Positions 1 to 51,701 of a DNA stretch of 51,701 nt are shown in pieces (within the stretch, counting starts at the first letter, position 1; every line of letters begins with the position of its first letter). Below the pieces are notes generated by a model. The model did not search any database. It was not told the origin of the DNA and worked only from the letters and a program-made list of their open reading frames with translations. Location of the stretch: NCBI GenBank assembly GCA_019749835.1, contig JAIEPJ010000158.1, positions 1 to 51,701 of the forward strand, in the 5' to 3' direction. A program made the translations under genes and the position numbers. The DNA comes from Phreatobacter sp. (GTDB lineage Bacteria; Pseudomonadota; Alphaproteobacteria; Rhizobiales; Phreatobacteraceae).

Positions 1-1
1 C

Positions 2-193
2 GGCGGCGCGCTGGTCACCGAGACGGTCTTCACCTGGCCGGGCCTGGGGCGGCTCTTCCTCGATTCCATCGGCTATCGCGATTACCCGGTCGTGATGGGG
101 ATCCTGATGTTCTCCGCCACCATGGTGCTGCTCGGCTCGCTCATCGCCGACATCCTCTATGCCGTGGTCGATCCGCGCATCCGGGTGGGCTGA
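2..193 (+). CDS. ABC transporter permease, DppB-like (3' end only)
   Basis: Only the last 63 codons lie in the window; the gene starts before the left edge. The visible part reads ETVFTWPGLGRLF, then a hydrophobic segment (VVMGILMFSATMVLLGSLIADILY) and ends VVDPRIRVG. This is the standard C-terminus of the first permease of peptide/nickel-type importers (DppB/OppB), inner-membrane proteins that form half of the channel. The next gene starts 3 bases after the stop and is the matching second permease, so the two are co-transcribed. Binding protein and ATPase genes would be expected further left. The substrate cannot be read from this fragment. Confidence 0.9.
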   Translation, partial: GGALVTETVFTWPGLGRLFLDSIGYRDYPVVMGILMFSATMVLLGSLIADILYAVVDPRIRVG

Positions 194-196
194 GCC

Positions 197-1075
197 ATGA
201 CCGCCATTCCCGTCACTGACGTCGTCCATCTGACACCGGCCCAGGCCGCCTGGCAGCGTTTTCGCCGCCACCGGCTCGCCATGGCCGGCGGCATCATCAT
301 CGCGCTGCTGATCTTCGGATCCTTCATCGGGCCGTTCCTGCTGCCCTTCGACGACAAGTTCATCAACATCATGCAGCGCTTTTCACCGCCGCTGACGGGC
401 GCGCATGTGCTGGGCACAGACGAACTCGGCCGCGACGTGCTGGCGCGGCTGATGATGGGCGGCCGCGTCTCGCTGACCATCGGCATCGTCGCCATGGTGA
501 TCGCCATGGCCGTCGGCATCGTCATCGGCACATTTGCAGGTTTCTATGGGGGCATCTTCGGTGCCGCCCTGATGCGCTTCGTCGATGCGGTCCTGTGTTT
601 TCCGGCGATCTTCCTGCTGCTGGCCCTGGCGGCCCTGATCGAACCGGGGCTCATCGCCACAACCATCCTGATCTCGGTCACCGCCTGGATGAGTGTCGCC
701 CGCATCGTCGAGGCCCAGGTCCGCGCCCTGCGCGAACGCGACTTCACCGCGGCGGCCATCGCCTTCGGCTCGTCGAACATGCGCATCATGTTCAAGGAAC
801 TGGTGCCCAACGCCATGGCGGCCATCGTGGTGGCGGCAACCCTCAACGTGGCCAAGGCGATCCTGCTGGAATCCTATGTCAGCTATCTCGGCTATGGCAT
901 CCAGCCGCCGGCCGCCAGTTGGGGCAACATGCTCAACAATGCCCAGATCTACATGACCAGTGCCCCCTGGCTCGCCATCGCCCCGGGCATCGCCATCACG
1001 CTCGCCGTGACCAGCTTCAACTTCCTCGGCGATGGCTTGCGCGACGCGCTCGATCCGCGCCTCGACATCCACTGA
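197..1075 (+). CDS. ABC transporter permease, DppC-like
   Basis: A full-length 292-residue inner-membrane permease of the peptide/nickel (DppC/OppC) family. An N-terminal membrane span (about residues 28-50) is followed by a short periplasmic stretch with GTDELGRDVLARL, then five further hydrophobic spans. The cytoplasmic coupling loop to the ATPase is seen around residues 170-205 (EAQVRALRERDFTAAAIAFG). It ends DGLRDALDPRL, as these permeases do. The ATG lies 3 bases after the DppB-like stop. No ATPase gene follows; the next genes are a flavin oxidase and a 2-hydroxyacid dehydrogenase, so the imported solute may be an amino-acid-like or opine-like compound that these enzymes process. That link is inference. 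Confidence 0.93.
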   Translation: MTAIPVTDVVHLTPAQAAWQRFRRHRLAMAGGIIIALLIFGSFIGPFLLPFDDKFINIMQRFSPPLTGAHVLGTDELGRDVLARLMMGGRVSLTIGIVAMVIAMAVGIVIGTFAGFYGGIFGAALMRFVDAVLCFPAIFLLLALAALIEPGLIATTILISVTAWMSVARIVEAQVRALRERDFTAAAIAFGSSNMRIMFKELVPNAMAAIVVAATLNVAKAILLESYVSYLGYGIQPPAASWGNMLNNAQIYMTSAPWLAIAPGIAITLAVTSFNFLGDGLRDALDPRLDIH

Positions 1076-1102
1076 CCGACCGATTGCCAGGAGCCTCGTG
1101 CC

Positions 1103-2431
1103 ATGTCACCGCCGCTTGACCGTATCCAGGGTGACGAGCGCCTGCCCGAGAGCGCTGACGTTGTCGTCATCGGCGGCGGGGTCATCGGCGTATCGGCCGC
1201 CTACCACCTGGCGAAGAAGGGGCATTCCGTCGCCCTCGTCGAGAAGGGCCATGTCGGCTGCGAGCAGTCGAGCCGCAACTGGGGCTGGTGCCGCCAGCAG
1301 GGCCGCGCCCGCGCCGAGATCCCGCTGGCGCGCGAGGCCCTGCGCCTGTGGGAGGAGATGCAGGCCGATGCCGGACAGGATGCCGGGTTCCGCCGCACCG
1401 GCGTGCTCTTCCTGACCAAGAACCCGGCCGAGCTCGCCGCCTGGGAGAAATGGGCCGAGATCGCCCGCGACATGCAGGTCCATTCCACGGTGCTGACCCC
1501 TGCCGAGGTGCAGGAGCGCCTGCCGGGCAACGCCGACACCTGGGTCGGTGGCCTGCATACGCCCAGCGACGGTCGCGCCGAGCCCTCCATGGCCGTGCCG
1601 GCTCTCGCCACCGCCGCCCGCAAGCACGGTGTCAGCATCCACCAGGGCTGCGCCGCCCGCGGTCTCGAACTGGCCGGCGGCCGGGTCGGTGGCGTCGTCA
1701 CCGAGAAGGGCACCATCCGCGCCTCCTCGGTGCTGCTCGCCGGCGGCGCCTGGTCCTCGCTCTTCTGCCGCCGCCACGGCATCGACCTCCCCGTCGGCCT
1801 CGTCAACGCCACGGCCTGCCGCACCACGCCTGGCCCCGACATCACCATGGGTGCCCTCGGCACGGATTTCTTCTGCATCCGCAAGCGGCTGGACGGCGGC
1901 TTTACCCTCGCCTTGCGCGGCCGCGGCACGGTGGATTTCACCCCTGACCTGATCCGCTATGCCCGCACCTTCCTGCCGACCTACCGGCAACGCCGCAAGG
2001 GCCTGAAGATCGCCTTCGGCAAGCCCTTCCTCGACCAGCTCCTGCGCGGCACCAATTGGCCGCTGGACCGCCCCTCGCCCTTCGAGGCCGAGCGCGTCCG
2101 TGATCCCGCACCCGACATGACCTTGGTGGACGAGGCGCTTGCAGCCCTGATCACCTCCAACCCGGACCTCAGGGGCATCGCCGTCGCCGAGGCCTGGGGC
2201 GGCACGATCGACACGACGCCGGACACGATCCCCGTCATCTCCGCCGTCGACACCCTTCCCGGCTTTTTCCTGGCGACGGGCTTCTCCGGCCACGGCTTCG
2301 GCATCGGCCCGGGTGCCGGCAAACTCGCAGCCGACATCGTGACCGGGGACGCCCCGCTGATCGATCCGGCCGCCTATACCTATGAGCGCCTGATCGACGG
2401 CCGCCCGCTCGCTCCGGTCGGCCTGTTCTGA
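1103..2431 (+). CDS. FAD-dependent oxidoreductase, DAO family
   Basis: A 442-residue flavoprotein of the D-amino-acid oxidase/glycine oxidase/sarcosine oxidase family. The FAD dinucleotide-binding motif GGGVIG is at residues 24-29 and is followed by an acidic strand end (VALVEKG). A second FAD contact, FSGHGFGIGPGAGKL, is near residues 395-408, the normal C-terminal signature. The SSRNWGW segment near residue 54 matches the substrate-side loop of this family. The start ATG has AGGAG nine bases upstream. Such enzymes oxidise a C-N bond of an amino acid or N-substituted amine with O2 or an electron acceptor. It lies 27 bases after the permease gene and 23 before a 2-hydroxyacid dehydrogenase, so the keto acid formed could be reduced by the next enzyme. 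Substrate unknown. Confidence 0.9.
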   Translation: MSPPLDRIQGDERLPESADVVVIGGGVIGVSAAYHLAKKGHSVALVEKGHVGCEQSSRNWGWCRQQGRARAEIPLAREALRLWEEMQADAGQDAGFRRTGVLFLTKNPAELAAWEKWAEIARDMQVHSTVLTPAEVQERLPGNADTWVGGLHTPSDGRAEPSMAVPALATAARKHGVSIHQGCAARGLELAGGRVGGVVTEKGTIRASSVLLAGGAWSSLFCRRHGIDLPVGLVNATACRTTPGPDITMGALGTDFFCIRKRLDGGFTLALRGRGTVDFTPDLIRYARTFLPTYRQRRKGLKIAFGKPFLDQLLRGTNWPLDRPSPFEAERVRDPAPDMTLVDEALAALITSNPDLRGIAVAEAWGGTIDTTPDTIPVISAVDTLPGFFLATGFSGHGFGIGPGAGKLAADIVTGDAPLIDPAAYTYERLIDGRPLAPVGLF

Positions 2432-2454
2432 GCCTGACCTGACCTGAGGCCGAC

Positions 2455-3381
2455 ATGACCTTCCTCTACAAGGCCAATCCGGTACGCGGTGCCGAATGGG
2501 GGCGCCATTTCGCAGCCATCGCCCCTGATACCCCGTTCCACCTGTGGCCCGACGTTCCCGACCCGGCGGCCGTGCGCTACCTCGCGACCTGGGTGCCGCC
2601 GGACGATATCGCGGGGACCTTTCCAAACCTCGAACTCGTCTTTTCTGTCGGCGCCGGCGTTGACCAGTTCGACTTCACAAAAGTTCCCGACCATGTGCCG
2701 CTGGTGCGCATGCTCGAGCCCAATATCGCCGAGAGCATGGTCGAATATGTCTCGCTCGCGGTGCTGGCGCTGCACCGCGACCTGCCGCGTTTCCTGAGCC
2801 AGCAGCGCCGCGAGATCTGGCAGGAAATCCAGATTACGACCGCCGCCCGCCGGCGCGTGGGCGTGATGGGCCTCGGACAGCTCGGACAGGCGGTGCTCAG
2901 CCGGCTCCGGGCCTTCGGCTTTCCGCTCGCCGGCTGGAACCGCTCGGCGCGCGCCATCGACGGGGTCGACTGCTATGCCGGCGCCGACAGCCTGCCTGCC
3001 TTCCTCGCCCGCACCGACATCCTCGTCTGCCTGCTGCCGCTGACCGACGAGACCCGCGGCATTCTCGACGCGCGCCTGTTCTCGGCCCTCCCCGCGGGCG
3101 CCATGCTCGTCAATGCCGGCCGCGGCGGCCATCTGGTGCAGGACGATCTCCTCGCCGCCCTCGACCGCGGGCACATCGCCGCCGCAATGCTCGACGTCGC
3201 CGATCCCGAGCCATTGCCGGCGGGGCATCCCTTCTGGCGGCACGAGAAGGTCATCCTCACCCCGCACATCGCCAGCATGACCCATCCGGAGACCGCAGTG
3301 CGCTTCGTGCTCGACACCATCGCCCGCCACCGCCGCGGCGCACCGCTGCCCGGCCTCGTCGACCGCAGCCGCGGCTACTGA
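2455..3381 (+). CDS. D-2-hydroxyacid dehydrogenase (glyoxylate/hydroxypyruvate reductase A-like)
   Basis: A 308-residue NAD(P)-dependent dehydrogenase. The Rossmann motif GLGQLG is at residues 139-144. The catalytic triad of the family is in place: Arg223 in NAGRGG, Glu252 in DPEPLP and His271 in TPHIAS. The short N-terminal substrate domain and the WNRSAR sequence after the cofactor strand (Arg suggests NADPH preference) resemble GhrA-type glyoxylate/hydroxypyruvate reductases. It catalyses reversible reduction of a 2-keto acid to a D-2-hydroxy acid. It is the last gene of the rightward run that begins with the dipeptide-type permeases and follows the FAD oxidase by 23 bases. Family assignment is firm; the exact keto acid is not. 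Confidence 0.92.
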   Translation: MTFLYKANPVRGAEWGRHFAAIAPDTPFHLWPDVPDPAAVRYLATWVPPDDIAGTFPNLELVFSVGAGVDQFDFTKVPDHVPLVRMLEPNIAESMVEYVSLAVLALHRDLPRFLSQQRREIWQEIQITTAARRRVGVMGLGQLGQAVLSRLRAFGFPLAGWNRSARAIDGVDCYAGADSLPAFLARTDILVCLLPLTDETRGILDARLFSALPAGAMLVNAGRGGHLVQDDLLAALDRGHIAAAMLDVADPEPLPAGHPFWRHEKVILTPHIASMTHPETAVRFVLDTIARHRRGAPLPGLVDRSRGY

Positions 3382-3504
3382 ACGCCGCCCCCCGCTCGCG
3401 CCGGTCCCGGGTGCTTGCCGCATCCCAGCCACCACTTGCGAAGGCTTGAGACCCGCAGGCCAGGGGACGGCGGTCCGAGGAACCCCGAACTGGCTACCCC
3501 GCCA

Positions 3505-3720
3505 CTAGCTCAGCGTCGCATTCTCCAGATCGACCACCAGCCGCTTCTCGGCCTTCGCCGCACGTTCTGCCAGATGCTGGCTCTTGTGCATGCTGACGAA
3601 CTCTCCCGGCGCGGAACGGCGCTGGATGGTGATCCAGCGGAATCCCTTCTGCAGCAGCATGTCGCGGTAGGCCTGGTTGAGGGGGTCCATAGGAAACTCT
3701 GTTGCCTGTATGCCCATCAT
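3505..3720 (-). CDS. Small hypothetical protein (71 aa)
   Basis: I do not recognise this protein. It is 71 residues, basic and without a signal peptide or membrane span. It has an aromatic patch (KGFRWITIQRR) and a C-terminal Ala/Lys/Glu-rich helix (HLAERAAKAEKRL). Coding is supported by a good ribosome-binding site: GAGGAG at 3725-3730 lies 4 bases before the first of two adjacent ATG codons (7 before the second). It points left, converging on the dehydrogenase gene and divergent from the acyl-CoA dehydrogenase operon. A third possible start is the internal MDPLNQ, eleven codons in. Function unknown; the gene is likely but not certain. Confidence 0.6.
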   Translation of the reverse strand: MMGIQATEFPMDPLNQAYRDMLLQKGFRWITIQRRSAPGEFVSMHKSQHLAERAAKAEKRLVVDLENATLS

Positions 3721-4027
3721 TTAGCTCCTCAATACTGTCCATGATGAAGGCATTTGCCCATTATCGAACCAACATGACGATCTTTTGACGATTGGACGTC
3801 GCGTTGATGGACATCCGGGAAGCAACGTGAGCGACGCACCCAGCCGCTGCTCCGACTTCCCCTGCGACAGGAGGGCATGAGCGCCCGCTCGGAATAGCCG
3901 GCACTCAGACACCATCGGCCGGAGGAAGGCTCGCGCCGCCGGCGGAGCCGCCACGCCAAATGATCGCTTGTTTCATCTTGTCATATGAGGAAGGCTTCTC
4001 CCGACAGCGACGTGGGACAGCCGGCGA
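3721..4027. promoter_or_regulatory. Divergent intergenic region between small ORF and acyl-CoA dehydrogenase operon
   Basis: 307 bases without a gene. It must hold the promoters of the leftward small gene and the rightward acyl-CoA dehydrogenase operon. Two things stand out. TGACGAT occurs twice (3775-3781 and 3786-3792) with an 11-base offset, one helical turn, so a regulator could bind both copies on one face. The 8-base palindrome TCATATGA lies at 3981-3988, 40 bases before the ATG at 4028. Neither can be assigned to a regulator. I see no clear sigma-70 boxes and no terminator. Confidence 0.45.
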
Positions 4028-5188
4028 ATGGATGCATTGCTGACCGAGGAACAGCGCGGCATCGTCGACAGCGTCGATCGCTTTGCCGCGCGCCATCTCC
4101 CCCCCGACGAGGTGCGCCGCCGGGACGCCGCCCATGTACCGCCCTACGACCTTCTGCCGCTGATGGGCCAAGCCGGCTTCTTCGGGCTGGCCGTGCCCGC
4201 GGATCATGGCGGCCTCGGACTCGGCTGGACCGAAGTGGCGCTGGTGCAGCAGCGACTCGGGCGTCATGGCTACATGGCAGCCTCGATCTTCAACCGGGTC
4301 GTCGGCTTCGGCGTCATGTCGGTCCTCACCTATGGCTCGCCGGTGCAGAAGCGCGCGCTGCTGCCTGGCCTCCTCGCCGGCGAGTTCTTTATGGCGCTGG
4401 CCCTGACCGAGCCCGGCGCGGGGAGCGATGCCGGCGCGATCAGGACGCGGGCCCGCCAGAACGACTCGGGATATGTGATCTCGGGCAGCAAGGTCTGGAT
4501 CAGCGATGCCGCGGGCGCCCGCTTCCTGCTGACCGCCGCGCGCACTGGGCCCGATGGTGGCGGCGCCGCAGGCATCACCCTGTTCCTCGTGCCGAGCGAC
4601 GCGCCGGGCGTTTCACTGACACCGCTGGCCAAAGTCGGCAACAATTGCATGCCGAGCTTCGAAATCGGCCTGAACGAGGTGCAGGTCGGCGCAGACGCGG
4701 TCATCGGCACCCCCGACGACGGCTTCCGCCATCTCATGTCGACGCTGCACTTTTCCCGCGCCAGCATGGCGGCGACCGTCACAGGCGCTGCGCAGGCGGC
4801 TCTCGACGGGGTCATGGACCATGCCCGGGAACGGGAGCAGTTCGGCCGCCCGATCGCCTCCTTCCAGGTGATCGCGCACCGCCTCGCCGACCTGCAGATG
4901 CGGATCGACCTGTCGCGGCTGATGGTCGGGCACCTCGCGACCCTCATCACGCGCGGCCTGCCCTGCCGGCGCGAGGCGGCCCAGGCCAAGATCATCGCGA
5001 CGGAGACCCTGCGCGACGTCGCCGACCAGGGCATGCAGATCATGGCGAGCGCCGGCTATGCGGCAGGCAGCGACATCCAGCGGTTCTGGCGCGACTCCAG
5101 GCTCTACACCTTCGGTGAGGGCACCAACGAGATCCTGCGCGACGGGATCGCCCGCGAACTCGGGTTCATGGGAAAGGGACGAACATGA
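4028..5188 (+). CDS. Acyl-CoA dehydrogenase
   Basis: A 386-residue flavoprotein with the usual three-domain length. The FAD/substrate signature ALTEPGAGSDAGA is at residues 125-137. The region that carries the catalytic base in the short- and medium-chain branches is FGEGTNEI, with Glu364. It removes two hydrogens from an acyl-CoA to give the 2-enoyl-CoA and passes electrons to ETF. Its stop overlaps the next ATG by 4 bases (ATGA), and an acyl-CoA synthetase follows two genes later, so the operon can both activate and desaturate a carboxylic acid. Neither enoyl-CoA hydratase nor thiolase is present here, so this may be a dedicated step rather than general beta-oxidation. Start choice rests on the natural N-terminus; the ribosome-binding site is weak. 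Confidence 0.93.
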   Translation: MDALLTEEQRGIVDSVDRFAARHLPPDEVRRRDAAHVPPYDLLPLMGQAGFFGLAVPADHGGLGLGWTEVALVQQRLGRHGYMAASIFNRVVGFGVMSVLTYGSPVQKRALLPGLLAGEFFMALALTEPGAGSDAGAIRTRARQNDSGYVISGSKVWISDAAGARFLLTAARTGPDGGGAAGITLFLVPSDAPGVSLTPLAKVGNNCMPSFEIGLNEVQVGADAVIGTPDDGFRHLMSTLHFSRASMAATVTGAAQAALDGVMDHAREREQFGRPIASFQVIAHRLADLQMRIDLSRLMVGHLATLITRGLPCRREAAQAKIIATETLRDVADQGMQIMASAGYAAGSDIQRFWRDSRLYTFGEGTNEILRDGIARELGFMGKGRT

Positions 5189-6048
5189 GTGGCATCAAGG
5201 CCATCGACACCGTGGTCAATATCTGGACCCCGGAGGCCCTCGCCGGCCGGCCCGACCGCACCGGCTTCTACACCGAGAAGATGCGGGTGAAGGCGGAGAC
5301 CTTCGCCGGCGTCACCCACAAGGAGATGCTGGAGCGCATGGACCGCGCCGGCATCGAGAAGAGCTTCCTCATCGCCGCCAAGGTCGGCCAGATCGGCCAC
5401 CCCGCCTGCTATCACGTGCCCTACAAGCTGGTCGCCGATGCGGTGCAGGCCCATCCCGATCGTTTTCTCGGCCTCGCCGGTCTCGACCCGACCGAGGGCA
5501 TGACCGGCGTCCGGGAGCTCGAACACGCCGTGCGCGAATATGGCTTCATCGGCGCGCATTTCTACCCGCACTGGTTCGAGCTCGCCCCCGACCATGCCAA
5601 ATGGTACCCGTTCTACGCCAAATGCGTGGAACTCGACGTGCCGATCCAGCTCCAGGTCGGCCAGTCGATGGTCTACGACCCGCGCTATCCGCGCCGCAGC
5701 GTCGGGCGGCCAATCTGCCTCGATGCGGTCGCTTGCGACTTTCCCGAACTGAAGATCGTCGGCATCCATGTGGGCATTCCCTGGACCGACGAGATGATCG
5801 CCATGGCCTGGAAACACACCAACGTCTATATCGGCTCCGACGCCCACAGCCCGAAATACTGGCCGCCGTCCTTCGTCCATTTCATCAGGAGCTTCGGCAA
5901 GACAAAGGTGCTGTTCGGCACCGACTTCCCCGTCCTCGACTTCGAGCGCACCATGGCCGAGATCGACGCTCTCGGCTTCTCCGCAGAGGTCCGCGCCCTG
6001 TTCCTGCGCGACAATGCCATCAGGCTCTACAAGCTCGACCAGCGATGA
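5185..6048 (+). CDS. Amidohydrolase_2-like protein lacking the N-terminal HxH motif
   Basis: A 287-residue TIM-barrel protein of the amidohydrolase-2 (ACMSD/gamma-resorcylate decarboxylase-like) family. The fold signature at the C-terminal side is intact: His195 in GIHVG and Asp247 in GTDFPV, plus GAHFYPHW at 123-130. However the first strand reads AIDTVVNIW, with Val10 and Asn12 where the metal-binding His-x-His normally sits, and the third expected His appears to be Gln (IQLQVGQ, about 154-160). It probably does not bind the usual divalent metal. It overlaps the genes on both sides by 3-4 bases, placing it firmly in the acyl-CoA dehydrogenase/acyl-CoA synthetase operon. A decarboxylase or hydratase-like role on the pathway acid is possible but unproven. 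Confidence 0.85.
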   Translation: MSGIKAIDTVVNIWTPEALAGRPDRTGFYTEKMRVKAETFAGVTHKEMLERMDRAGIEKSFLIAAKVGQIGHPACYHVPYKLVADAVQAHPDRFLGLAGLDPTEGMTGVRELEHAVREYGFIGAHFYPHWFELAPDHAKWYPFYAKCVELDVPIQLQVGQSMVYDPRYPRRSVGRPICLDAVACDFPELKIVGIHVGIPWTDEMIAMAWKHTNVYIGSDAHSPKYWPPSFVHFIRSFGKTKVLFGTDFPVLDFERTMAEIDALGFSAEVRALFLRDNAIRLYKLDQR

Positions 6049-7508
6049 TGAACCTCGCGGACGCCCTCGACATCCATGCCCGGGCGCGGCCCGACCATCC
6101 GGCGCTGGTCGAGAACGGCACGATCATTGGCTACGGCGAGCTCACGGCGCGGGTTCGCCGCCTCGCGGCCTGGATCACGGCACGGGTGCCTGACGAGACG
6201 GCTGTCGTCGGCCTCTGCCTCGCCGACACGGCCGGGCACGTGATCGCGCTCTACGCGCTCGCGCGCGCGGGACGCATCATCCTGCCCATGGACTTGCGCT
6301 GGAGCGAGGCCGAGCGCGCCAATGTCGCCGGTCATTTCGGCGCCAGCCTGGTGCTGACCGAGCCTGGCCAACCCGCCGTCGACGGGATCGCGACCATTGC
6401 CTGGGACGCGGCGCTGGACGAGGCCATCGCCGCCGCCGATCCCGACATCGCCTTCCCGCAGGACGGCGAAACCCCCTTCGTGCTCTCGCTCTCCTCAGGC
6501 ACGACCGGCAGGCCGAAAGGCCCGCTGATCGCCCATCGTCACTTCTTCCGCCGCTTCATGACCCATTGGATCAATCTCGGCCTGAACGGGCGGGACCGGT
6601 TCGTCATGGCGACGCCGCTCTATTTCGGCGGCGGGCGCACCTTCGCCATGTCCGTCCTCTTCTCCGGCGGCACGGTGATCATGAAACCGCCGCCCTGCAG
6701 CCCGGAAGACCTCATCGCGACGGTTGCGGCGGCGGATGCCACCAGCCTATTCCTCGTCCCGACGCAGTTCCGCCGGCTGCTGGAACTGCCGGACGCGACC
6801 CTTGCCCCGCTCAAGCGGCTGAACCTGCTGTTCTCCTCAGGCGCCCCGCTCTCGGCAGACGAACGCCGCGCGATCCGGGCCCGCATCTGCGACCGCTTCT
6901 TCGAGTACTACGCCTCGACCGAGGGCGGTGGCATCACCCTTCTCGGCCCCGCGGACATCGACGGCCATGGCGACAGCGTCGGCCGGCCGGTCTTCGCCGT
7001 CGAGGTCGAAGTGGTTGACGACGATGACACCCCCCTGCCCACCGGCATGGTCGGCCGCCTTCGCTATCGCGGCCCAGGTGTGGCGACCGCCTACCACCGC
7101 GACCCCGAGGCCTCCGTAGAGGCCTTCCGGCACGGCTGGTTCTATCCCGGCGATCTCGCAGAGATCGACGCGGCCGGCTTCGTCAGCCTCAAGGGGCGCG
7201 CCAAGGACATGATCATCCGCGGCGGCATCAACATCTATCCCGCCGATGTCGAAGCCACGCTCACCGCCCACCCGGCCGTCGCCGAGGCCGCCGTGGTCGG
7301 GTGGCCATCACGGGAATTCGGCGAGGAGATCGCCGCCTTCGTGCGGCTGTCCGGCCCCGCCGACGAAGCGAGCCTCATCGCCTTCGCCGCGGCGCGCCTG
7401 GCGCGGGCGAAATGGCCGCGGGCAGTGTTTATCGTCGACGATCTGCCGAAGAACAGCGCCGGCAAGGTGCTCAAGCGCGACCTCGCGGCCCGGCTGACGC
7501 CGCTCTGA
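6045..7508 (+). CDS. Acyl-CoA synthetase / AMP-dependent ligase (ANL superfamily)
   Basis: A 487-residue ANL-superfamily ligase. The ATP-binding P-loop LSLSSGTTGRPKG is at residues 147-159. EYYASTEGGG gives the A5 motif, GWFYPGDLAEID the A7 motif, and GRAKDMIIRGGINIYP the A8 hinge. KNSAGKVLKR near the C-terminus carries the adenylation Lys. It forms an acyl-AMP from a carboxylic acid and ATP, then an acyl-CoA. The open frame reads back to about 5058, but that upstream part is out-of-frame overlap with the two preceding genes; the real start is the ATG at 6045 (or 6048), overlapping the amidohydrolase stop. At 487 residues it is a compact member, like benzoate or short-acyl ligases. It converges tail to tail with the cysteine hydrolase gene 2 bases away. 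Confidence 0.92.
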   Translation: MMNLADALDIHARARPDHPALVENGTIIGYGELTARVRRLAAWITARVPDETAVVGLCLADTAGHVIALYALARAGRIILPMDLRWSEAERANVAGHFGASLVLTEPGQPAVDGIATIAWDAALDEAIAAADPDIAFPQDGETPFVLSLSSGTTGRPKGPLIAHRHFFRRFMTHWINLGLNGRDRFVMATPLYFGGGRTFAMSVLFSGGTVIMKPPPCSPEDLIATVAAADATSLFLVPTQFRRLLELPDATLAPLKRLNLLFSSGAPLSADERRAIRARICDRFFEYYASTEGGGITLLGPADIDGHGDSVGRPVFAVEVEVVDDDDTPLPTGMVGRLRYRGPGVATAYHRDPEASVEAFRHGWFYPGDLAEIDAAGFVSLKGRAKDMIIRGGINIYPADVEATLTAHPAVAEAAVVGWPSREFGEEIAAFVRLSGPADEASLIAFAAARLARAKWPRAVFIVDDLPKNSAGKVLKRDLAARLTPL

Positions 7509-7510
7509 CC

Positions 7511-8143
7511 TCAAGCGACGATGGGAAATTCCGCCGTCCCCTCGGCCATGGCCGCAGCCATCGCATCAAGGCCGACCACGCGGCCGAAGCCGAAGGCGAT
7601 GGCCGACAGCGACGCCTCGTGGCGCGCCTGGTCAAAATCGGCGACGGCCTCGCGCACGACGAAGGTGCGCATGTCCCGCTGCGCCGCGTCTCGGGCCGTC
7701 GTCTCGACACACATGGAGGTCGTCACGCCGCCAAGCACCAGGCTGCGGATGCCATTGGCGGCGAGGATCACATCGAGATCCGTGCCGAAAAAGGCGGAAT
7801 AGCGCGGCTTGTCGACGATGATGTCGGAAGGGTGGACCTCGGCGCCGCTATAGAGCTCGACATCGGCCGTGCCGCGCTTCAGCGCGCCCAGTTGCCCGAG
7901 GCGCGGACGGATCTCGGTCACCAGCAGCCCCGCATCGGCATAGTCGGCGCGCAGGACGTGACGCGTCCAGATCACCCTCATCCCGGCGGCACGCGCGGCG
8001 CGGGCAAGCGCCACGCAACGGTCGGCAGCATGGCGGCTCGCCGAGACGTCGCGCCCCTGGATGGCGACGAAGCCCTCCGCGTCAACGAAGCCGCGCTGCA
8101 GGTCGATGAGGACGAGTGCGGCTTCGCTCCGGTCGAAGCGCAT
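7511..8143 (-). CDS. Isochorismatase-family cysteine hydrolase
   Basis: A 210-residue member of the isochorismatase/nicotinamidase superfamily. The catalytic triad is visible: Asp14 in VLIDLQRGF, Lys112 in DKPRYSAF and Cys145 in GVTTSMCVETT, preceded by the GG-V cis-peptide segment. These enzymes hydrolyse amides such as nicotinamide, N-carbamoyl compounds, ureidoacrylate or maleamate. The ATG at 8143 overlaps the stop of the binding-protein gene by one base (TGATG), so it is translated with the ABC importer and probably acts on the imported compound. A TTG one codon upstream is also possible. Its stop is 2 bases from the stop of the converging acyl-CoA synthetase. Which amide it cleaves cannot be told from sequence. 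Confidence 0.9.
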   Translation of the reverse strand: MRFDRSEAALVLIDLQRGFVDAEGFVAIQGRDVSASRHAADRCVALARAARAAGMRVIWTRHVLRADYADAGLLVTEIRPRLGQLGALKRGTADVELYSGAEVHPSDIIVDKPRYSAFFGTDLDVILAANGIRSLVLGGVTTSMCVETTARDAAQRDMRTFVVREAVADFDQARHEASLSAIAFGFGRVVGLDAMAAAMAEGTAEFPIVA

Positions 8144-9165
8144 CAAGCCAGAGCCTTCTCGACGAATTCGTTGGTATAGAGCCCGTCGGCCTTGCCTGCC
8201 GGTGTGAAACCGGCAGCAGCCATCAGATCATAGCCCTTCTGCCAGCGGTCCGGCACGTGCCTGAGGATGTTCTGCCGGCCTGCGGTCAGCCAGAACTGCA
8301 TCTCGTTGCGCAGGATGTCCGGTGCCACCGCACGGTTGCGCATCTCGGCGATCTCGAAGCCCTCGATGCGCTTCAGCGTCGTCGACAGGTCGGTATCCGC
8401 GAGCATGTCGTCGATGGACTTCTTCACCGCCCGCAGGAACCGGACGACGAGGTCACCGTCACGCTGCACGCTCTCGCGCTTGGCGATGTAGCACTGGCCG
8501 GGAATGGGCGCGAATTCGTCGGTGTTCCACGCCAGATGCCGTTCGTTCGCCGCCTTCAGCGCCACCGGCACCCCTGCGCTGACGATATAGCCGTCGATGC
8601 GCCCCTGGGCGATCAGCGCCATGCCGGCTGGGGTGTTCGGAGCCTGTACCCGCGACACCGAGGCCTTGTCGACGCCCTGGGCCACCAGCATGCAGTCGAG
8701 CACGATCTCTGTGGCGCCGCCGACCGACAACACGCCGATCGTCTTGCCGGCCATGTCCTTCGGTGTCCGGATCGGTTTGTCGGGCGAGGAAATGACGAAG
8801 AAGGGCGAGCCCTGGCTGATCGTTCCGACCGAGATCAGCGCGTCGCCGCCGGGACGACTGGAGGCGCGAATGTGATCGGAGACGCCGGTTCGCGACAGCA
8901 ATCCACCGCCGCCGAGCACCTGCTGCACGGCCATCGCCGAACCACGCCCTTGCTGGATCGTCACGTCCAAGCCCTCCCGCTGGAAATAGCCGCCGCCCTG
9001 GGCATGGAGGATGTCGACGAAGGCGAGGATGTAGGAGAAGGGCGTGATGAAGGTCATGGCCCTCGCCCCCTGGGCGCCGGCCGGCCGCACCGTGATGGCG
9101 ACAAGACCGGCGGCACCGGCGGACAGCGCCGCGCGGCGGGAGATGGAACCGTCGAGGATGGTCAT
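8143..9165 (-). CDS. ABC transporter substrate-binding protein, NitT/TauT (SsuA/THI5-like) type
   Basis: A 340-residue periplasmic binding protein. The N-terminus SISRRAALSAGAAGL is a twin-arginine (Tat) type signal, followed by an AxA-like end (PAGAQG). The mature part has the NMT1/THI5-like pattern: GGGYFQREGLDVTIQQG near residue 57 and the hinge segment KDMAGKTIGVLSVGG near residue 135. The open frame extends 40 codons upstream, but the ATG at 9165 has GGAGAG four bases before it and begins a proper signal peptide. It delivers solute to the permease and ATPase encoded just upstream in the same run. Relatives bind sulfonates, nitrate, pyrimidine precursors or aromatic acids, so the substrate stays open. 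Confidence 0.92.
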   Translation of the reverse strand: MTILDGSISRRAALSAGAAGLVAITVRPAGAQGARAMTFITPFSYILAFVDILHAQGGGYFQREGLDVTIQQGRGSAMAVQQVLGGGGLLSRTGVSDHIRASSRPGGDALISVGTISQGSPFFVISSPDKPIRTPKDMAGKTIGVLSVGGATEIVLDCMLVAQGVDKASVSRVQAPNTPAGMALIAQGRIDGYIVSAGVPVALKAANERHLAWNTDEFAPIPGQCYIAKRESVQRDGDLVVRFLRAVKKSIDDMLADTDLSTTLKRIEGFEIAEMRNRAVAPDILRNEMQFWLTAGRQNILRHVPDRWQKGYDLMAAAGFTPAGKADGLYTNEFVEKALA

Positions 9166-9265
9166 GGGGCTCTCCGTCGTCCTGTGGTCAGCGGGTGTCG
9201 AGACTAGGGGCATTCGAGCGCACCGCAATCGGCTTGCCCATAAGACAGTTGCGGGCCGGCCACTT

Positions 9266-10102
9266 TCACGCCCCGCCCGTCGCATGCCAGGGGATCAGCA
9301 GGCGCTTGAGGAGGCCTATGGAGAAGTAGAAGGCGAAGCCGATCAGCGACATCTGGATCAGCACGGCGAACATCTGGCTGGTCTCGAAGCCGTTCATGCT
9401 CTGGATCAGCAGATGTCCGAGCCCCTGGTTGCCGCCGAGATATTCGCCGACCACCGCCCCGATAATGGCGAGGACGATACCGACTTCGAAGCCGGTCAGG
9501 ATATAGGGCAAGGCCGAGGGAAGCTCGAGCCGGCGGAAGATCTGCCAGCGGCTGGCATTGAGCGCGGTCATCACGTCGCGGTGGCCCTCGTCGATCGATT
9601 TCACCCCGAGCACCGTATTGGTGAGGATCGGGAAGAAGGCGAGCACCCCGGCGACGATGACCTTGGAGGTGATGCCGAAGCCGAACCAGACGACGAAGAG
9701 CGGCACCAGCGCCACTTTCGGTATCACCTGGGTCGCGACGATGAAGGGATTGAGTGTCAGTTCGAGCCAGCGGATCCGGGCGATCAGCACCCCGAGCACC
9801 ACACCGATGAGCGCCGCCCAGAAGAAGCCCACCAGCGTCGCATAAACGGTCATGCCTGCATGGAACCAGGCGCGTCGACTCTGGATAAGGTCGATCCAGT
9901 CGGACAGGACCGCCCCAGGCCCCGGCAGGATGAAGGGCGAAATGCCGGAAATCCGCACATAGCTGTGCCAGATCGCCACGAGGATGGCGAGCAGCAGCGG
10001 TGTCGTAATCCATGGAATGGTGGCTTCGCGGCCCGCAAGCCAAGAGCGGCCCTGCTGCGTCATCCGACCGGGGCGGACCGTGTCGCTCGGGGCCTCGGCC
10101 AT
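9266..10102 (-). CDS. ABC transporter permease, NitT/TauT (SsuC-like)
   Basis: A 278-residue inner-membrane permease with six hydrophobic segments. The ATPase-contact loop is EGHRDVMTALNASRWQIFRRLELPSALPYI around residues 170-200, typical of SsuC/TauC/NrtB. It ends in a span (IGFAFYFSIGLLKRLLI) and a short tail. The start ATG at 10102 lies one base beyond the stop of the ATPase gene (stop at 10104-10106), so the two are translationally coupled. It forms the channel for the binding protein encoded 100 bases further on. Confidence 0.92.
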   Translation of the reverse strand: MAEAPSDTVRPGRMTQQGRSWLAGREATIPWITTPLLLAILVAIWHSYVRISGISPFILPGPGAVLSDWIDLIQSRRAWFHAGMTVYATLVGFFWAALIGVVLGVLIARIRWLELTLNPFIVATQVIPKVALVPLFVVWFGFGITSKVIVAGVLAFFPILTNTVLGVKSIDEGHRDVMTALNASRWQIFRRLELPSALPYILTGFEVGIVLAIIGAVVGEYLGGNQGLGHLLIQSMNGFETSQMFAVLIQMSLIGFAFYFSIGLLKRLLIPWHATGGA

Positions 10103-10103
10103 G

Positions 10104-10907
10104 TCAGGAAATCTCCGTCAGGCGCTGGCGCAGCCCGAGCACGATGGACTGGAATTCCGCCGTGGCCTGGAGTTCGAGCGTGCGCGGCCGCGCGAAGGGC
10201 ACAGTGACGATCCGGTCGATCTTGCCGGGACGCGGCGAAAGAAGAACGATGCGATCGGCGAGGAAGACCGCCTCGGCGATGGAATGGGTGACGAGGACGA
10301 TGGATTTCTCGGTGGTCAGGAACAGCCGTTGCAGTTCCAGATTCATGGCATCGCGCGTCATGGCGTCGAGAGCGCCGAACGGTTCGTCCATCAGCAGGAT
10401 CTTGGGGTCATAGGACAGGGCCCGGGCGATGGCCGCCCGCTGGCGCATCCCGCCGGAAAGCTCCCGCGGCCAGCGCTTCTCGAAGCCCGCAATGCCCACG
10501 AGCTTCATGAGATCATGGGCCTTCGTCCGCCGCGCCGCAGCAGGCATCCCCTTCAGCTCCAGCGGCAGGGCGATATTGTCCTCGATCGACAGCCAGGGAA
10601 ACAGATTGGCGTCCTGGAACACCATGCCGAGATCGGCGAGGGCATCGGATTGCCGCTCGCCCCGCGCCCACAGGCTGCGTCCGACGATGGACAGGTCTCC
10701 TGCTGTCGGCGCGATCAGGCCACCGATCATGCGCAGCAACGTCGTCTTGCCGCAGCCGGAGGGGCCGAGCAGCACGAGGAGCTCGCCGGCACCGACATCG
10801 AGATCGGTTGCCGACAAAGCATGGACGGGCCGGTCGCGCGTTCCGTACCATTTCTCAATGGCGCGGAGCGCGATGACCGGAGGAGCGGCGACGCGATCAG
10901 ACAGCAT
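10104..10907 (-). CDS. ABC transporter ATP-binding protein, NitT/TauT (SsuB-like)
   Basis: A 267-residue cytoplasmic ATPase. Walker A GPSGCGKTT, the ABC signature ELSGGMRQRAAIARAL and Walker B LLMDEPFGALD with the switch His (LVTHSIAEAV) are all present, in the SsuB/TauB style. The open frame continues 52 codons upstream, but that part has no family similarity and crosses a strongly structured non-coding stretch, so I chose the ATG at 10907 (MLSDRV). The ribosome-binding site there is weak, so the start is less sure than the family. It is the first gene of the importer and hydrolase run ending at 7511. Confidence 0.9.
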   Translation of the reverse strand: MLSDRVAAPPVIALRAIEKWYGTRDRPVHALSATDLDVGAGELLVLLGPSGCGKTTLLRMIGGLIAPTAGDLSIVGRSLWARGERQSDALADLGMVFQDANLFPWLSIEDNIALPLELKGMPAAARRTKAHDLMKLVGIAGFEKRWPRELSGGMRQRAAIARALSYDPKILLMDEPFGALDAMTRDAMNLELQRLFLTTEKSIVLVTHSIAEAVFLADRIVLLSPRPGKIDRIVTVPFARPRTLELQATAEFQSIVLGLRQRLTEIS

Positions 10908-10919
10908 GGAACAAATGAA

Positions 10920-11087
10920 CCATGGGCCAAGGTCCGCCACAACCGACAAATCGGTACGGCTGGCGCGCAGGGGCCCGTGGATCACAAGCCCTTCCGGGCT
11001 TGTCGAGCACCGATGGTCGGCCCCATGCCGCCCTGGCACCCTGTCGATGGAATGCCGGCGCATCGGGCGCCGGCATTGTCCTTTTTT
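10920..11087 (+). ncRNA. Candidate structured small RNA ending in an intrinsic terminator
   Basis: This gap lies between two leftward genes, yet its plus strand carries a series of hairpins that ends in a canonical terminator. The hairpins are ACCGA-CAAA-TCGGT (10942-10955), ACAAGCCC-TTCC-GGGCTTGT (10984-11003), a weaker CCGA-TGG-TCGG (11010-11020), and a perfect 11-bp stem with a 5-base loop (11051-11077) followed by T6 at 11082-11087. No plus-strand gene is near, so an sRNA antisense to the leader of the ABC operon is possible. A remnant of a REP-type palindromic element is the main alternative. I see no convincing promoter. The 5' end is arbitrary. Confidence 0.35.
11051..11087 (+). terminator. 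Intrinsic terminator (plus-strand orientation)
   Basis: Perfect inverted repeat AATGCCGGCGC / GCGCCGGCATT with loop ATCGG (11051-11077), then GTCC and six T (11082-11087) on the plus strand. The U-tract makes it a factor-independent terminator for rightward transcription. That is unexpected, because both flanking genes are on the minus strand. Confidence 0.7.
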
Positions 11088-11088
11088 G

Positions 11089-11126
11089 GCGGAGCCGGCC
11101 GCGGAAAACCCCGGACCGGCTTCCGC
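11089..11126 (-). terminator. GC-rich hairpin at the 3' end of the Bug gene
   Basis: Directly after the stop codon of the Bug binding-protein gene the minus strand can form a 38-base hairpin. The outer arms are GCGGAAGCCGG and CCGGCTCCGC (one bulge), the inner arms CCGGGG and CCGCGG (one mismatch), with a TTTT loop. No U-run follows on the minus strand, so it may act as a 3' stabiliser or a weak or Rho-assisted terminator separating the Bug operon from the ABC operon. Confidence 0.5.
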
Positions 11127-12101
11127 TCAATTGGACCTGATCTCAAGCCGCTTGATGACCGGCAGCCAGGTCGTGTCTTCCTTCTCCAGGTACTGCTGGA
11201 AATCGGCCCGGCTCATGGGGGCGGCCATCGTCCCGATGGCCCGCAGGCGAGCCTGAACGCCGGGTTCTGCGAGAGCCTTCACCGCCGCCGCATGTAGGCG
11301 CGCAACGATCGCCTCGGGGGTCCGGGCGGGCAGCATCAGCCCGGTGAACGTCTGGCCGTCGAACTCGGCATAGCCGAGCTCGGTGAAGGTCGGAACATTC
11401 GGAAGGTCAGGCGAGCGCTGGGCCCCGGTGATTGCCAGCGCACGGGTCCGGCCATCCTTGAGGAAGGGCAGAGCCACCGACAGCTGATCGAGGTTGAAGT
11501 CCATATGTCCGGCAATGACGTCGTTCGTCGCCGGTGCATTGCCGCGATACTGCACCGTCGTCCAGCTGATGCCCAACCGAGCCTGCATGACTTCGCTGAT
11601 CAGGTGATTGGTCGTGCCAGGTCCGGGCGACGCCATCTTCAACGGTGCCTGAGGTCCGCGCGCGAAAGCCAGGAACGTGTCAAGCGTTTCGGCCGGCAGG
11701 TTGGCGCGGACCTGCAGGACGAGCGGGGTCAGCGTCACCGTCGTGACAGGAATGAAGTCGCGGCGCCATTCATAGGCGCGTCGTGTGGACATTTCCGGGG
11801 CGAAGAGAATGGGGCCATTGGCGCCGATCAGGATCGTGTAGCCATCGGGATCAGCCTTGGCGACAGATTCGGCGCCGATCAGGCCACCGGCGCCGGCCCT
11901 GTTCTCGATGATGAAAGGCTGGCCGAGGTCCTGCTGCAGCCGCTCGGCGAGGATCCGCGCGGCGACGTCGACATTGCCGCCGGGGGGATATGGAACGACC
12001 AGGCGTACCGTGCGTGCCGGCCATTCCTGGGCTGCCACCGCAGCTGGCTGCACGAGAGCCAGTACCGCAGCCATGAGACTGACGATCATTGCAGGTTTCA
12101 T
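11127..12101 (-). CDS. Bug/TctC family tripartite tricarboxylate transporter-type binding protein
   Basis: A 324-residue periplasmic protein of the Bug (TctC-like) family. It has a Sec signal peptide (residues 1-24, ending AAVAAQ) and then the family hallmark WPARTVRLVVPYPPGGNVD, where the PGG loop contacts a carboxylate. IENRAGAGGLIGAESVAKADPDGY is the second conserved block. Bug proteins bind carboxylic or aromatic acids. No TctA or TctB membrane partner is in the window, so this is an orphan receptor that may share a distant transporter or act in sensing. The start ATG has GGGAGGA six bases upstream. It is the last gene of the leftward run from the FAH-family gene, so its ligand is probably the substrate or an intermediate of that pathway. 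Confidence 0.93.
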   Translation of the reverse strand: MKPAMIVSLMAAVLALVQPAAVAAQEWPARTVRLVVPYPPGGNVDVAARILAERLQQDLGQPFIIENRAGAGGLIGAESVAKADPDGYTILIGANGPILFAPEMSTRRAYEWRRDFIPVTTVTLTPLVLQVRANLPAETLDTFLAFARGPQAPLKMASPGPGTTNHLISEVMQARLGISWTTVQYRGNAPATNDVIAGHMDFNLDQLSVALPFLKDGRTRALAITGAQRSPDLPNVPTFTELGYAEFDGQTFTGLMLPARTPEAIVARLHAAAVKALAEPGVQARLRAIGTMAAPMSRADFQQYLEKEDTTWLPVIKRLEIRSN

Positions 12102-12128
12102 GCATTCCTCCCGATTTTGGCTTGTTGT

Positions 12129-13001
12129 TTATGCGTCGAACCCGAAGAAACGCGCCGGATTGGCCACGAGAACGGCATGGCGCGCGTCATCGCCGGGAAG
12201 CGCCCGGGCGATGAAGTCGAGCAGATCGCCCTCGTTCGGCGGCTGCTTTGTCGATACGGGATGCGGCCAGTCGCTTCCCCACACGACACGATCGGGGGCC
12301 GCTGCGATCAGGCGGTGCACGATCGGCACCACATCACCCCAGGGCGGGCCGGCACGCGAGACCTTCTCGGTGAGCGACAGCATCACCCAGACATTGCCGC
12401 GCTTGAGCAGGTCGAGAACCTTCCGGAGGCTGGGATCCTCGTCGCCGGCCTGCGGATCGGGACGCCCCATATGGTCGAGCAGTACCGGAATATCCAGGCG
12501 CTCGAAGGGCGCGATGTTCTTGGCGATGCCGTCCACTTCGGGCTGCACCTTGACGTACCAGCCGAGTGCGCGGATGCGGTCGAGTGTCCGCTCGAAGTCT
12601 GCGCCCTCGAAGGAAATGCCCAGCCCCGCGCGCGTGAAACGCGCGCCGCGCACGCCCGCGTCATGGAGCTGCTGCAGATAGCGGTCGTCCTTCTCGGCGA
12701 AGACGGCGGCATTGGCACAGCCGCGATAGTTCGGGCCGGCCAAGGCGAGACCATCCAGCGTCACCGCGTGGTCGGCGCCATAGGTCGTCGGCTGGACGAT
12801 GACACCGCGCGTGATCCCCAGCGTCGCATGCAGCTTCAGCGCCGTCTCGATGGTCGCCGACGGCATCTCGTAGACGGCGCCGGGGCGCACGGGATAGCGG
12901 TCGGCAGGTCCGAGGACGTGGAACTGGCTGTCGCAGGACAGCGGCGGCAGGGCCGTTTTCGGCGCGCGGGGCGCCGGGTCGAAGGGCAGATAGGCGGTCA
13001 T
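12129..13001 (-). CDS. Amidohydrolase family, COG3618 (PDC-lactonase-like)
   Basis: A 290-residue TIM-barrel hydrolase resembling 2-pyrone-4,6-dicarboxylate lactonase and galactarolactone isomerase (COG3618). The first strand reads LSCDSQFHV, with Gln26-x-His28 in place of His-x-His. LDHMGRPD and WGSDWPHP (Asp244) are the other family blocks. COG3618 lactonases are known to work without a tightly bound metal, so the Gln fits that branch. The frame is open 26 codons further up, but the N-terminus at MTAYLPFDP matches the family. It lies between the flavin reductase (19 bases) and the Bug gene (27 bases). A lactone-opening step on a ring-cleavage product is the best guess. Confidence 0.87.
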   Translation of the reverse strand: MTAYLPFDPAPRAPKTALPPLSCDSQFHVLGPADRYPVRPGAVYEMPSATIETALKLHATLGITRGVIVQPTTYGADHAVTLDGLALAGPNYRGCANAAVFAEKDDRYLQQLHDAGVRGARFTRAGLGISFEGADFERTLDRIRALGWYVKVQPEVDGIAKNIAPFERLDIPVLLDHMGRPDPQAGDEDPSLRKVLDLLKRGNVWVMLSLTEKVSRAGPPWGDVVPIVHRLIAAAPDRVVWGSDWPHPVSTKQPPNEGDLLDFIARALPGDDARHAVLVANPARFFGFDA

Positions 13002-13020
13002 GGCTCTTTGCCCCCGCTGG

Positions 13021-13656
13021 TCACGATTTGGACGTCTGCTGGATCGCCCTCTGGGTGATGATCTCGCCCAGGCGCGCATAGTTCGGACCGGCGATCCGGC
13101 CGATCGGATCGAGGCTCCGTGTATCGACCTTGCCGTCCTTGAGCAGATCGGGTCGCAGCCGGAACACCAGGACCTCGCCGACCAGGAGCCGGCTCCGCGT
13201 GTCGCCGAACTCGATGCAGTGCCGCAGACGGCATTCCATCGCCACCGGCGCGATCTTCAGCCGCGGCACCTTGACGTGCAGGCTCGGGACGGTCTCCAGC
13301 CCCAGGAGATCCGCCTCGCTGACATCGGGCGGATGCTCTTCCGCACTGTCGTGCAGCGGACCGACGAGCGAACTATCGGCGATATGGACCACAAATTCCT
13401 CGGTGCGGAGGATGTTCGTCGCCGTGTCCTTGTAGGTGTCGCCCTTGCGCCCGACGCTGATCGCCAGCATCGGCGGCTTGGGCGAGACAAACGTGAAGTG
13501 GCTGAACGGCGCGAGATTGACCGACTGGGTCGCCGACAGGGTCGTGACCCAGGCGATCGGCCGCGGCACGACGAGGCCGGTCAGCAGCCTGTAGCTCTGT
13601 TCCGCCCCCAGATCCGCCGCCGCGATGTCGGTCGTGGTCGCACCCGGATCCGTCAT
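13021..13656 (-). CDS. Flavin reductase family protein (DIM6/NTAB type)
   Basis: A 211-residue flavin-binding split-barrel protein. PRPIAWVTTLSATQSVNLAPFS near residue 30 and PPMLAISVG near residue 57 are the FMN-binding blocks of the DIM6/NTAB family. Such proteins either supply reduced FMN to a two-component monooxygenase or bind FMN for their own chemistry. No partner oxygenase is encoded nearby, so the role is open. The ATG at 13656 overlaps the stop of the RidA gene by 4 bases; the longer open frame upstream is overlap only. Its place among hydratase, FAH and lactonase-like genes suggests a hydroxylation or dechlorination-type step in the same pathway. Confidence 0.85.
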   Translation of the reverse strand: MTDPGATTTDIAAADLGAEQSYRLLTGLVVPRPIAWVTTLSATQSVNLAPFSHFTFVSPKPPMLAISVGRKGDTYKDTATNILRTEEFVVHIADSSLVGPLHDSAEEHPPDVSEADLLGLETVPSLHVKVPRLKIAPVAMECRLRHCIEFGDTRSRLLVGEVLVFRLRPDLLKDGKVDTRSLDPIGRIAGPNYARLGEIITQRAIQQTSKS

Positions 13657-14036
13657 GCCATCACCGCCACGAAGTCGCACTGGACGAGCTTGCCGCCGTC
13701 GAGGTCGCCCGCCATCGCCTGCCGCGCCGGGCGGGTCGCCGCGTCGGGGAACATTGCGAGCCACTCACGGTTGACCGGCTCTCGCTGGCTGCGATCGGCG
13801 AGCCAGACGGTGACCTTGATAATGTCGTCGGTGCTGCCGCCTGCCGCCGCCATGATCGCCCTGATGTGCTGGAACATCAGCCGGCATTGCTGGTCCATCC
13901 CCTCCGCCGGCTTCCCGGTCGCCGGGTCGAGGCCGTAGACGATGCCGGACATCAGCAGGTCGCCGACCCGGCATGCCGCGGGGATCGGGTTCTTGTGACC
14001 GAAGCCTTCGACGTAATAGCTGGTTCTTCGCGCCAT
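13653..14036 (-). CDS. RidA family protein (possible aminoacrylate/aminomuconate deaminase)
   Basis: A 127-residue YjgF/YER057c/UK114 protein, the usual length for this trimeric family. VGDLLMSGIVYGLDPATGK, IRAIMAAAGGSTDDIIKVTVWL and the conserved Arg in TRPARQAM are all visible. RidA proteins hydrolyse enamines or imines to keto acids; relatives inside aminophenol pathways are 2-aminomuconate deaminases. Sitting next to a 2-oxo-alkenoate hydratase and an FAH-family protein, a deaminase role on an amino-dienoate is plausible and would point to a nitrogen-bearing aromatic as substrate. It overlaps the flavin reductase gene and starts 9 bases after the hydratase stop. Confidence 0.92.
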   Translation of the reverse strand: MARRTSYYVEGFGHKNPIPAACRVGDLLMSGIVYGLDPATGKPAEGMDQQCRLMFQHIRAIMAAAGGSTDDIIKVTVWLADRSQREPVNREWLAMFPDAATRPARQAMAGDLDGGKLVQCDFVAVMA

Positions 14037-14045
14037 GGATTCGCC

Positions 14046-14849
14046 TCAGCTGAAGTGACAGGAGACCGTGCCGAAGGGGCCGTAATCGGCCTGGATCGTG
14101 TCCCCCTTCGCGCAGTCGATCGGCCGGATGAAGGAACCCGACAGGATGACCTGGCCCGCTTCGAGGGCGACGTCATGGGCGGCGAGCTTGTTGGCGAGCC
14201 AGACGATGCCGTTGGCCGGATTGTTGATGACACCGGCCGCAACACCGGTCTCCTCGATCCGCCCGTTGCGCGCGCAGATCACCGAGACCCAGCGCAGATC
14301 CGCCGCGTCGGGCCGGAACGGCCGCCCGCCGATGACGATCCCGCAATTGGCCGCATTGTCGGCGATCGTATCCACCACCTTGCGCGTCGCCTTGGTCGCC
14401 GGATCGACGCGCTGGATCCGCGCATCGAGGATCTCGAGCGCGGGCACCACGTAGTCCGTGGCATTGAGCACGTCGAAAATGGTGCAGTCCGGCCCGGCGA
14501 TCGGGCTCTTCAGCACGAAGGCGAGTTCGGCCTCGACCCGGAGCTGGACGAAACGGTCGGTCGGAATGCTCCCCCCGTCGTCGAAGAACATGTCGTCGAG
14601 GAGAACACCGTAGTCCGGCTCGTCGATATTGACCGCGAGCTGCATGGCGCGCGACGTCAGACCGATCTTGCGGCCCTTGATCCTGCGTCCACCGGCGACC
14701 TTCAGCGCCACCCAGGCGCTCTGCACCCGATAGGCGTCGTCGATGGTCATGCCCGGATATTGCAGGCTGAGCTGGCCGATCTGGCGCCCGGTGCGCTCGG
14801 CCTCCTCCAGCCTCGCTGCTGCATCCTCGATCTGGGCTGTCGTCAGCAT
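14046..14849 (-). CDS. 2-oxo-alkenoate hydratase (2-oxopent-4-enoate / oxohepta-diene-dioate hydratase type)
   Basis: A 267-residue enzyme of the FAH superfamily branch that holds 2-hydroxypenta-2,4-dienoate hydratase (MhpD/HpcG) and 4-oxalocrotonate decarboxylase. Family marks are [12 protein letters not shown] near residue 69, the metal-binding acidic pair [11 protein letters not shown] near residue 110, and GGRPFRP near residue 177. It adds water to, or decarboxylates, a 2-hydroxy-dienoate after meta ring cleavage. The MLTTAQ start is preceded by GAGCGAG; an in-frame upstream ATG (MFPSET) has no ribosome-binding site. Hydratase and decarboxylase cannot be separated here. It lies 46 bases after the FAH-family gene. 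Confidence 0.88.
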
Positions 14850-14895
14850 GATGGTCTCGCTCGGGAACATAGGGTCAAGGACTGGCGCGGCCGGG

Positions 14896-15747
14896 TCAGG
14901 CTTCGTCCACCACGGTGTTGGTGAGGCATCCGATGCGGGGAACCTCGACCTCGACCACATCGCCGGGCTTGAGCCAGCGCGGCGGATCGAAACGCGCCCC
15001 CGCCCCCGTCGGCGTGCCGGTGACGATGAGGTCGCCTGGCTTCAGGGTGGCGAACGTCGACAGGTAGGCAATGAGATAGTCGAACGGAAACATCAGACGG
15101 TCGGTCGTCTCGTGCTGGCGTACCTCGCCATTGACCCGCGTGGTCAGCTCGAAGGGCCGGTCGTCTTCCGCCGCGCTGCGTGTGACGATCCATGGACCGA
15201 TCGCGCCAGAGCGATCGAAATTCTTGCCCTGGGTGACGTTGAACTTGCCGTGGTGGAGCCAGTCGCGGACGCTGCCCTCGTTGCACAGCGTGTAGCCGAA
15301 CACATGGTCCATCGCGGTCTCGCGCGGAATGTGCCGTCCGGCCCGGCCGATCACGAGGACGATCTCGCCCTCGTAATCGAGTTGTGTCGAGACATTCGGG
15401 CGCTCCAGCGGCGCGCCATGCGCCACGAAGGACGACGGTGTGCGGCAGAACAGGCTGGGATATTTCGGCGGGGCCGTGCCGTCCTTGTACTCGGCATTGC
15501 GATCGGCGTAGTTGACGCCGATGCACCAGATCTTCTCTGGCCTCGTCACGGGGATCGTCCAGGTCACGTCGGCCGTGGCGAGATCACAAGGATCGCCGGC
15601 GAGGAGATCCTCCGGCAGGACCCTGGCAGCAATGGCGGTCATCAGGTCAGGGACGCCCGGCATCCGCGAGCCGAGGTCGAGGATGCCGTCGTCGCGCACG
15701 ATCCCGTAGCTGTCGCGCCCGGCGGTACGGTAGCTCGCGAGCCTCAT
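14896..15747 (-). CDS. Fumarylacetoacetate hydrolase family protein
   Basis: A 283-residue FAH-family enzyme. The C-terminal catalytic barrel shows [15 protein letters not shown], the metal ligands in [13 protein letters not shown] (E-x-E), GPWIVTR and the [16 protein letters not shown] block. The family hydrolyses C-C bonds of acylpyruvates or isomerises and decarboxylates ring-cleavage products, using Mg2+. It is the first gene of the leftward run 15747-11127 and faces the IclR gene across 173 bases. The start has AGGAGAG four bases upstream. With the hydratase next to it, it fits the lower part of a meta-cleavage pathway. The ring-cleavage dioxygenase itself is missing from the window. Confidence 0.92.
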
Positions 15748-15849
15748 CGATCTCTCCTGGACGTTTCCCGCGCTCCTTGACCGGAGCTTTCTGTCGATGG
15801 CCCACCATCACCGAATGCGGGTCAGCTACAATCGCCTTATCGCCGGCAC

Positions 15850-15866
15850 TGTCCACATGGTGGACA
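15850..15866. promoter_or_regulatory. Perfect 17-bp dyad, candidate IclR-family operator
   Basis: TGTCCACATGGTGGACA is a perfect 7-3-7 inverted repeat in the 173-base gap between the leftward FAH operon (ATG at 15747) and the rightward IclR gene (ATG at 15921). Size and position suit an operator through which the regulator controls both itself and the catabolic run. Assignment to this regulator is inferred from position. Confidence 0.65.
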
Positions 15867-15920
15867 TCATCTGCCAAGGCGTGAGACTGTCGCCGGGCAC
15901 TTTGGCGCGCGGAGACACAC

Positions 15921-16691
15921 ATGGCTGTCGGCAGCGGCAAGACCAGCGGCGCGCAGGCCCTCCGGCGAGCCGTCAATCTCCTGCGCGTCCTGTCCATGGC
16001 GCGCGACAGTGGTTACGGCTTGACGGACCTGGCGCGGCTGACCGGCCTGCCGCATCCGACCGTACACAGGATGTTGCGCGCCCTGATGGAGGAAGGGCTG
16101 GTCGAGCAGAAGGGCGCAACGCACCGCTATGTGGTCGGGCAGGAAATCCAGTTCCTTGCCCTCGCCCGCGCTCCCCAGACGCCCTTGATGACCGCTGCGG
16201 AATCGCATCTCGGCCGCCTGGCGGATCTGTTGGGCGATACGCTCTTCCTGACCCAGCGCACGGGGGCAGAGACGATCTGTATTGCCCGCAGACTGGGCGC
16301 CTATCCGGTCCAGGTCGTGCCGCTGAGAGTGGGCGACCGCAGGCCTCTCGGGGTGTCGAGCGCCGGACTGGCGCTGCTCGCGGCGCTGCCGGCGGATGAG
16401 GCCCGTCGCATCCTCGTGCTGAACGCTCCCCAACTCGCCGAATATCGCCTGACCGTCGAGGCGTCGGCAGCCATGGTCCGTGATGCACGAAGGCTCGGCT
16501 ACGCCCTGCGGGATCGCGGCATCGTACCGGGAACGCGGGCGATCTCGGTGGTATTGCGCGATGCGGCCGGCCTCCCCTCGGCGGCCCTGACCGTTGCCGG
16601 CGTCGTCCGCCGCCTGTCGCATCGTCGCACGCCTGACATTGCAGAGACCCTCTGGGAAGCCGCCGCCCAGATCGAACGGTCGCTCGGCTAA
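15921..16691 (+). CDS. IclR family transcriptional regulator
   Basis: A 256-residue regulator. The N-terminal winged helix (about residues 12-72) reads ALRRAVNLLRVLSM then LTDLARLTGLPHPTVHRMLRAL, the IclR helix-turn-helix. The C-terminal effector domain (about 90-250) has the GAF-like IclR pattern with LGDTLFLTQRTGAETICIARR and GDRRPLGVSSAGLALLAALP. IclR proteins control aromatic and carbon-acid catabolism as repressors or activators that bind a pathway metabolite. It is divergent from the FAH/hydratase/RidA operon and shares an intergenic region carrying a perfect 17-bp dyad. GGAG lies six bases before the ATG. The natural inference is control of the 15747-11127 run. Confidence 0.95.
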   Translation: MAVGSGKTSGAQALRRAVNLLRVLSMARDSGYGLTDLARLTGLPHPTVHRMLRALMEEGLVEQKGATHRYVVGQEIQFLALARAPQTPLMTAAESHLGRLADLLGDTLFLTQRTGAETICIARRLGAYPVQVVPLRVGDRRPLGVSSAGLALLAALPADEARRILVLNAPQLAEYRLTVEASAAMVRDARRLGYALRDRGIVPGTRAISVVLRDAAGLPSAALTVAGVVRRLSHRRTPDIAETLWEAAAQIERSLG

Positions 16692-16724
16692 AGTCCCCTG
16701 CGGCGGAAGGCGCCTCACGCCCGG

Positions 16725-16783
16725 CGGCCCCATCCGCTACACACGAATGCGTGAGCCCTGTAACGGCACCCGGCATGGGGCCG
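16725..16783 (+). other. Nested stem structure in the leader of the MerA-like operon
   Basis: A 59-base element, 33 bases before the ATG at 16817. Outer arms CGGCCCCAT (16725-16733) and ATGGGGCCG (16775-16783) pair perfectly. Inside, CCGCTACA (16734-16741) and TGTAACGG (16759-16766) pair with one mismatch, and CACG-AATG-CGTG (16742-16753) caps the structure. Unpaired AGCCC and CACCCGGC lie on the 3' side. It may be a cis-acting RNA in the leader, the end of the IclR transcript, or a DNA cruciform. It does not match a riboswitch consensus that I can recall. Confidence 0.5.
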
Positions 16784-16816
16784 TAGAGGGGAACGAACCG
16801 CCCCATTCCGAAAGCG

Positions 16817-18295
16817 ATGTCCTTGGCCAGCCCGACACCATCCTTGCTTCCGCCCAAGCTCCCGGAGCGCAGAAATGGCGTTCTGCATGCGGACCTCTGC
16901 ATCATCGGCGCGGGCTCCGGCGGGCTGTCGGTCGCCGCGGGCGCCGTGCAGATGGGTGCCTCCGTCGTGCTCATCGAAAAGGGCGCCATGGGCGGCGATT
17001 GCCTGAACACCGGCTGCGTGCCTTCAAAGGCCTTGATCGCCGCCGCCCATGCGGCGCATGCCATCCGCGACGGCGGTCGGTTTGGCATCCATGCCGCGGC
17101 CCCCGACATCCGGTTCGACGAGGTTCACGCCCATGTTCACGGCGTCATCGCTGCCATCGCGCCGCATGACAGCGTCGAGCGTTTCCAGGGACTGGGCGTC
17201 CATGTGATCCAGGCCGCCGGGCGTTTCGTCGACCACCAAACGGTGGAGGCCGGGGGCGACAGGGTCACGGCGCGGCGCTTCGTGATCGCCAGCGGCTCGC
17301 GTGCCGCAGTCCCGCCGATCCCGGGCCTCGCCGAGGCTGGCTTTCTCACCAACGAGAGCGTCTTCGAACTCGCCGAACGGCCGCAGCACCTCATCGTCCT
17401 CGGCGGGGGCCCGATCGGCATCGAAATGGCCCAGGCGTTCCGCCGGCTCGGATCCGAGGTCACCGTGGTCGAGAAATTCGGCATCCTCTCCAGAGACGAG
17501 CCGGAAGCCGTCGAAGTCGTGCGCGCCGCGCTGGCGCGCGACGGTGTCGCGCTGCTCGAGCGGACAGGCGTCGCCATGGTGTCCCGGGCGGACGGGCGCG
17601 TGACCGTGACCCTCGACGACGAGGCGAGCCGCAGCCTCAACGGCAGTCACATCCTCGTCGCGGCCGGCCGGCGTCCCAATCTCGAAGCTCTCGGCCTCGA
17701 GGCCGCCGGCATTGCCCATACGCCGAAAGGCATCACCGTCGACGACCGCCTGCGGACGAGCAACCGCAGGATCTTCGCTATCGGCGATGTCGCCGGCGGC
17801 CCGCAGTTCACCCATATTGCCGGCTATCACGCCGGCATCGTCATCCGTAACGCGCTGTTCGGGCTGCCGGCCAAGGTCAACTACGCCGCCCTGCCCTGGG
17901 TCACCTATACCGATCCGGAACTGGCCCATTCCGGACTGACCGAAGCCGATGCGCGCAAGGCCGGCCACGAGGTCCAGATTCTGACCTGGTCTTTCGACGG
18001 CAATGACCGCGCCCAGGCCGAACGTGCGACCGAAGGGCTTGCCAAGATCGTCCTCGGCCGCAAGGGCCGGATCCTCGGCGCAACCATCGTCGGCCCCCGC
18101 GCCGGCGAACTGATCGGCACATGGGGCCTCGCCATTTCGGCGGGCCTCAAGATCGGCGCTGTCGCCAGCGCCGTCATGCCCTATCCAACCCTGTCGGAGA
18201 TCTCGAAACGGGCGGCGGGAAGCTATTACACGCCCAAGCTCTTCGGGGCCCTGACCCGAAGGATAGTCGGCTTCGTGCAGCGTATCCTCCCGTGA
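16817..18295 (+). CDS. Pyridine nucleotide-disulfide oxidoreductase, MerA-like, without mercury-binding ends
   Basis: A 492-residue flavoprotein disulfide reductase. FAD motif GAGSGG at residues 31-36, redox pair Cys62-x4-Cys67 in GGDCLNTGCVPSKAL, NAD motif GGGPIG near residue 198, second FAD block IFAIGDVAGG and a complete dimerisation domain are present. It resembles the 'mercuric reductase-like' branch, but it lacks both the N-terminal heavy-metal domain and the C-terminal Cys pair of MerA. The His of the His-Glu dyad of lipoamide/glutathione reductases is replaced by Tyr (MPYPTLSE). No merR, merT or merP is near. It therefore probably reduces another disulfide or thiol carrier. The TVP38 gene follows within 12 bases, a pairing seen in many proteobacteria. 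Confidence 0.9.
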   Translation: MSLASPTPSLLPPKLPERRNGVLHADLCIIGAGSGGLSVAAGAVQMGASVVLIEKGAMGGDCLNTGCVPSKALIAAAHAAHAIRDGGRFGIHAAAPDIRFDEVHAHVHGVIAAIAPHDSVERFQGLGVHVIQAAGRFVDHQTVEAGGDRVTARRFVIASGSRAAVPPIPGLAEAGFLTNESVFELAERPQHLIVLGGGPIGIEMAQAFRRLGSEVTVVEKFGILSRDEPEAVEVVRAALARDGVALLERTGVAMVSRADGRVTVTLDDEASRSLNGSHILVAAGRRPNLEALGLEAAGIAHTPKGITVDDRLRTSNRRIFAIGDVAGGPQFTHIAGYHAGIVIRNALFGLPAKVNYAALPWVTYTDPELAHSGLTEADARKAGHEVQILTWSFDGNDRAQAERATEGLAKIVLGRKGRILGATIVGPRAGELIGTWGLAISAGLKIGAVASAVMPYPTLSEISKRAAGSYYTPKLFGALTRRIVGFVQRILP

Positions 18296-18306
18296 CGGTG
18301 AAACCG

Positions 18307-19023
18307 ATGTCTCCCGCAAACCTTCTGAAGGACCGCAGGCTTTGGCTGGTCCTCGCAGCCCTTGGCGTCTTCGCCCTTCTCCGCTGGTCCGGCCTGACCG
18401 ATGTCCTGTCGCTGGACACGCTGAAGACACACCGGGGCACGCTCACCACCTGGGTCGGCAGCAATATCATCCTCGCCGCCCTCGCCTATGTCACCGTCTA
18501 TGTCGTCGCCGTGGCCTTCTCGTTTCCCGGGGCGGTCTTCCTCACGCTTTCGGGCGGTTTCCTGTTCGGGGCGGTGCTCGGCACCCTGCTGACGGTGACC
18601 GGCGCGACCATCGGTGCCACGTTCATCTTCATCTTCGCCAAGTCCATCTTCGGCGAGAATGCACTCGACCGTTTCGGCGCCCCGGCCGCGCGCCTCGCCG
18701 AGGGGATCCGGCGCAATGCCGGATCCTATCTCCTCGTCCTGCGCCTCGTGCCGCTCTTTCCCTTCTTCCTCGTCAACCTCGTACCGGCCTTCGTCGGCGT
18801 GCCGCTCGTGACCTATGTGATCACGACCTTCTTCGGGATCATCCCGGGCACGGCGGTCTTCTCGTTGGCTGGTGCCGGCCTCGGTTCCGTCCTCGACCAG
18901 GGTGGCACGGTGACGGCCGGATCGATCCTGACCCGGGAGATCATTGCGGGACTGGTCGGTCTCGCCCTCCTGTCCCTCGCCGCCATTCCGCTGCGCAAGC
19001 GGTTCGAGGCGCGAAGTGGCTGA
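18307..19023 (+). CDS. TVP38/TMEM64 family (DedA-like) membrane protein
   Basis: A 238-residue integral membrane protein with about five or six hydrophobic segments. The SNARE-associated/VTT domain is recognised by AVAFSFPGAVFLTLSGGFLFG (about 65-85), GATIGATFIFIFAKSIFG and RLVPLFPFFLVNLVPAFVGV. VTT proteins are linked to lipid scrambling and membrane homeostasis; the exact role of this branch is not established. The ATG at 18307 gives a natural N-terminus; an in-frame GTG at 18292 overlapping the previous stop is an alternative. It belongs to the run 16817-22650 with the MerA-like flavoprotein, DUF547 and rhodanese, which suggests a membrane-linked redox or sulfur function. Confidence 0.88.
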   Translation: MSPANLLKDRRLWLVLAALGVFALLRWSGLTDVLSLDTLKTHRGTLTTWVGSNIILAALAYVTVYVVAVAFSFPGAVFLTLSGGFLFGAVLGTLLTVTGATIGATFIFIFAKSIFGENALDRFGAPAARLAEGIRRNAGSYLLVLRLVPLFPFFLVNLVPAFVGVPLVTYVITTFFGIIPGTAVFSLAGAGLGSVLDQGGTVTAGSILTREIIAGLVGLALLSLAAIPLRKRFEARSG

Positions 19024-19069
19024 AACCATCGACATACCCTTGCATCGACGCCCTCATCTGGAGAGTCCC

Positions 19070-19900
19070 ATGATCCCTCTGGCTCCTGTGCATTCCCTTT
19101 CGCGCCGCGCCGTTCTCGGCGTCGCGATCGCCCTCATCGCGACGACCGCCATGGCCCAGGGCGCCGACCCCGAAGCCGGCTATGACGCCCTCCTGCAGAA
19201 ATATGTCAGCGTCGATCCCGATGGGATCAACCGCGTCGACTATGCCGCCTGGCTGGCCAGTAACGCTGACATGGCGGCGCTCAACGCCTATCTCGCCGAC
19301 CTCACGGCACGGCGGCCGTCGGCCATGCCGCGCGCCGAGGCCATGGCCTATTGGGGCAACCTCTACAATGCCGTCACGCTCAAGGTGGTCCTCGACCGCT
19401 ACCCCGTCGCCTCGATCCGCGACATCAAGAGCGATTCCTGGCTCGACCCGAAGGCCTATACCGGACCCTGGCGCCAGCAGCGCGTCACGGTCGAGGGCCG
19501 CCGGCTCTCCCTCGACGACATCGAACACGTGATCATGCGCCCCACCTTCAAGGATCCGCGGGTCCATTACATCGTCAATTGCGCTTCGAACGGCTGCCCC
19601 AACCTGATGAACCGGGTCTGGCGGGCGGCGACGCTGGAGGCTGATCTGGACGCAGCGGCGCGGGCCTTCGTCAACCATCCGCGCGGCGTTGCCATGCTGC
19701 CGTCAGGCGGCCTGCGGGTATCATCGATCTACAAGTGGTTCATCGAGGATTTCGGCGGCGACGATGCCGGGCTGATCGCCCACTTCCGCTCCTATGCCGA
19801 GCCGGCTCTGGCGCGCCAATTGGCGGGATCGCCGAGGATCGCCGAGGACGACTATGACTGGGCGCTCAACCGCACGGCAACGACGCGGCCGCGCAGCTGA
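19070..19900 (+). CDS. DUF547 domain-containing exported protein
   Basis: A 276-residue protein with a Tat-like N-terminus (SLSRRAVLGVAIALIATTAMAQG), then a DUF547 domain over most of the rest. DUF547 hallmarks are AYWGNLYNAVTLKVVLDRYP near residue 92, SLDDIEHVIMRP and VHYIVNCASNGCPNL, with conserved Asn and Cys positions. The fold is thought to be papain/transglutaminase-like, but biochemical function is unknown to me. GGAGAG precedes the ATG by 4 bases; the longer upstream frame lacks a signal peptide. Its place between TVP38 and a membrane-anchored rhodanese suggests a periplasmic partner of the MerA-like flavoprotein. Confidence 0.87.
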   Translation: MIPLAPVHSLSRRAVLGVAIALIATTAMAQGADPEAGYDALLQKYVSVDPDGINRVDYAAWLASNADMAALNAYLADLTARRPSAMPRAEAMAYWGNLYNAVTLKVVLDRYPVASIRDIKSDSWLDPKAYTGPWRQQRVTVEGRRLSLDDIEHVIMRPTFKDPRVHYIVNCASNGCPNLMNRVWRAATLEADLDAAARAFVNHPRGVAMLPSGGLRVSSIYKWFIEDFGGDDAGLIAHFRSYAEPALARQLAGSPRIAEDDYDWALNRTATTRPRS

Positions 19901-19922
19901 CGCCAGGACGTCTGGACCCCGC

Positions 19923-20513
19923 ATGACGGTACGCCCGAAGACCCGTAGACTCGCGATCGGTGCCGTGACCGGAGCAATCCTGCTCGCCGCAGCCGCCGCA
20001 TTCCTGTGGAACACCGCACCGCATCTCGCACCGTGGACGCTCGATCCGACCGATCCGCGGGTCTCCCTCGAGGATGTCGAGCGCGAGGTCGTCCGCCGCT
20101 ATCGCGTCCCCGAGATGACCCCCGCAACCCTGGCGGCGGGACTGCCAGGCGGCTCCGTGACGCTGTTCGACGTCCGGACCGTGGAGGAATTCGAGACCGG
20201 CCACCTTCCGGGGGCCATCCGGATCGAGCCCGGCAGTACGGCCGAGGAGATCCTGAGCCTGCATCGTGACAGGATCGCCGCCGGCCCCGTCGTCTTCTAC
20301 TGCGCCGTCGGCGTCCGCTCCTCTGATCTGATGATGCGGACCCTGACGCAGATCGCGCCTCATGCCAGGGCCGGCCTGTACAACCTGCGCGGCGGCGTCT
20401 TCCGTTGGTCGACGGAAGGCCGCGCGCTGGTCAGCCGGGCCGCGCCAGGCCGCGCCCATCCCTTCGACGAGAACTGGGGCCGCCTTCTGGCCAGGACCGC
20501 ACCCGCCCCATGA
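19923..20513 (+). CDS. Membrane-anchored periplasmic rhodanese-domain protein
   Basis: A 196-residue protein. One N-terminal hydrophobic segment (residues 11-29) anchors or exports it. The rhodanese domain (about 65-175) holds LFDVRTVEEFETGHLPGAIRI and the catalytic Cys127 in the loop CAVGVRS. Rhodanese domains carry a persulfide and move sulfane sulfur, or serve as redox or phosphatase-like modules. The gene follows DUF547 by 22 bases and overlaps the next glycosyltransferase by 4 (ATGA). The active-site loop is intact, so sulfur transfer in the periplasm is plausible, perhaps with the MerA-like disulfide reductase as its reducing partner. Confidence 0.87.
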   Translation: MTVRPKTRRLAIGAVTGAILLAAAAAFLWNTAPHLAPWTLDPTDPRVSLEDVEREVVRRYRVPEMTPATLAAGLPGGSVTLFDVRTVEEFETGHLPGAIRIEPGSTAEEILSLHRDRIAAGPVVFYCAVGVRSSDLMMRTLTQIAPHARAGLYNLRGGVFRWSTEGRALVSRAAPGRAHPFDENWGRLLARTAPAP

Positions 20514-21943
20514 TCACGCGCGGCACCCCATCGGCAGGCGCCGCCGCGGCTGCGGTCGAATACCAGTCACCGGATCGCCTGGCGACGGCGCTGTTCGCGG
20601 CGCTTGGCCTCGCCGTCATATCCCAGGCAGCCCTGGCCTGGACGTTCGGTCACATGCCGGTTGCCACGCGCGACGCCTGGTGGGCTGCGAGCCTCCTCGC
20701 CGTCGTGCTGGCGCTGCCGACTGCCGTAATCGCCGGGACGGTCTGGGCGGGGCGCGACCGTGCCGTCGACTGGCGCCTGGGGGCGGCCGTCATCCTCGCC
20801 GGCATGCTCATGCGCCTGCCCTATTTCGGCGCCGGCCCGCTGCTGGAAGACGACCATTTCCGTTACCTCCTCGACGGCGCCACGGTGGCTCAGGGCGCAA
20901 GTCCCTATGCCTTCTCCCCCGAACTCGTGCTTCAGGGTCTTGGCGCCCTGCCGCCTGACGTGGTCGCAGCCGGCCATCAGGCCATCACCGCGATCAACTT
21001 TCCTACCTTGCGCTCGATCTACCCGGGCGGTGCTCAGGTGCTCTTCGCCCTCGCCCATCTCATCGCCCCCTGGAGCCTCGACGGCCTGCGCGCGGTGATC
21101 TTCGTGGCCGAGGCCCTGACGGCTGTCCTGATCTGGCGGCTGCTGCTCTCGTCGGGCCATAGCCCGCTGGCAACGGCTCTCTACTGGTGCAACCCGCTGC
21201 CGGCCTTCTGCCTGACGGGGCAGGCCCATATCGATGCCGCGCTGGCCGCACCGATCCTGCTGGCGCTGGTCGCCGTCCGGCAGCGCGCCGGGCTGGTGGC
21301 GGGACTGGCGATCGGCTTCGCGGCGGGTGTGAAACTCTGGCCGATGCTGCTGGCGCCGCTGATCGCGCGCGCCCTCTGGCCCGACCGGAGGGCCCTGGCG
21401 CTTTTCGCACTGGCGCTCGGCGTGACGACGCTGTTGCTCTGCGGCCCGCTGGTCTGGAGCAGCTTGTCCGCGAATGCCGGCCTGACCGCCTATGCCGGCG
21501 GCTGGAGCATCAACAATGCCGCCTTTGCCTGGGCGTCCTATCTCTTCCTTCAGGTCTTCGGGCCCGGCACGGGTGAGATCATTCTCAGGGCGCTGGTGGT
21601 GGCCGCGGCTGCCGCGGCCAGTCTCGCGGTGGCGCTGCGCCGCCCTGACGGACTGCAGGGCCTGATCGGCCGCGCCGCCCTTCTTGGCGCGATCCTGTTC
21701 TACCTCTCCCCGGCGCAGTTCCCCTGGTATGCGGTCTGGTTCCTGCCGCTCGCGGCGGCGAGCGGCGCCTGGCCACTATCGGCGGCAGCCATTGGCCTGC
21801 CGATCTATTACCTCTTCTTCCCGCTCGCGGTCGCCGGCCTGCGCGACGTGCACGGCTACGGGCTCGCCGCCCTGCATGTCGTGCCCGTGATCCTTCTCGC
21901 CTTGCTGGCCCGGCGCCCAACGCCCCAGGGAGCCTCGGCATGA
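20510..21943 (+). CDS. Polytopic membrane glycosyltransferase (GT-C type)
   Basis: A 477-residue integral membrane protein with roughly ten or more hydrophobic spans. After the second or third span a periplasmic loop carries LLEDDHFRYLLDGATVAQG (Glu113-Asp114-Asp115), the acidic motif expected for GT-C enzymes that use polyprenyl-phosphate sugars. GASPYAFSPE and the later FPWYAVWFLPL support this class. The ATG at 20510 overlaps the rhodanese stop; the frame open before it is overlap. It overlaps a GT2 dolichol-phosphate-mannose-synthase-like gene by 4 bases, so the GT2 protein probably charges the lipid carrier and this enzyme transfers the sugar on the periplasmic side. Acceptor unknown. 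Confidence 0.83.
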   Translation: MITRGTPSAGAAAAAVEYQSPDRLATALFAALGLAVISQAALAWTFGHMPVATRDAWWAASLLAVVLALPTAVIAGTVWAGRDRAVDWRLGAAVILAGMLMRLPYFGAGPLLEDDHFRYLLDGATVAQGASPYAFSPELVLQGLGALPPDVVAAGHQAITAINFPTLRSIYPGGAQVLFALAHLIAPWSLDGLRAVIFVAEALTAVLIWRLLLSSGHSPLATALYWCNPLPAFCLTGQAHIDAALAAPILLALVAVRQRAGLVAGLAIGFAAGVKLWPMLLAPLIARALWPDRRALALFALALGVTTLLLCGPLVWSSLSANAGLTAYAGGWSINNAAFAWASYLFLQVFGPGTGEIILRALVVAAAAAASLAVALRRPDGLQGLIGRAALLGAILFYLSPAQFPWYAVWFLPLAAASGAWPLSAAAIGLPIYYLFFPLAVAGLRDVHGYGLAALHVVPVILLALLARRPTPQGASA

Positions 21944-22650
21944 GCCTCGATGGGGCGCGGATCGGCGTTGTCATACCGACGCGCAACGAGGCGCAGGCGC
22001 TGCCAGCCGTGCTCGGGGCCATGCCCGCCTTCGTCGACGCCGTCGCGATCGGCGACTACCGCTCCAGCGACGGGACCCCGGACGTCGGCAGGCGGCTTGG
22101 CGCCATCGTCGTACCTGTCGAGGCTCCCGGCTACGGGCGGGCCTGCCTCGCTGCGATCGCCGCACTGCCCCCCGTCGATATCATCGTCTTCGTCGACGGC
22201 GATGCCGCCGATGATCTCTCGGTCATGGCCCGTCTGGTCCAGCCGATCATCGACGGCGAGGCCGACATGGTCCTCGGTTCACGGGTTCTGGGACAGCGAG
22301 AAGCCGGCGCGCTGACGCCGCAGCAGGTCTTCGGCAACTGGCTCGCCTGCTCCCTGATGCGCCTCGTATGGGGGCGGCATTTCACCGATCTCGGCCCTTT
22401 CCGGGCCATCTCGCAGGCGGCGTTCCAGCGGCTCGCAATGGCCGACCTCAACTACGGCTGGACGGTGGAAATGCAGATCAAGGCGGCCCGCGAGGGACTG
22501 CGGACGCGGGAGATTCCCGTCGACTATCGCCGCCGGATCGGCGTCTCCAAGATATCCGGGACCGTGATCGGAACGATCAGGGCCGGCACCAAGATCCTGT
22601 GGGTCATCGGCCGGGAGGCTCTCCGGCCGACACGGCGGGACCCGCTCTGA
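21940..22650 (+). CDS. GT2 family glycosyltransferase (polyprenyl-phosphate sugar synthase-like)
   Basis: A 236-residue GT-A fold enzyme. VVIPTRNEAQALPAVL is at residues 10-25, and the metal/nucleotide-sugar motif FVDGD (Asp86-x-Asp88) is followed by ADDLSVMARLV. GSRVLGQRE and DLGPFRAIS are further marks of the DPM1/DpgS-like branch. The usual VDNGSTDGT is here GDYRSSDGT, slightly unusual. It has no strong membrane anchor, so it likely works at the inner face of the membrane to move a sugar onto a polyprenyl phosphate for the adjacent GT-C enzyme. It is the last gene of the run that starts at 16817. CAGGGAG precedes the ATG. Confidence 0.87.
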   Translation: MSLDGARIGVVIPTRNEAQALPAVLGAMPAFVDAVAIGDYRSSDGTPDVGRRLGAIVVPVEAPGYGRACLAAIAALPPVDIIVFVDGDAADDLSVMARLVQPIIDGEADMVLGSRVLGQREAGALTPQQVFGNWLACSLMRLVWGRHFTDLGPFRAISQAAFQRLAMADLNYGWTVEMQIKAAREGLRTREIPVDYRRRIGVSKISGTVIGTIRAGTKILWVIGREALRPTRRDPL

Positions 22651-22769
22651 AGACCATTACACGCGCGGACCATGCGCGCGCCCCGCGTTGCCCGACGTGG
22701 TCTGTTGCTTTCGCATCGACATGGTCATTGCTTCGTCCGGCGCGCCCTTGCTAGATCAGCGCAACCGGA

Positions 22770-22788
22770 CCGCCCCACTGAAGGGCGG
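22770..22788 (+). other. 5'-leader hairpin of the Liv-type operon
   Basis: CCGCCC-CACTGAA-GGGCGG, a perfect 6-bp stem, ends 12 bases before the AGGAGG ribosome-binding site of the binding-protein gene. It may stabilise the mRNA 5' end. Upstream, TTGCTT and TAGATC about 18 bases apart are a weak promoter candidate. Confidence 0.35.
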
Positions 22789-22814
22789 CGGAAGAAGTCG
22801 AGGAGGATATGCCG

Positions 22815-23966
22815 ATGACCCGATTCACCCGCGCAGGGGTGTTTGCGCTCGCCACCACACTGGCTTTGGCCGTCGTCGGCCCGGCCACGGCCCAGGAGCG
22901 CGTCAAGCTGATCAACGTGGTCGAGCTCTCGGGCGCCGGCGCCACGGCGGGCACCCAGTGGCGCAACGGCATCGACCTCGCGGTCGCCGACATCAACGCC
23001 CGCGGCGGCATCCTCGGCCGCCAGATCGACATCGTGCACTACGACACCCAGACCAATCCCGGAAACACCCGGGCAGCCGTCCAGCGGGCCATCGATGAGG
23101 GCACCTATTCCGTCCTGGGCCCAGTCTTCTCCGGTCCGATCGGGGCCTCCATGCAGATCGCCCAGCGGGCCGAGATCGCCCAGATCGTCGGCGGTGAGGC
23201 TGCCGGCCTGACCCGACAGGGCAACCAGTTCCTGTTCCGCACCTCGCTCAGTCAGGCCGCGGCCATGCCCAAGCTCGCCACCTATCTGAAGGAGACGGTG
23301 AAGGCGAACCGCATTGCCATCGTCTGGGTGAACAACGACTTCGGCAAGGGTGGCCGCGACGCCATGCTCCCCGAACTGCAGCAGCGGGGCATTCAGGTGG
23401 CGCTCGACGTCTCCACCGAACAGGGTCAGGCGGATTTCACGGCCGACGCCATCCGCATCCGCAACGCCAATGTCGACGCCGTCTTCGTCTATCTCAACGA
23501 GGACGAGAGCGCGCGCTTCCTGCTCGCCGCGCGGCAGCAGAATGTCGGCAAGCCGATGATCGGCGAGACCACGCTGCTCGGCGCCCGCGTCATCCAGTTG
23601 GCCGGCGAAGCGGCAAACGGCGCGCGCGGCCATGTCGGCCTGTCGATCGATGCGCCGGTCCCTGCCTTCCAGGATTTCGGCCGGCGCTATCAGGCCCGCT
23701 TCGGCATCGCCTCGGATCATAACGGGCTGAAGGGCTACATGGCCGTCCACATGATCAAGTGGGCGACGGAGAGGATGGGCCGCTTCGATCGCAAGGGTGT
23801 CGCCGACACGCTGCGTGGCGCCACCATCACGCCGCAGATGGAGCCGGGCATCCTCATCACCACCCGCATCGAGGCGAACGGCGATCTGGACCGGGAAAGC
23901 TTCCTCGCCGAAGTCGAGGGCGGCCGACAGGTCATTCGGTCCACCCTGCCGATGATCCGGCCATGA
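22815..23966 (+). CDS. Branched-chain amino acid-type ABC transporter substrate-binding protein
   Basis: A 383-residue periplasmic binding protein of the LivJ/LivK class. A Sec signal peptide (about residues 1-27, ending ATAQE) leads into VKLINVVELSGAGATAGTQWRNGIDLAV, the typical first lobe of a type I periplasmic-binding fold. Two ATG codons, 22809 and 22815, are in frame. The strong AGGAGG at 22801-22806 is 2 bases from the first and 8 from the second, so 22815 is preferred. It is followed by a stable hairpin and then the two permease and two ATPase genes of a complete importer. Ligands in this family range from leucine to aromatic acids, amides and urea; the substrate is not determined. 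Confidence 0.93.
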   Translation: MTRFTRAGVFALATTLALAVVGPATAQERVKLINVVELSGAGATAGTQWRNGIDLAVADINARGGILGRQIDIVHYDTQTNPGNTRAAVQRAIDEGTYSVLGPVFSGPIGASMQIAQRAEIAQIVGGEAAGLTRQGNQFLFRTSLSQAAAMPKLATYLKETVKANRIAIVWVNNDFGKGGRDAMLPELQQRGIQVALDVSTEQGQADFTADAIRIRNANVDAVFVYLNEDESARFLLAARQQNVGKPMIGETTLLGARVIQLAGEAANGARGHVGLSIDAPVPAFQDFGRRYQARFGIASDHNGLKGYMAVHMIKWATERMGRFDRKGVADTLRGATITPQMEPGILITTRIEANGDLDRESFLAEVEGGRQVIRSTLPMIRP

Positions 23967-23973
23967 GGTAAAG

Positions 23974-23999
23974 ACGCGCCGGCAGCAAGGCCGGCGTGT
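23974..23999 (+). repeat. Intercistronic hairpin after the binding-protein gene
   Basis: ACGCGCCGGC-AGCAAG-GCCGGCGTGT forms a 10-bp stem with one G-U pair, 7 bases after the binding-protein stop. No U-run follows. Such hairpins between binding-protein and permease genes are known to protect the upstream mRNA, giving excess binding protein. It also covers an alternative GTG start (23996) for the permease. Confidence 0.6.
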
Positions 24000-24067
24000 C
24001 CACCCCGGCCATCTCCCAGCGGGCCGCGACGGCGACCCACCGAACCATCGTCAGGACGCATGCCGGC

Positions 24068-24946
24068 ATGGCCGAACTCGTCGCTTACATCGTGGCAGGC
24101 CTCGCCACCGGCGCCATCTACGCGCTGGCGGCGATCGGCTTCACACTCGTCTGGCAGACCTCGCAGACGATCAACTTCGCGCAGGGCGAATATGTCATGC
24201 TCCCGGCGATCCTGATCCTCGCCGGTGTGTCCTTCTTCGGCCTGCCGCTCTGGGCGGCGGCGCTCCTCGGTGGCCTCGTCTTCGTCGCCGTCTTCGGAGC
24301 GGGGTTCAAGATCGCGGTGGTCGATCCGATGATCCGCCACGGGGTCCTGCCGCTGGCGATCGCGACCATGGCGCTCGCCATCATCATGAAGGAAGGCGCC
24401 AAGGACTTCTTCTCGTCGGAAGCCCAGACCTTCCCCTCGCCCTTTCCCGCCGGAGCCGTCGATATCCTCGGCGTCTCGCTCTCCATGCAGCATATCGCCA
24501 TCATCGCCGTCGCCTTCATCGCGATCGGGATACTCCAGTGGTTCGTGTCCCGGACCCGGACGGGACGGCAGATGCAGGCGACGGCCCAGAACCCCGGCGT
24601 CGCCCTGATCCTCGGCATTCCCGTCGCACGGATGGTGATGCTGACATTCGCCATCAATGCGGCGCTCGCCGTCCTCGCCTCGGTGCTGGTCTCGCCGCTC
24701 TATCTGGCCAAGTTCTCAAACGGCGAGGTCATTGGCCTTTTCGCCTTCATCGCCGCCATTGTCGGCGGCTTCAACCAGGTCCGGGGCGCCCTTGGCGGCG
24801 GCCTCATCGTCGGCGTGGTCGATTCCCTGGCGGCGGCCTATATCTCGTCCTCCTATCGGCTGGCCGTTCCGCTCGCCCTTCTCGTCCTGATCATCCTCAT
24901 CAAGCCGGAAGGTCTGTTCGGCCGCCGCGAGGAGCGCCGCATATGA
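24068..24946 (+). CDS. livH: Branched-chain amino acid-type ABC permease, LivH-like
   Basis: A 292-residue inner-membrane permease with eight or so hydrophobic segments. YIVAGLATGAIYALAAIGFTLVWQTSQTINFAQGEYVML at the N-terminus is the LivH signature, and ATAQNPGVALILGIPV the ATPase-contact loop. The open frame extends to a GTG at 23996, but that start lies inside an intercistronic hairpin and would add 24 residues without family similarity; the ATG at 24068 gives the standard LivH length. It overlaps the livM-like gene by 4 bases. Confidence 0.93.
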   Translation: MAELVAYIVAGLATGAIYALAAIGFTLVWQTSQTINFAQGEYVMLPAILILAGVSFFGLPLWAAALLGGLVFVAVFGAGFKIAVVDPMIRHGVLPLAIATMALAIIMKEGAKDFFSSEAQTFPSPFPAGAVDILGVSLSMQHIAIIAVAFIAIGILQWFVSRTRTGRQMQATAQNPGVALILGIPVARMVMLTFAINAALAVLASVLVSPLYLAKFSNGEVIGLFAFIAAIVGGFNQVRGALGGGLIVGVVDSLAAAYISSSYRLAVPLALLVLIILIKPEGLFGRREERRI

Positions 24947-25983
24947 CGGAGGTCGTCGCGCCCTCGCCGCCTCCCTCCCCGCCGGTCGCGCGCGCGGCCA
25001 GCGGCCTGTCGCGCCGGCTCGACGGCGTGCTTCTGACGCTGATCGCCGGCGCTGTTCTGCTATGGTTCCTGCCGGTCGGCATGGGGCGCTACGGCACCTA
25101 TGTGCTGACCCTCTGGCTCGTCACCAGCATTGCCGTCATGGGCCTCAACCTGACCCTCGGAATCGCCGGCCTGAAATCGCTGGCCCAGGCCGCCTTCATG
25201 GGGATCGGCGCCTATACGACCGCGATCCTCGGCACGAAATTCGGTGTCGACTGGTATTCCTGTTTCCTGCTCTCCGGTCTCCTGTCCTTCGCCGTCGGGC
25301 TGTTGCTCGGTTTTCCAGCCCTGCGGGTCAAGGCCCATTACCTCGCCTTCGTGACCCTGGCCTTCGCCACCCTGGTCTGGCTGGTGTTCCGCAACGAGCA
25401 ATGGCTGACCGGCGGCACTTTCGGCATCGCCAACATCGCGCGGCCGACCCTGTTCGGGATCAGGACAGACGGCGCCCTCGCCTTCCATCGCTTCGTGGTC
25501 GTGGTCACCCTTGTGCTGGCTCTGGCACTCTGGTGGCTCATCCGCAGCCCCTGGGGCCGGGCCTTCCTGGCACTGCGCGAAAATCCGATTCGCGCCGCAT
25601 CGCTTGGCGTCGACATCCGCGCTTATACCCTGCTGGCCTTCGCCATCGGCTCGGCCTATGGCGGGTTCGCCGGCGCGCTCTATTCTCCACTCGTCGAGTT
25701 CATCGATCCCTCGCCCTTCGCCCTCTCGGCCTCCTTCATGCTGCTGCTCATGGTGGTCGCCGGCGGGTCGGGTTACCAGCTCGGCCCGTTTGTCGGCGCG
25801 CTCGTCGCCGTGGCCCTGCCGGAATGGCTGCGCTTCACAGGCGGGCTCTATCTGATCGTCTTCGGCGTCGTCGTGCTGCTACTGCTGATTGCCTGCCCCC
25901 AGGGCATCCTCGGACTCGCCGAGCGCGGCTGGAACGCCCTGCGGGCGCGGCTCGGCGCGGGCGCGGCGGAGCCTTCGCGATGA
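24943..25983 (+). CDS. livM: Branched-chain amino acid-type ABC permease, LivM-like
   Basis: A 346-residue permease, second half of the channel. After a proline-rich cytoplasmic start come about eight to ten spans. LGIAGLKSLAQAAFMGIGAYTTAIL near residue 68 is the LivM signature, and GRAFLALRENPIRAASLGVDIRAYTLLAFAIGSAYGG the coupling loop. It starts at an ATGA overlap with livH and ends at an ATGA overlap with the ATPase gene, so the four transporter genes after the hairpin form one translationally coupled block. Confidence 0.94.
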   Translation: MTEVVAPSPPPSPPVARAASGLSRRLDGVLLTLIAGAVLLWFLPVGMGRYGTYVLTLWLVTSIAVMGLNLTLGIAGLKSLAQAAFMGIGAYTTAILGTKFGVDWYSCFLLSGLLSFAVGLLLGFPALRVKAHYLAFVTLAFATLVWLVFRNEQWLTGGTFGIANIARPTLFGIRTDGALAFHRFVVVVTLVLALALWWLIRSPWGRAFLALRENPIRAASLGVDIRAYTLLAFAIGSAYGGFAGALYSPLVEFIDPSPFALSASFMLLLMVVAGGSGYQLGPFVGALVAVALPEWLRFTGGLYLIVFGVVVLLLLIACPQGILGLAERGWNALRARLGAGAAEPSR

Positions 25984-26723
25984 AGCCCGTCCTTCAGGTT
26001 ACGGGTCTGCGCAAGAGCTTCGGAGGCGTGGTCGCCGTCGATGGCGTCTCCTTCGAGGTCCATGAAGGGGAGATCCTCGGCATCATCGGCCCTAACGGCT
26101 GCGGCAAGTCGACCCTGTTCAACTGCATCCTCGGCCAGCTCGTACCAAGTGCCGGCGACATCCGGCTCGATGGAGTCGACGTCACCGGATCGACGCCGGA
26201 GGCCATGAACCGGCGCGGTGTCTCCCGCACCTTCCAGCTGCTCCAGGTCTTCCCGGAACTCTCGGTGCGGGAGAACCTGATCCTCGCCGGCCAGGAGCAC
26301 CGTGGCACCATGCTCGCCCGCCTGTTCGGCCCTGGCGATGCGGGCCTGACGGCCGAGGCCGACCGGATGATCGGCTTCTTCCGCCTCTCCCATCTCGCCG
26401 ATGCCAAGGCGGGCAGCCTCTCCTATGGCCAGCAGAAACTGCTCGATGCTGCCATGGCCTTCATGGCCGGTCCCCGACTGGTGCTGCTCGACGAGCCCGC
26501 GGGAGGCGTGAACCTGACCATGCTGGCCGATCTGAAGGAACGGTTGCGCGCAATGAACGCGGAGCGTGGAGCGACCTTCGTCGTCATCGAGCACAATATG
26601 GACTTCGTCATGAGCCTGTGCAGCCGGGTGATCGTCATGGTCGAAGGCAAGGTGCTGATGACGGGCACCCCGGCGCAGGTGCGGTCCGACCCGGCCGTTC
26701 TCGAAGCCTATCTCGGGAACTGA
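25980..26723 (+). CDS. livG: Branched-chain amino acid-type ABC ATP-binding protein, LivG-like
   Basis: A 247-residue cytoplasmic ATPase. Walker A is GPNGCGKST near residue 38, the signature region SLSYGQQKLLDAAMAF (degenerate, as usual for LivG), Walker B LVLLDEPAGGVN and the switch His in VIEHNMD. The extra length between Walker A and the signature, and the ending DPAVLEAYLGN, mark it as LivG rather than LivF. The much longer open frame leading into it is only overlap with livM. It pairs with the following LivF-like ATPase. Confidence 0.94.
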   Translation: MKPVLQVTGLRKSFGGVVAVDGVSFEVHEGEILGIIGPNGCGKSTLFNCILGQLVPSAGDIRLDGVDVTGSTPEAMNRRGVSRTFQLLQVFPELSVRENLILAGQEHRGTMLARLFGPGDAGLTAEADRMIGFFRLSHLADAKAGSLSYGQQKLLDAAMAFMAGPRLVLLDEPAGGVNLTMLADLKERLRAMNAERGATFVVIEHNMDFVMSLCSRVIVMVEGKVLMTGTPAQVRSDPAVLEAYLGN

Positions 26724-26734
26724 GGACCGCAGCG

Positions 26735-27475
26735 ATGACCGAGACGATCCTCGAGCTCGACGACGTCGTGGGCGGCTATGGCCGCATCACCATCCTCAAC
26801 GGCTGCTCTTTCAAGGTCAGGCGGGGGGCGATCACCACGGTCATCGGCCCGAACGGAGCCGGCAAATCGACGGTCTTCAAGGCGATCTTCGGGCTGATCC
26901 GGCCGAGTTCCGGGCGGATTCGCTTCGACGGCACCGACATCACCGGCTGGTCACCGCGCCAATTGCTGGAGGCCGGCATTGTCTACGTGCCGCAGGGCCG
27001 CAACCTCTTCCCCGAGCTGTCGGTCCGGCACAATCTCGAACTGGGGACGGTCGCGGCCGGCCCCGGCATCCGCGATGTCGGGGCGCGCATCGAGCGTGCC
27101 CTCGACCGCTTCCCGATCTTGCGCCAGAAGGCCGATCAGCAGGCGTCGACCCTGTCGGGGGGCCAGCAGAAACAGCTGGAGATCATGCGCGGACTGCTGC
27201 TCGATCCCCGGCTGATCCTCATCGACGAACCATCCATCGGCCTGTCGCCGCTGCTGGTTCAGGAGACTTTCGCCATCCTGACCGAACTGCGCGACCAGGG
27301 CGTCACCATCCTGATGGTCGAGCAGAATGCCCGCTCAGCCCTGCAGATCTCCGACGAGGGCATCGTGCTCGAACTCGGACGCGCCAGGATGCAAGGCCCG
27401 GCTGACGAGATCCTGAGAGATCCCAGGGTGGGGCAGCTCTTCCTCGGCGGCGGCCTTGCGGAGCCTGCGGCATGA
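26735..27475 (+). CDS. livF: Branched-chain amino acid-type ABC ATP-binding protein, LivF-like
   Basis: A 246-residue ATPase. Walker A GPNGAGKST near residue 38, signature LSGGQQKQLEIMRGLLLDP, Walker B LILIDEPSIGLSP and VEQNARSAL with the Gln typical of LivF in place of the switch His. GAGGA eight bases before the ATG supports the start. It completes the importer together with LivG. The next gene, a shikimate dehydrogenase-family enzyme, begins 37 bases later and is probably in the same transcript. Confidence 0.94.
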   Translation: MTETILELDDVVGGYGRITILNGCSFKVRRGAITTVIGPNGAGKSTVFKAIFGLIRPSSGRIRFDGTDITGWSPRQLLEAGIVYVPQGRNLFPELSVRHNLELGTVAAGPGIRDVGARIERALDRFPILRQKADQQASTLSGGQQKQLEIMRGLLLDPRLILIDEPSIGLSPLLVQETFAILTELRDQGVTILMVEQNARSALQISDEGIVLELGRARMQGPADEILRDPRVGQLFLGGGLAEPAA

Positions 27476-27512
27476 CGATCGGCCCGGCGTGGCGCGCCAT
27501 GGCGGTGACGCG

Positions 27513-28343
27513 ATGAGCATCGACGGTCAAACCCGCATCATCGCCCATATCGGTCATCCCACGACGACATTCAGGTCGCCCTCCATCTACAATCCCTATT
27601 TCGCGCGCATCGGCCTGAACGTGGCGGTGGTGCCGATGGGGGTGCGCCGCGAGGACGGCGACGCGGCTTTGCCCGTCATCTTCCGCATGACCAATGTCAT
27701 CGGCGCGCTCATCACCATGCCGCTCAAGATCGACGTCGTCGCGATGCTGGACGAGGCCAGTCCCGCCGTGACGATCGCCGGCTCCTGCAACGCCGTGCGC
27801 ATCGGCCACGGCGGCCGCATCCAAGGCCACAATGTCGACGGCGAGGGTTTCGTCCGCGCTCTGGCGCGCAACGGCGTCGATCCTTCCAACGCCTCGGCAC
27901 TGGTGGTAGGCGCCGGCGGCGTCGGCTCGGCCATCGCCGCCTCGCTCTCCGCAGCCGGCATTGGCAGCCTCACCCTCGTTGACACCGACACCAGCCGCGC
28001 CCAGGCCCTGGCCGCCCGCCTGCACGCCCATGCCCCGCGATTGTCGCTGGCAACCGGTCCATCCGATCCCGCGGCGTTCGACATCGTCGTCAATGCGACG
28101 CCGCTGGGCATGAACCCCGACGATCCCCTGCCCTTCGATCCGGACCGCCTGAGCCCGGGCAGCCTCGTCGGTGAGGTGGTCCTCGCGGAAGAGATGACGC
28201 CCCTGCTGCGCGCAGCGGCGGCCCGCGGCTGCAAGGTCCAGACCGGGCTCGACATGCTGTTCGAGATGATCCCCGCCTATCTGGAATTCTTCGGCCTGCC
28301 GACGACCACGTCGGACGAGCTGCGCGCCGGTGCACGGCTGTGA
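27513..28343 (+). CDS. Shikimate/quinate dehydrogenase family protein
   Basis: A 276-residue NAD(P)-dependent enzyme of the AroE family. The catalytic Lys72 (MPLKIDV) and Asp109 (GHNVDGEGF) are present, with the dinucleotide motif GAGGVG near residue 133 and the typical NATPLGM block. The N-terminal substrate loop reads HPTTTFRSPSIYN rather than the usual HSLSP..HN, so the substrate may differ from shikimate, as in quinate- or aminoshikimate-type paralogues. Its position at the end of a Liv-type importer operon suggests use of an imported cyclic polyol acid rather than a role in aromatic amino acid synthesis. That is inference. Confidence 0.9.
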   Translation: MSIDGQTRIIAHIGHPTTTFRSPSIYNPYFARIGLNVAVVPMGVRREDGDAALPVIFRMTNVIGALITMPLKIDVVAMLDEASPAVTIAGSCNAVRIGHGGRIQGHNVDGEGFVRALARNGVDPSNASALVVGAGGVGSAIAASLSAAGIGSLTLVDTDTSRAQALAARLHAHAPRLSLATGPSDPAAFDIVVNATPLGMNPDDPLPFDPDRLSPGSLVGEVVLAEEMTPLLRAAAARGCKVQTGLDMLFEMIPAYLEFFGLPTTTSDELRAGARL

Positions 28344-28368
28344 GCCTGCCGGCCGGGCTGAAGACCCG

Positions 28369-29250
28369 CTATCGGCGCGCTTCACGGCGCAGTTGCTGCT
28401 CCCGCAGGAAGATGAACAGGCCTGCGCCAATGATGATGGCCGCTCCCACGAAGGTCGGGGGATCGCTGATCTCTCCGAAGACGAGATAGCCCATCAGCAC
28501 CCCCCAGATGATCAGCGAATACTGGTACGGCACGACGACCGATGCGGGGGCGATCTTCAGCGAGATGTTGACGCAGGAATTGCCGAGAAGCGATCCGAGC
28601 CCCAGGACGACCATCAGGGCGAGATCGATGGGCCGGAGCGGCGCCCACCCCTGATAGGCCACCAGGGCGATGCCGATGACGAGGGCGGCGACGAGTTGCC
28701 AGCCCATCAGGACCCGGGCATCGGTCGCCGCGAGCTTGCGGGTCGCGATCATGAAGCAGGCATAGGCGAAGCTGCCGACAAGGGCCGCCAGCGCCCCCCA
28801 CGAGAAGCTCTCCTGTCCCGGCTGGATGGCGATGACGACCCCGACGAAGCCGAGGATGACCGCGAGCCAGCGGCGCCAGCCGACACGCTCGCCCAGCAAC
28901 CAGGGTGACATGGCTGTCACGTAGATCGGTCCTGCGAGATAATAGGTCATCACGTCGGCCAGCGGCAGGAACGTCAGGGCCCAGAAGAACAGGGCCGATT
29001 CCAGCGCCGACAGGAAGCCGCGCAGGACCTGCAGACCGATACGTGGCTGGGTACGGATCGGGCCGGGACCGGCGGGGGCCAGCAGGACACCAACCACCGT
29101 GAGACCGACGACGGCGCGCGCCAGCATCAATTGACCGACCGTCGCGGTCGCCAGCAGCCACTTGCCCAGGGCGTCATTCGCCGCGAACAGGAAAAACGCC
29201 AGCAGCATCATGAAGATGCCAAGTCCGTAGTTCTGTCGCTGATCGGACAT
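28369..29250 (-). CDS. DMT-superfamily transporter, EamA type
   Basis: A 293-residue inner-membrane protein with ten hydrophobic segments arranged as two EamA repeats (about residues 10-140 and 155-285). The N-terminal repeat contains FLFAANDALGKWLLATATVGQLMLARAV, and the second ends with YLVFGEISDPPTFVGAAIIIGAGLFIFLREQ, the usual EamA close. Members export or import amino acids, sugars or metabolites. The frame is open 72 codons further up, but the sequence there is not membrane-like; the start at MSDQRQ is natural. It converges with the dehydrogenase gene 25 bases away and is divergent from the LysR gene across 517 bases. Confidence 0.9.
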   Translation of the reverse strand: MSDQRQNYGLGIFMMLLAFFLFAANDALGKWLLATATVGQLMLARAVVGLTVVGVLLAPAGPGPIRTQPRIGLQVLRGFLSALESALFFWALTFLPLADVMTYYLAGPIYVTAMSPWLLGERVGWRRWLAVILGFVGVVIAIQPGQESFSWGALAALVGSFAYACFMIATRKLAATDARVLMGWQLVAALVIGIALVAYQGWAPLRPIDLALMVVLGLGSLLGNSCVNISLKIAPASVVVPYQYSLIIWGVLMGYLVFGEISDPPTFVGAAIIIGAGLFIFLREQQLRREARR

Positions 29251-29767
29251 GGGTTCCCATGATGTGTCGTCGCGCCACCGGGCGCCTATGGCGGGCGCCG
29301 CAGCGTCCAGCATGGCACCGCCTCTACAGGAGTTCGCCGACAACCCCAATGGCGGGAATGGCACCGCGACACCGACGACCGCAGCATAGGGGCTGCGGCA
29401 TGGTGACGTCTCGCGGCCACGACGCCATCGCCGATCCAAGTGTGCCCCTCGACTGGGCGGCATCATGCGTGGCGGCCGGGCAGGTCCAATCCCAGAGGCT
29501 CGAACGCGGGGAGGATCTGGAACGGCGACCCAGGCTGGCGCTCCCTCTCAAAACACACAATATGCCAACTAAATGACATTTTATCATGGCTCTACATAGG
29601 TTTTCTAAACCGCTTTGTTGCCTATCTTCCTGGCCCGCACGGGACATCGTCGCCGGTGCCATGCCAAGACGGATCCGAGTCGGTCCCCCTTGCGGCCACC
29701 ACGCCCGCGGATCGCGGCGGACGGGTTCGGATTGCAAGGCGAGCGAATGTGACGGACAGTCCGCCCC
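29251..29767. promoter_or_regulatory. Long divergent intergenic region (DMT transporter / LysR)
   Basis: 517 bases without a convincing gene. Most of it is GC-rich, but 29555-29625 is distinctly AT-rich for this genome and is probably the promoter/operator zone. It holds ATGA-N7-TCAT (29573-29587, which contains a T-N11-A LysR box) and GGTTT-TCT-AAACC (29599-29611). Nearer the transporter, CCGCAGC-ATAGGG-GCTGCGG (29379-29398) can form a 7-bp hairpin. The short open frames in this stretch look like chance. Confidence 0.5.
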
Positions 29768-30676
29768 ATGAACCTGCGCTTTCTCGAGACCTTCCTGATG
29801 GTCGCCCGCCTCAAGAGTTTTTCGGCCGCCGGCGAACGCATGAATACGACGCAGGCGGCCGTCTCGAGCCGCATCGCCACCCTCGAGCGCCAATTGGGCG
29901 TCCGCCTTTTCGAACGCGACATGCGGTCCGTGGTCCTGACGCCGCACGGCCTGAGCGCGCTGGCACGGGCCGAGGAGATCGTCAAACTGGTGGCCGAATT
30001 CCGCACCGGGATCGGTTCACCGGCGACCCTCAGCGGAACCATCGCGATCGGTACGGTGGACACGATCGTCTACACGTGGCTTCCCCGCCTGCTCGACCAG
30101 ATGAAGGCGACGTACCCCCATGTAAGCCTCGACCTGACGGTCGATACGAGCCGCAACATCGCCGAACTTGTCCGCGACGGGGGCGTCGATCTGGGGATCC
30201 TGATGGGCCCGGTCATGGATGAGACCTTGCAGAGTATCGAAGTCTGCAGCTTCGAATGCGCCTGGTTCGCATCGGCCAAGCTCGGCCTGCCTTCGCGGCT
30301 CGAACTGTCCGATGTCATTCTCCACCCCTTGTTCGCCTATTCCAAGGGATCCCAGCCGCACCAGGCCATCCTGCGTCTCCTCGAACAGCATGGTGTCCCG
30401 GCAAACCAGGCACGCATCTACAATTCCAACTCGATCGCCACGATGATCCGGCTCCTCTGCGACAGCGGCGGCATCGCGGCCCTGCCCGCGCCCATGGTCG
30501 AGGATCATCCCGACGCTGCGCGAATTGCACGCATCGATGTCAATGTCGTCCTGCCGCCGATGCGGTTCCATGTCGTCTATGGAGAAAGCGCGGCGAACCC
30601 CATCCCGGCCACGATCGCGCGAATGGCCCAGCGCATCGCCGCCGAATTCGACGCCCAACGATGTGCCGTTACCTGA
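29768..30676 (+). CDS. LysR family transcriptional regulator
   Basis: A 302-residue regulator. The N-terminal winged helix-turn-helix (residues 1-60) reads MNLRFLETFLMVARLKSFSA, then AGERMNTTQAAVSSRIATLE and LGVRLFERDMRSVVLTPHG. The effector domain spans about 90-295 (GTIAIGTVDTIVYTWLPRLL). It lies 105 bases before the nitrilase/RraA/Pot/HyuAB run and is divergent from the EamA transporter; either could be its target. A dyad with a LysR-type T-N11-A box lies in front of each neighbour (29573-29587 and 30700-30717), but the two boxes differ in sequence. No ribosome-binding site of note. Confidence 0.94.
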   Translation: MNLRFLETFLMVARLKSFSAAGERMNTTQAAVSSRIATLERQLGVRLFERDMRSVVLTPHGLSALARAEEIVKLVAEFRTGIGSPATLSGTIAIGTVDTIVYTWLPRLLDQMKATYPHVSLDLTVDTSRNIAELVRDGGVDLGILMGPVMDETLQSIEVCSFECAWFASAKLGLPSRLELSDVILHPLFAYSKGSQPHQAILRLLEQHGVPANQARIYNSNSIATMIRLLCDSGGIAALPAPMVEDHPDAARIARIDVNVVLPPMRFHVVYGESAANPIPATIARMAQRIAAEFDAQRCAVT

Positions 30677-30699
30677 CGCTGGGGCAGCGATCGATTTTC

Positions 30700-30717
30700 C
30701 TTGTAGCTCAGGACAAG
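30700..30717. promoter_or_regulatory. Dyad with T-N11-A, candidate LysR box before the nitrilase operon
   Basis: CTTGT-AGCTCAGG-ACAAG lies 64 bases before the ATG at 30782 in an AT-richer stretch. It contains T-N11-A (30701 and 30713), the generic LysR-type box. The LysR gene ends at 30676, so the dyad sits in the promoter region of the following run. Confidence 0.4.
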
Positions 30718-30781
30718 TTTTTCAGTGTTGCCGACCCTCTGACCCCATGGTTAGCTTCGTCACGCACCCGGGGGATCGGCC

Positions 30782-31588
30782 ATGAAAGTCGGCGTCGTTC
30801 AGATGAATTCGCAGGATGACAAGGCGGCCAATATCGCCGTGGCATCCAGTTTGGTGGCGAAATGCGCGGAGGATGGCGCACGGCTCATCGTTCTGCCGGA
30901 GTACTTCGCCTATCTGGGATCGAGCCCCGACAATGCGCGGGCGAGCGCCGAGACACCGCCTCATGGAGACGCCTATGCGGCGATGAAGGCACTGGCGGCC
31001 AAGCACAAGGTGACCCTGCATGCCGGCTCCATCGTCGAGCAGGACGGCAACCAGTTCTACAACACGTCGCTGGTCTTCGGACCCGACGGCGAGGAGAAGG
31101 CCCGCTATCGCAAGATCCATCTCTTCGATGTCGACGTGCCCGGTGGCGCTCGATACCGGGAGTCGGACATGGTCGGCCGGGGCGACAAGATCGTCACCTA
31201 TGACGCGGACGATGTCACTGTGGGCTGCACGATCTGCTACGATCTGCGCTTCGCCGAACTCTTCCGCGCCCTCAGGGACAAGGGTGCCAAGGTGATCGTG
31301 CTGCCGGCCGCCTTCACCTTGATGACCGGCAAGGACCACTGGGAAGTGCTGTTGCGCGCCCGTGCCATCGAGACGCAGTGCTGGATCATCGCCTCGGCCC
31401 AGATTTTCAACCACGCCGACGGCAAGAAGGCCTGCTACGGACATTCGATGATCATCGACCCCTGGGGCCATGTCACCGCGATGGTTCCCGATCAGGTCGG
31501 CGCGACGACAGCCGTACTCGACTTTCACCGTCAGGACTCGATCCGCGCCAATCTGCCGGTCGCCCACCACCACGTGCTGCCGCTCTGA
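30782..31588 (+). CDS. Carbon-nitrogen hydrolase (nitrilase superfamily, Nit2/amidase-like)
   Basis: A 268-residue nitrilase-superfamily hydrolase with the full catalytic set: Glu40 in LPEYF, Lys111 in YRKIHLFDVDVP and Cys152 in GCTICYDLRFAEL. The KIHLFDVD and ICYDLRF segments place it near the Nit/omega-amidase branch, which deamidates dicarboxylate monoamides such as 2-oxoglutaramate; N-carbamoyl hydrolases are the other option. It is the first gene of the run that continues with RraA-like, Pot-type ABC and HyuAB genes, so amide or carbamoyl hydrolysis of a ring-opened N-compound is plausible. GGGGGA precedes the ATG by about 6 bases. Confidence 0.92.
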   Translation: MKVGVVQMNSQDDKAANIAVASSLVAKCAEDGARLIVLPEYFAYLGSSPDNARASAETPPHGDAYAAMKALAAKHKVTLHAGSIVEQDGNQFYNTSLVFGPDGEEKARYRKIHLFDVDVPGGARYRESDMVGRGDKIVTYDADDVTVGCTICYDLRFAELFRALRDKGAKVIVLPAAFTLMTGKDHWEVLLRARAIETQCWIIASAQIFNHADGKKACYGHSMIIDPWGHVTAMVPDQVGATTAVLDFHRQDSIRANLPVAHHHVLPL

Positions 31589-31631
31589 GCCCGCCACTTC
31601 CGCAACCCGCACCGATACAGGGCTGGACTTC

Positions 31632-32297
31632 ATGTTCGTGATCAAACCGATGCCGGACCAGATTCCGGACGATCTCGTCACCTTGCTGGAGGAGGTCGAG
31701 ACGGCGACGGTCGGCCACGTTCTTCACTCCGGCTTCGTCGACCGGCACATTCGGGCGGTGCTACCGAACAAGCGTGTCGCCGGAACGGCTGTCACGATCC
31801 GCATCCCGCATGCGGACTCGGCGCTTCTGCATTGGCTGACGGCACATGTCCGCCCCGGCGACATCGTCCTCGTCGATCGCTGTGGGGACGATCGCCATGC
31901 CTGTTGGGGCGGCGTGATCACCAATTGCATGAAGATGGCGGGCGTCAAAGCCGGCGTGGTCGACGGACCGGCAACCGATTTTTCCGAATTCACGCGTGTC
32001 GACATGCCGATGTGGTGCCGCGGACCTTCTGCGATCACCACCAAGCTCCTCGGGTCGGAGGGGGCGGTGAATGTGCCGATCAGTGTCGGCGGTCAGGTGG
32101 TCCATCCCGGAGATGCGATCCTGTGCGACGAGAGCGGGGTCATCGTGCTCGATCCCCTGCAGGCGCGGGCGATCGCTGAAAAGGCGATCGGCATGCAGAA
32201 GAATGAACTTGTTCTGCTCGAGAGGCTGCGGAAGGGCGAAAAGCTCCCCGATATTTCTGGAGCACGAGCCATGGTCGAAGCGAAGCTCGCACCCTGA
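31632..32297 (+). CDS. RraA family protein with altered active-site motif
   Basis: A 221-residue RraA/HMG-aldolase-like protein. The fold is recognised by ATVGHVLHSGFVDRHIRAVLPNKRVAGTAVTIRI, GDIVLVDRCGD, GGVITNCMKMAGVKAGVVDG and VHPGDAILCDESGVIVL. The substrate and metal motif of aldolases in this family ends in Arg-Asp; here it reads DGPATD (111-116), so Thr115 replaces the Arg. Classical 4-hydroxy-4-methyl-2-oxoglutarate aldolase activity is therefore doubtful; oxaloacetate decarboxylation or another 2-oxo acid reaction remains possible. It sits between the nitrilase-family gene and a Pot-type importer. The start could also be the Met seven residues in. Confidence 0.87.
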   Translation: MFVIKPMPDQIPDDLVTLLEEVETATVGHVLHSGFVDRHIRAVLPNKRVAGTAVTIRIPHADSALLHWLTAHVRPGDIVLVDRCGDDRHACWGGVITNCMKMAGVKAGVVDGPATDFSEFTRVDMPMWCRGPSAITTKLLGSEGAVNVPISVGGQVVHPGDAILCDESGVIVLDPLQARAIAEKAIGMQKNELVLLERLRKGEKLPDISGARAMVEAKLAP

Positions 32298-32357
32298 TTC
32301 AGCCGAACGCCACTTCACCCGGGGCCATTACCGGATCATCGCACGAGGGGACTGGAC

Positions 32358-33410
32358 ATGAAACGCAGAACATTCGTCGCCGCGACCACATCGCTGATCG
32401 TTGCCCCCTGGATCAATCGGGCATCGGCACAACAGCCGGTCACCATCAACGTCATGGCCTATACGGGCCTGTTCCAGGATCGCTACACCGCGGCGGTCGT
32501 CGAGCCTTTCATGCGGGCCAATCCGGGCATCCGGGTCAACTATTCGCCGTTGCCGAACTCGGCGGCCATGATCGGCCAGTTGCGGGCACAGCGCGCGGCG
32601 CCGCAGGTCGACGTCGTGATCCTCGACGTCACGGTGGCCAAGGTCGGCACGGACGAGGGCATTTTCTCCCGTCTTGACGCCGCGGCGATCCCGGAGATCA
32701 ACGAGCTTTATCCCAATGCCCGGTTTCCGAATGTCGGCGGCGTTGCCGTGACGTTCGACAATCTCGTCATGATCTACAACACCGACGCCGTGAAGCCGCC
32801 GCCGACCTCGCTTCTCGACATGGCGACCCCGGGGATGCGCGGCCGTGTGGCGATCCCGGGACTGCCCGATATCCAGGGCATGTCGCTTGTCATGATCCTC
32901 GACAAGCTCAATGGCGGACCGGGCGTGGAAGGGCGTTTTGCCAAGGGCATCGAAGCCATGGCGCCGATCGCCCCCAACGTGCAGACCTGGGAACCGCGCC
33001 CGGATGTCTACGCGCCGATCATCAATGGCCAGGCAGCGATCGGCATCGGCTGGAATGCCCGCGCGCAGGTCAACGCCGACACATCGAACGGCAAGCTCGC
33101 AGCGCTGATCCCGAAAGAAGGGACGGTCTTCCAGATCAATGTGATCAACCAGGTTCAGGGGGCACCGCAGGCACAAGCCGCACAGCGCTTCATCTCCTAT
33201 GCCCTGTCGGCACCGGCGCAGAAGGCCTTCACTGAATCCATGTTCTACGCACCCACCAATGCCAAGGCGCAGATTGCGCCGAGCGCGATCGACCGGACGG
33301 CCGTCAAATTCCTTGATCGCGTCGTGCCCGTCGACTGGATCGCTGTCGCAGGCGTGCGTGACCAGATCATGGACCAGTGGCGCCGGCGCGTGATCCCGCT
33401 CTCTCGCTGA
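32358..33410 (+). CDS. Extracellular solute-binding protein, Pot/Fut type
   Basis: A 350-residue periplasmic binding protein. The N-terminus MKRRTFVAATTSLIVAPWIN is a twin-arginine-like signal with cleavage near ASAQ (about 24-27). The mature protein follows the type II binding-protein (PotD/FutA, SBP family 1/8) pattern: VEPFMRANPGIRVNYSPLPN near residue 50 and NLVMIYNTDAV near 135. Relatives bind polyamines, 2-aminoethylphosphonate, iron or organic cations. It is followed within 12 bases by the ATPase and then the two permeases, a complete importer. GAGGGG precedes the ATG. Confidence 0.92.
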   Translation: MKRRTFVAATTSLIVAPWINRASAQQPVTINVMAYTGLFQDRYTAAVVEPFMRANPGIRVNYSPLPNSAAMIGQLRAQRAAPQVDVVILDVTVAKVGTDEGIFSRLDAAAIPEINELYPNARFPNVGGVAVTFDNLVMIYNTDAVKPPPTSLLDMATPGMRGRVAIPGLPDIQGMSLVMILDKLNGGPGVEGRFAKGIEAMAPIAPNVQTWEPRPDVYAPIINGQAAIGIGWNARAQVNADTSNGKLAALIPKEGTVFQINVINQVQGAPQAQAAQRFISYALSAPAQKAFTESMFYAPTNAKAQIAPSAIDRTAVKFLDRVVPVDWIAVAGVRDQIMDQWRRRVIPLSR

Positions 33411-33422
33411 TCGCCATCCCGC

Positions 33423-34538
33423 ATGCCCGCAGAGGATCATGTAAGTCCCGTGACGAAACACAACGCGGACGAAACGGCGGCTCCCGACCGTTTCCTGTCG
33501 CTCCAGGCACTGACCAAGCGCTACGGCGACACTGCCGCCGTAGACGCCGTCGACCTCGATGTGCGGAAGGGCGAGTTTCTTGCCATGCTCGGGCCCTCGG
33601 GCTGTGGCAAGACGACGACGCTGCGGATGATCGCCGGGCTGGTTCCGACGACGGCCGGGCAGATCGTCGTCGACGGGCGTGATCTGACCAACGTGCCCCC
33701 CTATCAACGGGACATGGGGCTGGTGTTCCAGAGCTATGCCCTGTTTCCGCATATGAGCGTCGCCGCCAACGTCGCCTTCGGGCTTGAAATGCGCGGCATG
33801 GCCAAGGCCGACATTCGCGCGCGCGTTGCGGAGGCACTCCAGCTCGTCCGGCTGACCGGTTACGAGGACCGTCGACCGGGCCAATTGTCGGGTGGCCAGC
33901 AACAGCGCGTCGCCTTGGCAAGGGCGCTTGTCATTCGTCCGTTGATCCTCTTGCTCGATGAGCCTCTGTCGAACCTCGATGCGAAACTGCGCGAGGAAAT
34001 GCGCAACGAGATCCGGGACATCCAGCGGCGGCTCGGCACGACAGCCCTGTTCGTGACCCACGATCAGGACGAGGCCCTGACCATGGCTGACCGGGTGGTC
34101 GTGATGAACAAGGGACGGATCGAGCAGACCGGGACACCCGAAGATCTGTACGAACGGCCGCGCACGGCCTTCGTGGCCGCCTTCGTCGGACGAACCAATC
34201 GGTTCCCCGGAACCGGCGCGGGCGAGGTGGTCCATGTCGGCGGTGTTACGATGCGCTGCGCGCGTCCTGTCAGCGGCCCCGTCGAGGTAATGATCCGCCC
34301 TCACCGCATTCATCTCGACGGCTCCGGCGAAAGGCGCGCCGATGACAACCATGCGTCCGGCACCATCATCCGGACGACCTATGCCGGGAATGTCGTGCAA
34401 TACGACGTGCAGGCGGGTGACACCGTCTTCAATGTGGAACAGTCGACGGATGCGACAGGTGCGCTCGTCAGCGTCGGCACAGCCGTGACATTGTCCTGGT
34501 CGGTCGCGAACACACTGGTGTTCGAGGCCGCTCCATGA
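33423..34538 (+). CDS. ABC transporter ATP-binding protein, PotA-like
   Basis: A 371-residue ATPase of the CUT1/Pot class. Walker A GPSGCGKTT is near residue 59, the signature LSGGQQQRVALARAL near 155, Walker B LILLLDEPLSNLD, and the switch His in FVTHDQDEAL. A C-terminal TOBE-type domain (about 260-371) contains VEVMIRPHRIHLD. The ATG at 33423 has no clear ribosome-binding site; an in-frame GTG nine codons later, after AGGAT, is an alternative. It overlaps the first permease gene by 4 bases. Confidence 0.93.
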   Translation: MPAEDHVSPVTKHNADETAAPDRFLSLQALTKRYGDTAAVDAVDLDVRKGEFLAMLGPSGCGKTTTLRMIAGLVPTTAGQIVVDGRDLTNVPPYQRDMGLVFQSYALFPHMSVAANVAFGLEMRGMAKADIRARVAEALQLVRLTGYEDRRPGQLSGGQQQRVALARALVIRPLILLLDEPLSNLDAKLREEMRNEIRDIQRRLGTTALFVTHDQDEALTMADRVVVMNKGRIEQTGTPEDLYERPRTAFVAAFVGRTNRFPGTGAGEVVHVGGVTMRCARPVSGPVEVMIRPHRIHLDGSGERRADDNHASGTIIRTTYAGNVVQYDVQAGDTVFNVEQSTDATGALVSVGTAVTLSWSVANTLVFEAAP

Positions 34539-35413
34539 GCGCGGCAGCAACCGCCCAGGGCCCTGCCCAAAGCCCGCGTGGCACCACGTTCACCGCGGCG
34601 ACATTGCTGGTGCCGATCCTCCTGATCAATGCGATCGGCTTCATGCTGCCGGTCGCCAACCTCGCGGTCATTTCGGTCTCCGAAATCCGCTCGAGCGGCG
34701 CGATGACCGGCGGATGGTCGATCGCCAAATGGACGACGGTGGCCACAGACCCCTTCTACTGGGAGCTTCTGGCGAACACGGTCCGAACCAGCCTGATCGT
34801 CACCATCCTGACCCTGATCGTGTCCTATCCGATCGCACTGTGCCTCCACCGGATGAACGGCGCGTGGAAGAGCATTCTGCTGGTGCTGGTGATCTCGCCG
34901 CTGCTGTTGTCCTCGGTCGTGCGCACCTACGGTTGGATCGCCATCCTCTCGGATCGCGGATTGGTGAACTCGGCGCTCGCCGCGCTGGGGGCACAAGAGC
35001 CTTTTCGGCTGATGTTCAACCTGACGGGCGTGATGATCGGTCTGACCGAGATCCTCATGCCCTACATGATCCTCGCCTTGCTGGCCGGTTTTGGTCGTCT
35101 TGACCCGCGGGTCGAAGAAGCGGCCGCCACGCTCGGCGCCCCGCCCTACCGCGTCTTCTGGCGGGTTGTGCTGCCCCTGTCGCTGCCGGGAGTGGCACTC
35201 GGCTCGCTCCTGACCTTCGTCCTGGCGATTTCGTCCTTCATCACGCCGAAGCTGCTCGGGGGTGGACGCGTTTTTCTGCTCGCAACAGAGGTTTACGATC
35301 AGGCGATAGTGACCCTCGACTGGCCGCTCGCAGCGACCTTGTCGATCATCGTGCTGGTGGTGTTCGGCCTGGCTTTGGCCGTCTACACCCGTATTCTCCG
35401 CCAGATCGGGTGA
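34535..35413 (+). CDS. ABC transporter permease, PotB-like
   Basis: A 292-residue inner-membrane permease with six main spans. After the first (about 21-45) a long periplasmic loop holds GWSIAKWTTVATDPFYWELLANTVRTS, typical of PotB. The ATPase-contact loop is RVEEAAATLGAPPYRVFWRVVLPLSLPGV, with the EAA motif near residue 192. It starts at an ATGA overlap with the ATPase gene, and the second permease begins 6 bases after its stop. Confidence 0.93.
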   Translation: MSAAATAQGPAQSPRGTTFTAATLLVPILLINAIGFMLPVANLAVISVSEIRSSGAMTGGWSIAKWTTVATDPFYWELLANTVRTSLIVTILTLIVSYPIALCLHRMNGAWKSILLVLVISPLLLSSVVRTYGWIAILSDRGLVNSALAALGAQEPFRLMFNLTGVMIGLTEILMPYMILALLAGFGRLDPRVEEAAATLGAPPYRVFWRVVLPLSLPGVALGSLLTFVLAISSFITPKLLGGGRVFLLATEVYDQAIVTLDWPLAATLSIIVLVVFGLALAVYTRILRQIG

Positions 35414-35419
35414 ACCGCC

Positions 35420-36214
35420 GTGGATGAACGCCCGATATCCCGTATCCTGATCTGGCTGGCGAGCGCGTCGTTTCTGTTCCTGCTCGCGCCGGTCCTGATC
35501 GTCATTCCGCTGTCGTTCTCCGGCGACGTGTTCATGTCGTTCCCGCCGAGCAGTTGGAGCCTGCGCTGGTATGCGTCGATCGGCCAGCATCCGAAGATGA
35601 TCGATGCCTTCTTTTTCAGCCTCAAACTCGCCGGTGCCGTGACGGTGGTGAACCTTCTGATCGCCGTGCCGGCGGCCTATGCACTGGTACGGCTCGCGCC
35701 CCCCGGCGCTGCAACGCTGATGAGCGTGCTGACCGCGCCACTTCTCCTCCCGACCATCGTGCTGGCGCTGGCCATGCTCATCGTCGCGGCGCGGGCCGGC
35801 CTGCTGGCAACCCCTCAGGGCCTTTTCCTCGCCCATCTGGTGGTGACCCTGCCCTATGCCCTGAGGATCATTTCAACCGCGCTGGCAACCGTGCCGATCG
35901 CTGTCGAGGAGGCCGCCGCAACCCTGGGCGCGACGCCCCTCACGGTTTTTCGCAGGGTGACGCTGCCTCTGATCATCCCCGGCCTCGTCGCGGCCGGCGC
36001 CCTGTCGTTCCTGGTGTCGTTCGACGAGGTGGTGCTGTCGCTGTTCATGTCCGGGCCGCGCCTGTCGACCCTGCCCGTCGAAATGTATCACCACGTCGAA
36101 TCGCGCGCCGATCCGCTTGTCGCGGCGATATCGGTACTGCTGGTCCTGTTCACGCTCTTCATCGTCATTGTCGTCGATCGTTCGCTCGGCCTTGCCAGAA
36201 CCTTCGTGAAATAG
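35420..36214 (+). CDS. ABC transporter permease, PotC-like
   Basis: A 264-residue permease, partner of the PotB-like protein. An N-terminal span (about 10-31) is followed by FMSFPPSSWSLRWYASIGQHPKMIDAFFFSLKLAG, typical of PotC. The EAA loop reads VEEAAATLGATPLTVFRRVTLPLIIPGL near residue 160, and LSFLVSFDEVVLSLFMSGPR near 200 is characteristic of the class. The only reasonable in-frame start is GTG at 35420; the nearby ATG at 35424 is out of frame. HyuA follows after 46 bases. Confidence 0.9.
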   Translation: MDERPISRILIWLASASFLFLLAPVLIVIPLSFSGDVFMSFPPSSWSLRWYASIGQHPKMIDAFFFSLKLAGAVTVVNLLIAVPAAYALVRLAPPGAATLMSVLTAPLLLPTIVLALAMLIVAARAGLLATPQGLFLAHLVVTLPYALRIISTALATVPIAVEEAAATLGATPLTVFRRVTLPLIIPGLVAAGALSFLVSFDEVVLSLFMSGPRLSTLPVEMYHHVESRADPLVAAISVLLVLFTLFIVIVVDRSLGLARTFVK

Positions 36215-36260
36215 ATCCGAAAAACCACCGCCCCTGCCCTGCCCGGAATGAGTGGGTTCA

Positions 36261-38300
36261 ATGACCACATCTGTTCGCATAGCCGTCGATATCGGCGGCA
36301 CGTTCACTGACATCGAAGTCCTCGATGGGGCGACCGGTCTCGTGCATCAATTCAAGACGCCGAGCACCCCGCGCGATCCCTCGGTCGGCCTGATCGAAGG
36401 CATCCGGCAGGCCTCCCGCAAATTCGGATTCGACACGGCACATATCGAGCAGATCCTGCATGGTACGACCATCGCCACCAACGCCGTGCTCGAGCGCAAG
36501 CTGCCCGACGGCGCCGTCCTGACCACCGCGGGCTTCGAGGATGTCTTGGCGATCGGCCGTCACGGCCGCCGGGATGTCTACGCCATCACGCTGTCTCCGC
36601 CGCCGCCGCTGATCCCGAGGCGACATGCGTTCGGCGTCGTCGAACGGGTGCGGGCGGATGGCAGCGTCGAAACCGCGCTGGACGAGGCGAGCGTCCGCGC
36701 CGCGGCCGCCCGCATCAGAGAGGCGGGAGCATCCGCGGTAGCCGTCTGTTTCCTCCACGCCTACGCGAACCCGGCGCACGAACGACGGGCTGGCGCCATT
36801 CTGGCCGAGGAACTTCCCGGCGTTGCGATCTCGCTGTCATCGGACATCAGCCTCGAAATCCGGGAATATGAGCGGCTGTCGACAACCGTGCTGAACGCGC
36901 TGCTGATGCCGGTCGTGTCGGTCTATGCGGCGAGCCTGGAAAGCCGGTTGCGCGAGGCGGACCTGACCCGGCAGATCTATCTCGTCCAGTCCAATGGCGG
37001 CGTCAGCGGGCTGGCCAAGGCGGCGCGGGAACCGGCGCGCCTCCTCCTGTCGGGTCCAAGCGGAGGGGCCGCAGCCGCCCGGCGCCTCGCCGCCGCCCTG
37101 GACGAACCCAACCTGATCGCCGTCGACATGGGCGGCACCTCCTTCGACATTTCGGTCGTCCATCAGGGGGCTGTGGCAACCGTGAATGAGGGAGAGATCG
37201 ATGGCTTGCCGGTCCGTTTGCCCATGGTCGAGATGCGCACCATCGGAGCGGGGGGGGGCTCGATCGCCTGGGTCGACAACGGCGGGCGGCTAAGGATCGG
37301 TCCTCATTCCGCCGGTGCCTTGCCTGGACCCGCCTGCTACGGGCGAGGCGGCCTTGAGCTGACCGTGACGGATGCCAACCTCATTCTCGGCCGGCTGGAT
37401 GCAAAGGCCTTCATGGGAGGCGCCATGACGCTCGACCGGGACAAGGCGGTCGCCGCGGCCGCGCCCCTTGCGCGAGCACTCGGCCTGTCCGTCGAGGAGG
37501 TCGCGGCTGGCGTCATTGCCGTCATCAATTCCAACCTGTCGACGGCGATCCGGTTGTCGCTCTTCGAAAAAGGCCTCGATCCCGATGATTTCGCCCTCCT
37601 CTCCTTCGGCGGAGCGGGAGGCGTCCACGCCTGCGAAGTCGCCGATGATCTGGGCGTCAACCGGGTCATATTCCCCGAGCATGCCTCGACGCTGTCGGCC
37701 TGGGGCATCTTGTGGTCGGACATCACCCACGACCTCACGACCACCGATATCGGCCCGCTCGAAGGGGCCGGCGAGAAGCTTGCCCGCCATGCGGCCCGGA
37801 TGACGGCGGAAGCCGAGCGTCTGTTTGCCGAGGATGGCACGCCGGAGGCAGCACGCGAGCTTCGCTTCAGTCTCGACCTGCGCTATGCCGGCCAGGCTTT
37901 TGATCTCCCCGTACCGGTGGACGGTGCGGACTTCTCTCCGTCGGCGCTCGCCGAAATCGCGCGCCGCTTCCATGCCGTTCATCGTCAGCGCTTCTCCTAT
38001 GACGAACCGCATACCGCGGTCGAAATGGTCGCGCTTCGACTGGCTGCGATCGGCAGACTGCCGAAACCGGTCCCGTCGCCGGGCACTAGTCGCCCGGCAG
38101 GGACGGCGCCGATGATGAGGCCGGTCCACGTCGACGGACGGGTTCAGGATGTCGCAGTCTTCGACCGAGGCGGGCTGGGCGACCAGGTGGCCCGAGGGCC
38201 CGCCATCGTGTCGGAGACCTACACCTCGTCATACATTCCGCCCGGCTGGAATGCCGCAATCGCAAGCAGCGGCGCCTTGATCGCGCGGCGCCTCGCGTGA
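36261..38300 (+). CDS. hyuA: Hydantoinase/oxoprolinase subunit A (HyuA)
   Basis: A 679-residue HyuA/5-oxoprolinase A/acetone carboxylase beta-like protein. The phosphate-binding IAVDIGGTFTD lies at residues 7-17, ILHGTTIATNAVLERK near 64, and the second actin-like phosphate loop VDMGGTSFDIS near 290. These subunits phosphorylate a cyclic amide or ketone using ATP; with HyuB they hydrolyse N-methylhydantoin or 5-oxoproline, or in relatives carboxylate acetone. No gamma subunit of acetone carboxylase is present, which favours a hydantoinase/oxoprolinase role. A GTG three codons upstream is an alternative start. It follows the Pot-type importer and is directly before hyuB, so the importer may bring in the cyclic substrate. 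Confidence 0.92.
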   Translation: MTTSVRIAVDIGGTFTDIEVLDGATGLVHQFKTPSTPRDPSVGLIEGIRQASRKFGFDTAHIEQILHGTTIATNAVLERKLPDGAVLTTAGFEDVLAIGRHGRRDVYAITLSPPPPLIPRRHAFGVVERVRADGSVETALDEASVRAAAARIREAGASAVAVCFLHAYANPAHERRAGAILAEELPGVAISLSSDISLEIREYERLSTTVLNALLMPVVSVYAASLESRLREADLTRQIYLVQSNGGVSGLAKAAREPARLLLSGPSGGAAAARRLAAALDEPNLIAVDMGGTSFDISVVHQGAVATVNEGEIDGLPVRLPMVEMRTIGAGGGSIAWVDNGGRLRIGPHSAGALPGPACYGRGGLELTVTDANLILGRLDAKAFMGGAMTLDRDKAVAAAAPLARALGLSVEEVAAGVIAVINSNLSTAIRLSLFEKGLDPDDFALLSFGGAGGVHACEVADDLGVNRVIFPEHASTLSAWGILWSDITHDLTTTDIGPLEGAGEKLARHAARMTAEAERLFAEDGTPEAARELRFSLDLRYAGQAFDLPVPVDGADFSPSALAEIARRFHAVHRQRFSYDEPHTAVEMVALRLAAIGRLPKPVPSPGTSRPAGTAPMMRPVHVDGRVQDVAVFDRGGLGDQVARGPAIVSETYTSSYIPPGWNAAIASSGALIARRLA

Positions 38301-38320
38301 TCGTTTCGGGAGAGCCTGCC

Positions 38321-39958
38321 ATGGAAACCATCGGTCCCGTTCGCGTCGAGGTCATCCGCAATGCGCTTGTCGCAGCCGCAGAGGAGATGAGCCTCACCAT
38401 CTGGAGAACCAGTCGTTCGACGGTCGTCCGTGAAATCCTCGACTACTCCACCGCCGTGTTCGACTCGCGGGGGCAGAACATCGCCCAGTCCGCCCGGATT
38501 CCTGTTCACCTCAATTCGATGTCCGCATGTCTCGAGACGCTGCTCTCCGCTCATTTTCCGCTGGATGGCTGGCAGGACGGCGACATCGTCATCACCAATG
38601 ACCCCTATTCCGGCGGGCAGCACCTGCCGGACATCATGACCTTCCGACCGGTTTTCGCCGGCGAGACACGGATCGGCTTCGTCGGCACCCTTTGTCATCA
38701 CGTCGATGTCGGTGGTGGCGCCGCCGGGAGCTACTATGCCGGTGCTCGCGAGATCTTCCAGGAAGGCATCCGCATCCCCCCCCTGAAGCTTGCCGAACGC
38801 GGCGTGGTCAATGAGGCTATCCTCAAAATGGTGCTGGCCAATGTGCGCCAGCCTGACGAGACGAGCGGAGACCTGCAGGCCCAGATCGCGGCGCTGGGGA
38901 TCGGTGTCGGCGCCGTGCAGCGGATCATCCATCGCTACGGCACCCCTGACCTGATGCAGGCGATGCAGGCGATCCTCGAGGGTTCCGAGCGCATGATGCG
39001 GGCCGCGATTGCGTCCTTGCCGGACCGGACCGCGCATTTCGTGGAACTCGTTGACGATGACGGCCAGACGGAAGGTCCGATCCGGCTGTCGGTCCGGATC
39101 GAGCGGCAGGGAGACGGTATCGTCATCGATTTCGACGGGTCGAGCCCGCAGGTGCAGGGGCCGGTGAACAATACCCGCGCCATGACCTGCTCGGCTGTCT
39201 ATTACGCGGTTCTCGCCGCACTCGGTGCGGAAATTCCGGCCAATTCAGGATGTTATCGCCCGATCACCGTGCGGGTTCCACCCGGCAGCGTGGTCGATGC
39301 GCAGTTCCCGGCGCCGGTCACAGGTCGCATGGTTGTCAATCACCGGATCGCCACGGCCGTGTTCGGCGCGCTGGCGCAGCTCATCCCGGCGCGAATCCCG
39401 GCCGCCTATTACGCGATATCCTATGTCTATGCCCTGGCGACGGTCGAAGCGACCGGACGACGCCGGGTCTATTTCGACATCGAGGTCGGCGGCTGGGGCG
39501 GGCACGCAGGCGGAGATGGCGCAAGCGCCCTCTCCTGCGGCCTCCACAACAATACGAATGCCCCCATCGAGATGGTGGAGGCGCGATATCCGGTGACCTT
39601 CACCCATTACGGGCTCATTCCGGATTCCGGGGGGGACGGACAGCACCGCGGCGGGCTCGGGCTTTCCCGCGCCTTCCGGCTCGACGCGGATAACGGATCG
39701 CTGAGCACGAATTTCGAGCGGTTCCGGCATCCGCCCTATGGGCTCGCCGGGGGAAAGCCCGGATCCCTCAGCAGGACCACCATCACGCGGGCGGACGGCA
39801 CCTCGATATCGCTCGCCTCCAAGGTCTCGGGGATCGCGATGCAACGCGGCGACGTGCTCACCATTGAAACATCCGGCGGTGGCGGCTGGGGGGATCCGGC
39901 AGAACGCGCCGAGGAAGCCCGCTCACGCGACCTTGCCGAGGGATATGTCACGCGATGA
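38321..39958 (+). CDS. hyuB: Hydantoinase/oxoprolinase subunit B (HyuB)
   Basis: A 545-residue HyuB/5-oxoprolinase B-like subunit. NDPYSGGQHLPDIMTFRPVF near residue 96, LCHHVDVGGGAAGSY near 126 and the C-terminal GGGGWGDPAERAEE are family hallmarks; the clustered His and Asp in the second block are the likely metal site. The frame can begin at a GTG overlapping the hyuA stop, but GGGAGAG at 38308-38314 lies 6 bases before the ATG at 38321, which I prefer. It completes the two-subunit ATP-dependent ring-opening enzyme. It converges with the SDR gene, 41 bases between stops, without a clear terminator. Confidence 0.92.
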   Translation: METIGPVRVEVIRNALVAAAEEMSLTIWRTSRSTVVREILDYSTAVFDSRGQNIAQSARIPVHLNSMSACLETLLSAHFPLDGWQDGDIVITNDPYSGGQHLPDIMTFRPVFAGETRIGFVGTLCHHVDVGGGAAGSYYAGAREIFQEGIRIPPLKLAERGVVNEAILKMVLANVRQPDETSGDLQAQIAALGIGVGAVQRIIHRYGTPDLMQAMQAILEGSERMMRAAIASLPDRTAHFVELVDDDGQTEGPIRLSVRIERQGDGIVIDFDGSSPQVQGPVNNTRAMTCSAVYYAVLAALGAEIPANSGCYRPITVRVPPGSVVDAQFPAPVTGRMVVNHRIATAVFGALAQLIPARIPAAYYAISYVYALATVEATGRRRVYFDIEVGGWGGHAGGDGASALSCGLHNNTNAPIEMVEARYPVTFTHYGLIPDSGGDGQHRGGLGLSRAFRLDADNGSLSTNFERFRHPPYGLAGGKPGSLSRTTITRADGTSISLASKVSGIAMQRGDVLTIETSGGGGWGDPAERAEEARSRDLAEGYVTR

Positions 39959-39999
39959 CGGTCGCAAGTCGCTCCGTCGACCGATGGTGAACGGGCGAC

Positions 40000-40782
40000 C
40001 TACATGATGGTGCCGCCGTCGACCAGGAGATCGTGGCCGGTGATGTTGCGAGAGGCATCGCTGGCGAGGAACACAATGGCATTCGCAATGTCGCTCGCCC
40101 GGCTGAGGCGACGCATGGCGGCACCACTGACGAACCGGTCGAACATGGCGGCAGGCGCGATGTCGCGGCGGGCGGCTTCCTCCGCCAGCCAGCCGTCGAA
40201 ACTGGGGCCCTCGACACCACCGGGGGCAACGATGTTGATGCCGACACCATGGCGCCCGGCCTCGACCGCCGCCGATTTCGTGACGCCCCGCAGGGCCCAT
40301 TTCGAGGCTGCGTAGAGCGAATTGCCCTCGACGCCGCGATGGCCGAACGTGCCGCCGACATTGACGATACGGCCACTCTTCTGGCCGATCATGGTCGGCA
40401 GGACGTATTTCATGGTCAGAAAGACACCCTTCACATTGGTGTCGAAGAAGCGGGCAAAATCCTCCACTGGCTGATCCCAGAGCGGCACGGGATCACGGGC
40501 GGAGACACCGGCGGCATTGACCAATACATCGATCCGGCCACCGCCGAAGTCACGCGCCTTGTGAACCATCGCCGCGACCTCGCCGGGCTCGCGCAGGTCG
40601 GCCTTGACCACCTCGACACGCCGCCCGAGCGCCGCCACCTCCTCGGCGACACCCTGCAGGGCGTCGACGTCACGGCCGACCATGACCAGATGCGCGCCCT
40701 CCTCGGCGAGCGCCAGTGTCACATCCCGGCCCAGCCCCTTCGCTGCCCCGGTGATGATGGTGATCTTGTCCCTGAGCCTCAT
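40000..40782 (-). CDS. SDR family oxidoreductase
   Basis: A 260-residue classical short-chain dehydrogenase. TGAAKGLG is the cofactor loop near residue 12, NAAGVS near 88, and the catalytic residues lie in the segment ending YAASKWALRG (Tyr-x3-Lys). The usual catalytic Ser before it is replaced by the run VGGTFGHRG, which has Thr and no Ser, a mild oddity. The C-terminus closes with GHDLLVDGGTIM. It oxidises or reduces an alcohol/keto group with NAD(P). GAGGA lies 4 bases before the ATG; the frame open above is overlap. It is the last gene of the ten-gene leftward run and would handle a late intermediate. Confidence 0.92.
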   Translation of the reverse strand: MRLRDKITIITGAAKGLGRDVTLALAEEGAHLVMVGRDVDALQGVAEEVAALGRRVEVVKADLREPGEVAAMVHKARDFGGGRIDVLVNAAGVSARDPVPLWDQPVEDFARFFDTNVKGVFLTMKYVLPTMIGQKSGRIVNVGGTFGHRGVEGNSLYAASKWALRGVTKSAAVEAGRHGVGINIVAPGGVEGPSFDGWLAEEAARRDIAPAAMFDRFVSGAAMRRLSRASDIANAIVFLASDASRNITGHDLLVDGGTIM

Positions 40783-40796
40783 CGGATCCTCGCTGG

Positions 40797-41987
40797 TCAG
40801 TTGGTCAACCGGGAAAGGGGACGTCCACCGCGCCACACGCCACGGACGGCGCCCAACGCCTCGATGGCATCGAGCGGATTTCCAGCGACCGCGACCAGAT
40901 CCGCAGCGAAGCCGGCACGGATCCAGCCGATCCGGCTTTCACGGCCGATCAGACGTGCGGCCGTGCCCGTTAGGGCGGCGATGACCCGGGCCTCGGGCAG
41001 GCCGAGCTCCACGGCTAGCCGCGCGTCTTCGGCGATCTGGCCGTGCATGTTGTCGGTACCGAGGCCGAAATCCTGCCCGCCCGCAGCGATCGCGCCGCAG
41101 AGCCAGGCCAGGCGTTTCTTGGCGCGTTCCAGCCGCTCCAGCACAACGGGATTGTCACTCGCACTGCGCGCGATGCCCCCCGGCGCGAAAAAGCGGGACA
41201 GCGTCAGCACCGGCATTGTGGCGGAAGCGCTGAGGGCGGCGAGGTCTGCAGCGTCGAACAGCGCACAATGCTCGATCGACACGGCCCCGCGGGCAGCCGC
41301 CATCGCGACCGCCGGGCCACCATGGGCCGCGACCGCCACCGGCAGGGCCGCGGCGGCCGCCTCCGCAAACAGCAGGTCGAGGTCATCTGCGCTATAGAGC
41401 GGTGCAAGCGCGTCGTTGCCAGCACCGTTGATGCCGCCGGTGAGCACCAGCTTGAGGAAATCAAACCCGGCTGCCGCCCGCTGGCGAACGGCTTGGCGCA
41501 GCGCATCGGATGTATCGATGCCACCGCTGGCAGGCGCCTGGTGCGAGCCCGTCGGCGCGATCGGGGCCCCGCAGACGACCAGGGTCGGTCCGTCGATATC
41601 GCCGCCGCGCACCGATCTGGAAAGCTCCAGGTCCAGCCCGTTCCCCTCCCCCATCACGCGCTGGGTGGTAACGCCCGAGCGCAGATCCGTGAGCATGTGG
41701 GCAAGCGCCGTGCGGCGACGCCCCGGCAGATCGGGGTCGAACATCCGCCGCATGGGTTCCGGGCGATCGGGATCGACGGACAGATAGCCGTGGAGATCGA
41801 TGAACCCCGGAAGCAGGGTCAGTCCGGCGAGCTCCACCTCTTCCGCCTCGCCGCCACCGAGACCGCCCGTAGCCCCGACGTCGGCAATCAGGCCGTCCTG
41901 GATGCGCAGGGCTGTTCCCATCGGCAGGCCTTTGCCATCACCGTCGATGATCCAGTCGGGCTTCAGGATCTGCGGCCTCGCCGTCAT
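40797..41987 (-). CDS. Amidohydrolase (imidazolonepropionase/prolidase-like) with HxY metal motif
   Basis: A 396-residue metal-dependent amidohydrolase. It starts with the beta-sandwich part (DWIIDGDGKGLPMGTALRI) and then the barrel. Lys179 (LKLVLTGG, candidate carbamylated Lys), His222 (AAHGG), His240 (IEHC) and Asp312 (GTDNMHG) are present. The first metal motif, normally His-x-His, is His66-Gly-Tyr68 (GFIDLHGYLS), confirmed from the bases. Loss of one ligand may change metal content. Family members open cyclic amides or cleave dipeptides. It overlaps the DUF6282 gene by 4 bases, and the SDR gene starts 14 bases after it. A cyclic amide hydrolase in an N-heterocycle pathway is the working idea. 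Confidence 0.87.
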   Translation of the reverse strand: MTARPQILKPDWIIDGDGKGLPMGTALRIQDGLIADVGATGGLGGGEAEEVELAGLTLLPGFIDLHGYLSVDPDRPEPMRRMFDPDLPGRRRTALAHMLTDLRSGVTTQRVMGEGNGLDLELSRSVRGGDIDGPTLVVCGAPIAPTGSHQAPASGGIDTSDALRQAVRQRAAAGFDFLKLVLTGGINGAGNDALAPLYSADDLDLLFAEAAAAALPVAVAAHGGPAVAMAAARGAVSIEHCALFDAADLAALSASATMPVLTLSRFFAPGGIARSASDNPVVLERLERAKKRLAWLCGAIAAGGQDFGLGTDNMHGQIAEDARLAVELGLPEARVIAALTGTAARLIGRESRIGWIRAGFAADLVAVAGNPLDAIEALGAVRGVWRGGRPLSRLTN

Positions 41988-42895
41988 GCGAGAGCCGGCA
42001 GCCCAAGCAGGCGGGCCGGGTTGCGGCGGGCCATCACATCAATGTCCGCTGCCGAAAATCCATGTGCCACCAGGATCCGCAACCACATCCGGAAGCCCTC
42101 GATCGGGTGGGCATTGTCGTGCTGGCCGAGATCGGTGGATGCGACGCAGTTCTCAACGCCCACGGCGCGGATCCGGTTGGCGAAGTCCTTGGGGCTGGCC
42201 TGCTGGCGGTTCGGCATCAGCGGATTGACCGTGAACTCGAAGGTGCAGCCGAGGGCGAGCATCGCCGTCATCGCCTCGACCGGCCAGTCCGTCGCATGCC
42301 ATCCCACATGCGTGATGACCACCCGCTCATAGCCGATGCGCCGGGACTCGCGCAGGACCGCCATGACCTCATCCAGCGACACGTGACCGGTGCCGAGCAC
42401 CAGATCGGCCTGCTTGCAAAGGGCAATGATCTCGACGACTTCGGGCTTCAATTCCCCTTCGGCGTCCAGCAGCGACAGCGGCTCTGCCTTGGTGCGGGTG
42501 CGTTCCAGCCCAAGCGCGGTCTGCCAGGGATAGGTCGGCATGCCGAAATGGCGCTGGTGATGAGCCGCATGGACCGTCGGCAACCAGACGACCTTCACGC
42601 CGAACCCGATGGCGGCGCTGAGCGCTTCTGGATTCAGCCCCCCGACCGGATGGTTGAGCACAATGGAGCCGAAAAGATCGATCCCCGGGACCACCTTGCG
42701 GACGAGCTCCACACGGTCGGCATTCGGCACATAGATGCTCTTGAGAACGAGGCCGCGATATCCGGCAGCGCGGGCCTGCTCGGCGCATTCGATCTCATCG
42801 AACGGGCGCTCCAGGAGGCAGGGATGGGCGTGAAGATGCATGTCGATGACGCCATGCATCATGTCCCGGTCGGCTCGCGACAATTCCATCGTCAT
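41984..42895 (-). CDS. DUF6282 family amidohydrolase-like protein
   Basis: A 303-residue protein that I place in DUF6282, a little-studied branch of the amidohydrolase fold. The metal motif VIDMHLHAHP gives His20, His22 and His24 at the N-terminus; LVLGTGHVSLDEV, VVITHVGWHAT and STDLGQ supply the later His/Asp ligands expected for a TIM-barrel hydrolase. It has no signal peptide. It overlaps the following amidohydrolase gene and lies 55 bases after the NicX-like gene, so both probably act one after the other on the ring-opened product. No activity is established for the family to my knowledge. Confidence 0.85.
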   Translation of the reverse strand: MTMELSRADRDMMHGVIDMHLHAHPCLLERPFDEIECAEQARAAGYRGLVLKSIYVPNADRVELVRKVVPGIDLFGSIVLNHPVGGLNPEALSAAIGFGVKVVWLPTVHAAHHQRHFGMPTYPWQTALGLERTRTKAEPLSLLDAEGELKPEVVEIIALCKQADLVLGTGHVSLDEVMAVLRESRRIGYERVVITHVGWHATDWPVEAMTAMLALGCTFEFTVNPLMPNRQQASPKDFANRIRAVGVENCVASTDLGQHDNAHPIEGFRMWLRILVAHGFSAADIDVMARRNPARLLGLPALA

Positions 42896-42950
42896 GCTCT
42901 TGCGTGCCCTCGCTCATCACGATTTCGGCCCGGGGTGAATGCGGATCGAC

Positions 42951-43994
42951 CTAGTGGTGCGGCACGCCCATGGCCTTGCACAGCCGGGCGAGAACGGGAT
43001 GGGTGTACCGGCCGTTTTCCTGCAGCGGCACGCCATTCGCCTTGATCGTCACCTGACGACAGGTGAAATCGAAATGTCCGGCTGCCGGCCGGCCGACCCA
43101 GGCGCCGAACCCGAAGTCGATATCGCCGAAGGCACGCTCGTCCTCGACCACCCGGCCGGTCGGGACGGGAATGCCGGGATTGAACCCCATCGACACATGG
43201 GCGATGCGATACATGGTGTCGTCGGCAAGCTGATCGATCCACTTTTTCAGCAGCAGCGCCTCCCGGGCGCCGGCAATATCGACGATGCGCCCCTTGGCGA
43301 TTTCGAACCGCACGGTCTCGCTCATGATGCCAACTTCGGAGGGCGGATAGAGGATGCCGTCCGCCACAAGGTGTCCTTTCATGGACTCCTCGACAGGCGA
43401 CCACGAGACCTGTCCGGCCAGCATGATCGGGGTCTTCTCAGGCGTCGTCTTCATCTTGAACTCGCCGACCTTGCATCCCCTGTTGGAGAAGACGATCGAC
43501 GAGCCGGCCTCGCTCGTCACCTCAACCTCGGCATCGGTAAGCAGGCGGATGATCTCGTCGCCCATCTCGGCCATCAGACCGATATTCTGCCGGCCGATGC
43601 AGCGCACCATGCCGTCGACATCCATGCCGCCGAGCTCGCAATAGAGGACACCGGCATCGAGCGCCGCCTGCCAGGCTTCGGTGTACATGGTGTAGGCGAC
43701 GGCCTGTTCGATCCAGATATCGGCGGCGGCAACGGCAGCGGCGACGGGCGCCGGAGGCTCCATCTGCGGCCGGGGCTGGGTGTGGTACCACATGACGCTC
43801 GGGACACCGCCGGCCGCGTAGATGGCGCGGGCGCTGGCCCAGACGACGCGGGCGTCGCTGGACGTGTCTGCCGTGATGACGACGGTCATGCCGGGCCGGA
43901 TCTCCAGCACCTCCTCGGCGAGCTTGCGGGCCGCCCGCTCCATCTCGAACGACAGATACTCGTCGCGGGCTTCCATGACCGAGGCCAGGCGCAT
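42951..43994 (-). CDS. NicX/M29-like metalloprotein (2,5-dihydroxypyridine dioxygenase or aminopeptidase T family)
   Basis: A 347-residue protein related to the M29 aminopeptidases and to NicX, the iron-dependent 2,5-dihydroxypyridine 5,6-dioxygenase (about 350 residues). The C-terminal metal triad expected for NicX is visible: His266 in RIAHVSMGFNP, then His307 and Asp309 in AGHFDF. Length and spacing are closer to NicX than to the ~410-residue aminopeptidase T. Genes for a Mo-hydroxylase lie directly upstream, as in nicotinate degradation, though nicC, nicD and nicE are absent. The ATG at 43994 has GGAGA upstream; the 26-codon upstream extension is non-coding. An 18-bp repeat shared with the LysR promoter region lies 70 bases before the start. 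Dioxygenase versus peptidase is unresolved. Confidence 0.8.
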   Translation of the reverse strand: MRLASVMEARDEYLSFEMERAARKLAEEVLEIRPGMTVVITADTSSDARVVWASARAIYAAGGVPSVMWYHTQPRPQMEPPAPVAAAVAAADIWIEQAVAYTMYTEAWQAALDAGVLYCELGGMDVDGMVRCIGRQNIGLMAEMGDEIIRLLTDAEVEVTSEAGSSIVFSNRGCKVGEFKMKTTPEKTPIMLAGQVSWSPVEESMKGHLVADGILYPPSEVGIMSETVRFEIAKGRIVDIAGAREALLLKKWIDQLADDTMYRIAHVSMGFNPGIPVPTGRVVEDERAFGDIDFGFGAWVGRPAAGHFDFTCRQVTIKANGVPLQENGRYTHPVLARLCKAMGVPHH

Positions 43995-44063
43995 GAGGGT
44001 GTCTCCATCATCACGGGTTGAATGCAACACACCATGCGGCGGCGGCCCGCCGAACTGCGGACT

Positions 44064-44081
44064 GGCTATCACCTGATGCCG
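44064..44081. repeat. 18-bp element, copy 1 (upstream of the NicX-like gene)
   Basis: GGCTATCACCTGATGCCG, identical to 50195-50212. It lies in the 90-base gap between the coxS-like stop (44085) and the NicX-like ATG (43994), with the palindromic core ATCA-CC-TGAT. It is a candidate operator for an internal promoter of the ten-gene run. Confidence 0.65.
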
Positions 44082-44084
44082 AGG

Positions 44085-44534
44085 TCATCGGAACAGGGCC
44101 CTGATGGCCCGGCGGATGCCGCCATAGCCGGTACAGCGACAGAGATGCCCGGACAGCGCGAGTTCCACCTCGGGTGCCGACGGCCGCGGCGACAGGCCGG
44201 CGAGATAGGTGATGGAAACCAGGAAGCCGGGGGCACAGGCGCCACACTGAAAGGCATGGTTCTCCGCGAGGGCCTGCCGTACGGCATCGGCCGCCGGCCC
44301 GTCGAGGCCGTCGCCGGTCGTGACGCGGCGGCCATGAACCCGCGCCAGCGGCATGAGGCAGGCATTGACCGGCTCGCCGTCGAGCAACACGACACAGGCG
44401 CCGCATCGTCCGATGCCGCATCCGGCCTTCGGAGCCACCCGGTCGAGATGGTCGCGCAAGGCCTCAAGCAGGGTCGGTGCGGCGTTGCCCGGGAGGCTGA
44501 CCGTCGCCCCATCGACGATGAACGAAAAGGTCAA
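44085..44534 (-). CDS. (2Fe-2S)-binding subunit of molybdenum hydroxylase (CoxS-like)
   Basis: A 149-residue iron-sulfur subunit. The plant-type ferredoxin cluster is CGIGRCGAC plus a later Cys (VNACLMPL). The second, helical cluster is CGAC (AFQCGACAPGF) paired with CRC in GHLCRCTGYGGIRRA. It relays electrons from the Mo site to FAD. No ATG fits; the start is TTG at 44534, which overlaps the stop of the large subunit gene (TTGA) and has GGGAGAG five bases upstream. The longer open frame above lies within the large subunit gene and is not real. It is the third of the M, L, S genes and complete. Confidence 0.9.
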   Translation of the reverse strand: MTFSFIVDGATVSLPGNAAPTLLEALRDHLDRVAPKAGCGIGRCGACVVLLDGEPVNACLMPLARVHGRRVTTGDGLDGPAADAVRQALAENHAFQCGACAPGFLVSITYLAGLSPRPSAPEVELALSGHLCRCTGYGGIRRAIRALFR

Positions 44535-46696
44535 AGGGTCTCTCCCAGATGCGCCAGCATCGCCTGCGGGTCCACCGGCAGCCGGCGGCAGACGAAGCCG
44601 GTGGCGGCAAGCACCGCATTGGCGATAGCCGGTGCCGCGACATTGGTCCCGATCTCGCCGACGCCCCGCGGACCCGCGACATCGGGCGGAATATCGGCGA
44701 TGCAACGGACGTCGCAGTCGAAGGCGTCAGCGATGGTGGGCGCGAAATAGCCGTCGAGGTTGGAGGCGCGGAACCGCCCCTGCTCCGCCGGAAGGTCCTC
44801 GCTGACGACGAGGCCGGCGGCCAGTGACGCGCCGCCAGCCAGTTGCCCGGTGATTGCCGTGGTATCGAGCACGGGACCCGTGACCGGCACGATCACCATG
44901 CGCCGCACCTCGACACGGCCGGTGAAGCTGTCGACGGCGACCTCGGCCATGGCCGCGCAGGCGGTGAACAGGGCATGGCAGGCCCCCTCGCCGTCCGGAG
45001 GAACGATGGCGGGCGCCAGGCCCGTGACCGCGATGGGCGCCGCCGCGAACGCCGCCCAGCCGATGAGGGGTCGGTTGGATGGCGTTGTCCGGCTGTAGAC
45101 ACCACCCGCGCCCATGGCGAGGGCATCGACGGGAACGCCCGTCGCCTGGGATGCGCGAGACAGCACGGTGGCGAGGAAGGCGGGGGCGGCCGAAGCCAGG
45201 CTGCGCCACAGCACACCCGCCCCGCGGCTTGCTGCGACGGGGCCTGAATCCGGCGCCAGGAGACTGTCTCCGGCAACGACGGTCACATCCTCCATGGCGC
45301 AGCCGATGAGTCGTGTCGCCGCGTGGGTCGCCGCCAGCGTCAGGCCCTGGCCGAGGTCGGACAGCCCGGTACGGACCACGATACGTCCATCGACCAGCGC
45401 GAGGACGCTGGTACCGGCATTGGGGCCGCCCGGCGAGAACCCCTCGTTCTTCTCGACCAGGGCGATGCCGGAGCCCGTCAACCACCGACCGGCACGCCGG
45501 GCGGGTGCGCCTCGCGGCAGCGCCGCCAGAGCCCGGCTGTGCCATGCGGGCGCGGCGAGGGTCTGGCCCAACTGGCCCGTGGCGCTTTCGGAGCGGAGAT
45601 TCTGCTGTCGAAACGCGCACGGACTGATGCCAAAAGCGGCAGCCAGCCGGTCGATCTGCTGCTCCAGCGCGATCTGGACCTGCACGCCGCCGAAGCCGCG
45701 CATCGCGCCGGCGATACCGTTGTTCGTGTAGGCGAGGCGACCGGACAGGTCGACGGCAGCCCAGGCATAGGGACCCTGAGCATTTTCATGGGCGGTATCG
45801 AGGACCTCGGGGCCATGTTGGGCATAGGCGCCGGTATCGGCCAACAGGTCGACCTCATGGGCGGTCAGGCGGCCCGCGGCATCGGCTCCGCTGCGCATCC
45901 GGATCGTGAAGGGATGGCGTTTGACGCCAATGGCGAAACTCTCCTCCCGCCGCCAGATCAACCGCACCGGCCGGCCGGTCACATGGGCGAGGAGAGCGGC
46001 AAGCGGCTGTGCATGGAGACAGTCCTTGCCGCCATAGGAGCCACCGACGGGACTGGCGACGACACGCACCTGCGCCTCGGGCAGCGCGAGCATCGCTGCA
46101 ATGTCACGGGCCTCGGCGCTCGCCCAGTGCCCGGGCCCGAAAACCGTGAGACTGCCATCGGCGGGAATGGCGACGGCGCCCTCGGGCTCGATGAAATGGT
46201 GGACCTGGCGCGGGGTGACATAGACGTCCTCGACGACATGAGCGGACCGGTTGAAGGCCGCGGCAAGGTCACCGCGCCGATAGCGCGTGCTATGCAGGAG
46301 GTTCGAGGTCTGGTGGATCGATGGCGCGCCCTCGGCGAGAGCCGCCGCCGGGTCCCCTAGAACCGGGAGGCCTTTCCAGCGCACCGCGATACGTTCGACC
46401 GCGCACCGCGCGATCGCCGGACTGTCGGCGGCGACAGCCGCGACCGGGTCGCCCACCGTTCGCACCTTTCCGGCGCAAAGATAGGGCTGATCGGCGACCC
46501 GCACGCCGAAGGCGTTACGGCCGGGGATATCCGCCGCCGTCACCACCGCCCGGACGCCGGGCAAGGCCATGGCGGCGGTGATGTCGATGGCGACGATCTC
46601 GGCATGGGGATGGGGGCTGCGAAGCACCGCAGCATGCAAAAGGCCCGGTGCCGAGATGTCGGTGAGGAAGCGGAAGCCGGGCGTCAGGACGGTCAT
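44531..46696 (-). CDS. Xanthine dehydrogenase family molybdopterin-binding subunit (CoxL-like)
   Basis: A 721-residue large subunit of a Mo hydroxylase. LLHAAVLRSPHPHAEI near residue 19, VGGSYGGKD near 217, AMRGFGGVQVQIALEQQ near 330 and GVGEIGTNVAAPAIANAV with the catalytic Glu681 are the family landmarks. It lacks the CO-dehydrogenase active-site loop AYxCSFR, so it is not a true CO oxidiser. It begins a little later than most members but loses no motif. Such enzymes hydroxylate an electron-poor carbon, commonly next to N in purines, nicotinate, isoquinoline or quinaldine. It overlaps both the FAD and FeS subunit genes by 4 bases, giving strict coupling. Confidence 0.93.
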   Translation of the reverse strand: MTVLTPGFRFLTDISAPGLLHAAVLRSPHPHAEIVAIDITAAMALPGVRAVVTAADIPGRNAFGVRVADQPYLCAGKVRTVGDPVAAVAADSPAIARCAVERIAVRWKGLPVLGDPAAALAEGAPSIHQTSNLLHSTRYRRGDLAAAFNRSAHVVEDVYVTPRQVHHFIEPEGAVAIPADGSLTVFGPGHWASAEARDIAAMLALPEAQVRVVASPVGGSYGGKDCLHAQPLAALLAHVTGRPVRLIWRREESFAIGVKRHPFTIRMRSGADAAGRLTAHEVDLLADTGAYAQHGPEVLDTAHENAQGPYAWAAVDLSGRLAYTNNGIAGAMRGFGGVQVQIALEQQIDRLAAAFGISPCAFRQQNLRSESATGQLGQTLAAPAWHSRALAALPRGAPARRAGRWLTGSGIALVEKNEGFSPGGPNAGTSVLALVDGRIVVRTGLSDLGQGLTLAATHAATRLIGCAMEDVTVVAGDSLLAPDSGPVAASRGAGVLWRSLASAAPAFLATVLSRASQATGVPVDALAMGAGGVYSRTTPSNRPLIGWAAFAAAPIAVTGLAPAIVPPDGEGACHALFTACAAMAEVAVDSFTGRVEVRRMVIVPVTGPVLDTTAITGQLAGGASLAAGLVVSEDLPAEQGRFRASNLDGYFAPTIADAFDCDVRCIADIPPDVAGPRGVGEIGTNVAAPAIANAVLAATGFVCRRLPVDPQAMLAHLGETL

Positions 46697-47478
46697 GCCG
46701 CCCCCCGCGCCAGTTCCTCGACGAGCCGACCCGTAATCAGCCGGGCTGCCACCCGCCGGCGATGGTCCGCGCTGGCCAGGGCGTCGGACACCGTATCCAG
46801 TTCGTCCTCAATCGTGTCCGCGAGGCACTGCCAGTCGAAGCCACCGAGCGACACACCCGTAAGCAGCGCTTCGGCCCGTCCGAGCCGCTGTGGACGTGTC
46901 ACCCCGCCCCCGGCCGCGATCCGGACGCTGGTTACGCGCTGCTCCAGGACTTCGGCGCACAGGGCGACGGTGATCAGCGTCGGCGAGAAGGCCGCCCGGT
47001 AGCCTGCCTTCTCGACAAAGGACATCGGCGGCTGGGGCGGCAGCCGCACCGCCAGGAGCAAGGCGCCGGCAGGAAGCGAGACCGCATCATGGACCCCTTC
47101 GGAGGTCTCCAGGCGGGCATCATGGGCGAGCAGGAAGGGAACGAGGTCGCCCGCTCCCCAGCCGACATTGCCACCGACAGTGGCGAGTGTGCGAACGCCG
47201 AGCCCGGCGACGAGTCCGAGCAATGCCACCAGCGCGGGATTGCGCGCCATCACGCGCGCATCACGACGAAGACGCTCAAGGGTGACCAGCGCGCCGATGA
47301 GGAGCGAGCCGCCGTCCGCGGCTTCGTCGATGCCATCGAGGCCGGGAAGCCGGGAGATGTCGATGAGATTGTCATCGGGAGCGGCGCCCGGCCTCAGCAC
47401 GGTGCGCCCCGCAGCAAAGAGGCCGCCTGCCTGGCTGAGGGCCACGGCCTCCGCGAGCGTCGAGGGCTTAGGAATCAT
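46693..47478 (-). CDS. FAD-binding subunit of molybdenum hydroxylase (CoxM-like)
   Basis: A 261-residue FAD subunit. TLATVGGNVGWG near residue 112 is the second FAD-binding loop. The first loop, usually AGGTDL, is here FAAGRTVLRP, a variation. The C-terminal CO_deh_flav_C part covers about 160-255. It passes electrons from the iron-sulfur subunit to an acceptor. Gene order M-L-S with 4-base overlaps marks a single enzyme. It follows the importer permease by 7 bases, so uptake and first oxidation are made from one message. Confidence 0.92.
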   Translation of the reverse strand: MIPKPSTLAEAVALSQAGGLFAAGRTVLRPGAAPDDNLIDISRLPGLDGIDEAADGGSLLIGALVTLERLRRDARVMARNPALVALLGLVAGLGVRTLATVGGNVGWGAGDLVPFLLAHDARLETSEGVHDAVSLPAGALLLAVRLPPQPPMSFVEKAGYRAAFSPTLITVALCAEVLEQRVTSVRIAAGGGVTRPQRLGRAEALLTGVSLGGFDWQCLADTIEDELDTVSDALASADHRRRVAARLITGRLVEELARGAA

Positions 47479-47485
47479 GGCCGGT

Positions 47486-48307
47486 TCAATCGCGACGGAT
47501 GCGGTCGTTCTCGACCGACCAGGGAAAGAAGACCCTCTCGGTCAGAACGACGAGACCGAACAGGACGACCCCGGTCGCGGACAACAGGACCACCGCGCCG
47601 AAAGCGAGCGGTACATTGAAGAAGGCCGTCGACTGGGTGATCAGATAGCCGAGGCCGGCATTGGCGGTGACGAATTCGGAGACGACGGCGCCAATGACGC
47701 TCAGTGATATGGCGACCTTGAGCCCGGCGAAGATGAAGGGAACCGCCCCGGGCAGCCGGATCATCCAGAGATCCTGGAAGAAACTGGTTCGCATCATCCG
47801 GGAGAGGTCGACGACCTCCCGCGGAGTTGCGAGGAGCCCCGTCACCGTGGAAATCAGCAGCGGGAAGAAGGCGATCAGGAAGGCGACAGTCGTTCGCGAA
47901 AGCTGCCCGGTCCCCATGATTACCACCAGGATCGGCGCGATCGCGATCATCGGCGTCGACTGTGTGATCAAGAGCAGCGGGTAGACCGCACGCGCCACCA
48001 CCGGTGACGAGGCAATGGCGACGGCCAGGGGGATCGCGATCAGGACGGAGGTACCGAAACCCAGGACGACGGTCAGCAAGGTAGCCGCGATATTGCCGGG
48101 CAGATGCGGACCGGTCGCGACCAGTTCCTGCAGTATCCGGCTGGGCGCAGGAAGCAGGAACGGCCTGATGCCGAACAGGTGGACCGCACCCTCCCAGAGG
48201 AGCAACAGGCTCCCCAGCGAGCAGACGGGAATGAGGATGCCCTGGGCGGTGCGCCAGAACCTCCCGAGGCTAGAGGGTTGGGCGATCAGCCGTTCCATCG
48301 TGTCCAT
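47486..48307 (-). CDS. ABC transporter permease, NitT/TauT type
   Basis: A 273-residue inner-membrane permease with six spans. The ATPase-contact loop is REVVDLSRMMRTSFFQDLWMIRLPGAVPFIFAGLK around residues 170-205. GGAG five bases before the ATG at 48307 decides the start, which puts the first 38 bases inside the end of the ATPase gene. Such a long overlap is unusual beside the 1-4 base overlaps elsewhere in this run. It forms the channel for the binding protein encoded at 49067-50092. Confidence 0.92.
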   Translation of the reverse strand: MDTMERLIAQPSSLGRFWRTAQGILIPVCSLGSLLLLWEGAVHLFGIRPFLLPAPSRILQELVATGPHLPGNIAATLLTVVLGFGTSVLIAIPLAVAIASSPVVARAVYPLLLITQSTPMIAIAPILVVIMGTGQLSRTTVAFLIAFFPLLISTVTGLLATPREVVDLSRMMRTSFFQDLWMIRLPGAVPFIFAGLKVAISLSVIGAVVSEFVTANAGLGYLITQSTAFFNVPLAFGAVVLLSATGVVLFGLVVLTERVFFPWSVENDRIRRD

Positions 48308-49067
48308 AAATGCTCCGGCGGATGCGATCGGTCGCTGTCTGGAAGGCGCGGTCGTGCATGCTGGCCACCGAGCGCGGCCGCGGCAGGTCGATCGGCACGA
48401 TATCGGCGATGCGTCCGGGGCGCGGTGTCATCACCACTACGCGGTCGGACAGAAGGACGGCCTCGGGAATGGAATGGGTGACGAAGACGATGGTCTTGCG
48501 ACGCGCCTCCCAGATCCGCAGCAACTCGAAACACATCTCCTCGCGAGTCATCGCGTCGAGAGCACCGAAGGGCTCGTCCATTAGGAGAATGTCGGGATCC
48601 TGGATCAAGGCGCGGCAGATGGCGGCCCGTTGCTGCATGCCGCCGGAAAGCTCCTGCGGGTGTTTGCCGCCGAACTGGCCGAGCCCGACCATGTCCAGCA
48701 GCGCCTTGGCGGCGGCGACGTCCGCCGCCTCCGGTCGGCCTTTGCGCACCCTGACGGGCAACAGCACGTTCTTCTCGATGGTCAGCCAGTGCAGCAGGGT
48801 CGCCTTCTGGAAGACCATGCCGACGCGATCCCGGCCCTCGGCGCCAGGCCGGCCGGCGATGCGGATAGCACCGCGGGTGATGGGGTCGAGACCGGCGATC
48901 AACCGCAGAGCCGTCGACTTGCCACAGCCCGAGGGTCCCACGATAGCGACGAATTCGCCGACGGAGACATCGAGGCTGACATCATCCAGCGCTCGCACCT
49001 CCGAGCCGTCGCGGGAGAGGTAGGCCTGACTGACGGCATCGAGCGCCAGGATCGGTGTGCTCACCAT
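48270..49067 (-). CDS. ABC transporter ATP-binding protein, NitT/TauT type
   Basis: A 265-residue ATPase. Walker A GPSGCGKST, signature ELSGGMQQRAAICRAL, Walker B LLMDEPFGALD and the switch His in FVTHSIPEAV are complete. Its ATG at 49067 overlaps the binding-protein stop by one base (TGATG); a TTG one codon earlier is possible. It is the second gene of the ten-gene leftward run. It resembles the ATPase of the importer at 7.5-10.9 kb, but the gene order differs (here binding protein first), so the two are not a recent local duplication. Confidence 0.92.
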   Translation of the reverse strand: MVSTPILALDAVSQAYLSRDGSEVRALDDVSLDVSVGEFVAIVGPSGCGKSTALRLIAGLDPITRGAIRIAGRPGAEGRDRVGMVFQKATLLHWLTIEKNVLLPVRVRKGRPEAADVAAAKALLDMVGLGQFGGKHPQELSGGMQQRAAICRALIQDPDILLMDEPFGALDAMTREEMCFELLRIWEARRKTIVFVTHSIPEAVLLSDRVVVMTPRPGRIADIVPIDLPRPRSVASMHDRAFQTATDRIRRSIYGHDGTADRPTL

Positions 49068-50092
49068 CAACCGCGCGGCAGCAAGCCACGCGCCACGAAG
49101 ACCTCAGGGTCCGTCGCGGCGGCGGGCAGAGACTGGGCCTCCGCGAGAAGCTCCCACGTCCGCTTCACTTGCGCCGCATCGAGGCTCCCCGTCGGCAGGC
49201 GGCGGGCAACCTCGCTGTCGAACATCAGCTTCGTGGCGATCTCCATGGCCGCGAAGTCACCCTCGGGATTGAGGCCGGGGACAGCCGCCTGGATGGCCGC
49301 GAAAGCGGTGCGGGCATTGTCGCGGGTGAACTCGAGCGAGCGCACGAGGGCCGCGGCGAACCGGCGCACCAGATCGGCCTTGCCGGCAATCGTCGCCTCG
49401 GAGGCGAAGAGCACATTGCCGTAGATCTGCAGCGTATCGGCGAATTCGAGGGCATTGACGGCGCCGCCCTGCTGGCGCGCCATGCCATTGAAGCGCGGCA
49501 GGTTGGGCAGGAAACCCATGACCGCATTCACCTGTCCGGAGACGAGCAGCGGCCCCATCGTCGCGGGTTCCGACTGGATCATCTCGATCTTGGCAATGTC
49601 CACATTGTTGCGGGCCAGAACCAGCGGCAGGAACACCCGGACCGAACTGCCCGGGGCGCCGGCCAGCTTCTTGCCCTCGAGATCCTTGAAACTGCGAATG
49701 CCGGAGGCCGCCAGCACGAAGAGCGAGTGCGGTGGGCGGGTGTAGATGGAGGCGATGGCCTTCACCGGAACCTGCGTCCGCACGCGGCCGGCCATCAGGG
49801 ACCCGATATCGGCGATACCGAACTCGGCGACGCCGGTCGCGATCTTGGTGACCGTGTCGGCTCCGCCGAAGCCGCGCTCGATCGTCAGGTCGATGCCGGC
49901 CTCACGAAAGAAACCCTGGGCGAGGCCGGCATAATAGGCGGCGTAGTCGCCCGTCGGCAGCCAGTCGAGCAGCAGCTTGACGGCATCCCGGGCCTGCGCA
50001 TGCGCCGCCCTGCCCGGCCCGGTGACAAGCCCTGCCGCGCCGAGTCCCGCCGCCACGAAGGAGCGCCTGTTGATTCCTCTCGTCGTCGACAT
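49067..50092 (-). CDS. ABC transporter substrate-binding protein, NMT1/SsuA-like
   Basis: A 341-residue periplasmic binding protein. GINRRSFVAAGLGAAGL is a twin-arginine signal, cleaved near AHAQA (about residue 33). The mature start VKLLLDWLPTGDYAAYYAGLAQGFFREAGIDLTIERG is the classic NMT1/THI5-like opening, whose best-known members bind pyrimidine-type or other heterocyclic compounds. It is the first gene of the ten-gene leftward run and is divergent from the LysR gene at 50324, with an 18-bp element between them. A heterocyclic ligand fits the Mo-hydroxylase downstream but is inferred. Confidence 0.92.
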   Translation of the reverse strand: MSTTRGINRRSFVAAGLGAAGLVTGPGRAAHAQARDAVKLLLDWLPTGDYAAYYAGLAQGFFREAGIDLTIERGFGGADTVTKIATGVAEFGIADIGSLMAGRVRTQVPVKAIASIYTRPPHSLFVLAASGIRSFKDLEGKKLAGAPGSSVRVFLPLVLARNNVDIAKIEMIQSEPATMGPLLVSGQVNAVMGFLPNLPRFNGMARQQGGAVNALEFADTLQIYGNVLFASEATIAGKADLVRRFAAALVRSLEFTRDNARTAFAAIQAAVPGLNPEGDFAAMEIATKLMFDSEVARRLPTGSLDAAQVKRTWELLAEAQSLPAAATDPEVFVARGLLPRG

Positions 50093-50194
50093 CCCGCCAA
50101 ACCCCTCTTGCCGTCGCCTGCAGCAACCGCGTTCTCAGCGCCACGATCTGAAAGCAAAGCCTGGGCCAGGATGCCCTATGGTCAACGGCCGATC

Positions 50195-50212
50195 GGCTAT
50201 CACCTGATGCCG
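50195..50212. repeat. 18-bp element, copy 2 (LysR / importer divergent region)
   Basis: GGCTATCACCTGATGCCG, identical to 44064-44081, in the 231-base gap between the binding-protein ATG (50092, minus) and the LysR ATG (50324, plus). It abuts a perfect palindrome GCCGATCGGC (50188-50197) that the other copy lacks. It is a candidate operator for the LysR protein. Confidence 0.65.
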
Positions 50213-50323
50213 GGGAGCGGCCCGGGCGATGGGCGACCAATGCCGCAGCGCCCCCTAGGGACCCGCGCCGGACTCACCTCGTCTGGCACGCCGTTTGCTG
50301 GACTTTGGAGGGAGAAAAACGCC

Positions 50324-51253
50324 ATGAACTTCCAGCGCTTGAACTACTTCCGGGCGGCCGCGGAGTTTGGCAGCCTGCGCAAGGCGGCGGAGGCCTTGAA
50401 CATCTCTCAACCCTCGTTGTCCCGCCAGATCCAGATCCTCGAACATGAACTCCGTGCGCCCCTGTTTCTTCGCCAGAGCAAGCGGCTGACGCTCACTCCG
50501 GCTGGCGTGCTGCTCGCCAGTCGGATCGGCGGAATGCTCGACGAGGTCGAAGCCATCCAGCGCGACATCGCCAAGCTGTCCGACGATCGCCGGCTGCACA
50601 TGCGGATCGGCGCGATTCAGTCGACCTGCGATTTCCTGATGCCGCGCGCCATCGGCGCGTTGCGCGCCAAATTTCCCGACCTCCAGGTGGCGGTCCACGG
50701 CGTCCGCTCGACCGAGATCATCGAGCAGGTTGGCCGCAGGAGCCTCGATCTCGGCATCGTCGCCGCACCGGTCAGCGACCCGCGGGTGGTACAGACGGCC
50801 CTGGCAACGGACCCGTTCCGCATGATCGCCTCACGCCGCCACCGCCATGCGGCCATGCGGCGTCTGTCGCTGGAATCGCTCGATGCGGAGCCCTTCGTGA
50901 CCTTTCCGCGAGGCTTCGCCCTGCGCGATCAGATCGAGGCCGTGTTCGATGCCAACAGACTGTCGATGAATGTGGTGGTGGAACTCGAATCGATCGAGGC
51001 CATCAAGGAACTGGTGCGTGAAGGTGGCGGCGTCTCGTTGCTGCCGAGTTCGACACTGATGGGCGACAAGAACGTCCGCGAACTCGCGATCATCACGATC
51101 GACGATCACGTCATTGCGCGCGAGATCGTCGCTGTCCGGCATGTCGGAGACAAGATTTCCCGTCCCGTTCTGTTTCTCCAGAACGCGATCCAGAACGCCT
51201 TGCACCTTTCCAGCGCCTCGCCCCGAGACGCCTACCTCATGTCCTCGGGCTAG
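50324..51253 (+). CDS. LysR family transcriptional regulator
   Basis: A 309-residue LysR regulator. The winged helix (1-60) reads MNFQRLNYFRAAAEFGSLRK, then AAEALNISQPSLSRQIQILE and LRAPLFLRQSKRLTLTPAG. The effector domain spans about 92-300 (LHMRIGAIQSTCDFLMPRAI). GGAGGGAG ends nine bases before the ATG. The frame is open far upstream through the gap and the binding-protein gene, but this is a chance effect of GC richness. It is divergent from the ten-gene run and the obvious candidate to control it. Confidence 0.94.
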   Translation: MNFQRLNYFRAAAEFGSLRKAAEALNISQPSLSRQIQILEHELRAPLFLRQSKRLTLTPAGVLLASRIGGMLDEVEAIQRDIAKLSDDRRLHMRIGAIQSTCDFLMPRAIGALRAKFPDLQVAVHGVRSTEIIEQVGRRSLDLGIVAAPVSDPRVVQTALATDPFRMIASRRHRHAAMRRLSLESLDAEPFVTFPRGFALRDQIEAVFDANRLSMNVVVELESIEAIKELVREGGGVSLLPSSTLMGDKNVRELAIITIDDHVIAREIVAVRHVGDKISRPVLFLQNAIQNALHLSSASPRDAYLMSSG

Positions 51254-51409
51254 GACACCACTTGGCGCGGCCCCATCCAGCGGCTGCCAGTATCGTCGCG
51301 CCCTATCGACCGACCGGCTTAGGGACGGGCCAGATCGGCGGATCGCCAGACCCGTGCCGACTGTTTCGTCGGGCCAGCGCGGTGATCGAGGAACCAGCCG
51401 GCTCAGCTC

Positions 51410-51701
51410 TCACGCGGCAATGCCGAGGGGTGACAGTTCGATCGGTTGATCGAATGTCAGAGCGACATCGGTCTCACTGACCCGTACGACGGTGGCCGCG
51501 ATCATGCGACCGGCGGGCCATTCCAGCATCACCTTCTGACGCAGCGTGGCGAAACCCGTGCCTTCGAGCCGGACGCCCGCTTGCGAAATGTCGACGATCA
51601 TGGTCGGCGTCCGGCGGCCGCCGGCGCTGACCATGACCGCCTCGCGCAGCTTGTGGCGCATGTGCTGACGACGCTCCCCGAGATCAGAGGCGACGGCACT
51701 G
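51410..51701 (-). CDS. PilZ domain protein (5' end beyond the window)
   Basis: A PilZ domain protein whose C-terminal 96 codons are visible. Within the frame an ATG at 51661 would give 83 residues, but the reading frame stays open to the window edge. The segment just upstream encodes GERRQHMRHK, which supplies the RxxxR motif of c-di-GMP-binding PilZ domains. The second motif, DISQAG (D-x-S-x2-G), follows about 20 residues later. I therefore treat the gene as truncated by the window. It is probably a cytoplasmic c-di-GMP responder; partner output is unknown. It converges on the LysR gene and has no evident tie to the catabolic run. Confidence 0.8.
   Translation of the reverse strand, partial: SAVASDLGERRQHMRHKLREAVMVSAGGRRTPTMIVDISQAGVRLEGTGFATLRQKVMLEWPAGRMIAATVVRVSETDVALTFDQPIELSPLGIAA

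Follow-up and report, generated by a model that had tools for sequence, protein, structure and literature searches.

Gene content and organization of the locus

The window analyzed here is the whole 51,701-nucleotide stretch of Phreatobacter sp. DNA. Ten open, co-directional genes lie on its minus strand at positions 40000 to 50092, and all ten members of the leftward run described in an earlier note on this DNA are present. The run begins with an NMT1/THI5-like substrate-binding protein (49067 to 50092; Pfam PF09084, 130.1 bits), an ABC transporter ATPase (48270 to 49070; ABC_tran) with a TTG start or an alternative one at 49067, and a permease (47486 to 48307; BPD_transp_1). The best subfamily model for the ATPase was ntrCD, with a score below the cut-off. 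These are followed by the three subunits of a molybdenum (Mo) hydroxylase: a CoxM/PucC-like FAD subunit (46693 to 47478; FAD_binding_5 and CO_deh_flav_C), a PucD-like large subunit (44531 to 46696; Ald_Xan_dh_C and MoCoBD_1/2), and a CoxS/PucE-like [2Fe-2S] subunit (44085 to 44534; Fer2 and Fer2_2) whose TTG start overlaps the large-subunit stop. The remaining four genes encode a 347-residue NicX-superfamily protein with the residues of a 2-His-1-Asp iron triad (42951 to 43994; assigned by a profile match to 7cn3 and residue mapping), a DUF6282 protein (41984 to 42895; PF19799), an amidohydrolase of the Xaa-Pro dipeptidase/arginine carboxypeptidase group in which HGY replaces HxH (40797 to 41987; Amidohydro_1), and an SDR dehydrogenase of 260 residues from the ATG at 40782 (40000 to 40782; adh_short_C2), with the frame open to 40836. 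The Pfam domains agree with the earlier assignment of a three-gene importer, a complete three-subunit Mo hydroxylase, a DUF6282 protein, and an SDR.

With the starts chosen here, the junctions measure −4, −38, 7, −4, −4, 90, 55, −4, and 14 bases. Eight of nine are under 60 bases, much as had been claimed; only the NicX-like gene follows a longer gap, of 90 bases, and for this gene we chose the start of its homologues in a Bauldia MAG (L033) and a third lineage (L116). That gap shrinks to 12 bases if the GTG at 44072 is the start. Positions 50093 to 50323 are intergenic, and a LysR-type regulator of 309 residues (50324 to 51253, plus strand; HTH_1 and LysR_substrate) is transcribed divergently from the operon. 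On the other side, a HyuAB block at 29768 to 39958 is convergent with the run.

The Mo hydroxylase

The FAD, [2Fe-2S], and Mo-binding domains are all present on the three subunits, the same domain set as in PucCDE xanthine dehydrogenase and the Eubacterium nicotinate dehydrogenase (3hrd). The best NCBIfam models were PucD, PucC, and PucE; however, every subunit scored below its family cut-off (543.8 against 783.65, 98.8 against 306.05, and 133.5 against 254.3, respectively). Among solved structures, the large subunit matched 3hrd best over residues 9 to 380, its first half, but the Gln in the STQ stretch of 3hrd is a His in the aligned window protein. Enzymes of the xanthine dehydrogenase family have a catalytic Glu near the C terminus of the large subunit; a candidate for it here is the Glu of a GVGE motif, which aligns with a Glu of 1rm6. 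The one annotated relative of the large subunit that we examined (40.5%), on a Rhizobium tumorigenes plasmid, adjoins an amidohydrolase and a ring-hydroxylating oxygenase.

A NicX-superfamily protein with an altered putative iron site

The NicX-like protein passed no Pfam or NCBIfam cut-off. Aligned alone with the solved NicX (7cn3), it gave an E value of 0.0029 over about 97 residues, while a profile of 18 relatives matched 7cn3 at 4.6e-33 over chain residues 17 to 357, nearly the full length. The same profile matched M29 peptidases at E values of 0.00094 and above, and the Pfam M29 model (PF02073) scored 15.3 bits against a gathering cut-off of 27. We therefore dropped M29 peptidase as a primary label.

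According to an excerpt of PMC7910607, the iron ligands of NicX are His265, His318, and Asp320, with Ser302 as the fourth. The equivalents of the first three are H, H, and D in all four members of the window clade, whereas the Ser302 position is Gly in all four and Ser in NicX and the six relatives that group with it (6/6). Tyr occupies the His105 position in the window clade, and Ile or Val that of His189. Since His105 is Phe in three of the six NicX-clade relatives and His189 is kept in all six, the latter is the better marker. The Glu177 position holds Glu in the window, the second Phreatobacter genome (L032), and L033, Ala in L116, and Val in 3/6 NicX-clade relatives, in a stretch that aligns inconsistently between alignments. 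In a tree of 31 sequences (NicX and 30 chosen relatives, with L077, which is cut by a contig end, dropped), the window clade was separate from the NicX clade with a support of 1.000. Other paralogues in this tree have Glu or Gln for the first His of the triad. The motif table covered the same sequences, L182 having gaps at four of its eight positions.

The window protein thus shares its superfamily and three protein iron ligands with NicX of Pseudomonas putida, a 2,5-dihydroxypyridine 5,6-dioxygenase, but differs from it at Ser302, His105, and His189 and is without nicC/D/E-type partners. Judged by sequence, it belongs to a separate clade and is probably not a 2,5-dihydroxypyridine dioxygenase. 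In the earlier label, "NicX/M29-like," the NicX part fits the superfamily and the kept iron triad but, with the three residues replaced, overstates the case.

The amidohydrolase and the DUF6282 protein

The binuclear metal site of amidohydrolases consists of HxH, Lys, His, His, and Asp. In alignment with the solved 9kov, the first His, the Lys, the two later His, and the Asp are kept in the window amidohydrolase. The window, L032, and L033 proteins (3/3) all have HGY where HxH is expected, which upholds the unusual metal motif noted before; both 9kov and a 33% relative (L185) have the ordinary HxH. Xaa-Pro dipeptidases and zinc arginine carboxypeptidases (2qs8, 3be7, and 9kov) are among the best solved relatives, but the HGY motif sets the window protein apart from them, and its 155 bits fall below the 500-bit Xaa-Pro dipeptidase cut-off.

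The DUF6282 protein is a full member of PF19799 (211.3 bits, cut-off 26.8). A D-x-H-x-H motif, H171, and D255 were invariant in 20 aligned sequences, an alignment that left out two of the weakest matches (L050 and L051). Some relatives gave weak M19, Amidohydro_2, or PTE matches, and the protein is probably a divergent metallohydrolase of the amidohydrolase superfamily. Pfam gives no function for DUF6282, and the name was not found in the literature that we searched.

The regulator and an operator-like repeat

A 17-bp repeat, GGCTATCACCTGATGCC, has exact copies at two sites in the locus and none elsewhere in the draft genome. Copy 1 (50195 to 50211, plus strand) lies between the LysR and binding-protein genes, before the whole operon; copy 2 (44064 to 44080, plus strand) lies within the 90 bases that separate the [2Fe-2S] subunit gene from the NicX-like gene. 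Given that exact copies stand before the importer and Mo hydroxylase genes and before the NicX-like block, but nowhere else in the draft genome, one regulator probably controls both blocks. In the second Phreatobacter genome (L062/L032), copy 1 is exact and copy 2 has one change. The DUF6282/aminotransferase promoter of Bauldia contains the 14-bp core of the repeat with a single mismatch (0 of 100 shuffles). That promoter also holds two perfect CTATC-N4-GATAG palindromes (mean of 0.0 in 10 shuffles). The window repeat differs from this palindrome at two positions; with that many mismatches allowed, 12 sites turned up where 9.75 would be expected, and the palindrome therefore carries no weight as evidence in the window. 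A search of L116 gave no site closer than two mismatches. Overall, the locus is probably switched by its own LysR regulator through this putative operator.

Conservation of the run in other genomes

The full run (10/10 genes, same order, 93 to 100% identical) was found in one other Phreatobacter MAG (L032/L062), where the LysR protein is 96% identical. This implies that the run is more than chance. The Bauldia MAG keeps the NicX-like protein (73% identical), the DUF6282 protein (62%), the amidohydrolase (50%), and the SDR (34%). A LysR relative (46% over residues 1 to 272; L198, 11331 to 12146) lies on the same contig as this core, and there was no other LysR match in that MAG at E <= 1e-20. 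The Bauldia locus is without a Mo hydroxylase and an NMT1 importer and carries a class III aminotransferase, an aldehyde dehydrogenase, a LIV importer, and a TRZ/ATZ-like hydrolase; the best Mo large subunit in the MAG is 35% identical and on another contig. In the third lineage, L116, a NicX-like protein (57%), an SDR (49%), and a related importer lie beside a dihydroorotase/allantoinase-like gene, and the locus is without the amidohydrolase, DUF6282, a LysR relative, or the operator.

Mo genes were found at neither locus of the other lineages (0/2; for L116, in 50 kb around the NicX-like gene), and across the loci examined the importer and Mo hydroxylase block was confined to the two Phreatobacter genomes. 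The earlier note had named related runs without NicX-like or Mo genes as an outcome that would count against it, and for the Mo genes this is what both other lineages show. Since the Bauldia and L116 loci keep only subsets of the run, the conserved unit is smaller than ten genes, and we rejected the run as one evolutionarily conserved unit. The NicX-like, DUF6282, and CoxMLS genes are all in the second Phreatobacter MAG, but the Bauldia locus keeps the NicX-like and DUF6282 genes without CoxMLS. The gene cluster is rare among bacteria, and no locus of this kind was found described in the excerpts of the literature that we searched.

Each of the three lineages with this NicX clade has an enzyme resembling those acting on N-heterocycles or cyclic amides: the PucD-like Mo hydroxylase in Phreatobacter, the TRZ/ATZ/8-oxoguanine-deaminase-like hydrolase in Bauldia (below every cut-off), and the dihydroorotase/allantoinase-like protein in L116. 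The window, L033, and L116 loci gave no match to a Rieske or flavin ring hydroxylase (0/3).

A proposed route and its alternatives

What we observed directly is which genes are present, that a core of them is conserved, that a regulator and an operator-like site are shared, and that the triad residues are kept; from this we infer a catabolic pathway and, with it, iron, ring opening, an N-heterocycle, and an order of steps. We favor, at roughly even odds (about 0.5), LysR-controlled uptake and breakdown of some N-heterocycle or cyclic amide by two joined blocks. In the entry block, the NMT1-type importer would bring the substrate in, and the PucD-like Mo hydroxylase would hydroxylate the ring beside the nitrogen to give the substrate of the NicX-like enzyme. 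The core block consists of the NicX-like protein, DUF6282, the Tyr-variant amidohydrolase, and the SDR; it recurs in the Bauldia MAG along with the LysR gene and the operator-like sequence. Two His and one Asp are the likely ligands of a single Fe(II) in the NicX-like protein, which probably opens the hydroxylated ring, most likely that of an N-heterocycle or cyclic amide. The resulting open-chain amides would then be hydrolyzed by both amidohydrolase-type enzymes, and the SDR would oxidize or reduce an intermediate. In Bauldia, the class III aminotransferase, aldehyde dehydrogenase, TRZ/ATZ-like hydrolase, and LIV importer would take the place of the entry block; the best reading is that the Mo step is lineage specific. 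The N-heterocycle degradation system put forward in the earlier note thus survives as a catabolic-looking operon with an importer, a Mo hydroxylase, and a NicX relative with the triad, but not as a conserved unit of ten genes.

The strongest competitor, which we consider possible but doubtful, makes the NicX-like protein an M29 aminopeptidase-like metal hydrolase at a locus that degrades an amide, peptide, or amine compound with no ring-opening dioxygenase, the Mo enzyme oxidizing an aldehyde or an unrelated substrate. The amidohydrolase is closest to dipeptidase and carboxypeptidase groups, DUF6282 relatives are weakly M19-dipeptidase-like, neither the Ser ligand nor the DHP-binding residues are conserved, and the Bauldia partners include a class III aminotransferase and an aldehyde dehydrogenase, all of which would suit such a function. 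However, the profile is far closer to NicX (4.6e-33) than to M29 (0.00094 and above), the M29 score is below its cut-off, and the H/H/D triad is kept here while paralogues in the same tree swap the first His for Glu or Gln. Two unrelated operons lying end to end, with separate promoters and substrates, would account for the 90-base gap with its own repeat copy and for the missing Mo block in Bauldia and L116. We think this division into an importer and Mo hydroxylase operon (50092 to 44085) and a NicX-like, DUF6282, amidohydrolase, and SDR operon (43994 to 40000) unlikely, because the importer/Mo block is preceded by the same repeat, which is found at no further exact site in the draft genome, and because the two Phreatobacter genomes with the run share one gene order.

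A known nicotinate- or picolinate-type route through 2,5-dihydroxypyridine is the least probable reading by far, despite the NicX homology and the match of the first half of the large subunit to nicotinate dehydrogenase among solved structures. NicC, NicD, and NicE belong to flavin monooxygenase, alpha/beta-hydrolase, and Asp/Glu-racemase-type families, respectively. None of these was found among the 20 proteins at 29768 to 51253, as the earlier note had held of its gene set, and the Ser302 and His189 kept in 6/6 relatives grouping with NicX are missing here. On these grounds, we rejected a plain nicotinate or picolinate pathway.

A bolder form of the favored N-heterocycle reading, which we offer tentatively and hold to be rather improbable, is an undescribed route in which a new ring substrate is opened by a NicX-superfamily iron enzyme that lacks the Ser ligand, and its products are processed by two noncanonical amidohydrolases, the HGY enzyme and DUF6282. 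The LysR and operator would mark the core across different bacteria, and the entry enzymes would be swapped between lineages (a Mo hydroxylase, or an aminotransferase, an aldehyde dehydrogenase, and a deaminase-like hydrolase). If true, this would give DUF6282 its first functional context, add to the ring-cleaving NicX superfamily a new clade with a different iron site, and provide a small locus, with LysR and the operator as its probable switch, for direct tests of an environmental N-heterocycle route.

Distant NicX relatives

We compared 40 stretches around distant NicX relatives with 40 control stretches from 17 genomes; the controls were mostly contig starts, not randomly drawn, and 7/40 were shorter than 19.9 kb. 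Sixteen of the 17 control genomes supply 22 of the NicX stretches; for the remaining 18, the genome contributed no control. The NicX-like gene itself was detected in 33/40 at the threshold used; denominators keep all 40. DUF6282 and the amidohydrolase were near none of the 40. An SDR was found in 8/40 against 9/40 controls, and we dropped the SDR neighborhood as evidence; HyuAB (6/40 against 4/40) was uninformative, and a Mo large subunit was only mildly commoner (8/40 against 3/40).

One clade of these relatives, "GENHPD" (e.g., Variovorax sp. SRS16 E5P2_RS34175), shares the NicX superfamily and the iron triad with the window protein and is often near Mo hydroxylase genes. Its members differ in being about 25% identical, in usually having a Rieske oxygenase, and in having no DUF6282 or HGY-type amidohydrolase found nearby. 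Of its 13 loci, 6 of which come from one genus, 10 have a Rieske oxygenase and 6 have a Mo large subunit, compared to 1/40 and 3/40 control stretches. Ring-oxidation partners are thus usual elsewhere in the NicX superfamily.

A probable catabolic cluster with a conserved core

The operon is a leftward run of ten genes (50092 to 40000, minus strand), with a LysR gene divergent from it (from 50324, plus strand). Family-model searches bore out the gene families that the earlier note had named. We class the locus with catabolic clusters of the heterocycle type, although its ring-opening and hydrolase members are unfamiliar ones; it most likely imports and degrades an N-heterocycle or a cyclic amide, a substrate class that we infer. 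Under a single LysR stands a conserved core: the NicX-like protein, DUF6282, an amidohydrolase with the Tyr-variant metal motif HGY, and an SDR. An entry block, made up of the Mo hydroxylase and the importer, was seen only in Phreatobacter among the loci examined.

The source genome (G000) is a draft of 326 contigs that is 85% complete. A second catabolic-looking run (29768-39958, plus strand) converges on the operon and encodes LysR, CN_hydrolase, an RraA-like aldolase, an ABC importer whose two permeases accompany a binding protein of the SBP_bac_8 type, HyuA (caprolactamase alpha is the nearest model, with a score below the cut-off) and HyuB. HyuB also converges on the operon in the other Phreatobacter locus (L032/L062, assigned to contig C17 of genome G394). 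An isochorismatase-type query gave a weak match (49 bits) at about 7843 (minus strand), approximately 32 kb from the operon.

Conservation of the locus

The NicX-like gene was found in 2 of the 12 genomes searched in the genus, G000 and G394. All ten genes are present in G394 (93-100% identity; LysR, 96%), and the other ten genomes had no Mo large-subunit match above 38%. A Bauldia MAG carries a related locus (L033 and adjoining L198, one 63,065-base contig) with NicX-like (73%), DUF6282 (62%), amidohydrolase (50%), SDR (34%) and LysR (46%) proteins. It is laid out as two divergent runs, one with aminotransferase, NicX-like and amidohydrolase genes and the other with DUF6282, SDR, a LIV-type importer, aldehyde dehydrogenase, a TRZ/ATZ-like hydrolase and LysR. 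Neither a Mo hydroxylase nor an NMT1-type gene turned up in the 21 kb that make up L033. None of the 11 Mo large-subunit matches in that MAG lies on the locus contig; the best is 35% identical and on a different contig, where one 67-residue piece reaches 38%.

In a third lineage (L116, genome G519), the NicX-like (57%) and SDR (49%) proteins accompany an importer related to that of the window (binding protein, 26%; ATPase, 47%; permeases, 35% and 29%). The NicX-like gene is the last of a co-directional run with genes that are dihydroorotase/allantoinase-like (314 bits versus a cut-off of 279, dihydroorotase domain model), Gfo/Idh-like (assigned by eye) and fuconolactonase-like (98.5 bits versus a cut-off of 400). 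Mo large subunit, DUF6282 and HGY-type amidohydrolase were all absent from the 50 kb examined around L116.

The close NicX clade was found only in G000, G394 and G519 among 397 genomes of the order, and only in the window's genome among 385 of the class and 398 of the phylum, these samples being overlapping. At E ≤ 1e-40, the amidohydrolase was found in 3 of the 397 order genomes: G000, G394 and G400, whose protein is 33% identical with an ordinary HxH. DUF6282 alone is more widespread (18/385 genomes); one genome, G053 (87% complete), has it at 61% identity with no NicX-like match.

The NicX-like protein belongs to the NicX superfamily

A profile of 18 relatives of the NicX-like protein (42951-43994, minus strand) matched the solved NicX (7cn3) with an E-value of 4.6e-33; its matches to M29-type aminopeptidases were no better than E 0.00094. 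We mapped the ligand and substrate residues as named in PMC7910607. By alignment to those positions, His265, His318 and Asp320 are kept in the window clade (the proteins of the window, L032, L033 and L116), Glu177 aligns with Glu in three of the four members, in a stretch that alignments place differently, and Ser302 is replaced by Gly, His105 by Tyr and His189 by Ile or Val. As a positive control, six relatives that group with NicX in the tree all kept Ser302 and His189; His105 was kept in only three and Glu177 in only three. The window clade is separate (support 1.000), and since the tree is unrooted, no sister group is named. With the iron-ligand triad kept, Ser302, His105 and His189 replaced and a clade of its own, the window protein is, judged by sequence, a NicX-superfamily enzyme other than NicX, one that would use iron and open a ring.

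Hydrolases and Mo hydroxylase

In the amidohydrolase, HGY replaces the HxH of relatives, and the alignment shows the remaining metal site kept. Across 20 aligned DUF6282 sequences, D-x-H-x-H, His171 and Asp255 are invariant. The DUF6282 profile weakly matched M19 dipeptidases (from E 0.00026), below a designed repeat protein that we took as an artefact. Individual members weakly matched Peptidase_M19 (5/20), Amidohydro_2 (5/20) and phosphotriesterase (2/20) models; the window protein matched none of these three. From the invariant residues and weak hydrolase matches, a divergent amidohydrolase is the probable, though not certain, identity of DUF6282. G000 has a second DUF6282 gene (C324:76874-77764), 32% identical. 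Another recurrent DUF6282 context is seen on Paracoccus and Agrobacterium plasmids (L193:8001-8900 and L194:8001-8921): the gene lies 3' of those for a TRAP transporter, and next after it comes a gene of the aldolase/citrate lyase family.

The Mo large subunit scored under every NCBIfam family cut-off, with PucD the closest model; nicotinate dehydrogenase was closest to its first half among solved structures. Its nearest plasmid relatives are from Rhizobium (40-41% identical), and in one annotated record (40.5%) the Mo gene adjoins amidohydrolase, ring-hydroxylating oxygenase and aldehyde dehydrogenase genes.

A repeat as putative operator

The 32-base repeat D5 contains an exact 17-mer, GGCTATCACCTGATGCC, with two copies in the window, at 50195 (the LysR/importer gap) and 44064 (the 90 bases leading up to the NicX-like gene). 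These are the only exact sites in the draft genome; allowing two mismatches adds one other, and a backward-read control found equally many. The Phreatobacter relative keeps both copies, one exact and one with a single change. With one change, ATCAGGTGATAGCC was found in the Bauldia DUF6282/aminotransferase promoter (0 hits in 100 shuffles), where it overlaps one of two perfect CTATC-N4-GATAG palindromes (mean 0.0 in ten shuffles). The window copies are two mismatches from this palindrome, a level at which the window has 12 sites versus 9.75 expected, so the window-Bauldia link rests on the common 14-mer, not on the palindrome. Because a related LysR is present at both loci, we infer that the repeat is a putative operator of the LysR and that the NicX-like block may have its own promoter. 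No operator-like site in L116 came closer than two mismatches; across G519, LysR is matched best at 29% identity, on a contig other than that of L116.

The wider NicX superfamily

Of 40 stretches surrounding distant NicX relatives, the Mo large subunit was found in 8/40 versus 3/40 controls and the Mo [2Fe-2S] subunit in 5/40 versus 0/40. At the 13 loci nearest to the L067 type, another NicX relative, we found a Rieske oxygenase in 10 (1/40 controls; Fisher p 1.5e-7) and the Mo large subunit in 6 (3/40 controls; p 0.004), p-values that are too small since 6 of the 13 loci come from one genus (g30). Tallied by genus, these are 5/6 and 4/6. Such partners support ring chemistry elsewhere in the superfamily. 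The window, L033 and L116 yielded neither a Rieske nor a flavin hydroxylase.

One clade of NicX relatives, mostly with a GENHPD motif and usually with a Rieske oxygenase (10/13) and often a Mo hydroxylase (6/13) nearby, comprises L065-L071, L073, L074, L076, L078, L172, L182 and L195:9968-11020; it includes Variovorax sp. SRS16 E5P2_RS34175, and our searches gave no name for the clade. Superfamily paralogues at L072, L075, L119, L120, L121 and L163 have Glu or Gln for the first iron-ligand His and possibly a different metal or reaction. A NicX-clade protein with Ser302 and His189 kept (L195:17779-18810) is annotated "leucyl aminopeptidase" and adjoins alpha/beta-hydrolase, isochorismatase-family and FAD-monooxygenase genes.
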